44,098 bases of DNA from the NCBI GenBank assembly GCA_016935975.1, contig JAFGPX010000254.1, positions 1-44,098 on the forward strand, in the 5' to 3' direction. Under the pieces are notes generated by a model that worked only from the letters and a program-made list of their open reading frames with translations, was not told the origin of the DNA and ran no database searches. Below are positions 1 through 44,098 of this stretch, in pieces (positions within the stretch are counted from its first letter, which is position 1; each line of letters opens with the position of its first letter). This stretch comes from Deltaproteobacteria bacterium (GTDB lineage Bacteria; Myxococcota_A; Polyangia; Fen-1088). The position numbers and the translations under genes were made by a program.

Positions 1-2
1 AT

Positions 3-1646
3 CTCTACGGACAGATGCGAGCGCTGCTTCTGCACTACCGTCCCGGGAGCACGGCCTACACAGAAAACCCTCCCTTTTCCGAGGCTCGTATCCTGCTCAA
101 GGGCCTCCGGACCGACATGCACAACACACTGGAGACGGCCAAGGCGACCTCGACCACGGGCAAGCGACAGTTGCTCGACGGCTACCAGAAGTTCTGCAAG
201 AGGCGGTACGAAGACGTCGACGGGGTGGTGGCCCTCAACGAGCAGGGCTACATCGTGGTCACGACGGACGAATTGTCGGCGACGCTGTCAGAGGCGCAGG
301 CCGATGCGCTGTACAACCGGTTGGCCATCGTGAATTCCTCCATGAACTACGGGGGCAACGTCGAGGTCGGTCCCCCGACCGAGGGCGCGCCGCTGGGCAA
401 GCTCATCGTGGGGAACGATAGGACCGCGGGCATGATGACCATGGATTCCGACCTTCTGACCTTCTTGAGTGCGCAGAAGCAGCAGCCCGTCGTGGAGGTC
501 TCGACGAGTTGGTTGACCGTGGGACACGTGGATGAAACCCTGTCCATCGTTCCCGACATGCGCCCCGGGAACGACATGGCGATCCTGCTCGCCTCTCCGA
601 CTCTGGCGCTGGCGCTTCTGGATGCAGCCAAGAACCAATACAACGCCGGTCTCGGCCCGAGAGATCCAGTCTATGCCAATGACCGTCCCTGGACTCAGCT
701 CGGTCGCAAGACTAGCTACGGGACCTCGCCTGTTACACATCTCCTGCGCGGGAAATGGTGGGTGTTTTCGAACCGAGGTGCGGACCACGATCCTGTGTTT
801 CCGCCTCAGTTCTACCGGGCGCTGGCGAGCGACGAGAAGGACGAGCGGGCCGTGGGCGGGGGCTCGTTTCAGTTCTCGTACGATCCCAGCTTGGGTGATC
901 AGACATTCGCAGCACACTGCAACGTGTTCGAAGCTCTCTGGTATCTGCGGGCGCCCAACCAACGGTTCGAGGCGGACAACCTGTCTGCGAACCGCGCGAT
1001 TCTCGAGCGTGAGTTTCCCGGCGTGCCGTTTTTCCCCATCCCGGTGCTCTACGACTTGCCTTCCGAGAATGGAATGACGGAAGGGCTACTCCCGAACTCG
1101 GTGAACTTGCAGATCGTCGGCAAGCGGTTGTTTGTTCCGCGGCCGTGCGGCCCGCGTATGTGGCAAGCTGATGCCACGGCCGTGTTGGATAGGGTGTTCA
1201 ACAGTTCGGATCCTGCGTCGACGTTCAGTGAGCTACAGGGAATGTCGCTCGCCCCAGCGCTTGTCGATCGCTACCACCTTGCCGAGACCATTCACTGGGA
1301 GCGCGTCGGGACTCGGCTCTCGGACGTGATGAGGAAGTTCGACTCGGGCTTCCCGGATGCAAGTGACGAGGACGTCGAAACCCGAATTGAGCAGGCGAAT
1401 CCCGGTGCCTTCGTCGCCCGCGAACTGGTCGGCGATGGCTGGCGGCGATTGCGAATCCCGGAGAACAACATCGACCTTTTCGAGGCGTGTGTCGCTGCGG
1501 TCGCGTGGAGGCTGGACCTGGACATCACGTGGGTCGACACCTGGTACTACCACATGCACCACGGGGAGATACATTGCGGGACCAACGTTGTCTATGCTCC
1601 ACCTCCCGCCGCCCGCCAGCCGTGGTGGCAGAAGGTCTCGCACTAG
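3..1646 (+). CDS. Peptidyl-arginine deiminase, animal-type catalytic domain (5' end outside window)
   Basis: Hydrolyses peptidyl-arginine to citrulline if active. Counting from the first in-window ATG (15), the protein carries the hallmarks of the C-terminal domain of mammalian PADs: GGNVEVGPP (about 113-121), then SWLTVGHVDE with the catalytic His171 and Asp173, LLASP, NSVNLQIVGKRLFVP, and HHGEIHCGTN with nucleophile Cys521. It ends PWWQKVSH, like the WWNMVP end of human PADs. The frame is open upstream of 15, and the earlier PAD motif with the first catalytic Asp (human QDEMEIGY) is not seen. I infer the gene begins left of the window and ATG 15 is internal. About 90 extra residues lie between LLASP and the NRAILEREF helix compared with human PADs. 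Family assignment is strong; calcium dependence and substrate are unknown. Confidence 0.88.
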   Translation, partial: LYGQMRALLLHYRPGSTAYTENPPFSEARILLKGLRTDMHNTLETAKATSTTGKRQLLDGYQKFCKRRYEDVDGVVALNEQGYIVVTTDELSATLSEAQADALYNRLAIVNSSMNYGGNVEVGPPTEGAPLGKLIVGNDRTAGMMTMDSDLLTFLSAQKQQPVVEVSTSWLTVGHVDETLSIVPDMRPGNDMAILLASPTLALALLDAAKNQYNAGLGPRDPVYANDRPWTQLGRKTSYGTSPVTHLLRGKWWVFSNRGADHDPVFPPQFYRALASDEKDERAVGGGSFQFSYDPSLGDQTFAAHCNVFEALWYLRAPNQRFEADNLSANRAILEREFPGVPFFPIPVLYDLPSENGMTEGLLPNSVNLQIVGKRLFVPRPCGPRMWQADATAVLDRVFNSSDPASTFSELQGMSLAPALVDRYHLAETIHWERVGTRLSDVMRKFDSGFPDASDEDVETRIEQANPGAFVARELVGDGWRRLRIPENNIDLFEACVAAVAWRLDLDITWVDTWYYHMHHGEIHCGTNVVYAPPPAARQPWWQKVSH

Positions 1647-1699
1647 CCTCAGTGCCGGTCAGTCTCCCAACGTGGCTGCCAGAAGGGTGATCCGCGGGC

Positions 1700-2065
1700 A
1701 GGCAACGGGCGCGCGTGAAGCGCGCGTGGGGCAGGGGTAGGGTGCGTAGGCCCTAGGGCCTCGACGTCGATGCCGAGCTTCTGCACGAGCCGCTGCCAGG
1801 GGACATCGCTGCACCGATGCTTGGCCGGTCTTGGCTTGGGCTGCTTGGCCATGGGCAGCGAGGGGGAGACGTCTTCCGTCGGCAATGAGGCGGCCGTCTC
1901 GGGCGTCGGTGGCGCAACCACGAAGGGCCGTCATTTGGCGTGAGCGGCCAGAATCCCGCCGTAGCGAATCGAGCGAAACCTTGGGGGATGGACGGCGCCC
2001 GCGAGTCGGGAGACCAGGGACAAGGGATCCGTTCCCACGGAGACCGTGCTGCTCACGACGAACTA
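1700..2065 (-). pseudogene. Decayed IS91-like (Y2) transposase C-terminal remnant
   Basis: Read leftward, this stretch gives DPLSLVSRLAGAVHPP, RSIRYGGILAAHAK, a TGA stop (1931-1933), then in the same frame PAKHRCSDVPWQRLVQKLG. The order matches the C-terminal part of IS91/IS801-type transposases: RLAALVPPPR, the H.VRY.GVLAP.A block, a proline-rich spacer, then PW..LL.R.F..DV. The expected Cys-rich end is missing and no upstream domain is readable (a TAG lies at about 2066-2068), so it is a fragment. It sits in the 542-base space between the deiminase and glycosyltransferase genes, where I see no intact gene. Boundaries are approximate. Confidence 0.55.
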
Positions 2066-2188
2066 CGATCGCGAAAGCCAAGCGCGGTCCGATCTCCCGC
2101 CGCTTTCGTTCCTGCCCGGCGCCGTTCCCGTCCAGTCGACCGTGGGGACCGCGGACCTTGTGCCGGGGCTTCTGTCGCACGCCCGGTT

Positions 2189-3691
2189 CTAGCGCGCCTG
2201 CCGCAAGAGCACGACGAAGTCTTCGGCGGCGAAGACCTGGGCGAAACCCTGTCGCTCGGCCGCGTACATCGCTTGCGAACCGCGCGGCACGACGACGTGA
2301 CTGAACAGGGGATTGCCGAGCAGAGAGGGCTCGAACTGGAGTTGCGGGAAGGGGCGGCCGAACCACAGGTAGCCGCCGAAGTAGAGGGGCTCGTCGTAGA
2401 GCAGCCCCGTGATCCCAGGCTGGCGTCCGGCCCAAGCTTGCGCTGCGAAGCGCCCCGGTGACAGGTCGGGGAAGTCGTTGCCGCGGCAGTGCAGCGCCCC
2501 GTCGGCGAGCACGAGCACGGCGAACGCGGCGGTCGCCGAGTGCGCGAGCCAGACGCGGTGTCGGCGCGGTGGCGCGATCGTCTCGCTGCCGGTGCCTGGC
2601 GGGCGCGAGAGCGACACGCGCCGCACCAGACAGGCGCCGGCGTAGCCCGCGGCCGGAATGAGCATGAGCGGCCAGACGAGCATGGCGAAGCGCTCTTCCT
2701 TGTGCGCCTGCGTGCTGAGGGTCAAGGCCAGGACGAGGGCGGCGGCGAAGAAGGGCCAGCCGGCGCGGATCCCCAGCACGCACAGGATCCCCAGAAGAGG
2801 GAGCCCGAGGGGCAGCCGGCTGAAGAAGGTCTGCGCATACCACCAGCGCGGCATGCTGCCGAAAAGCGCCGCGCCTTCCTCGACGAAGTTGAACTTCACG
2901 TAGGCGATGAAAGAGACGAAGGGCTTGCCCCACGTGAGCATGTCAACGATGCCGAAGACGGCAGCGGGGAGCGCGGCCCCTGCCGCAACCAACGCGAGCC
3001 CGCGAAAGCGCCGGGCCCACAGCAGCCAGAGCACCGACAGAAGGGCCACTGGAGCATGCTGGATGCGCAGGCAGACCCCGAAGCCGAGCAGCGCGCCGGT
3101 CGACAGCGCCTTGGCCCGCCGGGCTCGGACCTCGGGTTCGGCCAGCTCTCCGGTCAGAACCAGGGCCCAGACCATGCACAAGATCGACGGCAGCTCGCTC
3201 AGGGTGTGGACCGAGAACCTCACCAGCAGGGGGAAGGCGGCACACAGCAGGGCCGCGAGCAGCCCGCCCTGCCAGCCCGCCGGCGCCGTCGTGCCGTTGG
3301 CCTCTTCGCTTCGCGCCGGGGCGACCTTGGCGGTCAGCCGTCGGCGCGCCAGCAATGCGCCCCCACGCCATCCCGCCCAGATCAAGGTCAGACTGAGCAG
3401 AGCCCAGTGGGCGCGTAGGAGGGTGACGAACGTGACGCCGTCACGCACGCCGAGACGCGCGAAGAGCGCCATCCAGGCGCCGTGATAGCCGGGCAGCACC
3501 CAGGAGCGCAGCCCGTCTCGCCACTCCCAGGTTTCCACGCCCGCGCCACCGAGTCGCTGCCAGCCGGGTTCGAGGTACTGGAAGAACTCGTCGGGGTGGT
3601 GGGGCGGCTCCCCGAACAGGGCCAGGACGCGCAGGCCGAGCCCGAGAAGGAAGATGCCGCCGAGCGCGAGCATGGCGTTGCGTCGGGTCAT
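2189..3691 (-). CDS. GT22 (Alg9/PIG-B-like) mannosyltransferase, multi-pass membrane protein
   Basis: Likely moves a sugar from a lipid-linked donor to a glycan on the outer face of the inner membrane. The 500-residue protein starts with a TM helix followed by HHPDEFFQYLEPGW; the HPDE motif with its acidic residues is the signature of family GT22. The next block, ETWEWRDGLRSWVLPGY, also fits Alg9/GPI-mannosyltransferase proteins. About ten hydrophobic segments follow and the C-terminal 100 residues are a soluble lumenal-type domain. The ATG at 3691 overlaps the TGA of the upstream gene (ATGA, 3688-3691), so the two are translationally coupled. An open frame extends to 3949 but has no TM or family match. 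Acceptor and sugar are unknown. Confidence 0.85.
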   Translation of the reverse strand: MTRRNAMLALGGIFLLGLGLRVLALFGEPPHHPDEFFQYLEPGWQRLGGAGVETWEWRDGLRSWVLPGYHGAWMALFARLGVRDGVTFVTLLRAHWALLSLTLIWAGWRGGALLARRRLTAKVAPARSEEANGTTAPAGWQGGLLAALLCAAFPLLVRFSVHTLSELPSILCMVWALVLTGELAEPEVRARRAKALSTGALLGFGVCLRIQHAPVALLSVLWLLWARRFRGLALVAAGAALPAAVFGIVDMLTWGKPFVSFIAYVKFNFVEEGAALFGSMPRWWYAQTFFSRLPLGLPLLGILCVLGIRAGWPFFAAALVLALTLSTQAHKEERFAMLVWPLMLIPAAGYAGACLVRRVSLSRPPGTGSETIAPPRRHRVWLAHSATAAFAVLVLADGALHCRGNDFPDLSPGRFAAQAWAGRQPGITGLLYDEPLYFGGYLWFGRPFPQLQFEPSLLGNPLFSHVVVPRGSQAMYAAERQGFAQVFAAEDFVVLLRQAR

Positions 3692-4272
3692 CGCCCCCAG
3701 GTCTCCACTTCGAAGAGGCGAACGATGTCGTCGTCGTTGCGCTCGAATTCGAGTCGGATGCCGCGCGCCTGCCGGCAGGGCAGCTCGTGGGCGGCGACGG
3801 CGGCCTCGTTTGCGGCAATGGTCACGACCGCGTCCTGGCCGGTGGCGGTCAGGCAACGGATGGCGTAGCGGCGGGCCGTGAAAGCCGGCGTTTCCCGCCA
3901 CCCGGCGTGGCGCAGCACCACGCGCTCGAGGTCGTGTGGCTTCTGCCACAGAATCTCGACCCAGGGATGTCGATCACCCTGCGCCGAGGCCCATTTCTCG
4001 ACGACGCCGGGCCACTGGCGACCGTCGACCAGGAACAAAGGGTGATGCTGCTCGTTCCAACCGCTCAAGTACGAGCTGGCGCGCACGGTGGGGCCCAGCT
4101 CCCAGAGCGAGAAGTTGTGGATCCCCGTGGGCTGCGCGCGCTGCCGGGGCAGGGCGGCCTCGAAGTGGCCGTCGGCCGCGACGAACGAGGCCAGGCCGAA
4201 GAGCCAGGCGACCGCCACGAGGCCGGCGAGCCAGGCCCCAAGGGTTGGGAGGTGTGATCCAGGTGACGGCAC
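3688..4272 (-). CDS. Membrane-anchored discoidin-like (F5/8 type C) domain protein
   Basis: This is a 194-residue protein with an N-terminal hydrophobic segment (about 10-33) and a sugar-binding type beta-sandwich. The stretch VRASSYLSGWNEQHHP, then the acidic loop FLVDGRQWPG and the hydrophobic strand HPWVEILWQKPHDLERVVL, resemble the opening strands of F5/8 type C (discoidin) domains, as does the end IRLEFERNDDDIVRLFEVE. It overlaps the GT22 gene by 4 bases, so it probably presents or recognises the glycan made by that enzyme, or is a periplasmic partner of it. Fold assignment is moderate and ligand is unknown. Confidence 0.7.
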   Translation of the reverse strand: MPSPGSHLPTLGAWLAGLVAVAWLFGLASFVAADGHFEAALPRQRAQPTGIHNFSLWELGPTVRASSYLSGWNEQHHPLFLVDGRQWPGVVEKWASAQGDRHPWVEILWQKPHDLERVVLRHAGWRETPAFTARRYAIRCLTATGQDAVVTIAANEAAVAAHELPCRQARGIRLEFERNDDDIVRLFEVETWGR

Positions 4273-4518
4273 GGTCGCTGCTACCCAGGCGGAGATAGTA
4301 CAGACGGCGGCGGCTCGGCACTACACGAACTCCATCCGCTGGCTGCGATGCCGGTCGCTCGGGGGAAAGACGGGAAGAAACGCCGAGGCAGAGCCGGAGG
4401 GGAAGGGCAAAATGCCATGGGTTCTCCGGCTCGGTCCCTCGGTTCGTCCCCATGGATACCGGGTGCCTGGAAGCCATCCGGGCTGGCTGTCGCCTGGCAC
4501 AATGGTAGGTTTTGGGGC
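4273..4518. other. Divergent intergenic region, no gene recognised
   Basis: These 246 bases separate the leftward discoidin-like/GT22 pair from the rightward small membrane gene and should hold promoters for both. I see no convincing gene in it, and no clear promoter hexamers that I would defend. Confidence 0.5.
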
Positions 4519-4731
4519 GTGAACGCCACGGCTCTCCTTTGCTCCGTTCTCGTCAGCTCGGTCGGGCTAGGCCTGTTCGTCTACGGCAAGAAGCAGCGGC
4601 GCGGCCTCCACCTGGCCGCAGGCATTCTGCTCATCGTCTACCCCTACTTCGTGTCGAGCATCGCGCTCATGTTCATCATCGCGGCTGCCGTGCTGGGCCT
4701 GCTGTACCTGGGCAAGCACCTGGGGATCTAG
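4519..4731 (+). CDS. Small two-TM membrane protein
   Basis: The protein has 70 residues with two hydrophobic helices (about 6-20 and 31-63) around a basic loop, GKKQRRG. The layout, including SSVGLGLFVYGKKQRR and YPYFVSSIALM, matches a widespread family of tiny proteobacterial inner-membrane proteins of unknown function. The GTG start at 4519 is chosen because the helices begin right after it, with a modest purine-rich site (ggtagg) upstream. An open frame reaches back to 4348 but encodes low-complexity basic sequence. It converges on the glycogen phosphorylase gene, with 2 bases between stops. Confidence 0.75.
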   Translation: MNATALLCSVLVSSVGLGLFVYGKKQRRGLHLAAGILLIVYPYFVSSIALMFIIAAAVLGLLYLGKHLGI

Positions 4732-4733
4732 CC

Positions 4734-7241
<2,508 letters not shown>

Positions 7242-7438
7242 GGCGCGCTTGCCATTGTATCGGACTTGGCTTCCGCATGGGCCGTCAAATCGGCCGCGAC
7301 AGGGGCCGCCGTGGCCGCGACGCCAATCCGGGATCACCGGCCGGGCATGGCGCAAGCGTCTGGTGCGACGGCTCTGCGCATCGGACATCCGTGTCCGGAG
7401 ATCCGGGGCTTGCGCCGCCGGCTGCGGCACACGGGCTG

Positions 7439-7933
7439 CTAGGGCGTCTCGTTGTCGGCCGACGCCTGGCAGGCGTCGATATCGGCTTGACCGTGCACCG
7501 GCTCGATGGTTTGCAGCGTCTTGCCGCGAGCGTCCTTCTCCACGGCGCGAACCTCCACGCCCCCCACGGTGCCGGTGCCGACCGAGTCGGTACCCGGCCG
7601 GAGGTGGATCTCGATGGCATAGCTGCGCCCGGCGCGCATATGGAAGGCGTAGAACCTGCGACCGATATCGACGGACCACGCTCCGCTCACGCTGCCCTCG
7701 CCGATCCGCGCGGGGAGGCCGACCACGTGGCACCCGGGCAAGAGCGCGAACGAGCTGCCCAAGCGGGAAACGTCGGCTCCGTCGACCGAGTCGATGGGCC
7801 CGTTGAGCAAGGCCACCCGCTCCTCGGGCAGCGCCGGCCCGGGATAGAGCGCGCGGGGCGCGGACCGGAGATGACCGCAGGCGACCGCGCTGGCGAGAGC
7901 GAGGAGGGAGGCGAGAATCCGGCGGCCGACCAT
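7439..7933 (-). CDS. Putative lipoprotein of unknown function
   Basis: This is a 164-residue protein beginning MVGRRILASLLALASAVACG: a short signal peptide with the lipobox AVAC, so it is probably anchored in the outer or inner membrane. The mature part is beta-rich and contains a single pair of distant cysteines. I do not recognise the family. It lies 197 bases upstream of glgP on the same strand and is divergent from the response regulator. The frame is open upstream to 8380, but only this start gives a lipoprotein signal. Confidence 0.65.
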   Translation of the reverse strand: MVGRRILASLLALASAVACGHLRSAPRALYPGPALPEERVALLNGPIDSVDGADVSRLGSSFALLPGCHVVGLPARIGEGSVSGAWSVDIGRRFYAFHMRAGRSYAIEIHLRPGTDSVGTGTVGGVEVRAVEKDARGKTLQTIEPVHGQADIDACQASADNETP

Positions 7934-7948
7934 GCGCCACGGAGCTTG

Positions 7949-8002
7949 CGCCGTCACACCGTGGATTGCAACCGGCGCCGTCACACCGCGGATGGCAACC
8001 GC
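7949..8002. repeat. Two-copy 27-bp tandem repeat
   Basis: Two adjacent 27-base units (7949-7975 and 7976-8002), each starting cgccgtcacacc, differ at about three positions. They lie in the divergent gap between the lipoprotein and response regulator genes. The repeat could be a tandem operator or slippage debris; the sequence cannot tell which. Confidence 0.6.
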
Positions 8003-8126
8003 CGGCTGCGGGCGTATTGCGCTGGCGCAAAGTTGCGTAAAGGCGATGGCGCGGGCCGGCGCCGAAGGGCAAAGTGGCGTGCCCAGGGGAAATCGGGCAT
8101 AGGATCGGGTCAAGGCGGGAACGGCC

Positions 8127-8522
8127 ATGGACACAAACGAGAGAATGCCGCGCGTGGTGATTGCCGAAGACGATGACGACATGCGAGCCGTGCTTTCCGA
8201 GCTGGTTTCCAGCTTGGGAACCGAGGTCGCGGTGGCCGCGAGCGGCAGCGAGTTGGTCAAGCTGCTGACCGACGACCAGCCGGTCGATCTCGTGGTCACC
8301 GACGTGCGCATGCCTTGGATGACGGGATACAACGTCGCCCTGTCCGCGCGCAATTCCGGCATGGGCGTGCCCATCATCATCGTGACGGCGTTCCCCGACG
8401 ACGAGCTGCGGGCTCAGGTCGAACGGCTTGGCTCGGCCGTGCTCTTGGCCAAGCCGTTTCGGCCGGAAGAGCTGCTCGCCCTGGTGCGCGCGCGCCTGCC
8501 CGGTCCCCGAGCCACCGCCTGA
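8127..8522 (+). CDS. Single-domain response regulator (CheY-like receiver)
   Basis: This 131-residue receiver domain has no output domain. The acidic pocket is EDDDD near the N-terminus, the phosphoacceptor is Asp59 in VTDVRMP, the switch residue Thr87 is in IVTAFPDD, and the conserved Lys109 is in LAKPF. It lies 9 bases before the histidine kinase gene, so it is very likely that kinase's partner. Lacking a DNA-binding domain, it would act by protein contact or as a phosphorelay intermediate. Confidence 0.93.
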   Translation: MDTNERMPRVVIAEDDDDMRAVLSELVSSLGTEVAVAASGSELVKLLTDDQPVDLVVTDVRMPWMTGYNVALSARNSGMGVPIIIVTAFPDDELRAQVERLGSAVLLAKPFRPEELLALVRARLPGPRATA

Positions 8523-8531
8523 TCTCCGCGC

Positions 8532-9968
<1,437 letters not shown>

Positions 9969-10049
9969 GCGCCGCCGTCCGGCTCGGCGCGATGCTGCTG
10001 TCCCGGCGGGCGAATCCGCGGCACAATAGCCCCGTCCACGGAGGACACC

Positions 10050-11363
10050 ATGAAGCAGTCGGTGTTCGCGCTCGCGCCAGGCCTGACGCTCCTTCTCCTC
10101 GTTGCGCCGGGATGCCGCAAGGACAAGCCGGCCGGCAGCGGAAGCGGCGGGGTTCTTGCCGGCGGCGGCACGGGCCCCACGACCGGCAGCGGCGGCGGCC
10201 CGGGGACCGGCACCGGCGGCGTCGTCGGAAGTGGCGGGGCTTCCGGTGTGGGTGGCGTCTCCGGCGGCGGGGGCTTGGTCGGCACCGGCGGCAGATCCGC
10301 CAGTGGAGCCGGGGGCGCGACGGTCGCCGGCGGCACGGTTGGCAGCGGATCCCGAACCGCGACGGGCGGCGGCGCTGCTGGCACGGGCGGTCGCGGCGGG
10401 ACGGGCAGCGGCGGCTTCTCCGGTAGGGGCGGAGGCCCTGGGAGCGGCGCCGGCGGCGCGCCGGGGACCGGAGGCGGCCCGGCAAGCGGTGGAGCCACGG
10501 GCACGGGTGCTGTCGTCGCCAGTGGCGGCGCGGTTGGCACCGGCGGTGCGGCCGGCGCTCTCGATCGCTTCGGCGTCAGGATGCTCAAGCCCACGCTCGA
10601 CGGCGGCAAGGTCTGGCTGTCGAAGTGGGACAACGGCGTGGCGCGCACGTTCGACGATCTCGACCCGGAGGACGATTGGTTCGATGCCGACCACGGCGAC
10701 GCCACCTACAAGACCGCGGGCGACGGCATCTTCAAGATCACCGGCAACGTGCCGCGCATGTATGTCCACGATCCCGCGCTGGAGGATCAGTGGCGCGACG
10801 TCGAGATCACCATGTACTTCATGCGGGTGGCCGACGACGGCACGAACTGGGGCGGCCTCGTGGCGGTGGCCCGCACCAACCACGGCACCATCGGCAACGA
10901 GAACCAGAACCTTTGCGACACGCGCGGCATCGATGCGCGCATGCGCTACGACGGCAAGATCGACTTCGAGAAAGAAACCAGCCACCCCAACTCCGTCGCG
11001 GTGTCGAGCCAGACCTACTGGAGCGGCGGCATGCCCAAGAACGTCTGGATCGGCTACAAGTCGCTCATCTACGACTTGCCGAGCGGCAACGTGAAGCTCG
11101 AGCTCTTCATCGACGAGACCGACGGCAAGGAAGGCGGCGACTGGGTGAAGCTCAATGAGCTCGAGGACGACGGCACGAACTTCGGCAAGGGCGGCACGGC
11201 CTGCAAGTCGGGCATCGATCCGGCCGCGAAGCTGACGGGCGCGCCGACCCGCGAGGGCTCGGAAACCGGCAAGCCCAATATCACCGTCTACTTCCGCAGC
11301 GACGGCGTGGGCACGGACGGGCTGCTTTACAAGAAAGGCAGCGTGCGCGAAATCCAGCCGTAG
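10050..11363 (+). CDS. Lipoprotein with Gly-rich linker and conserved beta-sandwich-like C-terminal domain
   Basis: This is a 437-residue surface lipoprotein. The signal peptide ends LLLLVAPGC (lipid-attached Cys22). Residues about 30-170 are almost only Gly, Ser, Ala and Thr, a flexible linker typical of Polyangia lipoproteins. The C-terminal 265 residues contain [39 protein letters not shown] and [14 protein letters not shown]. This order resembles secreted concanavalin-like or polysaccharide-lyase-associated domains, which I infer from strand patterns rather than a named family. A good ribosome site (ggagg) precedes the ATG. Likely role: carbohydrate binding or degradation at the cell surface. 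Confidence 0.8.
10135..10556 (+). repeat. Low-complexity GGC-rich tract coding a Gly/Ser linker
   Basis: The DNA is built of degenerate ggcggc/ggcacc runs coding GGxGG repeats inside the lipoprotein gene. Such tracts are prone to slippage and to assembly error. Confidence 0.7.
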
Positions 11364-11477
11364 TCCCCCGCCACAACGTCGTGCGTGAATCGTTCGGGTC
11401 AAGACTGCGACGGCATGCTAGGCTGGCGGCCGACCTGCGAGGTGAATGACCGCCAACACTTCCGCTAGGACGATCCC

Positions 11478-13658
11478 ATGGCACTGCTCGGACGCGATAC
11501 CCTGGTCACCGGCCCCCTGGACGAAGGCGTGCTGCTGCTGGAGACCTTCCGCGGCAAGGAGACGCTGGGGACGCCCTACCGCTACGACCTTACCCTGCTC
11601 TCCGAGGAGCCCAACATCCCGGTGGACAGCGTATTGGGCCAGTCGCTCACCGTGCGCATCAAGCTCGATACCGGCGATACCCGTTTCTGGAACGGCATCG
11701 TCACCTACTTCGCCAAGACGGGCATGAGCATGCGGCACACCCGCTACGCGGCCGTCCTCAACCCCAAGCTCACGCTCTTCGACTACGCGCGCGACTGCCG
11801 CGTTTTCCACGCTCCCGATGGGCAGAACGTGCGGGATCTGGTGAGCCAGGTTCTCTCCGAGCGCGGGTTCAGCGACGTGGAATGGAGCCTCGACGGAGAC
11901 TTCCGCCGACGCGAGTACACCGTGCAGTACCGCGAGAGCGACTTCAACTTCGTCCAGCGTCTGCTCGAAGAGGAAGGAATCTACTACTTCTTCGAGCACG
12001 AAGACGACAAACACACCCTGGTCTTCGCCAACTACGTCGGCGCTCACGCCAAGGTTTCCGGCTACGAGGAGGTCCTCTACCTCCCCAAGCAGCATCGGCA
12101 AGCCCGCGAGGAGGAGCACCTGTGGTCCCTCAGCGTGGCCGGCTCGCTCTACGCGGGCAAGTTCAGCGTCCTGCGCGGCTACGACTACACCGAGCCGCGG
12201 GCTCGGGCGGGACAGATCGAGCAGACGAATTCCTCGGCCGGCCAGCCGGGCAGCGATTTCGAGGACTACGACTATCCCGGGGGGTTGTACGAGAAGACGG
12301 ATGCGGGGGCCGAAGCCCAGATACGCCTCGACGGCGCTCACGTCGCCAACACCGTCATCGAGGTCGAGGGCAACACCATGGGGCTCGGGGTCGGCGATCT
12401 GCTCAAGCTGCGCAGGCCGGCATCCGTCGATGGCGAGTTCAATCCGTTCTGGGACGAGGCCGACTTCGACAAGGAGTACCTCATCACCTCCGCGAGCTAC
12501 TTCGTCAGCATCAACCAGTACGAAACCGGCGACGTGGCCGCCTCCGACGAGCCGTTCCGGGCGACCTACACCCTGCTCGACAGTCAAGCCCCGTTCCGGC
12601 CGGCGCGAACCGCGCTCAAGCCCAGGATCGAGGGGCCGCAGACCGCCCTCGTGGTGGGCTCCACCGGAGAGGAGATCTACACCGACAAGTACGGCCGCGT
12701 GAGAGTGCAGTTCGACTGGGACCGCCTCGGCCGACGCGACGAGAAGTCGTCGTGCTGGGTGCGCGTGGCGCAGGTGTGGGCGGGAAAGCAGTGGGGCGCC
12801 ATCCACATTCCCCGCGTCGGCCAAGAGGTCATCGTCGAGTTTCTCGACGGCGATCCCGACCGGCCCATCGTCACCGGCCGGGTCTACAACACCGACAGTA
12901 TGCCCCCCTACGCCCTGCCCGACAACAAGACCCAAAGCGGCATCAAGAGCCGCAGCAGCAAGGGCGGTTCGGCCAGCAACTTCAACGAGTTCCGCTTCGA
13001 GGATCTGAAGGGCAGCGAACAGATCTTCCTGCAGGCCGAGAAGGATCTCGACATCTACGTCAAGAACGACGAATCGCGCGTGGTCGGCCACGACCGGACG
13101 AAGGTGGTCGAAAACGACGAGTCGTCGACCATCAAAGGCAACCGCACCGAAGAAGTGGTCAAGGACGAAACCATCTCCATCCACGGCAGCCGCACCGAGA
13201 CCGTGGACAAGGACGAGAGCATCACCATCGGCGGCGGGCGCAACGAGACGGTTGGCGGGGACGAGAGCGTCGCCATTGGCGGTGGCCGCAGCAAGGCGGT
13301 CGGCGCGAACGAGAGCATCGCCATCGGCGGTTCCCGCAGTGAGGCGGTCGGCAAGAACGAGAGCGTGACGATCGGCGGCGCGCGGACGGTGGCTGTCGCC
13401 AAGGCGGACAGCCTGAGCGTCGGCGGAGACCGCAAACAGCAGGTCGGCGGCAGCGATCAGCTCCAAGCCGGCAAGAAGATCCTGGTCGACGGCGGGGACG
13501 AGGTGACGCTCAAGAGCGGCAGCGCGAGCATCACGCTGAAGAAGGACGGCACCATCCTCTTGAAGGGCAAGGACGTCTCGATCAGAGCATCGGGGAAGAT
13601 CAACGCCAAGGCCTCGAGCGACGTCATCATCAAGGGGAGCAAGGTCAGCGGAAACTGA
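11478..13658 (+). CDS. vgrG: Type VI secretion spike protein VgrG
   Basis: The trimeric spike tip of the type VI secretion system. The 726-residue protein begins with gp27-like modules (YRYDLTLLSEEPNIPVDSVL; YRESDFNFVQRLLEEEGIYY around 155-174), then a gp5-like OB fold (DKYGRVRVQFDWDRLG; WVRVAQVWAGKQWGAIHIPR). It continues into a beta-helix needle with FNEFRFEDLKGSEQIFLQAE and seven 16-residue repeats. The end, LKGKDVSIRASGKINAKASS, is a standard needle tip with no fused effector, so cargo must be carried by the separate PAAR-like protein. The ATG has an AGGA site. The gene converges on the effector/immunity operon on the other strand, leaving only 41 bases between stops. Confidence 0.96.
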   Translation: MALLGRDTLVTGPLDEGVLLLETFRGKETLGTPYRYDLTLLSEEPNIPVDSVLGQSLTVRIKLDTGDTRFWNGIVTYFAKTGMSMRHTRYAAVLNPKLTLFDYARDCRVFHAPDGQNVRDLVSQVLSERGFSDVEWSLDGDFRRREYTVQYRESDFNFVQRLLEEEGIYYFFEHEDDKHTLVFANYVGAHAKVSGYEEVLYLPKQHRQAREEEHLWSLSVAGSLYAGKFSVLRGYDYTEPRARAGQIEQTNSSAGQPGSDFEDYDYPGGLYEKTDAGAEAQIRLDGAHVANTVIEVEGNTMGLGVGDLLKLRRPASVDGEFNPFWDEADFDKEYLITSASYFVSINQYETGDVAASDEPFRATYTLLDSQAPFRPARTALKPRIEGPQTALVVGSTGEEIYTDKYGRVRVQFDWDRLGRRDEKSSCWVRVAQVWAGKQWGAIHIPRVGQEVIVEFLDGDPDRPIVTGRVYNTDSMPPYALPDNKTQSGIKSRSSKGGSASNFNEFRFEDLKGSEQIFLQAEKDLDIYVKNDESRVVGHDRTKVVENDESSTIKGNRTEEVVKDETISIHGSRTETVDKDESITIGGGRNETVGGDESVAIGGGRSKAVGANESIAIGGSRSEAVGKNESVTIGGARTVAVAKADSLSVGGDRKQQVGGSDQLQAGKKILVDGGDEVTLKSGSASITLKKDGTILLKGKDVSIRASGKINAKASSDVIIKGSKVSGN
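13113..13448 (+). repeat. Seven 48-bp (16-aa) repeats in the VgrG needle
   Basis: Seven consecutive 48-base units run in frame from 13113, each coding a version of KDESITIGGGRNETVG. Each unit should form one turn of the triple-stranded beta-helix. The three central units are the most alike, consistent with recent unit duplication. Confidence 0.85.
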
Positions 13659-13699
13659 GAGGCGTCTGCGAAAGCCGCTGGTGCGCGCGTTCGATTGGG

Positions 13700-14515
13700 T
13701 CAGTCGATGCCTAGATGCGGATACGCCAGCGGGCGGAACGGGGCGTATGTGCCCGTGCGCAACGGGCGAGGACATGCGTCGATATCGTCCTTGATCGTCA
13801 TGCCTCGCCGCTCGGCAAGGGCCAGGAGAGCGAGGCCCTCGACCGATATCCACCGATTGGGAAAGAAGGGCAGTTCGTCTGCCAGAGGCGACATCGTGCT
13901 TGGGTCCGCCATCCGGCGCGCCTTCGCCTCCGTGTTCTGCAGCAGAGCCTGCAGGCTGGCTTCGAAAGCGTCGGAATCGTCCGCAAGCAGCGCTTCCGCG
14001 ACCTCCAGCCGGGGATCATTCCCGCCCTCGAGCGAGGTGTGCCAGCGGGCCATGAGGTCGTCAATGCCGGCCGTGGCGGGCCCGCCGATCAGCCTGCGAA
14101 CCAGGTCGGCGTAGCAGAAGTCGTCTTCGTACTCGAAACCCTCCAGCCAAGTTGGCGATGTCATAGTGCAGATATCTGCAGCCAACTTCCATTGTCGGGC
14201 GGCCATGGCATCGAGGACGGGATCGATGAAACTTGCACGCCAGTGGCCAGAATCCGTCAGGCCCTGCGCATGAGCCAAGGTCAGAAAGTGTCTGCGCATG
14301 ATCGGCGCATGCAGCAGCCAGTGGAAGAAGACGTCGACGTCTCCGTGCTGGGCGAAAAGGCAGATGGCGTAGGCGCGATAGTGCTGGCAGAGATCTTCGG
14401 CGTGCTCGCCGAGGTCCGCCGCGCTTCTTGTCGCTTGCGCCCAATCGGCGACGATGTTGAGCTGCGCGACGATCTCGGTAAGCAGGCTCTCGGGGGTGAC
14501 GGGATCGGAGGCCAT
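13700..14515 (-). CDS. Imm49-family immunity protein
   Basis: This 271-residue, mainly helical cytoplasmic protein probably neutralises a toxin. The C-terminal block (DPSTMSPLADELPFFPNRW, then ISVEGLALLALAERRGM and DIDACPRPL) fits the Imm49 immunity family, as I recall it. It is the last gene of the leftward type VI operon, starting 8 bases after the Imm11 gene. Since only one toxin gene is obvious, it could be a second immunity protein for the same nuclease, or an orphan that protects against neighbours' toxins. Confidence 0.75.
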   Translation of the reverse strand: MASDPVTPESLLTEIVAQLNIVADWAQATRSAADLGEHAEDLCQHYRAYAICLFAQHGDVDVFFHWLLHAPIMRRHFLTLAHAQGLTDSGHWRASFIDPVLDAMAARQWKLAADICTMTSPTWLEGFEYEDDFCYADLVRRLIGGPATAGIDDLMARWHTSLEGGNDPRLEVAEALLADDSDAFEASLQALLQNTEAKARRMADPSTMSPLADELPFFPNRWISVEGLALLALAERRGMTIKDDIDACPRPLRTGTYAPFRPLAYPHLGID

Positions 14516-14523
14516 GGGCGTCC

Positions 14524-15102
14524 CTAGAGGAAGCGGTATCCCTCGATCTCATGGAAGGAGATGCCAGTCGGCCGCTCCGCCTTGAGCTTGGCCGCCAACT
14601 CCCGCCGCACGATGGGTACATTGGGGAACTGCGCCACGCGAAACAGCATCAGCTTGGGGTCGATGCGGGTCTCGTCGAGGACCATCTTGCTCATGAACTG
14701 GAAGTGCTCCTCGTCAAAGCGCGTGCCGACGCTCTTGTTCTCGTCGAGACAGCGCGGGTGGTTGACCTGATGGAGGATCCTGTAGGGCGCCTTCTCCTCA
14801 CGGCCCTTGTGATTGATGATTCTCACCGGATAGATCTCGTTCTGGAACAGAGCCCCCGGGATGGCCTCGAGCAACTTGCACAGCTTGGCAGAGACGACAA
14901 GCAACTGCGTGTCGTTGTCCAGGACATCGGTCAACGTGAGGGCCTTCGGGAAGTCCTCGTCCATCTGGAATTCGGCATCCGGCGGAAAATCAGCCGCGCG
15001 CGAGTACCCGAAGTGAAGCTGGTGGACGTTGGGTACCTTCTTCAAGGCTCCAAGCCGGCAGTCCCCCTTCTTGGGATCGATCTTCGCTATCATGTAGTCC
15101 AT
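14524..15102 (-). CDS. Imm11 (MXAN_0049-type, DUF1629) immunity protein
   Basis: This 192-residue protein of the family named after MXAN_0049 of Myxococcus xanthus, which protects against the neighbouring nuclease MXAN_0050. The pattern FQMDEDFPKALTLTDVLDND, followed by VVSAKLCKLLEAIPGALFQN and the end GISFHEIEGYRF, is typical of this family. It begins 39 bases after the nuclease gene, the usual toxin-immunity order, so it is the prime candidate for the cognate antitoxin. Confidence 0.82.
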   Translation of the reverse strand: MDYMIAKIDPKKGDCRLGALKKVPNVHQLHFGYSRAADFPPDAEFQMDEDFPKALTLTDVLDNDTQLLVVSAKLCKLLEAIPGALFQNEIYPVRIINHKGREEKAPYRILHQVNHPRCLDENKSVGTRFDEEHFQFMSKMVLDETRIDPKLMLFRVAQFPNVPIVRRELAAKLKAERPTGISFHEIEGYRFL

Positions 15103-15141
15103 GGTTCGGGTCCTGGTCGTTGGTTGTTGGCGTCGTGGGAA

Positions 15142-15765
15142 TCAACCGGCCACGAACGGGTAGATCTGGAAGACCTCCCGGTTGCCGGATCGCCATGCCT
15201 CTTTGGTTCGCTTCCGAGTCGGCGCCGCGACGCATGCCCGAAGCTGATCCGAGATGGCCTGCAACCACCCCTTCACGTCGCTTGCGGAGAGCGTTGCTTT
15301 GCCGTCTTTGTGCGTTTCGATCTTGAGATTGGCTTTCGCCCACACCTTGTCCGCGAGCTTCTTCGCCACCTTGCTGTACTCGGCGTGGTTCCACAGATGG
15401 ATGGGCAGGTTGCACGCCACGGCCGGATTGATGGCGAGCGGGGTCGGCGGCGCAATGCCGAACGGCGTGCCGAACTTCACCGCGTAGACCACGCGGGTCG
15501 GCAAACCGATGAGATTGGGTTTGTCATTGACATCCCAGTGGGTGGTTTGTTCGAGGAGCCTCTCCGCAGTTCCCGGATCGGGCTGGCCTTCGAGGAACTC
15601 GTTCTTCGACTTCGTCGATGCCCCGCACGGAAGTACATGGTGAACCTGGTTGTTGGCACCGACGTACCCCTGCGCTCCCACCTTGCCACGGTAGCCTCCT
15701 TGCCGGTTGGTGATGAGGTTCCTTTCGCCGTTCAGGACGACTTCGGGATGGTCCACGTCGCTCAT
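15142..15765 (-). CDS. Probable type VI effector nuclease, AHH/HNH-ENDO VII type
   Basis: This is a 207-residue toxin candidate. The core NNQVHHVLPCG with His42-His43, then KPNLIGLP (about 82-89) and IHLWNHAEYSKV with His123 and His127, follows the plan of AHH-type nucleases: a His pair, a nonpolar LP strand, then H...H..Y. It would cut DNA or RNA in a target cell. The ATG at 15765 overlaps the stop of the ketosynthase-like gene (ATGA), so toxin and presumed carrier are coupled. The protein has no PAAR or Rhs part of its own. The frame is open upstream, but that part is the other gene's sequence. Confidence 0.78.
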   Translation of the reverse strand: MSDVDHPEVVLNGERNLITNRQGGYRGKVGAQGYVGANNQVHHVLPCGASTKSKNEFLEGQPDPGTAERLLEQTTHWDVNDKPNLIGLPTRVVYAVKFGTPFGIAPPTPLAINPAVACNLPIHLWNHAEYSKVAKKLADKVWAKANLKIETHKDGKATLSASDVKGWLQAISDQLRACVAAPTRKRTKEAWRSGNREVFQIYPFVAG

Positions 15766-16946
15766 GCCGCTACATCCTCCGGTGCGCGGACACAGATTGC
15801 GCCGCGCGCACCCGCATCGTCCATGAGACATACGATGGCGCTGGGTCGCGGCGCCCAGCCCCGCGCCCAGCCCCGCACCAGCATGGCCAGCGACACCGGG
15901 CCCGCTGCGGCGCCAATGTCACCAAAGTGGAGCGGTGGGATCCAAAACGGCAACGCTCCCAAGCGTAGTGGCGAGTTGTCGGGCATCACGCACCGACCCC
16001 AGCTAGCGGCACGATAGGGATCGCCATTCAGATTGGCGACAGCGAGCCCGGTCGAGGCGCCCTGATCGGGCAGTTGCCTGGCCGCTTCGCGGATCGCGGC
16101 GAGCAGTCCGCCGCCGTCGGGTCTTGACAGATCGAGGAGAGGATGCGCGGCTTCGCTCGCCGAGGCCTGTGCCTCGACGAAGGCGGCCGCTGGCTCGCGG
16201 CGCGATTGCACATCCTGTGGTCGTTGGCAGGCGAGGAAGCAGGCCGCTTCGCCCGGGAGCATGCCGGCCGCGCGGTTCGGCGTCTTCAGCAGGCCGAGCC
16301 CCTCGATTGCGGCCAACACTGCCGGATCGACGAGGGAATCGATTCCCCCTACGATGCACCGATCACACTCCCGTCGTGTCAGCCACGCATCCGCCTGTCG
16401 TAGTGCCGAGACAAGCCCAACCGAGCTGGCGGCGAGGGTGATGCGAAGCTTGGTATCAACAACGATGCCCAGACGTGTGACCAGGGTGGCGAGCAGCTGG
16501 TTGACGATACGATCATGCTCCGCGCGTCTGCCGCTCTCTCCAGTACCGCCGTCCGTCTGCGCTACCTCAGACACCTCTGGCGTCGTCTCTGCGGTCGTCT
16601 CTGCCGCCTTTCGCCGCTCTTTTCGCGACCAGGCGTCCTGGTAGATGCCGTCGTTGACGATCAGCACGAGGCCAGTTCGCCCAGCGAGGGTTTCCGGAGC
16701 GGAACGGAGAAGATCCTCCATGCCGGCGAGTCCGAGCCGCAGGAGCCGCGAGAACCCAAACAGTCCCCCCGAGATGCGTGGGACACGGTGGACCCGCACG
16801 GGTTCGACCTCTGCTCCGCGAAGGTCGTCGACGAAGAGATCGTCGGTTTCCACAATGCGAGAAACACCGGCCCGTGCAGCTGCGCAACTCGTGACAGCGT
16901 CCAACCCGAGCGCCGACACCATTCCAATTCCCGTCACCGCCAACAT
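15762..16946 (-). CDS. Ketosynthase-fold protein lacking the nucleophile, type VI effector-associated
   Basis: This 394-residue protein has the beta-ketoacyl synthase (thiolase) layout: start VTGIGMVSALGLDAVTSCAA, middle CIVGGIDSLVDPAVL, then GMLPGEAACFLACQ and the late block LHFGDIGAAAGPVSLAML. Where an active synthase has a cysteine (in a block like AISSACA), this protein has LAASSVGLVSAL, so classical condensation chemistry is unlikely. Proteins of this kind occur beside DUF4150 PAAR-like genes. I infer an adaptor or chaperone that loads the nuclease onto the spike. The start is 15 bases after the PAAR-like gene, and the stop overlaps the nuclease start. Confidence 0.78.
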   Translation of the reverse strand: MLAVTGIGMVSALGLDAVTSCAAARAGVSRIVETDDLFVDDLRGAEVEPVRVHRVPRISGGLFGFSRLLRLGLAGMEDLLRSAPETLAGRTGLVLIVNDGIYQDAWSRKERRKAAETTAETTPEVSEVAQTDGGTGESGRRAEHDRIVNQLLATLVTRLGIVVDTKLRITLAASSVGLVSALRQADAWLTRRECDRCIVGGIDSLVDPAVLAAIEGLGLLKTPNRAAGMLPGEAACFLACQRPQDVQSRREPAAAFVEAQASASEAAHPLLDLSRPDGGGLLAAIREAARQLPDQGASTGLAVANLNGDPYRAASWGRCVMPDNSPLRLGALPFWIPPLHFGDIGAAAGPVSLAMLVRGWARGWAPRPSAIVCLMDDAGARGAICVRAPEDVAA

Positions 16947-16961
16947 CGGAGGATAGCCGTC

Positions 16962-17426
16962 TCACAGTTTCTTGCTGCAGATCGCACAGACGACTTCGGG
17001 AGGGGGCCCCCCAATCGCGATCACCGGCCCCTGGATCACCGGCATGGGCGGGGTGTTCTTGTCGTTGTGGAGCATCAGATCCATGGCGCGTGCGACACCC
17101 TTGCCTTCGAACTGCACGTCGAAGGAGAAGTTCACGAACTCGGCCTTGCCCTTGATCTTGGACGACACCATGCCGAGCAGGCTGCCGGCCTCGTCGCCGG
17201 TGCTCATGCTGAAGTTCGAGTCCTTCACGCACGGCGGATTGCCGTCGCAGGTCACCTTCTTCGCGCCCTGCGCGGTGTCGCTCGACTTGGCGATGTTGGG
17301 GTAGGGGATGGGCACGAAGGGGGCGGGCGGGGCCGGCGTCTTGCACACGTCGGGGAAGGCGATCGAGACGCCGTTGCTGCCGGCGTGCACGACGCTCATG
17401 AAGTTCACTCCCACCGTCACGGGCAT
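16962..17426 (-). CDS. DUF4150 PAAR-like spike-tip protein
   Basis: This 154-residue protein caps the VgrG needle and links effectors to it. It shows the DUF4150 pattern: FPDVCKTPAPPAPFVPIPYP, then Cys-containing VTCDGNPPCVKDSNF, STGDEAGSLLG, EFVNFSFDVQFEGKGVAR and a C-terminal EVVCAICSKK. The pairs of Cys residues fit a metal- or disulfide-stabilised tip. It heads the toxin sub-operon (PAAR-like, ketosynthase-like, nuclease, two immunity genes) after a 125-base gap containing strong hairpins. No clear Shine-Dalgarno site precedes the ATG. Confidence 0.88.
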   Translation of the reverse strand: MPVTVGVNFMSVVHAGSNGVSIAFPDVCKTPAPPAPFVPIPYPNIAKSSDTAQGAKKVTCDGNPPCVKDSNFSMSTGDEAGSLLGMVSSKIKGKAEFVNFSFDVQFEGKGVARAMDLMLHNDKNTPPMPVIQGPVIAIGGPPPEVVCAICSKKL

Positions 17427-17464
17427 GGAGGGATGCTAGCCGAAAAGGCGACGATGGCAACTGC

Positions 17465-17549
17465 CGCGGCGTTCCGCCGCGTGCGGAGCCTGGCGGCTTT
17501 GCCGGCAGCGAAGCATCGCGGGAGGGTTTGGGAACCCTCCCAGGGTTCC
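17465..17549. terminator. Cluster of perfect hairpins between two type VI genes
   Basis: Three perfect inverted repeats: 17465-17481 (7-bp stem, 3-base loop), 17520-17541 (9-bp stem GGGAGGGTT, 4-base loop) and 17531-17549 (8-bp stem GGAACCCT, 3-base loop). The last two share bases and exclude each other. They lie just after the methyltransferase/TPR stop. No T run follows on the minus strand, so this may attenuate, process or Rho-terminate rather than act as a classical intrinsic terminator. Confidence 0.5.
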
Positions 17550-17551
17550 CA

Positions 17552-19300
17552 TCACAATCGAAAGCGCTCGGCCCGGCGGACCAGACGGTTCTGCTCGGCG
17601 GCGGCGCGCTCGGAGAGGAGGGCCAGCACCTGCGCCTGCTTCTCCAGCAGGCGCGGCCGATAGTGACCGCGAGAGTCATGGGCCAGGCCGCGCGCGATGG
17701 CGCCGAGGGCGGCGGTCTGATCCCCGCGCGCCGACAGCGTGTAGGCCAGGTTCAGGTTGGTCCGGGGATCGTCGGGATCGATGCGCTGGGCCTGCAAGAA
17801 AGCCGCGTGCGCGTCGTCGAGGCGCTGCCGGTAGAACAGGCAGTCGCCGAGCACGTTCCACAGCCAGGCGCTCGACCAGGGGTTGCGCTCGAGGGCGCTT
17901 GTCGCCAAATCCAGGCCCGCGGCGTGATCGCCGAGCTGCAGACCGACGTACTCGGCGGCCTCGCCCAGCATCTGCCAGTCGCCCGGGTTTCGCTCGACCA
18001 TGCGGTGGTAGGCCGCGAGCGCTTCGTTCCGGCGTCCGGCCGCGAGGTGGGCACGCGCCTCTTCCTGCGGGGCATCGAGCTGGCGATCGGTTTCGAGGCC
18101 GAACCGCTGGTGCAGGATCTCCAGGCTGCGCGGACCGATCCGGCGCGCCACGAGACGGGTGTGCACGCGCCGCTGATCGTCGCCCGCGGGCGCCGCGGTC
18201 GCGAACCCGCGCCGGGCGAGCGCGCTCTCCAGCAAGGGGAAATTCACGCCCAAGGCCACGCTGCCGCCGAAGCGCTGCACGCCGAGGTGAGAGCCGACGT
18301 CTTCGGGGCGCACCGGACCGTAGTCGTTGATCAAGACGAGCCCGCATGGGGCAAGGCCGGCCAGGATCCGCTCGAGGCAAGCCAGGGCCCCGCTGTTGAC
18401 GATCGCGCGGTCGCTTGCCGAGACGGCAGCGGCAAGCTCGGTCTCGGCCGCCGTGCTGGGCGTCCATGGTCGGAACGCAGTCTCCAGCTCGATGCTCGGC
18501 AGAAGCGGCAGCAGACGAACCAGATCCTCGAATCGTCCCGAGGCCGCCAGGGCGCGGGCCTCGTCGAGCGAGCCGAGCCCGGCTCCGGCCAGCGTCGATG
18601 CCCCACCCGCCAGGTGGGTGCGGACGCAAAGCTGTTCCAAGCCTGCGTCCGTACGCCGCGCGATGCTCGCGGGCAGCACGTCGAGCAGGTAGTTGCAGAA
18701 CACGACCACGGGCGCGGGCAGCGGCGGCGGCGGCGCTCCGCCCGGCAGGGCCAGCTTGCCGGGCGAGCTGGCGTCGCAGACACACAAGGCCACGTGGGCT
18801 TCGTGGCCGGCGAAGATCCCGTCGCGCTGCCAGCCCCTGACGGTTTTCTCGAACCGGTCGGTCACGACGAAGGTCAAACGTTCGTAGAGGTCGCTGTTCT
18901 CCTTCCGGCACTCGGCCGCGAAGACGTCGAGGAAGTAGCGCGCGAAAAGCCCGACGCCGGCCCCGAGCTCGAGCATCACGATCCGCTCCGGCAACGTGGC
19001 GCGCGCCTCGTGGAGGGCCGCCCACACCAGCGCCGCCGCGTTCGCCGAGAGCCTGCCGTTGTTGTTCACGAGATAGGGCACGTCGTTGCGCACGAAGGGG
19101 ATGGCGCCGGCGCCATCCCAGAAGGCATCCGCAAGGCGCCACTCCAGGGAGTCGCCGAGCGGTCGGAAGTCCTCGATCTCGGTCGGTTCGACGGCCACGC
19201 CTTGCAGCGCCTCGGCGGCCGACCTTGCTTCGGTGCCGACCAGGCGACGCAGCACTTCTTGTGGCAACGGTCGTGCAGGGGAGGGTTGCGGGGTCTTCAT
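17552..19300 (-). CDS. MidA-like SAM methyltransferase fused to TPR repeats, type VI-associated
   Basis: This is a 582-residue protein. Residues about 50-380 resemble the MidA/NDUFAF7 methyltransferase fold, with the SAM-binding loop VMLELGAGVGLFARYF and the acidic strand VVTDRFEKTVRGW. The C-terminal half contains TPR-like helices (AHLAAGRRNEALAAYHRMVE; DAHAAFLQAQRIDPDDPRTN). ATG 19300 is chosen for its aaggagg site; an open frame runs further upstream without support. It lies 22 bases after DUF2169 in the operon. I infer a chaperone or modifying role for spike components. Whether methyl transfer occurs is unknown. Confidence 0.75.
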   Translation of the reverse strand: MKTPQPSPARPLPQEVLRRLVGTEARSAAEALQGVAVEPTEIEDFRPLGDSLEWRLADAFWDGAGAIPFVRNDVPYLVNNNGRLSANAAALVWAALHEARATLPERIVMLELGAGVGLFARYFLDVFAAECRKENSDLYERLTFVVTDRFEKTVRGWQRDGIFAGHEAHVALCVCDASSPGKLALPGGAPPPPLPAPVVVFCNYLLDVLPASIARRTDAGLEQLCVRTHLAGGASTLAGAGLGSLDEARALAASGRFEDLVRLLPLLPSIELETAFRPWTPSTAAETELAAAVSASDRAIVNSGALACLERILAGLAPCGLVLINDYGPVRPEDVGSHLGVQRFGGSVALGVNFPLLESALARRGFATAAPAGDDQRRVHTRLVARRIGPRSLEILHQRFGLETDRQLDAPQEEARAHLAAGRRNEALAAYHRMVERNPGDWQMLGEAAEYVGLQLGDHAAGLDLATSALERNPWSSAWLWNVLGDCLFYRQRLDDAHAAFLQAQRIDPDDPRTNLNLAYTLSARGDQTAALGAIARGLAHDSRGHYRPRLLEKQAQVLALLSERAAAEQNRLVRRAERFRL

Positions 19301-19322
19301 CGCGCCGTTGTCCTCCTTGCGC

Positions 19323-20339
19323 TCATGCCTCGGCGACGATTTCCTTGACGTCGTGCGGTCCCGTGCGCAGCGGCAGGTTGCCTCGCCACAAAAGCAAGAC
19401 GCGGCGCTCGTCCGGTTCGACGATGACGGTGTCCAAGGCCATGGGCGGCGCCTGCGGCGGCCCATCGGCAAGTCGAATCTGCACGACCGGCGGCCCGATG
19501 CCGGGCAGCGAGAAGCTCAGTCGTCCCTGGGGCGTGACCCCCAGGGCCACCACCGGCTCGTCGCCGCGCAGATAGCCGGGCGCGATCAAGCCCGGAGAGG
19601 CAGCGTTGAGGTGTTTGCGGTTGAAGTTCCTCGGCAGAAGGGGCGAGCGAGTCTTCTGCCATTCCTCGTCGTAGGTGCCGGCCAGGGCCGCGCGCGGCTG
19701 CCAGTGCGGCGAGATGAACCCGAACCCGGCCGGTGGCGGTCTGTCGCCCAGGCTCTTGATACGCGCCCGCGGATCCTCCAGGTTCGGCGGGCGCAGCCCC
19801 TCGACGAAGCCGCCGGCCCCGCGATAGCCCGTGCCCACCGGATTGCGCGCCTCGTAGCTGTGCTTGCGCGGATCCTGGTGGTCGCGGTCCCAGCCGCCGA
19901 AGGCGCGCTCGTAGACGAGCGGGATCTTCTCGAAGTGCACGGCGCCGCTCATGGCCACCGAGCCGAGCGCCTTGAACCACATGCGATCCCCGCACACGAG
20001 CACCTCCTTGCTCACCGGCCCCACGCGCAGGCCGACCATCATCTCCTTGGTGTCGCGGCGGGTGGCGTAGGCGTGGCCGATCAGCACGACGTCCGTGGCC
20101 GGTTTGGTGAAAGCCACCTCGGGCTCGTACTTGTAGGACGATTTCTCGGGATCTTCGCCCCACGTCTCGCCGGCCAGGTTGAGTGGGACTTGCTCGTCGG
20201 CGAGCATGCAGCGGCCATCCTCCGTGATGGCCAGCGTGGCTTTTACGACGGGCACGGCCAGGGGCCGGATCTCTTCGTCCGCGAGAAAGAGCGTCTCGAG
20301 CGCGAAAGGCGTCCGGTTGTCTACGTGTGGATGGCCCAT
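19323..20339 (-). CDS. DUF2169 type VI accessory protein
   Basis: This 338-residue protein has the DUF2169 layout: start NRTPFALETLFLADEE, then PVVKATLAI, the block VFKALGSVAMSGAVHFEKIP in variant form, and the highly conserved YERAFGGWDRDHQDPRKHSY followed by NPVGTGY. Family members occur beside VgrG, PAAR-like and DUF4150 genes and are thought to help assemble or load the spike. It lies 22 bases from each neighbour, clearly in one transcript. Confidence 0.92.
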   Translation of the reverse strand: MGHPHVDNRTPFALETLFLADEEIRPLAVPVVKATLAITEDGRCMLADEQVPLNLAGETWGEDPEKSSYKYEPEVAFTKPATDVVLIGHAYATRRDTKEMMVGLRVGPVSKEVLVCGDRMWFKALGSVAMSGAVHFEKIPLVYERAFGGWDRDHQDPRKHSYEARNPVGTGYRGAGGFVEGLRPPNLEDPRARIKSLGDRPPPAGFGFISPHWQPRAALAGTYDEEWQKTRSPLLPRNFNRKHLNAASPGLIAPGYLRGDEPVVALGVTPQGRLSFSLPGIGPPVVQIRLADGPPQAPPMALDTVIVEPDERRVLLLWRGNLPLRTGPHDVKEIVAEA

Positions 20340-20361
20340 CGTCTCCCGCGGGACTCTACCA

Positions 20362-21675
20362 CTACGCCTTCAGCGTCTGCGCGTGCATGGCCAAGAGCTT
20401 GCGCGGGTCGGTGACCGGCTTGGCGATCTGCGCGAGCTGCTTGAGCTGGTTTTTCGCCCAATCCCGCAGCTCGACTTGGGGGGGATTGACCAGGGCCAGG
20501 GCCAGCTCGGTCGACAGGATCTCCCGGCGCCAGGTCGGTGCGCTGGTCAGGGACGGCCGCAAGGCCTCGGTGTTGCGTGGCAGGCCGTTGACGTAGCGGA
20601 CCACCGGATGGTAGCGGGAGCGCTCTTTGTCCCAGAGCTTCGCGACGGCCTCGGCTTGCGGCTCGGGCAGATAGTCCTCGGAGCGAACCACCGGCGGCGG
20701 ATCGTCGTCTTCGACTTCTTCCACGTCGGGCCCCACGGTTTCGCCCGGCTTGGTCAGCTTCCCCACGAGGGGCACGCCCGTGATGGCGGTGAACGACTCG
20801 CCGGCCACCCTGGCGTGCTCGGGATTGGCCATCGCCGAGACGAGGAAGTCCACCGCCTTGATGTCGGCGCAGAAGCCGAGCGCCCACAGCGCATGCCGGG
20901 CGACCGTGGCATCCGCCGCGCGTCCGCGCACGAGATCGCGGTCTTTGATGTCCGGGCTGATGCCGAGCAGGGCGAGCGCGAGGCGGCAGTCGTCGCCCGG
21001 CGCGGCGGCCGCGGCTCGGCAGGCGGCCCAGGTTTCCTTCATCCCCAGGGTCAGCCCGGTGGTGAGCGACTCGCGCAGGATCTCGGGTTGTTGGTACTGC
21101 AGGGCGAAGCGCACGTGCTCGCCGAACTCGCGGTCGCGCGTTCGGCGCACGGCGCGCAGGGCGGCGGCGATCAGCGCGGGGTGCCCGCTGCGGAAGGCAG
21201 GATCGAGGCGCTCGCGTACCCACAGGGGCTCGCGCGGCGAGAACAAATCCAGAATCATGGCGCGCACGGTGGGCGAGCCGTCGCTCCACAGCGGCAAGAG
21301 CCGGCTGATGTCCGCTTTGGGGGCAAGCCACAGGGCGCGGCCGATGACGGCCTGCACCGGGGGCGCGGCCGCGGCCAGCGCCTCGACGACGGCGTCCTGG
21401 TGATCGGCGTCTTCGGCCTGCACGAGGGCCCAGGCCGCGGCAGCCACCCCGCCGAGATCCTCGCCGGCGAGCGCCGGGAACAGCAGTTTCCGCGCCACCT
21501 CCTTGCCTCCCAAGACCAGACCGTCGAGATGGGCGAGCAGGCGCTCCTCGGGGCCGACCGCGACATCGCCGACGGCGTAGAGGGCGGAGTCCAGGGACTC
21601 TTCCCATTCCCCCCAGAGCCACGCCGCCTCGCTCAGGTGCTCCTCGTAGATGTCCCACAGAATTGGTCGAGTCAC
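20362..21675 (-). CDS. TIGR02270-family HEAT-repeat-like type VI accessory protein
   Basis: This 437-residue, almost all-helical protein begins RPILWDIYEEHLSEAAWLWG, the standard N-terminus of TIGR02270 proteins found near type VI loci. Repeated helical pairs of about 30 residues (VRAMILDLFS; HPALIAAALRAVRRTRD; HALWALGFCADIKAVDFLVS) suggest a HEAT-like scaffold. The start is a GTG (21675). It sits 13 bases after DUF6484 and 22 before DUF2169. Likely a scaffold for effector or spike assembly; exact role unknown. Confidence 0.85.
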   Translation of the reverse strand: MTRPILWDIYEEHLSEAAWLWGEWEESLDSALYAVGDVAVGPEERLLAHLDGLVLGGKEVARKLLFPALAGEDLGGVAAAAWALVQAEDADHQDAVVEALAAAAPPVQAVIGRALWLAPKADISRLLPLWSDGSPTVRAMILDLFSPREPLWVRERLDPAFRSGHPALIAAALRAVRRTRDREFGEHVRFALQYQQPEILRESLTTGLTLGMKETWAACRAAAAAPGDDCRLALALLGISPDIKDRDLVRGRAADATVARHALWALGFCADIKAVDFLVSAMANPEHARVAGESFTAITGVPLVGKLTKPGETVGPDVEEVEDDDPPPVVRSEDYLPEPQAEAVAKLWDKERSRYHPVVRYVNGLPRNTEALRPSLTSAPTWRREILSTELALALVNPPQVELRDWAKNQLKQLAQIAKPVTDPRKLLAMHAQTLKA

Positions 21676-21688
21676 GGGAGATGCCTGG

Positions 21689-22213
21689 TCAGTTGATCTT
21701 CACGCTGCCGCCGCGGATGCGGTTGAGCCCCTTGGCGGTGGTTTCGATGTAGGCCCCGCGCAGGATGAGCTTGCCGTCGCGGCGAAGCGTGATGGTGGCG
21801 TCTCCGCAGCGGAGCGTGACTTCCTGCTCGCCCTCGATGACCACGCGTTTGCCGTCGACGCGCGCCTCGGTCCGCTTGGCCGGCGCCGGAGTGGCGGCCG
21901 GGGTCTGCAGGAGCGAGCCGAGCAGGGCGGCGCCCGGCTCGCGCGCCAGCAACCCGACGACAATGGGCAGGCGGGGATCCTGGTTCTCGAACAGCAGCAC
22001 CACCTCCTGCCGGCTTGCGACCGCGTCGCGCAGGGCCGCCTCGTCGAGCGCCGCCACGGAGCGCGCGGGTACCGGGCCGGCGGCGTTCCCCGGGAAATCC
22101 ACGAGCAGCGCCCCCGGTTTGCTGTTCCGCACCAGATGGCCGACCTTGACCGGCAACCCGCCGGCGACGGCAATGGCGGCGGCGTGGCCCGCGGGCTCCG
22201 ACTTGGTGCTCAT
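21689..22213 (-). CDS. DUF6484 type VI accessory protein
   Basis: This 174-residue protein starts the leftward type VI operon. The block GLPVKVGHLVRNSKPGALLV, then EVVLLFENQDPRLPIVVGLL, matches the DUF6484 N-terminal domain. The C-terminal third (VVIEGEQEVTLRCGDATITL, IETTAKGLNRIRGGSVKIN) resembles the last turns of a VgrG needle, so it may dock on or cap the spike. The promoter should lie in 22214-22350, shared divergently with the GalU-like gene. Confidence 0.85.
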   Translation of the reverse strand: MSTKSEPAGHAAAIAVAGGLPVKVGHLVRNSKPGALLVDFPGNAAGPVPARSVAALDEAALRDAVASRQEVVLLFENQDPRLPIVVGLLAREPGAALLGSLLQTPAATPAPAKRTEARVDGKRVVIEGEQEVTLRCGDATITLRRDGKLILRGAYIETTAKGLNRIRGGSVKIN

Positions 22214-22339
22214 GGCGCAATCCCTGTCTGGGCTAGCCTAGAGCAGCCGCGATCAAAGTCCATAGCTGCCTTGCCGGGAATTTCCCGCACGTCCTCAACC
22301 CGCTGCCCGGCCGAGCCCTTTCCTAGTAGTCTCGCCAGC

Positions 22340-22344
22340 GGAGG
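22340..22344 (+). promoter_or_regulatory. Ribosome binding site for a TTG start
   Basis: A ggagg core lies 6 bases before the TTG at 22351 and supports that rare start; MKIHKAVIP then fits the GalU-type N-terminus exactly. Confidence 0.7.
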
Positions 22345-22350
22345 CGCCCC

Positions 22351-23205
22351 TTGAAGATCCACAAGGCAGTCATTCCCATGGCCGGTCCCGTACACCGGGA
22401 TCTGCCGCTTCAGCACATCACGACCGGCGAGGGGGTCACACGACACGTCGCCGCCCTGCAGATCGACGAGCTGCTCGGGGCCGGCATTCGCAGCGTCGCG
22501 CTGGTCATGGCTCCCGGAACCGAGCCCTTCTTCGAGGTGCTGCGGGCTCAGTTCGGAGACGCGCTGGCGCGCATCGAGCAGCCGCGGCCCGAGGGGTTCG
22601 GAGATGCCATCCTGTGCGCCGAGTCTTGGGTGGCGGCCGAGCCGTTCATCTTGCAGGTCTGCGATCACGTCTTCGTGAGCCAGACCGCCGACTCCTGCAC
22701 GAGGCAGCTTGTCACGATCGCGGCCCAGGAAGAGTGCTCGGTTTCCGCGGTGCGCGCCACGCCCGAAAGCCAGCTCCCCTACTTCGGCGTCGTGGGCGGC
22801 CTGCGTGTCGGCAACACCACGGATCTCTACACGGTCTCGACCGTCATCGAGAAGCCGACCCCGACGGTCGCCGAAGAGCTGTGCATGGTCCCGGGCCTGC
22901 GGCAGGGCACCTACCTCGCGCTCTTCGGAACGCACGTGCTCACGCCGCGCATCTTCGCCCTCCTGCGGGAGCGGAAGCAGATGCTTGCGGGCCGAGACCG
23001 CCTGGGCCTGACCGAGGGCCTGGCCATCCTCGCGCAGCGGGAGAAGTACCTGGCGCGCGAAGTAAGCGGCCTGCGCTTGGACCTCGAAGGCCCCTTCGGG
23101 CTCTTGCGTGCTCAGGTCGCGTTGGCCTTGCACGGACCCAGGCGAGAGGAAGTCCTCGAAATCCTGCTTGAGGAAGTCGCGCACGCGAGCGGCTGCCGGG
23201 GTTGA
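22351..23205 (+). CDS. GalU-like nucleotidyltransferase with altered signature motif
   Basis: This 284-residue protein begins with the GalU strand KAVIPMAG, but the nucleotide-binding signature (normally GLGTRFLP.TK) is replaced by GPVHRDLPLQHI. Later family blocks remain: AGIRSVALVMAPG, EGFGDAILCAESWV, FILQVCDHVFV, VSTVIEKPTP and GTYLALFGTHVLTP. True GalU makes UDP-glucose from UTP and glucose 1-phosphate. Without the GxGTR loop and its lysine, this copy may be inactive, regulatory or changed in substrate. It starts at a TTG and ends 7 bases before the large kinase/pyrophosphorylase gene, so the two probably act together. Confidence 0.78.
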   Translation: MKIHKAVIPMAGPVHRDLPLQHITTGEGVTRHVAALQIDELLGAGIRSVALVMAPGTEPFFEVLRAQFGDALARIEQPRPEGFGDAILCAESWVAAEPFILQVCDHVFVSQTADSCTRQLVTIAAQEECSVSAVRATPESQLPYFGVVGGLRVGNTTDLYTVSTVIEKPTPTVAEELCMVPGLRQGTYLALFGTHVLTPRIFALLRERKQMLAGRDRLGLTEGLAILAQREKYLAREVSGLRLDLEGPFGLLRAQVALALHGPRREEVLEILLEEVAHASGCRG

Positions 23206-23212
23206 CGCCACG

Positions 23213-26533
<3,321 letters not shown>

Positions 26534-26651
26534 GCCGGAGCACTTCTCTACCCGGCGCTTCGGAGGGGCCTGTGTCTGGGCTGCCTGTGGTAATCTTTCA
26601 ACCCTGTGCCGCGAGTCCGGTCGCCGTGGGAGGGCGGCCTCGCGGGCAAGG

Positions 26652-28070
26652 ATGGCCTTTCGGAGAATGGAGACGAAATCGCGTCCGAGCGGAACCGTGA
26701 CCGGTGGGTCGATACGGCCCCCGGCGCTTTGCCTTTGTCTAGCCGTCTTGCTGGGAGCGGCCTGTTCCGTGGACGTTGGCAAGCTGCGCATCTCCACGGC
26801 GCCCGGTCCGGATGCGCCGCGCGCGGACGGCGTCCAATCCGACGTGATCGCGGACGGCAAGGAGGATACGGACGAAGGCGGGGGCCAGGGGGGCGCGGAT
26901 GGGGCGGTGGATCTGCCCGACGTGCCCGTTGCGGATACCGTCGGCGCCCCCGACCTTGCCATGGACCGTCCCGAGCCGGACACGGTGTACGACGTGGCCA
27001 CGCCGGACCGGCTCGCGGATCTGCGTGACCTTCCCACCCAGGACGATGCCGCCAGCGACACGGACACGCCCGGCTTCGGTGGCGCGGGGGGCGCGGCCGG
27101 CGACGGCGGAGGGGGGGCCGGGGGCGCAGAGGACGATGGCGGGGCAGGAACGGGCGGCGTGGGCGAGGACGGCGGAGGCGGAGCCGGCGGCACTGGCATC
27201 GACGGCGGCGGGACCGGCGGCGTAGGCGGGGTCGGCACCGGCGGTAGGGGGGGCGGCGGTGGTGGCGGAGCCGGGGGGGGCGGCAGAACCGGTGGGGCGG
27301 GTGGCGCCGGTGGCACCGGGATAGATCCCGACCTGGTCCTCTGGTACAAGTTCGACGAGAGCAGTGGCACGAAGGCGGCGGATTCGTCGGCGTCCGGCGG
27401 CGCCAGCCGCGACGGCACGGTGGCGACGTACGGGATGAGTGGCAGCGCGACCTTCTCGACCGACAGTCGGGTGGGCACGCATGCGTTGAGCCTCGCCCCC
27501 TCGATGTACAGTCCCGGCTACGCTGGCGGCTACGTGACGGTCCCCGCTTTGAAAACCCTCGCTCCCGATGCCATCACGGTCGCGCTCTGGGTCAAGCTCG
27601 CGGCTGTCAGCTCCGCTCAAGACTGGGAGCGCATCTTCGATTTTGGCTCCGGCACCTACGCGACGGCGCCGTTCTTCTACATGACAGCGCGCGCCAACAA
27701 TGCCCCCAACACGCCGGTGCGCTTCGGCATCAGCAAATCGGGGAACACGGCGGCTGCCGAACAGCGCCTGGAGGGCACCTCCATGTTGACCGCAAACGTG
27801 TGGCATCACATCGCCGTGGTCCTTCCGGCCGGGTCGCCCTACACCGGAACCATGTACATCGACGGCGCGGTCGCGGCGACGAACAAAGCCATGACTTTGC
27901 ACCTCTCGGACCTGGCGACGACTACCAACAACTGGCTCGGCCGCTCGCAGTTCAGCGGCTCGTCCGGCAGCGACCCGTTCTTCTACGGATCCCTGGACGA
28001 CTTCCGCGTCTACCGGCGCGCGCTGTCCGCCGACGAGGTCCAGGCCCTTCATCAGTCCGCTGGACCGTAG
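26652..28070 (+). CDS. LamG-domain lipoprotein with Gly/Asp-rich linker
   Basis: This is a 472-residue surface lipoprotein. The signal is longer than usual, ending LAVLLGAAC (Cys38 from ATG 26652; ATG 26667 is equally possible). Then comes an Asp/Pro/Val-rich stretch, a Gly-rich linker (about 145-225) and a LamG-like jelly roll: LVLWYKFDESSGTKAADSS, ITVALWVKLA, NVWHHIAVVLPAG, GTMYIDGAVAATN and FYGSLDDFRVYRRALSADEV. Such domains bind sugars or proteins outside the cell. It ends 20 bases before the convergent GNAT gene. The earlier open frame to 26469 overlaps the upstream gene and lacks support. Confidence 0.88.
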   Translation: MAFRRMETKSRPSGTVTGGSIRPPALCLCLAVLLGAACSVDVGKLRISTAPGPDAPRADGVQSDVIADGKEDTDEGGGQGGADGAVDLPDVPVADTVGAPDLAMDRPEPDTVYDVATPDRLADLRDLPTQDDAASDTDTPGFGGAGGAAGDGGGGAGGAEDDGGAGTGGVGEDGGGGAGGTGIDGGGTGGVGGVGTGGRGGGGGGGAGGGGRTGGAGGAGGTGIDPDLVLWYKFDESSGTKAADSSASGGASRDGTVATYGMSGSATFSTDSRVGTHALSLAPSMYSPGYAGGYVTVPALKTLAPDAITVALWVKLAAVSSAQDWERIFDFGSGTYATAPFFYMTARANNAPNTPVRFGISKSGNTAAAEQRLEGTSMLTANVWHHIAVVLPAGSPYTGTMYIDGAVAATNKAMTLHLSDLATTTNNWLGRSQFSGSSGSDPFFYGSLDDFRVYRRALSADEVQALHQSAGP

Positions 28071-28090
28071 TTGCGTTCGGCGAATGCCCA

Positions 28091-28726
28091 CTACGGTTTC
28101 GCGGCGGGCGCATCCCGAGCGGGATCGTCGGCCGGGATGCACCCGATGGCGAGCTGGCGGACCGTCTCGCCATGTAGCTTGCGGAACTCGTCGCGGCCGA
28201 AGGACATGGTGACATCGTCCTGCTCGTCGACGTACGAGCGGGCGGCGGGGCTGTCGTCGGCCCGGTAGCCGAGCTTCTCGAAGAGTCGCAGGGAGCCGCG
28301 ATTGGCGGGGATGATGGTCACGTAGATGCGTTCGAGGCCGAGGGCCTCGAACGCGAGGGCGTGCAGCATGAGCGCGAAGCGCGTGCCGTAACCGCGGCCC
28401 TGGACCTTGCGCTCGCCGATCATGATGGCGAACTCCGCCGTGCGCGTGGCTGCGTCGATGTGGCGCAGATCCGCGTCGCCCAGCAGATGCCCGTCCGCGT
28501 AGAGCAGGAAGCTGCGCCTGTCTTCCTGCGCGCCGTCGAACTGCTCGCGGACGTCACCCAGGTTCATCCTCTCCTGGCTAGCCATCATCGCCCGGTTGTG
28601 CTCCTCGTTGTACCAGGCCAGCAAGTCGGAAGCGGCGGCCTCGACCTCGGGTCCGGCGGGCTCGCGTGCGACAAGCCGGCCGTCTCCGCCTTGCCAGGAT
28701 ACCGACCAGCGCTCGGGTTGCGACAT
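28091..28726 (-). CDS. GNAT-family acetyltransferase (RimJ/RimL-like)
   Basis: This 211-residue enzyme would transfer acetyl from acetyl-CoA to an amine, possibly a protein N-terminus. The family core is visible: FLLYADGHLLGDADLRHID, EFAIMIGERKVQGRGYGTRF with the CoA-binding QGRGYG, then LGLERIYVTIIPANRGSLRL and FEKLGYR. The usual length is about 180; the last 30 residues are a low-complexity tail. It stands alone, convergent with the LamG gene. Substrate unknown. Confidence 0.88.
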   Translation of the reverse strand: MSQPERWSVSWQGGDGRLVAREPAGPEVEAAASDLLAWYNEEHNRAMMASQERMNLGDVREQFDGAQEDRRSFLLYADGHLLGDADLRHIDAATRTAEFAIMIGERKVQGRGYGTRFALMLHALAFEALGLERIYVTIIPANRGSLRLFEKLGYRADDSPAARSYVDEQDDVTMSFGRDEFRKLHGETVRQLAIGCIPADDPARDAPAAKP

Positions 28727-29053
28727 GGCAGGACGCTACCGCGCGCTGGCGTGGCCACGCAACCGGCCGCGTGGCCCCCGGCGGGTAGCATGGCCCTGGT
28801 CACCGGCATCCCGGACAGTAGCTGCGGGAAGAGAGCCGGTCGTCTCGCCGCGAGCCCCAGCGCGGACAGGAGCAGCGTCTTCCGGCAGCTCGACGGTACC
28901 GACGAGATCTACTACCGCGCCTACGGGAAGTACCAGGCAGGCGTGACCTGGCACCACACCAACACCGTTGGGGCAACAAAGCGCTGGACCGGGCCGGTCG
29001 CGCGGGTCAGATTTGCCCACGGGTGCGCGTCCCATACGAGGAAGGAGGCAGCC
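28727..29053. other. Intergenic region, no gene recognised
   Basis: These 327 bases lie between the divergent GNAT and ARPP-1 genes. The frame of ARPP-1 stays open through it (including DGTDEIYYRAYGKY), but I see no family match and a strong ribosome site marks the later start. It probably holds promoters for both sides. Confidence 0.5.
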
Positions 29054-30043
29054 ATGCAAGCGATCGCCGAGACGTTGCGGGGACTTGGCCTGGGGCCGGC
29101 GAGTGGATTCGTCAACCTCCGGGTGTATCCGCTGCTCGCGCCGGGACTACGGGCACGCGACTACCTCACGCTGGCCGAGGCGCTGGAGCGCGGCACCGTG
29201 GTCGTGACCGAGATCTCCGAGGGCGGCAGTGTGCCCGAGCTGCTCTTGGACAACCGTGGCGATGCGAAGGTGCTTCTGCTAGACGGCGAGGACTTGATCG
29301 GGGCCAAGCAGAACCGTGTGCTCAACATCAGCATCCTGGTGGGCGCCAAACGCAAGGTGAAGATCCCGGTGAGCTGCGTCGAGCACGGCCGCTGGCGGCG
29401 CAGCTCGGCCGGGATGCGCTCGGGCGAAAGCGTGCTCTCGCCGCTGTCGCGCTCGTACAGCGCCAGCGAAGTCAGCGTCAGCATGTCCTTGACCGGCATG
29501 CGCCGCTCGAACCAGGGCCGCGTGTGGTCCGACGTGGACACCACGCTGCGCACCTTCGTATGCGACTCGGATACCGGCGCGCTCTCGGACATCTACGAGC
29601 AGCAACGCTCGCGCCTGGACGAGTACGTGCGCAGCGTGCGCGTGGTGCGCGACCAGGTGGGGGTGGTGTTCGAGCTCAACGGCGAGGTCTTGGGCATGGA
29701 TCTCTTCGATGCGACCGACAGCCTTGCGCGCCTTTTGCCCCGCTTGGTGAAGAGCTACGCCCTCGATGCCATCGAGCATCCCGGCGCAGGCGATGCCCGT
29801 GCCAACCCGCTGCAGGTCAGTGCTTTCTTGGAGCAGGTCGCGGTCGCGCCCACGCAGGTCTTCCCGTCCACCGATCTCGGTCAGGACGTTCGTTTCACGG
29901 GGGAATCGATCATGGGCGGAGCCCTTGTGGAGGATGGTCGCGTGATCCACCTGGTCGCCTTCAGCCGGCAAGCCGTCGAACGCGGCCGCCGCGGCGCGGA
30001 CGCAAGCGTCTGGGCGCGGGGCCGGATGCAGGAGGCCGGCTGA
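29054..30043 (+). CDS. ARPP-1 domain protein (DUF6569)
   Basis: This 329-residue protein matches the ARPP-1 pattern: FVNLRVYPLL near the start, YLTLAEALERGTVVVTEISE, then DAKVLLLDGEDLIGAKQNRV, NISILVGAKRKVKIPVSCVE and HGRWRR. ARPP-1 was named for genomic association with ADP-ribosyl-glycohydrolase and rhodanese-phosphatase proteins in predicted NAD/ADP-ribose pathways; its own biochemistry is not known to me. No such partners lie nearby here. The start at 29054 is set by the aggaggcagcc site just upstream. Confidence 0.82.
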   Translation: MQAIAETLRGLGLGPASGFVNLRVYPLLAPGLRARDYLTLAEALERGTVVVTEISEGGSVPELLLDNRGDAKVLLLDGEDLIGAKQNRVLNISILVGAKRKVKIPVSCVEHGRWRRSSAGMRSGESVLSPLSRSYSASEVSVSMSLTGMRRSNQGRVWSDVDTTLRTFVCDSDTGALSDIYEQQRSRLDEYVRSVRVVRDQVGVVFELNGEVLGMDLFDATDSLARLLPRLVKSYALDAIEHPGAGDARANPLQVSAFLEQVAVAPTQVFPSTDLGQDVRFTGESIMGGALVEDGRVIHLVAFSRQAVERGRRGADASVWARGRMQEAG

Positions 30044-30296
30044 GAAGGCGTCTTGGAAGTAGCTCGTGCCCCCGATGACCAGGGAAGGGAACCCGTGTGG
30101 TCCGGGCAGCGTTCAGGGCCGTCTTGAATGGAAACGATCACGCAGTTCTGCGGGCCAGGGATCTCGCGAAGTGCGGCGGTCTTCCGCCGGAAGGCTCTGA
30201 CTACGTTGCCTCTTCGTCGGGACATCGATCGCGCATAGCGCGGCCGAGAGACCGCGGGACTGCGTGCTCGCTTCCACCGTTGTAGCATCGGCGTCA
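30044..30296. other. Intergenic region, no gene recognised
   Basis: These 253 bases lie between the ARPP-1 and DUF3592 genes. Read leftward, one frame gives a short protein-like stretch (GFPSLVIGGTSYFQDAFSA) with no start or family match; it may be a gene remnant. Confidence 0.4.
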
Positions 30297-30668
30297 ATGC
30301 CTGGACCGTCCGTGCGCGAAGTGAAGGTGTTCTTCCTGGTCGGACTGGTTTCGGCCGCGTTCGGCGGCTTCCTGCTCACCCTCGATCATGCGTGGCAAGC
30401 GGGCGAGGGGCGCATCACCGCGGTCGAGGCGAGGCGTTCGGCGGGGTTGTCCTACACGGTCTACGTTCAGTACGACTACCTGGTGGGCGAAACCAGGTAC
30501 GCCGCCGACGATGCCTGGTGTGCGCCACCTCAGTTCGTCAAGCGCACGTCCCGAGAGCACGCCCGGAAGATCGCGAGCGGCATTCGCGTCGGCGACGCCA
30601 TCCCCATCTTCTACGACCCCCGCTCGCCCGAGGATTCCATCTGCTTCCAGGCGGGGGGTTTGCTGTAG
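30297..30668 (+). CDS. DUF3592-like membrane protein, N-terminal part ending at an in-frame TAG
   Basis: This 123-residue product has one TM helix (about 9-28), then a domain of the DUF3592 type: GRITAVEARRS, YTVYVQYDYLVGETRYAADD, and GDAIPIFYDPRSPEDSICFQ. Family members end with a second TM helix. Here a TAG (30666-30668) stops translation just before that helix, and the same frame goes on with AYFALGAFAVALVLLIVAA. The gene therefore looks cut by a nonsense change. The product as written has a single membrane anchor. ATG 30297 is preferred over the upstream GTG. Confidence 0.72.
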   Translation: MPGPSVREVKVFFLVGLVSAAFGGFLLTLDHAWQAGEGRITAVEARRSAGLSYTVYVQYDYLVGETRYAADDAWCAPPQFVKRTSREHARKIASGIRVGDAIPIFYDPRSPEDSICFQAGGLL

Positions 30669-31085
30669 GCGTATTTCGCCCTAGGTGCTTTCGCGGTCGC
30701 GCTCGTGCTACTCATTGTCGCGGCAAAAGGCTGGGTGCGGCTGCGGTCCCCGCGCGAGCAACCCGACGCGCGCTCCGCCGCAAGGGTGCCCGACGCGCCG
30801 TGCCCGGACCAGGCCAAGGCCAGGCGAATCGCAAGGGCGCTTGTCTCCGACGTGAGAATGCGCCAGGGCGACGCCATCGCGCGCCTGGCTCGACTCGGCA
30901 AGGAGATCCTGCCTCGCTCGGGACTCGATCCGGATCCATCGGTGGCGGCCGACCAGAAGGCCGTGCGCGAAGCCGTCGAAGAGGCGCGCCGGGAGCTGCA
31001 ATCTCGCGGGTCCACCGAGTGGCAAGCGGTGTTCGAGGAAGAACTGGCCACGCTGTACTGCCACAAGCTGTCTTCCCCGGGGTGA
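30669..31085 (+). pseudogene. C-terminal continuation of the DUF3592 gene after the in-frame TAG
   Basis: This stretch stays in the same frame as the upstream gene. It codes a hydrophobic helix (ALGAFAVALVLLIVAAKGW), a basic/Pro-rich link and a helical tail beginning ARRIARALVSDVRMRQGD and closing with FEEELATLY. I recall similar tails in deltaproteobacterial proteins but cannot name the family. A GTG at 30705 lies inside the helix and is a poor start, so this is more likely the lost C-terminus than a separate gene. A real gene using readthrough cannot be excluded. Confidence 0.6.
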
Positions 31086-31175
31086 CGCTTCTGCGCGATC
31101 TCTCGTCGCCCGTCGCGAGGTACTCCCTCGTTGTCCATTCCTATGACAGACTTCGAGACCAACCCCCGGTCTTCC

Positions 31176-31688
31176 ATGAAGGGCCGCTTCCTCTGCGCGA
31201 TGGGCGCGCAAGTCACCGTGGCAGGCGTCGTGCTCGCGCTGGCGAGCGCGCCGGCCCATGCCGAAATCGGCGGCGAGCGCCGACCGGTGAGCCTGTTTTC
31301 GCCCGGGGCCACGTTCGAGGTGGGCATCGACGGGTCCTTGCGCTTCGGCGGCGAGGTGGCGGCGGCGCAGTACTCGGGTCGCTGGGGTTTCGGCGCGGCC
31401 GCGGGTTTCGTTCCGGGGCGGCTTTACCTCGAGGGGCAGCCCGCGCTGGTGCTGGGCGGTCGTTCCCACAACGTCGTGCTCGGTCTCAATCCTGGGTTCG
31501 TCATCGACGTCACGGGCAAGGAGCCTCGCTATGGCGGCCAGGCGACCCTTTGGGGCAACTACGCCCGCGCGGCCGCGCGCCCATGGGCCTTGCCGTTGTT
31601 TCCCTTCGCGCGCGTGCAAGCCGTGCTGGGGATGGGGTTTGCCGTCACCGGCGGGCTCATGCTGAAGCTGCCCGTCCCGGTTTCCTGA
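31176..31688 (+). CDS. Secreted or outer-membrane hypothetical protein
   Basis: This 170-residue protein begins with MKGRFLCAMGAQVTVAGVVL and a cleavage site after APAHA, a Sec signal peptide. The mature part alternates hydrophobic and polar residues (AAAQYSGRWGFGAAAGFVPG; LYLEGQPALVLGGRSHNVV), suggesting a small beta-barrel or beta-sandwich of the cell envelope. No family is recognised. In-frame starts at 31131 (TTG) and 31143 (ATG) are possible but give an unusually long signal n-region. Confidence 0.6.
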   Translation: MKGRFLCAMGAQVTVAGVVLALASAPAHAEIGGERRPVSLFSPGATFEVGIDGSLRFGGEVAAAQYSGRWGFGAAAGFVPGRLYLEGQPALVLGGRSHNVVLGLNPGFVIDVTGKEPRYGGQATLWGNYARAAARPWALPLFPFARVQAVLGMGFAVTGGLMLKLPVPVS

Positions 31689-31750
31689 TCCCGGAAGCGC
31701 GGGTGTGCCGAGCTCGGCATGACCCGCGCTCGTCGATGCTCGCCGCCGTG

Positions 31751-32755
31751 CTACGGCAACGGCGCCACTTGCCAGGCGCCGTTCTCCAGGTTCGCTCCTG
31801 GGATTTGGTTCCAGGGCAACAGACGCTCCCACACGGCGCCTTTTTCGTACGGCGCCTTGGACCATGCGACCTGGAGATCGGGCCGGACGCCGTCTGCGAA
31901 GGCGAGCGTCGACGGCCGCCGAGGTATCCGCATCTTCATGGGATCCCACGTGCCGACCACGCACCAGTACTTGTCGGAACCGAGGATCTGCAACAGGAGA
32001 TCCCTGTGCAGACGCCTGAGCGCCCTGGCCCAGAGCCAGTTCTCCACCCCGGCTGGCGAGAAGCTCACCAGCAGCTTGGGGCCAGTCAGCCTATTCCCGT
32101 CTCGACCGATCGGCTGGGGAGCGAATAGCAGGAAGGCCACGTTCTTCCCGTCTTGAGCCGTTGCCGCCCTGTGACTTATCTGGAAATTGCCTTCGAGCAA
32201 CCCCAGGCTGTGGCGCAGTTCTTGGATGGGCCATGCCAAGACGATCTGTCCTCGGGTGCACCACTTGAGGAAGCACTGGCGAACGGTCGAAAAGACAATG
32301 CCTTCTCGGTGCGTGTAGGTGCGGTGGATCCGTTTGCGTGCCTCCCTTTCATCGTCCAAGGGGACACGCGTCGTGATCACGATGAGATCCGACTCGGACA
32401 ACTTGAGGTCTTCCGTCGTGGCGTCGTCGTCAACTGCAGCGGCCTCGACCGTGACGGCCTGAGCAGCGGCGTCGGTGGGGCGAGGTATGTCCTTGGGTAG
32501 ATTCAGGATGGTTTCGCCCAGGGTCCATCTCGATTCGATGAACGTTTCATAGAGCTCCACGAAAGCGCTGGCGTCGCGAATGAGGTGCAGTTGCCGATCC
32601 CAGAGAATCTCCTCCTCGCTTGGCGAGGGCCCGGCCACGTATCGTATGTAGTGGGGGGTCACTGGGTAGGTGAACTGGAAGACCCTCGGTCGTGCTTGCT
32701 CCCCAGTCGCTCCTGCTTGCTCCGGTATGGCTAGTGGTCGCTGTTGCTTCGGCAT
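31751..32755 (-). CDS. Hypothetical protein divergent from the ubiquitin-like operon
   Basis: This 334-residue protein begins MPKQQRPLAIPEQ; the start is set by the ggagggagcg site just upstream. It has no signal peptide or TM helix. The middle is acidic (VEAAAVDDDATTEDLKLSE), followed by an Arg/Lys-rich stretch (DDEREARKRIHRTY), and the end is rich in Trp (WCVVGTWDPMK; WSKAPYEKGAVWERLLPW). I do not recognise it. Its codon use looks less GC-biased than the operon beside it. It is divergent from the sigma-like gene and shares a 286-base control region with it, so it could be a regulator or cargo of the same system. Confidence 0.6.
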   Translation of the reverse strand: MPKQQRPLAIPEQAGATGEQARPRVFQFTYPVTPHYIRYVAGPSPSEEEILWDRQLHLIRDASAFVELYETFIESRWTLGETILNLPKDIPRPTDAAAQAVTVEAAAVDDDATTEDLKLSESDLIVITTRVPLDDEREARKRIHRTYTHREGIVFSTVRQCFLKWCTRGQIVLAWPIQELRHSLGLLEGNFQISHRAATAQDGKNVAFLLFAPQPIGRDGNRLTGPKLLVSFSPAGVENWLWARALRRLHRDLLLQILGSDKYWCVVGTWDPMKMRIPRRPSTLAFADGVRPDLQVAWSKAPYEKGAVWERLLPWNQIPGANLENGAWQVAPLP

Positions 32756-33041
32756 CGCTCCCTCCGAACGCCAGGCCTTCAGTATAGCGAGCACCGCATG
32801 CCGGGCCAGAGCATTTGTCCTCCCTGCGTGCGGACGGCGAAGGCTTTTGGTCCAAAAGCGCGTTTTCCTCCAAAGACGATTCTTGGTGCAATTCTCAGAT
32901 CTAGGAGACGAGATCGCTCCGGAGGCTGTCCCGCAGATCTTTGGACGAAAAGCCCGATTGCTCCCAACGCTCCGGATTTGGCGAGAAGTTACTTGTGGGC
33001 GAATCGCCAGAGCGTCTCGCGCATGTGCTGTCGTTAGGGGT
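32756..33041. promoter_or_regulatory. Divergent control region upstream of the ubiquitin-like operon
   Basis: These 286 bases lie between two divergent starts and are more AT-rich than their surroundings. They contain a 17-base perfect palindrome (32843-32859) and several related aaaag/cttttg boxes. Promoters for both sides must lie here; I cannot fix the -35/-10 elements. Confidence 0.55.
32843..32859. promoter_or_regulatory. Perfect 17-base palindrome, candidate operator
   Basis: GCTTTTGG-T-CCAAAAGC is an 8-bp perfect inverted repeat around one central base, in the divergent intergenic region about 90 bases from one start and 180 from the other. Its size and symmetry suit a dimeric repressor or activator. 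No DNA-binding regulator is obvious nearby apart from the sigma-like protein. Confidence 0.5.
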
Positions 33042-33704
33042 ATGAAACCCTCTGGCTCCGCCCCATCGACAGTTGCCGCCAAGATCGACGACAAGGCCAT
33101 CGCGAATTTGATCTTCGCGGCGGGGATCCCTCGGAAACACGTCGGCAGCGTCTATCTCAAGCTCGCTGGCCACGCTCTGTCGCTCGACGAGCGCGAGGCG
33201 AAGTCGTACGTCAGTCGAACCCACCGGCACGCGCTCATCGACGAAAAGAGGCGGCACAGGCGCCATCCCGTGTTGCCTCTGGACCCGCTGTCGGCCGTGT
33301 GGGACGCGCTCGCACACGACCAGATCCGTCCCGACGATGTCGAGCGCAAGAAGACGCTGCAGGCGCTCATGCAAACTGGAATCGCCCTGCTTTCGCCGCA
33401 CCAGCGCAGCTTGGTGCGGGCATGGATGGACCGCTCCCACGAAGAGAATGTGACCGAGATCCACGAGGCGCTGCCGCAGCCCTGTGGGCTTGGCGCCTAC
33501 CACTGCAAGAACATGGCCTTCGCCAACCTGACCCGCATCGTCTCCGGCCTGGCGGTGGCTACCGGCAACTCGGATTTGCGCCCCGCTGGCGCGGCGGCGT
33601 GTGCGGGGCGTCGGCCGGGACTTCGCTCGCGGCAAAAAAACGCGAGGGCGATCTTCAAAAACCCCACCGGCGCGCGTCTTGAAAGAGGAGAAGGCGAAGC
33701 ATGA
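33042..33704 (+). CDS. ECF-like sigma factor heading the operon
   Basis: This 220-residue protein resembles small sigma-70 (ECF) factors. Residues about 30-67 read like region 2: VYLKLAGHALSLDEREAKSY, then SRTHRHALIDEKRRHRR, as in the usual wL..i..N..iD..RR..R. Residues about 105-165 read like region 4: TGIALLSPHQRSLVRAWM, then an HTH-like VTEIHEALPQPCGLGAYHCK. It lacks an obvious anti-sigma partner. Its TGA overlaps the next ATG (33701-33704), so it is coupled to the operon and may direct its own transcription. The last 40 residues are basic and poorly protein-like, and contain an A AAA AAC run (33634-33641). Confidence 0.65.
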   Translation: MKPSGSAPSTVAAKIDDKAIANLIFAAGIPRKHVGSVYLKLAGHALSLDEREAKSYVSRTHRHALIDEKRRHRRHPVLPLDPLSAVWDALAHDQIRPDDVERKKTLQALMQTGIALLSPHQRSLVRAWMDRSHEENVTEIHEALPQPCGLGAYHCKNMAFANLTRIVSGLAVATGNSDLRPAGAAACAGRRPGLRSRQKNARAIFKNPTGARLERGEGEA

Positions 33705-34990
33705 CGGATCCCTTCGACCTCGGCGATCGCATCGGCGAATTCCTGCCCAGGGCCATCGGCTTGGCCCCGAGGTCGGGCGGAGGCGACCTCGCGGCAAGCG
33801 GGTCGTCGCTTGGCGACGCCTACGCCGTCGTCTTGTCCCCGTCGTTTCACGAGTCTTTCTACGCGCGCTTCGAGCATTTCATCGAAGCACTGGATTTGGA
33901 AGGAATGCCCTTGTTCTCGCCGGCGGTGGCGGCGAACGATCTGTCGCTGGAGCACTACCGCCAGCACGTCGTCCTGCGGGCGTGCGCCATCGCGGCCGGC
34001 GACGCGATGGCCGGCTACGGCCTGGTGCGTTGGATGCAGGTCGTCCGTGAAATCGCTGGCCGCCTTCGTGGGGATCCGACGCCTTTGTGCGCCCAAGCGT
34101 TGCCCGCGCGTCAGCACCTGGGCGATTTGCGCCGCCGCGTGCTGTGCTGCGCCGACTTCACGCCCGCCTTCGTGGCGCGGCTTCGGCGCTATCGCCCGCT
34201 CATCCTTATCGGGCACCAGCTTCTGGTCGAGATGCGCCCGCCGTGGGACTTCGGCCGGGTGGCCAGCAACAACGACATCGCCGATGTCGCTCTGTTGCCG
34301 GAGCCGTGGTTCGACCGGATCGTCGCGACGATCCGCTCCGAGTTCGCGGACGAGCGCGACGACGTCGCCAGAGCGGAGGACGAGAAGTTCTGGGCCGAAC
34401 TCGCCGCTGGTCGAGCACCGATCCGAGGGGCGGGAAGTCTTCAGGGGTTCGCCGTTTCGGCGTCACCGCCCGACAGGCTTAAGGTGTCGCTGGAAACCGG
34501 TGGCCCGTTCTTCATGGAGGTCGCACCAGGTCGGGCCGTGCTGTGGCCCGCCGCGGTCGTCTCGGTCGAGGCCGAGTCCTCGATGCTGCTCGGGCCGAGC
34601 ACCAACCTGACCGTCAGGTTGAGCCCCTGTCCTGGGACGCACGGGCGTGCGTCGGGGTCGCGGTCGAACGAAGCACCCAGCCTGGCGCGACTCGCGAGCG
34701 ATCTCTCGCTACACCCCTTCGCAAGTCGCGAGATGACTTTCTGCGTTGGCAGCACGATCCAGCGCAACCGGCAGCTCGCGCAACACACGTCGATGGCGGA
34801 CGTGGTTCTCGAGTGCCATCTACGGGGTGCCGTGCGGGTGTTCCGGTACGGCTGGCGCAGGTCCAATCAGAACCGCGTCTACCACGACCTTCGGGGCGAC
34901 CCGTCTGTGGTCGGCCTTCACGTAGTCCCGCTGGCCGAGGCTTTGCGGCACGTCGCCGCTCACCCGGAAATCGAGATGGTGCGTTGGTAG
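33701..34990 (+). CDS. Unknown 429-residue protein of the ubiquitin-like operon
   Basis: No family is recognised. The protein is soluble with no signal. The N-terminal 230 residues look helical (FARFEHFIEAL-like and LRACAIAAGDAMAGYGLVRW) with a Cys pair in RRVLCCADFT. The C-terminal 180 residues look beta-rich (LKVSLETGGPFFMEVAPGRA; DVVLECHLRGAVRVFRYGWR). It is coupled to the sigma gene by an ATGA overlap and is followed by a 49-base gap before the first ubiquitin-like candidate. Position suggests an operon-specific adaptor, substrate or ligase, but nothing in the sequence decides this. Confidence 0.7.
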   Translation: MTDPFDLGDRIGEFLPRAIGLAPRSGGGDLAASGSSLGDAYAVVLSPSFHESFYARFEHFIEALDLEGMPLFSPAVAANDLSLEHYRQHVVLRACAIAAGDAMAGYGLVRWMQVVREIAGRLRGDPTPLCAQALPARQHLGDLRRRVLCCADFTPAFVARLRRYRPLILIGHQLLVEMRPPWDFGRVASNNDIADVALLPEPWFDRIVATIRSEFADERDDVARAEDEKFWAELAAGRAPIRGAGSLQGFAVSASPPDRLKVSLETGGPFFMEVAPGRAVLWPAAVVSVEAESSMLLGPSTNLTVRLSPCPGTHGRASGSRSNEAPSLARLASDLSLHPFASREMTFCVGSTIQRNRQLAQHTSMADVVLECHLRGAVRVFRYGWRRSNQNRVYHDLRGDPSVVGLHVVPLAEALRHVAAHPEIEMVRW

Positions 34991-35039
34991 CGGCGAGAAG
35001 ACACGCCTTCGAACAACCAAGAAAACGGGAGTTGCGCCA

Positions 35040-35351
35040 ATGAACGAAACGAAGGACATCGAAGTCAGGCTGTCGCGGGGTGGAAACCCGCTCGTCGGAC
35101 AGACTCGTCATTTCTCGATCGACGAGGCTGGTGTTCCCCTGCGGGACCTCCTCGGTCCGAACCTGCGCGGTTCTGGAGCGGTCGACGTCTTCTTCAGGCA
35201 CGACAGCCGCGAAGTCCTGATTCCCCCGGAAGACCTCGACGTGCTTTCGCTGCACGAGGCGATGCGGCGCGTGTCGGGCGGCGGCAGCACGCAAGCGGGA
35301 GTCTTCACGATCGACGCGACGGCCGCACACGAGGGCGCGCTTCATGCCTGA
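35040..35351 (+). CDS. Candidate ubiquitin-like protein 1 (GGG plus C-terminal tail)
   Basis: This 103-residue protein has a predicted beta-grasp order: strand IEVRLSRGG, strand QTRHFSIDEAG, helix VPLRDLLGPNL, strands AVDVFFRHDSREVLIP and LDVLSLHEAMRRVSGGG. The last block ends in GGG, where ubiquitin ends in GG, followed by 19 further residues starting STQAG. I infer a proprotein cut by the adjacent JAMM peptidase, whose gene overlaps this one by 8 bases. There is no sequence identity strong enough to prove the fold. An alternative is an accessory beta-grasp or adaptor protein that is not conjugated. Confidence 0.55.
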   Translation: MNETKDIEVRLSRGGNPLVGQTRHFSIDEAGVPLRDLLGPNLRGSGAVDVFFRHDSREVLIPPEDLDVLSLHEAMRRVSGGGSTQAGVFTIDATAAHEGALHA

Positions 35352-36345
35352 CTTGGGCGAAGCCAACGGAACAGGCAACGGGCCCGCGCTGTTCGTCTCG
35401 GACAGCTTCATGCTGGCGGCGCAGGCGGGCTGCGATGCCGCGGATCGCTTGCGCGGCGGCGTGGAGGTCGCGTGGTCGGCCTACGGCCAGTGGACGATCG
35501 CCAAGGGTGCTCGGTTCGGCGCGATCTACCTTTCGCACCCCTTCCTCCTGAAAGCCGAGTGCGGGCTCGCGCGTTTTCGCGTGAAGCCCATGGATCTCTC
35601 CGCACTGGGGCGGCGCGTTTCCGCGTCGTACCCGCACCTGACGGTGCTCGGTCAGATGCACAGGCACCCGGGACGATGCAAACCGACACCTTCGCCTACC
35701 GACGACGAGGACCGCGAAAGAATGGCGAACCTTCTCCGGGATTGCGCCGAGCGCGAGGTCGTCGAGTGCTGGGAAGTGCCGCCGCATCTGCCGCGCGTCG
35801 GAAACAACGGGGACGCCAGGCAAAGGGTCGAGTACGCGATCGATCCGCGCCTGGTGATCAGCATGGGCCCGCGCTCCGGAAGCCCGCCATCGAGCGCCTT
35901 GCCGGCGCCGGCGCGAGGCATCGCGCAGGCTCCGACCGTGACGTGCACGAGACGCGTGGGCTTGGCCTATCAGGTGTTCCTCATCTGCAACGCGCAGGCC
36001 GAGCGCGAAGCGATCCAAGCGCAGGTGATGGAGTTCCGGCGTCTGCCATTCGGTGAGGACGTGGCGACGCTCTTCGACGACTGGAAGGTGGAGATTCTGC
36101 CCGATACGGAGGTCGCGGCTCGTCTGGCGATGGACGTGGATCTGGTGCGATGCGATGTCGACCGGGACCGGATTGCCGCCTCGGTCGAGGAGTGCGTGCA
36201 TCCCTTCGGCGGCGGCACCACGTGCACCTGCCCGAATTCATACTGGTCGTCGGACGGCGGAGCCGGGGGCGTGATCAAGTGCCGCGATCCGAACGCCACC
36301 GGCGCCGCCGACGGCATTTGTGACGGGGTGCGACCGAATGGATGA
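35344..36345 (+). CDS. JAMM/JAB metalloprotease 1 (deubiquitinase-like)
   Basis: This 333-residue protein has a JAMM zinc motif: His106 and His108 in GQMHRHPGR, then Ser117 and Asp120 in PSPTDDED. The spacing from the second His to the Ser is one longer than the common form. The paired acidic residue is probably Glu41 in GGVEVAWSAYG. Such peptidases cut after Gly-Gly, trimming ubiquitin-like tails or removing the modifier. After the JAB domain come about 200 residues ending in a Cys-containing segment (TTCTCPNSYW) with no known match. The gene overlaps the upstream ubiquitin-like gene and the downstream E1-like gene by 8 bases each. Confidence 0.78.
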   Translation: MPDLGEANGTGNGPALFVSDSFMLAAQAGCDAADRLRGGVEVAWSAYGQWTIAKGARFGAIYLSHPFLLKAECGLARFRVKPMDLSALGRRVSASYPHLTVLGQMHRHPGRCKPTPSPTDDEDRERMANLLRDCAEREVVECWEVPPHLPRVGNNGDARQRVEYAIDPRLVISMGPRSGSPPSSALPAPARGIAQAPTVTCTRRVGLAYQVFLICNAQAEREAIQAQVMEFRRLPFGEDVATLFDDWKVEILPDTEVAARLAMDVDLVRCDVDRDRIAASVEECVHPFGGGTTCTCPNSYWSSDGGAGGVIKCRDPNATGAADGICDGVRPNG

Positions 36346-37666
36346 GATCTACGGTCGCATGCTGTGCCAGGCCGGTTGGCGACTCGCGCCGATCCGGCAG
36401 ACGATGCTCGTGATCGCGGCGGCGGGTCCGGTGGCGGAGCAGCTCTCGCTCGCCGCGAGCGCGATCGGCTTCGAGCACCAGCTCGTCCTGGCGCAGGACA
36501 TGGCCGCAGGCCTCGCTCTGGCGGATGCGTCGATGCGCCACAACCCACAGGCATACGTCGACGTGGAGCTCGGGAGTCTTCACCGGGGCATCGCCGCCAT
36601 GCCGTCGATCTTCGTCGTGGATCTCGGAGATCCGGCCATGCGGGGCATCTCGATCGAAAGCGAGCATCCCATCCTCGGCTTCGCCCAAAAGGACGACCGG
36701 ATCGATTTTGGCACCGATCTCGACCGCGTGCGCCCCGGCTGCGTGGGCCGCCCGGTGCGGCCGTGCGCCGAGATCTCCGTGCTCGTGGGCGAGTTGCTCG
36801 CCGCGCTCTGCAGCATCTTGAACGCGTATCGCGCCGGTGAGAACGAGCCGGGCCTCGCGCCGCCTCCGAGGAGCGCGCGCCTGCCCACGCCCCCGCCGCC
36901 CGGTCCCGGCGGCGAGATCAAACCGCGCCGCATTTACGTTGGCGGCTTCGGAGGAGCGATCGCGCATCAGGTTCTGAACGCGATGGCAATGGATCCGATC
37001 CTGCAGGAGATCCTCTCGCACCCGGATTCGCTCATGGTCGGTGCCGACGACGACGTCGTCGAGGAAAGCAATCGCAGCCGGCAGGTTGGATACCTGCCCG
37101 ACGACGTCGGCCGCCCCAAGGCCGAAGCGACGCGCGACTGGCTCGGTCGCGGGACGCTCGCCCAGATTCACATCGTCGCTCTGGACGAGCCGATCGCGCT
37201 TCGGCATTTCACCGACTACGGGCCCTTCGACCTCGTCCTTTCCTCCGTCGATTCCTGGGACGCGCGGCGCACACTGGTCGAGCTCGCGCGCAAAAGCCGG
37301 GTGCCGACCCTGCTTTCCTCGGGCAGCAGCTTCTTCGGTGGCTTCGAACGCCTCGTGACCGAAGACAGCGCCTGCATGTCGCTTCACGGCGTCGAGCAGC
37401 TTGCCCACCGGCCGCGCGGTACGCGGCGCTCGTGCGCGGACGCACCTTTGCCATCGTCGCTCGTCCCGCAGGCGATCGTCGGCGGTCTCGCCGCCGCGGA
37501 CCTGCGCAACGCGTGGCTGGGCCGGCCCGTGGATGCACGCGGCGCCGAGGTTCACCTGCTGCACGCGAGCGCCGAGCCGGGGTTCGAGGGCCTGCGGCAT
37601 TCGCCGGGAAGGCTGGCCAATGCGACGTGCCCGTGCGTGGCCTCTGGCGCGGGAGGAGCGCGATGA
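36338..37666 (+). CDS. E1-like (ThiF/MoeB fold) adenylating enzyme 1
   Basis: This 442-residue protein has about 195 N-terminal residues of unknown fold, a proline-rich link (PTPPPPGPGG), then a ThiF/E1 domain. The nucleotide loop is YVGGFGGAIAHQVL (Gly202-Gly206). The second hallmark is EESNRSRQVGYLPDDVGRPK, matching the E1 block with N..RQ and GRPKA. DLVLSSVDSWDARRTLVEL follows, then SCADAPLPSSLVPQ, which holds the candidate catalytic Cys, and a closing CPC pair that may bind zinc. It would adenylate the Gly-Gly end of a ubiquitin-like protein and hold it as a thioester. ATG 36338 is chosen for its 8-base overlap with the JAMM gene; GTG 36320 is possible. Confidence 0.85.
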   Translation: MDEIYGRMLCQAGWRLAPIRQTMLVIAAAGPVAEQLSLAASAIGFEHQLVLAQDMAAGLALADASMRHNPQAYVDVELGSLHRGIAAMPSIFVVDLGDPAMRGISIESEHPILGFAQKDDRIDFGTDLDRVRPGCVGRPVRPCAEISVLVGELLAALCSILNAYRAGENEPGLAPPPRSARLPTPPPPGPGGEIKPRRIYVGGFGGAIAHQVLNAMAMDPILQEILSHPDSLMVGADDDVVEESNRSRQVGYLPDDVGRPKAEATRDWLGRGTLAQIHIVALDEPIALRHFTDYGPFDLVLSSVDSWDARRTLVELARKSRVPTLLSSGSSFFGGFERLVTEDSACMSLHGVEQLAHRPRGTRRSCADAPLPSSLVPQAIVGGLAAADLRNAWLGRPVDARGAEVHLLHASAEPGFEGLRHSPGRLANATCPCVASGAGGAR

Positions 37667-38142
37667 GAGTCCCCGATGGCGCGGCGGTCGGCCGGCTGGC
37701 GAGAGGCGACGGCGCGTGCGCGCACGCTCTCGTGCAGGGCAAGGCCGTCGCGATCGCCGACGGGGTCTCGGTCATCCCCGGCTGGAGCGAGCACGGCGAG
37801 GTCGAGATCGTGTGCAAGGTCGCGCCGGGCGCGCGCGTTTCCGTCGACGGCCGCCGGAGGACCGGCATGTTCGTGATTGGTCCGGGACAGGCCTTCTCGT
37901 TGCGCAACGGCGGCGCGGCCGAGCAGACGTGGACGTTGGTTTGCGCCGAACGAGTGCCGGTCGCCGCCGAACCGACCGGCTCCTGTGCCTTCTGCCACTG
38001 CAGGCTCGGGAGCGCGGCCGTGATCGTCGACGCGACCGGGCTGCCGCCGAGCTGGCGAGCGCTGGTTTGCGGCCCCCTGTGCCGGGAGTGCGCCGCCGGC
38101 ATCGCCGAGGCGCGCCGGCCAGGCAACGGGAGGGCACGATGA
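37663..38142 (+). CDS. Cys-rich zinc-binding protein of the ubiquitin-like operon
   Basis: This 159-residue protein has a beta-rich N-terminal part (GEVEIVCKVAPGARVSVDGR; GMFVIGPGQAFSLRNG) and a C-terminal zinc site: Cys108, Cys111, Cys113 (with His112), then Cys136, Cys140 and Cys143 in LVCGPLCREC. The two Cys clusters about 23 residues apart suit a treble-clef or zinc ribbon, the fold class that includes RING fingers. Lying between two E1 genes with 4-base ATGA overlaps on both sides, it could be a ligase-like (E3) or adaptor subunit. That is inference from position. Confidence 0.65.
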   Translation: MRVPDGAAVGRLARGDGACAHALVQGKAVAIADGVSVIPGWSEHGEVEIVCKVAPGARVSVDGRRRTGMFVIGPGQAFSLRNGGAAEQTWTLVCAERVPVAAEPTGSCAFCHCRLGSAAVIVDATGLPPSWRALVCGPLCRECAAGIAEARRPGNGRAR

Positions 38143-39257
38143 GCGACAACGTCACTCGCATCGCCGTCGTGGGGCTCGGCAACGTCGGGTACTGGACGAC
38201 GACCGCGCTGGGCCTGGCCATGCTCGGCGGTCTCGGCGGCGATTGCGACATCGCGCTCGTGGATTTCGATACCGTCGACGAGCGCGCGGTTCGCAAGGGC
38301 TACCCGCCGTGGCTTCTCGGGTGCCAGAAGGCGAAGGCGATGGTCGCGGCGATCGACGCGATGTACGGCGCGAGCGTCTCCGCCGCGATGCACCCGGTGC
38401 TCGCGGCCGCCCAGAGCGCGCCGGGCCTGCTCGCCGACCGCGACGTCTTCATCTGCGTCGATTCGCTCGGCGACGCACAGTTCGTATCGAGCCGCGCCCG
38501 ATCCCGGTGGCAGTGCCGGGTAAGCACCGGCGCGGGAGGATTGGCCACCCACTGCGTCGAGGTCTTCCCTCCCGACACCGCCGCGCTCGGCGATGTCTAC
38601 GACGACGCCGCCTGGTCGCAGGCGGGGCGTCGGCAGAGTTGTACGACGGGCCAGCCGGCCCGCCCGCTCGACGGGGCGGCGTATCCCATCGGGATCGTGG
38701 CCGGTGCGCTCGCCGTGCAGGCCTATTTGAACCGCGCCATGGACAGCGCGCCGTATCGACTGCAATGGACCGGAACGCAGCCGCTGCGGAGCGATCTTTG
38801 GGGCGCGGCAGGCAAGGCTGCGCCCTGCCGCGATCTCGGCCTCGACAACCGCGCGACCATCGACCGCGTCTGGCAGGACGTCGCGCGCGCCCTCGAGGTC
38901 GATCCGGACGACCTGATGCTCACCTGGGAGGCCCCGATCGTCCGGCGTCACTGCGCCTGTCGGAGCCCCTACCTCGGCTTCGAACGGTACCCGGTGACCG
39001 GCCGTTGCCCGACGTGCAACGGCAGGTCGATTCTGGTCTCGGCCAGCCGCGAGCTGCTGCCCGCGGAGGCTCGGGCGATCAGGTGCCGCACGCTGCGCTC
39101 TCTGCACGCGCCGGCGGGCATCGGCCTCGGCGCCGTCACGCGCGACGGCCGCAGCCGCCGCTATCGCCTGACGTACCGGCCCGAAGACGTGCCGCCTCTG
39201 ACGGGCAACGCCGCCTGCTACCAGAGCGCGCAATCGACGGAGGGACTGCACGCATGA
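38139..39257 (+). CDS. E1-like (ThiF/MoeB fold) adenylating enzyme 2
   Basis: This 372-residue protein begins with the adenylation fold: IAVVGLGNVGYWTTTALG, acidic strand IALVDFDTVDERAVRKGY, and GCQKAKAMVAAIDAMYG in place of the usual G.PKA block. DVFICVDSLGDAQFV follows, then RRQSCTTGQPARPL, which contains the candidate thioester Cys. A zinc site is likely at HCAC and RCPTC (about 270-295). It differs clearly from the first E1: the N..RQ motif is not conserved and there is a different C-terminal extension of about 75 residues. Its ATGA overlap with the E2-like gene suggests these two form one E1-E2 pair. Confidence 0.82.
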   Translation: MSDNVTRIAVVGLGNVGYWTTTALGLAMLGGLGGDCDIALVDFDTVDERAVRKGYPPWLLGCQKAKAMVAAIDAMYGASVSAAMHPVLAAAQSAPGLLADRDVFICVDSLGDAQFVSSRARSRWQCRVSTGAGGLATHCVEVFPPDTAALGDVYDDAAWSQAGRRQSCTTGQPARPLDGAAYPIGIVAGALAVQAYLNRAMDSAPYRLQWTGTQPLRSDLWGAAGKAAPCRDLGLDNRATIDRVWQDVARALEVDPDDLMLTWEAPIVRRHCACRSPYLGFERYPVTGRCPTCNGRSILVSASRELLPAEARAIRCRTLRSLHAPAGIGLGAVTRDGRSRRYRLTYRPEDVPPLTGNAACYQSAQSTEGLHA

Positions 39258-40027
39258 GCGACGACACGGGCTTTTCGCGCAATCTGTCCGAACCCGACCT
39301 GACCGGCGCCGTCGAGGAGCGCTGCCTGGCCCGTCTGGATCACGATCTGCGTGACCTTTCGGATTTCGCCACGGCCGTCGGGCACGAGCGCTTCCAGATG
39401 GGCGTGGCCGCGTTCGGCGGTCGGATGCTGGGGATTGGCATGCGCTTCGGCAGCGTGCGCACCGGTCTGTGCCGGCTCGACGACCATGCCGTCGTGGCGC
39501 AGGCCATCGAGGTGGTCGCGGACATCTCGCCGGGCGTTGGCGATGCTCCTTACCCCTTGGGCGAGCCGACGGTGCGGCTGCGCTTCCCGAACCTGCCAAC
39601 GGGGCTCGTGCCCTTCCTGTCGAACCTGCACTTTATCCCGCCGGCCACGGACGGATCCGGCTTTGCCGGCGCACGCCGCGCCGACCCGTTCGGCGGGCGC
39701 GCGGCGGGCTCCCATCGGAGCCCGCTCTCGGCGATCCTCGACGCGGCCTCGCCAGGCCACGTCGGCCTCGGCATCCCGTGCCTCTACAGAAAGTGGCACC
39801 CACAGCGAGACCTCGTCTGGGTGGCGCGCCAGCTCCACTCGCTGCTCGTCGTCGAGCCTGCCACGATGGCGAGCCCGAACGACTGTCTCAATCCGGACGC
39901 CGCTAGGTACTGGCTGGCTCAGACGGAGCACGAAGTGCCGCTCGAGCCGCCCCTGGGCCCGGCCGCGGCGCCGCGCAATGCGTCCGTCGACGCGGGCTTC
40001 GTCCTCACCAGAAACCCCGATCCGTGA
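39254..40027 (+). CDS. E2-like ubiquitin-conjugating enzyme
   Basis: This 257-residue protein has the E2 (UBC) pattern in its second half: APYPLGEPTVRLRFPNLP like the Y P...P.v.F strands, GHVGLGIPCLYRKWHPQRDL with candidate catalytic Cys176 (ubiquitin E2s have G.iCl....W.P), and HSLLVVEPATMASPNDCLNP followed by DAARYW, like the Pn..(l)N.eAA..y helix. The HPN tripeptide before the Cys is absent, as in many bacterial E2s. It would take the modifier from an E1 and pass it to a lysine. It overlaps the second E1 gene by 4 bases and is followed by a 70-base gap. Confidence 0.8.
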   Translation: MSDDTGFSRNLSEPDLTGAVEERCLARLDHDLRDLSDFATAVGHERFQMGVAAFGGRMLGIGMRFGSVRTGLCRLDDHAVVAQAIEVVADISPGVGDAPYPLGEPTVRLRFPNLPTGLVPFLSNLHFIPPATDGSGFAGARRADPFGGRAAGSHRSPLSAILDAASPGHVGLGIPCLYRKWHPQRDLVWVARQLHSLLVVEPATMASPNDCLNPDAARYWLAQTEHEVPLEPPLGPAAAPRNASVDAGFVLTRNPDP

Positions 40028-40097
40028 AAAGGCGTGCCTAGCCGTGGAAATCCGGCCCGCGCCGGCGTCTGAGAGAAAGGAACAAGAAGGAACGACG

Positions 40098-40754
40098 ATG
40101 CAAACCACCCTGGAACAGGCCTTGGCGGAGACGGGGTTGGCCCCCGCGCTCCTGTCCGTCGAGCAGCGCCCAGCGGGCTCGGCCGTGGTCTGGCTGTCGT
40201 CGGAGCTCGGCGATCCAGTGGAGGCCATGGCGCGCAACCTCGCGTGCGGATCGACGCCGTTCGTCGTCCACCCCGACACGGGCAACCTGGTTCGCCGCCT
40301 AACGGTCGATGCGGTGGAGAGGTGGAACACCGGTCTTCTCGCGTCCCGCCTGCGGCGAGAGCGCGGCGGCGCGGCGACGCCGGCGCTCGTCGGTTCGCTC
40401 GGTCGCTCCGGCCGCCTGGTGGTGGACACGAGCAACGTCCCGGCGCTGCTGACTGCGGCGCCTTTTCCGCGCGATTTTCGCCCCATGGCAGAGGCGGTCG
40501 CTGCGGAACGCGTGCGCCGGATCGCGTGGGTCCTGCTCTCGGTGTCGGGCGGCAGCGACGACAGGTTTCACTTCATGCGCGAGCCGGGCGACGTCTTTTC
40601 TATCGAAAGGGCCGTTGCCGTTGGGCACAGCGCATCGTCCGAGAAGCAGATGCGCGCGAAAGCCAGAGCGCTCATCGCCGAGGCCGACGAAGACCGCCAC
40701 CTCATCGAGCTTCTTCAGCACGACCGCTATCCGGCGGCCGTTTGGGATGCATGA
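40098..40754 (+). CDS. Unknown 218-residue protein of the ubiquitin-like operon
   Basis: No family is recognised. It is soluble, with an N-terminal alpha/beta part (PAGSAVVWLSSELGDPVEAM; GSTPFVVHPDTGNLVRRL) and a helical C-terminus (EKQMRAKARALIAEADEDRH, LIELLQHDRYPAAVW). It is preceded by a 70-base gap and a purine-rich ribosome site. Because it comes just before the second ubiquitin-like gene, it might be a substrate adaptor, but no motif supports this directly. Confidence 0.7.
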   Translation: MQTTLEQALAETGLAPALLSVEQRPAGSAVVWLSSELGDPVEAMARNLACGSTPFVVHPDTGNLVRRLTVDAVERWNTGLLASRLRRERGGAATPALVGSLGRSGRLVVDTSNVPALLTAAPFPRDFRPMAEAVAAERVRRIAWVLLSVSGGSDDRFHFMREPGDVFSIERAVAVGHSASSEKQMRAKARALIAEADEDRHLIELLQHDRYPAAVWDA

Positions 40755-40763
40755 CACCTCACG

Positions 40764-40768
40764 AGGAG
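40764..40768 (+). promoter_or_regulatory. Ribosome binding site choosing the start of ubiquitin-like protein 2
   Basis: An aggag core lies 6 bases before ATG 40775. It favours that start over the in-frame ATG at 40751, which overlaps the previous stop and would add eight residues (MTPHEEKT). Confidence 0.65.
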
Positions 40769-40774
40769 AAAACC

Positions 40775-41089
40775 ATGTTTGCCAATGCGTGCGAGTGCGA
40801 AATCCAGATCGAACACAACGGACAACTGCGCAAGGAGAAGGTCAGGGCCTCCAGCAACACCGTCGACGCCGCGAAGCTTCGCCAGCAGATGCTGCACTTC
40901 TTCAAGGTCGGAAGCCCCATCGACGACCTCGAGGTCGAGAGCGACGAGGACGAGAGCTGGACGCTTCTCGGGTTCGACGGCAACGGCGGCAGCGTCGAGC
41001 TCGACGGCGCCAAGGTCATCGAATTGAAGGACTACAGCACGTTCCGCCTGACACCGCGCACGGCCGGCGGTTCGCCGGAGGTCCGGTAG
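40775..41089 (+). CDS. Candidate ubiquitin-like protein 2 (ends GG plus SPEVR)
   Basis: This 104-residue protein fits the ubiquitin fold order: strand CEIQIEHNG, strand KEKVRASSNT, helix DAAKLRQQMLHFFKV, strand ESWTLLGFDGNG, then VELDGAKVIELKDYSTFRLT followed by PRTAGG. That last stretch parallels the end of ubiquitin (LEDG, DY, T..L..RLRGG). After GG only SPEVR follows, like the short tails removed from eukaryotic ubiquitin and SUMO precursors. The JAMM 2 gene starts on the very next base after its stop, a natural processing partner. It is the best modifier candidate in the operon, but the fold is still inferred from pattern. Confidence 0.65.
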   Translation: MFANACECEIQIEHNGQLRKEKVRASSNTVDAAKLRQQMLHFFKVGSPIDDLEVESDEDESWTLLGFDGNGGSVELDGAKVIELKDYSTFRLTPRTAGGSPEVR

Positions 41090-42322
41090 ATGGCGCAGCT
41101 CCGCGATCTCGACGGAAAGCCCTGCGCGCTCGAGGTTATCTTCTACGAGAGGACGGTCTCGGGTCAGGCGGGCCGCGATGCCGAGCGAGCGACCGCCGAC
41201 CTGAGCCGGCCGGTGGCCCGGATCGTCGTCAAGCCCGAGGTGCTCTGCCGCGACCACCTCCTCGACCTGGGCTACGCGGTGGCGCGCGATGGCCCGGCTC
41301 TCGAAGGAGCCGAACTGCCCGTCGGCGTCGAGTACTTCGACGATCACCCTCTTGTCCTGATGCTCCTTGCCAAGAAGTCGTGCGCGCCGACTTGGGACAA
41401 GGCCGATGTTGCGGCGGGCGCGCCGATGCATATCGAAACCTTGGACCGCGGGCCGCTCGCGAAGTTCATGCGCAGAAAGGGGCTCGACCCCAAGAGCCTG
41501 GTCTTCAGGGTGCAGCCGGTGGCAGTGCCGGGCGCACTCGCGCCGCGGCGGGGCGACGGGTTCGAGATCAGGGGCGCGAACGAGGAGCCAGGCGAATGGG
41601 TCACGGTGCGCGTGCCGAGCTACGCCTCGTGGGCCGACGTCGCCGACCGGCCGCACGGCGAGCTTCTGCCGTCGGAGGCTGGCGAACACGGGCCGCGCGT
41701 GTGTGTGCCGCGCGAGCTTCTCGAGAAGCTCGTCCGCGACGAGGCGGCGTATGCGGACCGCGCCGGTGACGCCTGGGCGGAACGGGCGTGGTTCCTGGCC
41801 GGCAACCTCGGCCGGCAGGGCGGGCGGATCAGCGCGCGCGTGTGCGCGATCTGCCCGGCCGTGGACGTACACGCGACCGTTGCAGAGGTTGTCTTCGGCC
41901 CGCAAACCTGGGTGCGCGCCAGGCAGGAGATGGACGCCCGCAGCCTGGATCTTCTCGGTTGGGTTCACACGCACTCTCTGGCAAGGCTCCGCAAGCTGGC
42001 TCGGCACCAAACCGCCGCGGCGGCCGCGACTGCCGCGATCGCGACGCCGGCGGCGGCTGCCAGCGACGGGACGGCGCCTTCCGATCTTCATGCGGCCTTC
42101 GCCGACCTCGACAGCGGCCTCTTCCTCTCGCAGACCGACATCGACTCGGCCCGGCGTCTCGGCTTTCGTTCGCCCACGTCGCTCACCGCGGTCCTCGACG
42201 CCGACGCGTGCGCGACGGCCGCCGAGTCCGGAGTCGACGATCTCGGCGGCATCGTCGGTTTCTGGGGGTGGGCGTACGGCTTCCTTGCCCGCAGGTCCGT
42301 TCGATTGACCACAGGAGCATAG
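41090..42322 (+). CDS. JAMM/JAB metalloprotease 2 with Ala-rich insertion in the motif
   Basis: This 410-residue protein has an N-terminal region of about 220 residues (including YFDDHPLVLMLLAKKSCAPT) and a C-terminal JAB domain: the acidic residue in AERAWFLAGNLGR, zinc ligands His293 and His295 in GWVHTHSLA, and Ser347 with Asp350 in FLSQTDID. Between the second His and the Ser lie 51 residues, mostly an Ala/Thr-rich stretch (about 306-328), where other JAMM enzymes have about 7. All core residues are kept, so it may be active with a long flexible loop over the site. It starts directly after ubiquitin-like gene 2 and ends 2 bases before the ATPase. Confidence 0.78.
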   Translation: MAQLRDLDGKPCALEVIFYERTVSGQAGRDAERATADLSRPVARIVVKPEVLCRDHLLDLGYAVARDGPALEGAELPVGVEYFDDHPLVLMLLAKKSCAPTWDKADVAAGAPMHIETLDRGPLAKFMRRKGLDPKSLVFRVQPVAVPGALAPRRGDGFEIRGANEEPGEWVTVRVPSYASWADVADRPHGELLPSEAGEHGPRVCVPRELLEKLVRDEAAYADRAGDAWAERAWFLAGNLGRQGGRISARVCAICPAVDVHATVAEVVFGPQTWVRARQEMDARSLDLLGWVHTHSLARLRKLARHQTAAAAATAAIATPAAAASDGTAPSDLHAAFADLDSGLFLSQTDIDSARRLGFRSPTSLTAVLDADACATAAESGVDDLGGIVGFWGWAYGFLARRSVRLTTGA

Positions 42323-42324
42323 CC

Positions 42325-44028
42325 ATGAGCGACTTTTTCGAGATGTCCGCGGTGATGACGGCGATCGCCGAGACTCACGGCAAGAACAGCCGCCAGATCC
42401 TCGGCTCCAAGCAGCTCGACGAGGCGGGACGCCGGCTGCTCAGCCAGAATCAGGAACTCTTCGCCAAGATCTACAACTTCACACGCGAAGTCGTTGGGAG
42501 GAAAGCCGGGCTCGCGCGTCGAGCACAGCTCGTCGGCGTCCACCCGCGACGACGCCTCGGCGACAAGGCCATCACTTCGGCCGTCCTGCACAACGGGGAA
42601 ATGGTCGAGCTGGTCGTGCCGGAGGCCGACCTCGCCCGAAGGATACGGCCCGGCATGATCGGCATCGTCACGGTCGACCACACCGAGCTTCTCGACGTGT
42701 GCGACGAGCCACCGTGGGAGTGCGCCGTCGGGATCGTCAGGCACATCAACCGCGCCAACGGCCACACCACGGTCGACGTGGGAACCGAGCACGGTGCGAA
42801 CGACGTGACGATGCACGTCGCCTGGAGCTTGCCGCCGGACTCTCTGGAGGTCGGCCAGTCGGTCTACTACCTCAACCGGTTCGTGTACGGCGTGCGCGAC
42901 GGCGGGCGGCTTTCGTTTCTCGATTCCCACAAGCGATCCTGCGCCTACAACGTCGGGGCCGACGAGGTCTTCGGGCGCCATCAGCGGGGACTCATCCGGA
43001 AGATCTGCGCGACCGTGGATCGCGCGCGCCATCCCGAGCGTTATCCCAAGCGGAACCGCGACGGCGAGAGCCGCCTGCTGGTCTACGGGCCTCCCGGGTT
43101 CGGCAAGAGCGAGTCGATCCGGGCCGCGGCGGGCGAGGCGTTTCGGGCCGCGCCGAATCTCGAGATGTTCGCGCTCGACGCCAACGCCTTCCGTTCCAAG
43201 TTCGTGGGAGAGACCAGCGAGCGCATCACGGGGACCTTCGACGCGGTGAACGCGCTGGCGAGAGACGGCAAGATCGTGCTGCTCGTGATCGAAGAAGCCA
43301 CATCGCTGGTGATGGATCGCTCCGCCACCGCCGGGTACCTGGACTCGGGCGTGTCGCTCCAGGCCACCGAAACGCTCATGGCCTCGCTCGACTCGGCGGC
43401 CGGCGGCCTGCACGAGAACGTGATCCTGATCCTCACGTCCAACCGGGCCGATTTGATGGACATCGGAGGCCTGGCCCGTTTCGCGAAGATCCCGGTGAAG
43501 ACCTTCGGCGCGGACGAGTTCGAAGCCGTGCTGGCGAACTGCGCCCGCAGGAACCGCGACTCCTACGACGGATCGTGGCAAGATGGCTTCCACGACGCGA
43601 CCCGGGCGGCCATGGACACGCAGATCGGGACGATCCTCGTCGGCAAGGAGCAGAAGAAGGTGAAGGTGCGCCACGTGCTGAGCGGGCGCATGGCGCAATG
43701 GGTGGATCGCGAGGCCGGCAACTGCGTCGACATGGAGATCTTCGCCGGCAATGGCAACGGCAAGTGCCGTCTGCGGAAGATCACGCCGGCGCTCCTGCAC
43801 ACGATGATCGTCGCGCAGGCCATTGCCGAGTACACGCCGTGGAGCCTCGCCGACTGCCGGGACAGATTCCGCGGAACCGATCTGTGCCGCAACGAAAAAG
43901 AGGGAGCCATCGGCGATCCTCGCGCCTTCGAGATCGAGGAGGTGCAGCTTCCTCCGGACTACGACGCGCTGTGGGCGCTGGAGGAAATGGTCGATCCGCC
44001 CGGGCTCGGCGGCCGCGCACGGGCCTAG
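42325..44028 (+). CDS. ARC/Mpa-like AAA ATPase (proteasomal-type unfoldase)
   Basis: This 567-residue ATPase ends the operon. The order matches ARC/Mpa: a helical N-terminal part, an OB-like region (about 130-200: AVGIVRHINRANGHTTVDVG, LEVGQSVYYLNRFVYGV), a linker with ARHPERYPKR, then the AAA core. Walker A is YGPPGFGKSES (Lys261), the pore loop is RSKFVGETSERI with the aromatic-hydrophobic-Gly step, and Walker B is IVLLVIEEATS with EE at 323-324 in place of DE. ILTSNRADLMDIGGLARFAK is the sensor region, shortened where a typical ATPase has LRPGR. It probably unfolds modified proteins for a protease encoded elsewhere. No Pup or proteasome gene is in the window. Confidence 0.82.
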   Translation: MSDFFEMSAVMTAIAETHGKNSRQILGSKQLDEAGRRLLSQNQELFAKIYNFTREVVGRKAGLARRAQLVGVHPRRRLGDKAITSAVLHNGEMVELVVPEADLARRIRPGMIGIVTVDHTELLDVCDEPPWECAVGIVRHINRANGHTTVDVGTEHGANDVTMHVAWSLPPDSLEVGQSVYYLNRFVYGVRDGGRLSFLDSHKRSCAYNVGADEVFGRHQRGLIRKICATVDRARHPERYPKRNRDGESRLLVYGPPGFGKSESIRAAAGEAFRAAPNLEMFALDANAFRSKFVGETSERITGTFDAVNALARDGKIVLLVIEEATSLVMDRSATAGYLDSGVSLQATETLMASLDSAAGGLHENVILILTSNRADLMDIGGLARFAKIPVKTFGADEFEAVLANCARRNRDSYDGSWQDGFHDATRAAMDTQIGTILVGKEQKKVKVRHVLSGRMAQWVDREAGNCVDMEIFAGNGNGKCRLRKITPALLHTMIVAQAIAEYTPWSLADCRDRFRGTDLCRNEKEGAIGDPRAFEIEEVQLPPDYDALWALEEMVDPPGLGGRARA

Positions 44029-44098
44029 AGCGCCGAACGGTTTGACTCCCGTCGTGAAATCGCGGATTTGCGTCGCGTCCCTGCGTTGCTCCTCGGTC

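Follow-up and report, generated by a model that had tools for sequence, protein, structure and literature searches.

Described conjugation systems and the cassette

Among the closest described systems are the type 6a-6e operons of Iyer 2006 (PMC1779556), in which E1, JAB, E2-like and ubiquitin-like genes are clustered, the JAB adjoins or is fused to the E1, and the distribution is patchy; the term "AAA" is absent from the main text of that paper. The Bil system carries Ubl, E2, JAMM and E1 as separate genes, and its BilA protein bears two ubiquitin-like domains (PMC11354881). For Caldiarchaeum (CsUb, CsRpn11), a JAMM is reported to mature the modifier right after its Gly-Gly, and the same archaeon has a second, separate modifier/JAMM pair (PMC6043591).

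The stretch of DNA analyzed here (the window, 44,098 nucleotides) contains a 13-gene cassette, composed of 12 codirectional genes at 33042-44028 (+) and a divergent gene, g00, at 31751 to about 32755 (-) (Table 1). An earlier note on this DNA had described the 12 same-strand genes as an operon, and the coordinates bear this out, with overlaps of 4, 8, 8, 4, 4 and 4 and gaps of 49, 70, 20, 0 and 2 at the junctions from g01 to g12. A survey of gene order showed that the genes co-occur as a block, with their order preserved, in related Myxococcota MAGs. The twelve genes are thus real, but the conserved thirteenth, g00, had been overlooked. Its homologues adjoin the cassette in the related loci L003 and L006 with 64-72% identity (longest tblastn rows), its start is uncertain as the matching frame extends to about 32850-32930, and it matches no Pfam family. 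The cassette edges are sharp on both flanks, and no tblastn match was found in related loci beyond g00. In addition, all 12 genes evolve as protein-coding: in each of them the third codon position varies most, and amino acid identities are 62-87% (one orthologue each).

Table 1. Genes of the cassette and their assignments (positions in the window).
Gene	Position	Strand	Length and assignment
g00	31751..32755	-	334 aa if start = 32755; conserved divergent gene
g01	33042..33704	+	220 aa; possible divergent sigma-70-like regulator (weak)
g02	33701..34990	+	429 aa; without known family
g03	35040..35351	+	103 aa; candidate second modifier
g04	35344..36345	+	333 aa; putative JAMM-type metallopeptidase
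g05	36338..37666	+	442 aa; E1, ThiF fold
g06	37663..38142	+	159 aa; zinc-type C-terminus CxxC...CxxC
g07	38139..39257	+	372 aa; second E1, ThiF fold
g08	39254..40027	+	257 aa; likely E2 (UBC-like)
g09	40098..40754	+	218 aa; without known family
g10	40775..41089	+	104 aa; putative ubiquitin-like modifier, predicted beta-grasp
g11	41090..42322	+	410 aa; putative JAMM-type metallopeptidase
g12	42325..44028	+	567 aa; AAA ATPase

The cassette shares with the type 6 operons an E1 (here two), a putative JAB beside an E1, the gene of g04 overlapping that of g05, and a predicted beta-grasp protein with a conserved Gly near its C-terminus, whereas two E1s together with two JAMMs, an AAA ATPase and a size of 13 genes set the cassette apart from them. 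Compared with Bil, g05 is similar in length to BilD (450 and 451 aa). Residues 190-315 of g05 align with 199-316 of BilD in hhalign at 14.2%, the best value among 10 cassette families compared with Bil, none of which matched strongly; the PADLOC BilD model matches g05 at 0.0038 over residues 236-314 only, and the BilD profile score is reached by 56 of 2000 shuffles. In contrast to BilA, g10 has a single domain, and no tested family matches BilA (best 3.1%). PRTRC resembles the cassette in its E1 (hhalign 96.8% for g05 and 90.7% for g07) and in having JAB, E2-like and Ubl proteins as classes, but 11 families (g04 excepted) have no match to PRTRC A, B, C, E and F (best 4.3%), the gene order of the cassette differs, and an AAA gene is present. 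As for type II CBASS, where a CD-NTase accompanies the E1-E2 protein, a Pfam scan of all 13 proteins, several of which match nothing, recognized no nucleotidyltransferase. The Caldiarchaeum operon is alike in the maturation of a Gly-Gly modifier by a JAMM, as proposed for the cassette, and in its two modifier/JAMM pairs, of which the cassette may have counterparts, whereas the cassette has no matched RING family, includes an AAA gene, and is bacterial and highly divergent. The cassette lacks a tested defining feature of each of PRTRC, Bil and pupylation, and the earlier view that it is unlike PRTRC and Bil holds. Among the literature matches listed, none describes for bacteria such a set of ubiquitin-type conjugation genes with an unfoldase in a genome where no 20S proteasome was found; the cassette may overlap with the Bub types (Gong 2025, Ye 2026, cited in PMC13373217).

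The cassette might conjugate a ubiquitin-like tag to proteins reversibly and bring along a predicted unfoldase, a reading to which we give a probability of about one half.

Predicted conjugation enzymes and candidate modifiers

The presence of two different E1s and one AAA ATPase is firm. Both E1s proposed earlier were recovered, with ThiF Pfam matches above cut-off for g05 (5.7e-15) and g07 (5.3e-9). The g05 protein has an N-terminal domain of about 190 aa in addition to the ThiF fold, and its profile matches SUMO E1 subunit 2 at 1.2e-10, as well as NEDD8 and ubiquitin E1s. The g07 protein matches PRTRC_ThiF in NCBIfam at 0.0017, contains cysteines in its C-terminal segment, and gave no match in a profile search against solved structures. 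Conserved residues Cys366 of g05 (10-member alignment) and Cys168 of g07 (alignment) are candidates of the catalytic type, a role read from the motif.

Besides g05 and g07, no further ThiF protein was found in the host genome, which would suit a sulfur-carrier or cofactor system in which the E1 and beta-grasp proteins make a thiocarboxylate that the JAMM processes, with no protein tagging. Such a system is nevertheless very improbable, as sulfur transfer can do without a pair of E1s, an E2-like protein or an unfoldase, and no biosynthetic enzyme or rhodanese was found by Pfam among the 13 proteins (several match nothing).

For the conjugation reading, an E2 is the next component, and g08 is its candidate with moderate confidence. 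Its Cys176, followed by W-H-P, is invariant in a 9-member alignment, hhalign pairs this residue with the catalytic Cys of UBE2D2, and the score of g08 against the UBC profile is reached by 1 of 2000 shuffles, a level similar to that of BilB and PRTRC-B. The E2 claimed for the locus is UBC-like around the invariant Cys176, but g08 matches no family, and AF2 from 9 sequences gave a model with pLDDT 32, with which Foldseek returned none at E 0.001, a result meaningless at that model quality. Moreover, no E2 was found in g08 profile searches against solved structures, hhalign found nothing between g08 and PRTRC-B or BilB, and a Prok-E2_B search over 188 genomes was silent everywhere, controls included, and carries no information.

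The two JAMM peptidases and the one modifier (g10) are weaker assignments. The pair of JAMM peptidases that had been proposed shows a complete invariant motif in both proteins, but the matches to Prok-JAB lie below cut-off (E 0.074 for g04, 0.058 for g11). In g04, residues E41, H106, H108, S117 and D120 are invariant in 4 of 4 members, 2 of which match Prok-JAB, and the pattern H.HPx6PSxxD has its sole match in 88,192 six-frame residues in this protein. In g11, E231, H293, H295, S347 and D350 are invariant, with an insert of about 50 residues within the motif in the alignment; Prok-JAB is the only Pfam family matched by the g11 family (4 of 4 members, best 0.011), while the g11 profile found no JAMM among solved structures. 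On a home-made PRTRC-A/BilC JAMM profile, the scores of g11 and g04 are reached by 58 and 129 of 2000 shuffles, respectively, and are not separated.

Two modifiers had also been suggested, and g10 agrees with this better than g03. A structure model of medium confidence predicts a single beta-grasp domain for g10, whose Gly98-Gly99 is conserved in 4 of 4 members and followed by five more residues to the C-terminus, and the gene immediately precedes that of g11 (gap 0). The g03 protein has an invariant tail, HEGAxHA (4-member alignment), and its gene overlaps that of g04, but no family match was found in Pfam, NCBIfam or PADLOC; in a crude propensity plot, g03 agrees badly with the strand order of a beta-grasp, but g10 did not come out well by this method either. 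The top Foldseek matches of g10 are staphylococcal superantigen-like and Eap beta-grasp domains, taken as fold only. A recent duplication of one gene set is unsupported, since the pairs g03/g10, g04/g11 and g05/g07 have no mutual match by hhalign.

The AAA ATPase and host proteolysis

The AAA ATPase noted earlier is confirmed by a Pfam AAA match of g12 at 1.1e-14, preceded by an N-terminal part of about 230 aa. Among NCBIfam models, the closest to the AAA module is pup_AAA (1.6e-10, 40.3 bits against a cut-off of 504.75, residues 236-380, the AAA module only), and hhalign gives 98.5% between g12 and ARC over 161-397, so that g12 is alike to ARC/Mpa of the Pup-proteasome system in this module. 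The label "ARC-like" given to g12 before does not extend further: neither g12 nor any of its five homologues (one of them short at the end) carries the GQYL end, while all 13 of the ARC-type frames examined from the phylum close with GQYL, GQYI or GQYV (the ARC set comprised 14 frames from the + strand of 29 loci, the other 15 loci being left out). In a quick tree of AAA modules, g12 stands apart from 13 ARCs (support 0.938); very long branches join it to a single sequence that by eye looks FtsH-like, and no close relative was identified. For the two OB domains that precede the AAA module in ARC/Mpa, the OB1 profile is suggestive at most, the score of g12 being reached by 27 of 2000 shuffles and those of five homologues by 3 to 210 of 2000, and an ARC post-AAA region in g12 is unsupported, as 639 of 2000 shuffles reach its score.

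Regulated degradation, in which g12 unfolds tagged proteins and delivers them to HslV, ClpP or some other general protease, would agree with proteasome ATPase being the best NCBIfam model, with the Walker A (residues 255-261) and KFVGE (residues 292-296) of g12, the latter presumably at the pore-loop position, and with the presence of HslV in the host genome. We consider it unlikely, as the GQYL end is missing, no 20S proteasome was detected, HslV appears to have an adjoining hslU-like frame (read by eye), and the JAMMs are the only proteases recognized in the cassette. HslV is the type of the sole proteasome-family match in the host genome (94% complete), in which neither a 20S proteasome nor the Pup ligase PafA was detected, whereas the control Corynebacterium glutamicum matched for PafA; four other carriers have one proteasome-family match each, at least three of them HslV-sized. 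The detection of HslV but not of a Pup ligase weakens the earlier proposal that proteins are degraded in parallel to pupylation. For the proposed conjugation system, remodelling or extraction of tagged complexes is the more likely output, rather than proteasomal degradation, because g12 has no GQYL end and HslV was detected in the genome without a 20S proteasome or a Pup ligase.

Distribution, proposed cycle and remaining genes

The cassette is very rare and confined to a few uncultured Myxococcota among the genomes searched: 4 cassette loci were found among 84,980 species genomes, and within its order 5 of 18 genomes carry it, as do 2 of 7 in one genus. This patchy presence, together with surroundings that differ between carriers, would be compatible with anti-phage defence: infection would be blocked by tags placed on proteins of the phage or the host, and the AAA ring would help to dismantle phage complexes. 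The model for this is Bil and type II CBASS, which share the chemistry and are reported to be defensive (PMC13373217, PMC10097602, PMC11153139), and the best AAA match of g12 in PADLOC is TRIP13 (9.5e-9). Against a defence role, which we regard as somewhat unlikely, strong PADLOC matches among 10 cassette proteins were only those of g12 to AAA models, the E1 and JAB models matching at only 0.0021 to 0.062. Phage records contained no relative of g05, viral contigs none of either g05 or g12, and a Pfam scan of nine upstream ORFs showed no obvious defence gene. In plasmids, g05 has one distant relative, a PRTRC ThiF, and g12 has generic AAA matches in 10 records over 25-33% of its length. For Bub operons, which have the same chemistry, protection is reported as not demonstrated (PMC13373217).

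In the preferred conjugation reading, g11 would first clip the five residues after the Gly-Gly of g10. The Gly end would next be adenylated by an E1, with g07 and g05 the likeliest, and loaded onto its Cys; the E1 fold and the Cys come from sequence, and the activity itself is inferred. Subsequently, g08 as E2 might attach the tag to target proteins, as its motif suggests, g12, with its AAA fold assigned by sequence, might pull on and unfold the presumed tagged substrates, and a JAMM may remove the tag for reuse. The candidate modifier g03, together with g04 and g05, could form a parallel second modifier line, which is the least certain part. A stronger version, in which two orthogonal Ubl-JAMM-E1 lines (g03-g04-g05 and g07-g10-g11) share one E2 and one AAA ring in a proteasome-free cycle of tagging, unfolding and untagging, is doubtful; if true, the cassette would correspond to Cdc48 or the 19S particle but operate on its own.

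The cassette may bear on how ubiquitin tagging came to be coupled to an unfolding motor. If the proposed conjugation system is real, a small bacterial system would keep the genes for tagging, unfolding and untagging together, so that some ten purified proteins could suffice to reconstitute this coupling in vitro, and bacteria would be shown to use a ubiquitin-like tag for unfolding where no 20S proteasome takes part. The cassette also supplies E1s, putative JAMMs and a candidate E2 that are divergent, and standard family models miss or barely see most of them.

With respect to the remaining genes, the sigma-like factor proposed for g01 was not confirmed, since TIGR02937 matches at E 0.022 with only 14.4 of the 42.9 bits that its cut-off demands, and 2 of 3 g01 members match this model, that of the window among them. 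Both g02 and g09 show coding conservation and have no Pfam or NCBIfam match. As well, g06 matches no Pfam or NCBIfam family, and its C108, C111, C140 and C143 are invariant in 5 of 5 members.

The gene cassette and its distribution

The cassette, composed of the codirectional genes g01 to g12 and the divergent g00, might be a reversible tagging and unfolding system, a reading held at about even odds (roughly 0.5); a version with two modifiers, the predicted beta-grasp protein g10 and the second candidate g03, is doubtful. Among the systems compared, type 6 operons (Iyer 2006, PMC1779556) are the nearest known kind, and the chemistry proposed for the cassette is the same as theirs; the cassette is unlike them in having doubled E1 and JAMM genes and an added AAA gene, all in one conserved unit.

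The tight 12-gene array described in the earlier note was recovered in full; with start codons picked by spacing, neighbouring genes overlap by 4 or 8 bases or lie 0 to 70 bases apart. Against the possibility of long chance frames in a GC-rich genome, each gene was set against a single orthologue at codon level (from related locus L006 for ten genes, L004 for g07 and L005 for g08); codon position 3 was the least conserved in 12/12 genes, and amino-acid identity ranged from 0.62 (g01) to 0.87 (g12).

A g05 profile search of 84,980 species genomes, in which a prefilter of two short peptide patterns and the possible exclusion of the closest neighbours of the window's genome may have missed further loci, returned four related loci, labelled Myxococcales MAGs ('fen'; L003, L005 and L006) and a Proteobacteria MAG ('Chersky'; L004). 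The gene-order survey proposed earlier found the block kept: all 12 genes co-occur in order in L006, and the other loci, cut by contig ends, hold g01 to g07 (L003), the end of g01 to g11 (L004) and part of g05 to g12 (L005). Length or frame differences occur in the g07/g08 region, where the junction is shorter than in the window around L006 12749-12917 and g07 is ~50 codons shorter around L005 2172-2181, each being either real or an assembly error.

Within the order, strong g05 matches (E < 1e-190) were present in 5 of 18 genomes (3/3 in the window's genus, 2/7 in a second genus and 0/8 elsewhere), four of which are the same records as L003 to L006 by contig coordinates; seven genomes had only weak ThiF-type matches and six had none. 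Among 377 sampled genomes of the phylum, a full-length g12 match was found only in the window's own genome, with 46 others matching the AAA part; the g12 carriers G002 and G011 are missing among these matches and thus evidently lay outside the sample. Searches of 5.8 billion proteins, each scoring about 8,000 candidates, yielded nine relatives of g05, nine of g08 (itself included) and five of g12. The relatives P0005, P0015 and P0023 (of g05, g08 and g12 at 60, 60 and 74% identity, respectively) share the same longest contig value, 15,178 bases, which suggests one additional, more distant cassette copy.

Predicted conjugation and deconjugation enzymes

The presence of two E1s was borne out, since g05 and g07 both exceed the Pfam ThiF cut-off; they are also the sole ThiF places detected in their genome. 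The g05 profile matched 39 distinct sequences at E 0.01, of which SUMO E1 subunit 2 ranked best (1.2e-10), followed by ThiF, UBA7, NEDD8 E1 and others; the g07 profile matched no solved structure at E 1. The GxGG motif, NRSRQ stretch and Cys366 of g05 are kept in nine or more of the ten relatives, and GxGNxG and Cys168 of g07 in 5/5, the two cysteines being, in our reading of the sequences, putative catalytic residues. By hhalign, g05 and g07 showed no closeness to each other, and the PRTRC ThiF profile was matched by both (96.8 and 90.7%, respectively). The BilD profile did not single them out, with 56 of 2000 shuffles reaching g05 and 39 reaching g07. Two Bil-type operons (BilA, B, C, D), named from neighbourhood and a PADLOC BilD match, were observed in other Myxococcota (L087 and L088, genomes G282 and G387).

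Under the JAMM motif definition, g04 carries E41, H106-R-H108-P and S117-x-x-D120, and g11 carries E231, H293-T-H295 and, with a long insert, S347-x-x-D350, all invariant in 4/4 members; a scan of 88,192 six-frame residues gave the strict g04 pattern a single time. Prok-JAB is the sole Pfam family matched by g11 (4/4 members, best E 0.011), and is matched by two of four g04 members (best 0.068); two unrelated families were matched by two g04 members and by one, respectively. The two predicted JAMM peptidases have complete, invariant motifs, but all Prok-JAB scores fall under the curated cut-off; a home-made PRTRC-A plus BilC profile did not distinguish g04 and g11 from shuffles.

For g08, Cys176 and the following W181-H182-P183 are invariant in 9/9 members (one a fragment), and hhalign places Cys176 opposite the UBE2D2 catalytic Cys, the next stretch being in register. 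Its probability against four human E2s was 1.6%, the highest among eight cassette families tested and below PRTRC-B (26.8%) and BilB (10.8%). With the human-E2 profile, a single shuffle out of 2000 came up to the g08 score (650 of the shuffles obtained a score), none came up to those of two homologues, and 3 to 22 did for the six others; the corresponding counts were 0 and 24 for BilB, 1, 5, 14, 143 and 186 for PRTRC-B (a sixth without a reported value), and 186 to 510 for other scored cassette proteins. The invariant cysteine, the UBC register and a shuffle level like that of BilB and PRTRC-B make g08 a likely E2 candidate. Replacement of the classical His by a downstream one is a known bacterial pattern (PMC1779556).

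Moreover, g06 keeps CxxC...CxxC in 5/5, similar, except in its spacing, to the zinc-finger protein encoded in polyUbl operons (PMC1779556); a role as E3 or adaptor is a guess. The gene g01 may encode a sigma-like regulator, and g02, g09 and g00 matched no Pfam family.

The AAA ATPase and proteasome context

The predicted unfoldase g12, previously called ARC-like, carries a Pfam AAA module; of the NCBIfam models, pup_AAA fits it best (1.6e-10), with FtsH and CDC48 behind. It matched TRIP13 in PADLOC and an unknown family in PHROGs (8.5e-13); among solved structures a VCP-like ATPase came first, and a proteasome-associated ATPase scored 2.4e-6. An hhalign comparison with 13 ARC-type proteins from the phylum gave 98.5% over residues 161-397, with no clear match outside the AAA module by hhalign or shuffle test. 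The likeness to ARC holds for the module, but the GQYL end is absent and a quick tree sets g12 apart from ARCs; from its sequence, g12 seems to represent a separate line of AAA ATPases.

Thirteen loci among L049 to L076 (Myxococcota) encode ARC/Mpa-type proteins with a terminal GQYL, GQYI or GQYV (named by eye, + strand frames only), so Pup-type proteasome ATPases are present in the phylum. In the window's own genome (94% complete; an incomplete MAG can hide genes), no Pup ligase was found, and the one proteasome-family match, a 182-aa frame, is taken as HslV because the frames flanking it, named by eye, are xerC-like and hslU-like. Each of the four other carriers also has a single such match; three of these lie in frames of HslV-like size (184-217 aa), and the fourth, a weak one, lies in a longer frame.

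Genomic surroundings

The position of g00 is kept in the window, L003 and L006, the three with upstream sequence; the matching frame extends to about 32850-32930, which leaves the start of g00 uncertain. Beyond g00, no match at 1e-5 was found among these three, nor downstream of g12 between 1.9 kb of L005 and 0.8 kb of L006. The end of the gene adjoining the cassette has 77-84% identical counterparts in genomes G001 and G002, on contigs other than the cassette's. The surroundings of the cassette thus seem to differ from genome to genome, a picture that paralogues and MAG assembly could blur.

Features of the cassette-bearing window
Feature	Position	Strand	Evidence
Protein with a match to the protein-arginine deiminase (PAD) family	15-1646	+	Pfam 3.3e-29
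1425-aa frame, C-terminal 700 residues carbohydrate phosphorylase	4734-9011	-	Pfam; N-terminal half no Pfam match at 0.01
VgrG-type spike protein, type VI secretion system	11478-13658	+	Phage_GPD 1.1e-74, Gp5 domains
1141-aa frame, UTP-glucose-1-phosphate uridylyltransferase match solely near end	23108-26533	+	3.1e-10
LamG/concanavalin-like lectin protein	26469-28070	+	Pfam 3.6e-27
End of gene adjoining cassette	up to 31688		
g00	31751 to about 32755	-	
g01-g12	33042-44028	+	

DNA around window 27100-28760 matches several contigs of same-genus genomes.
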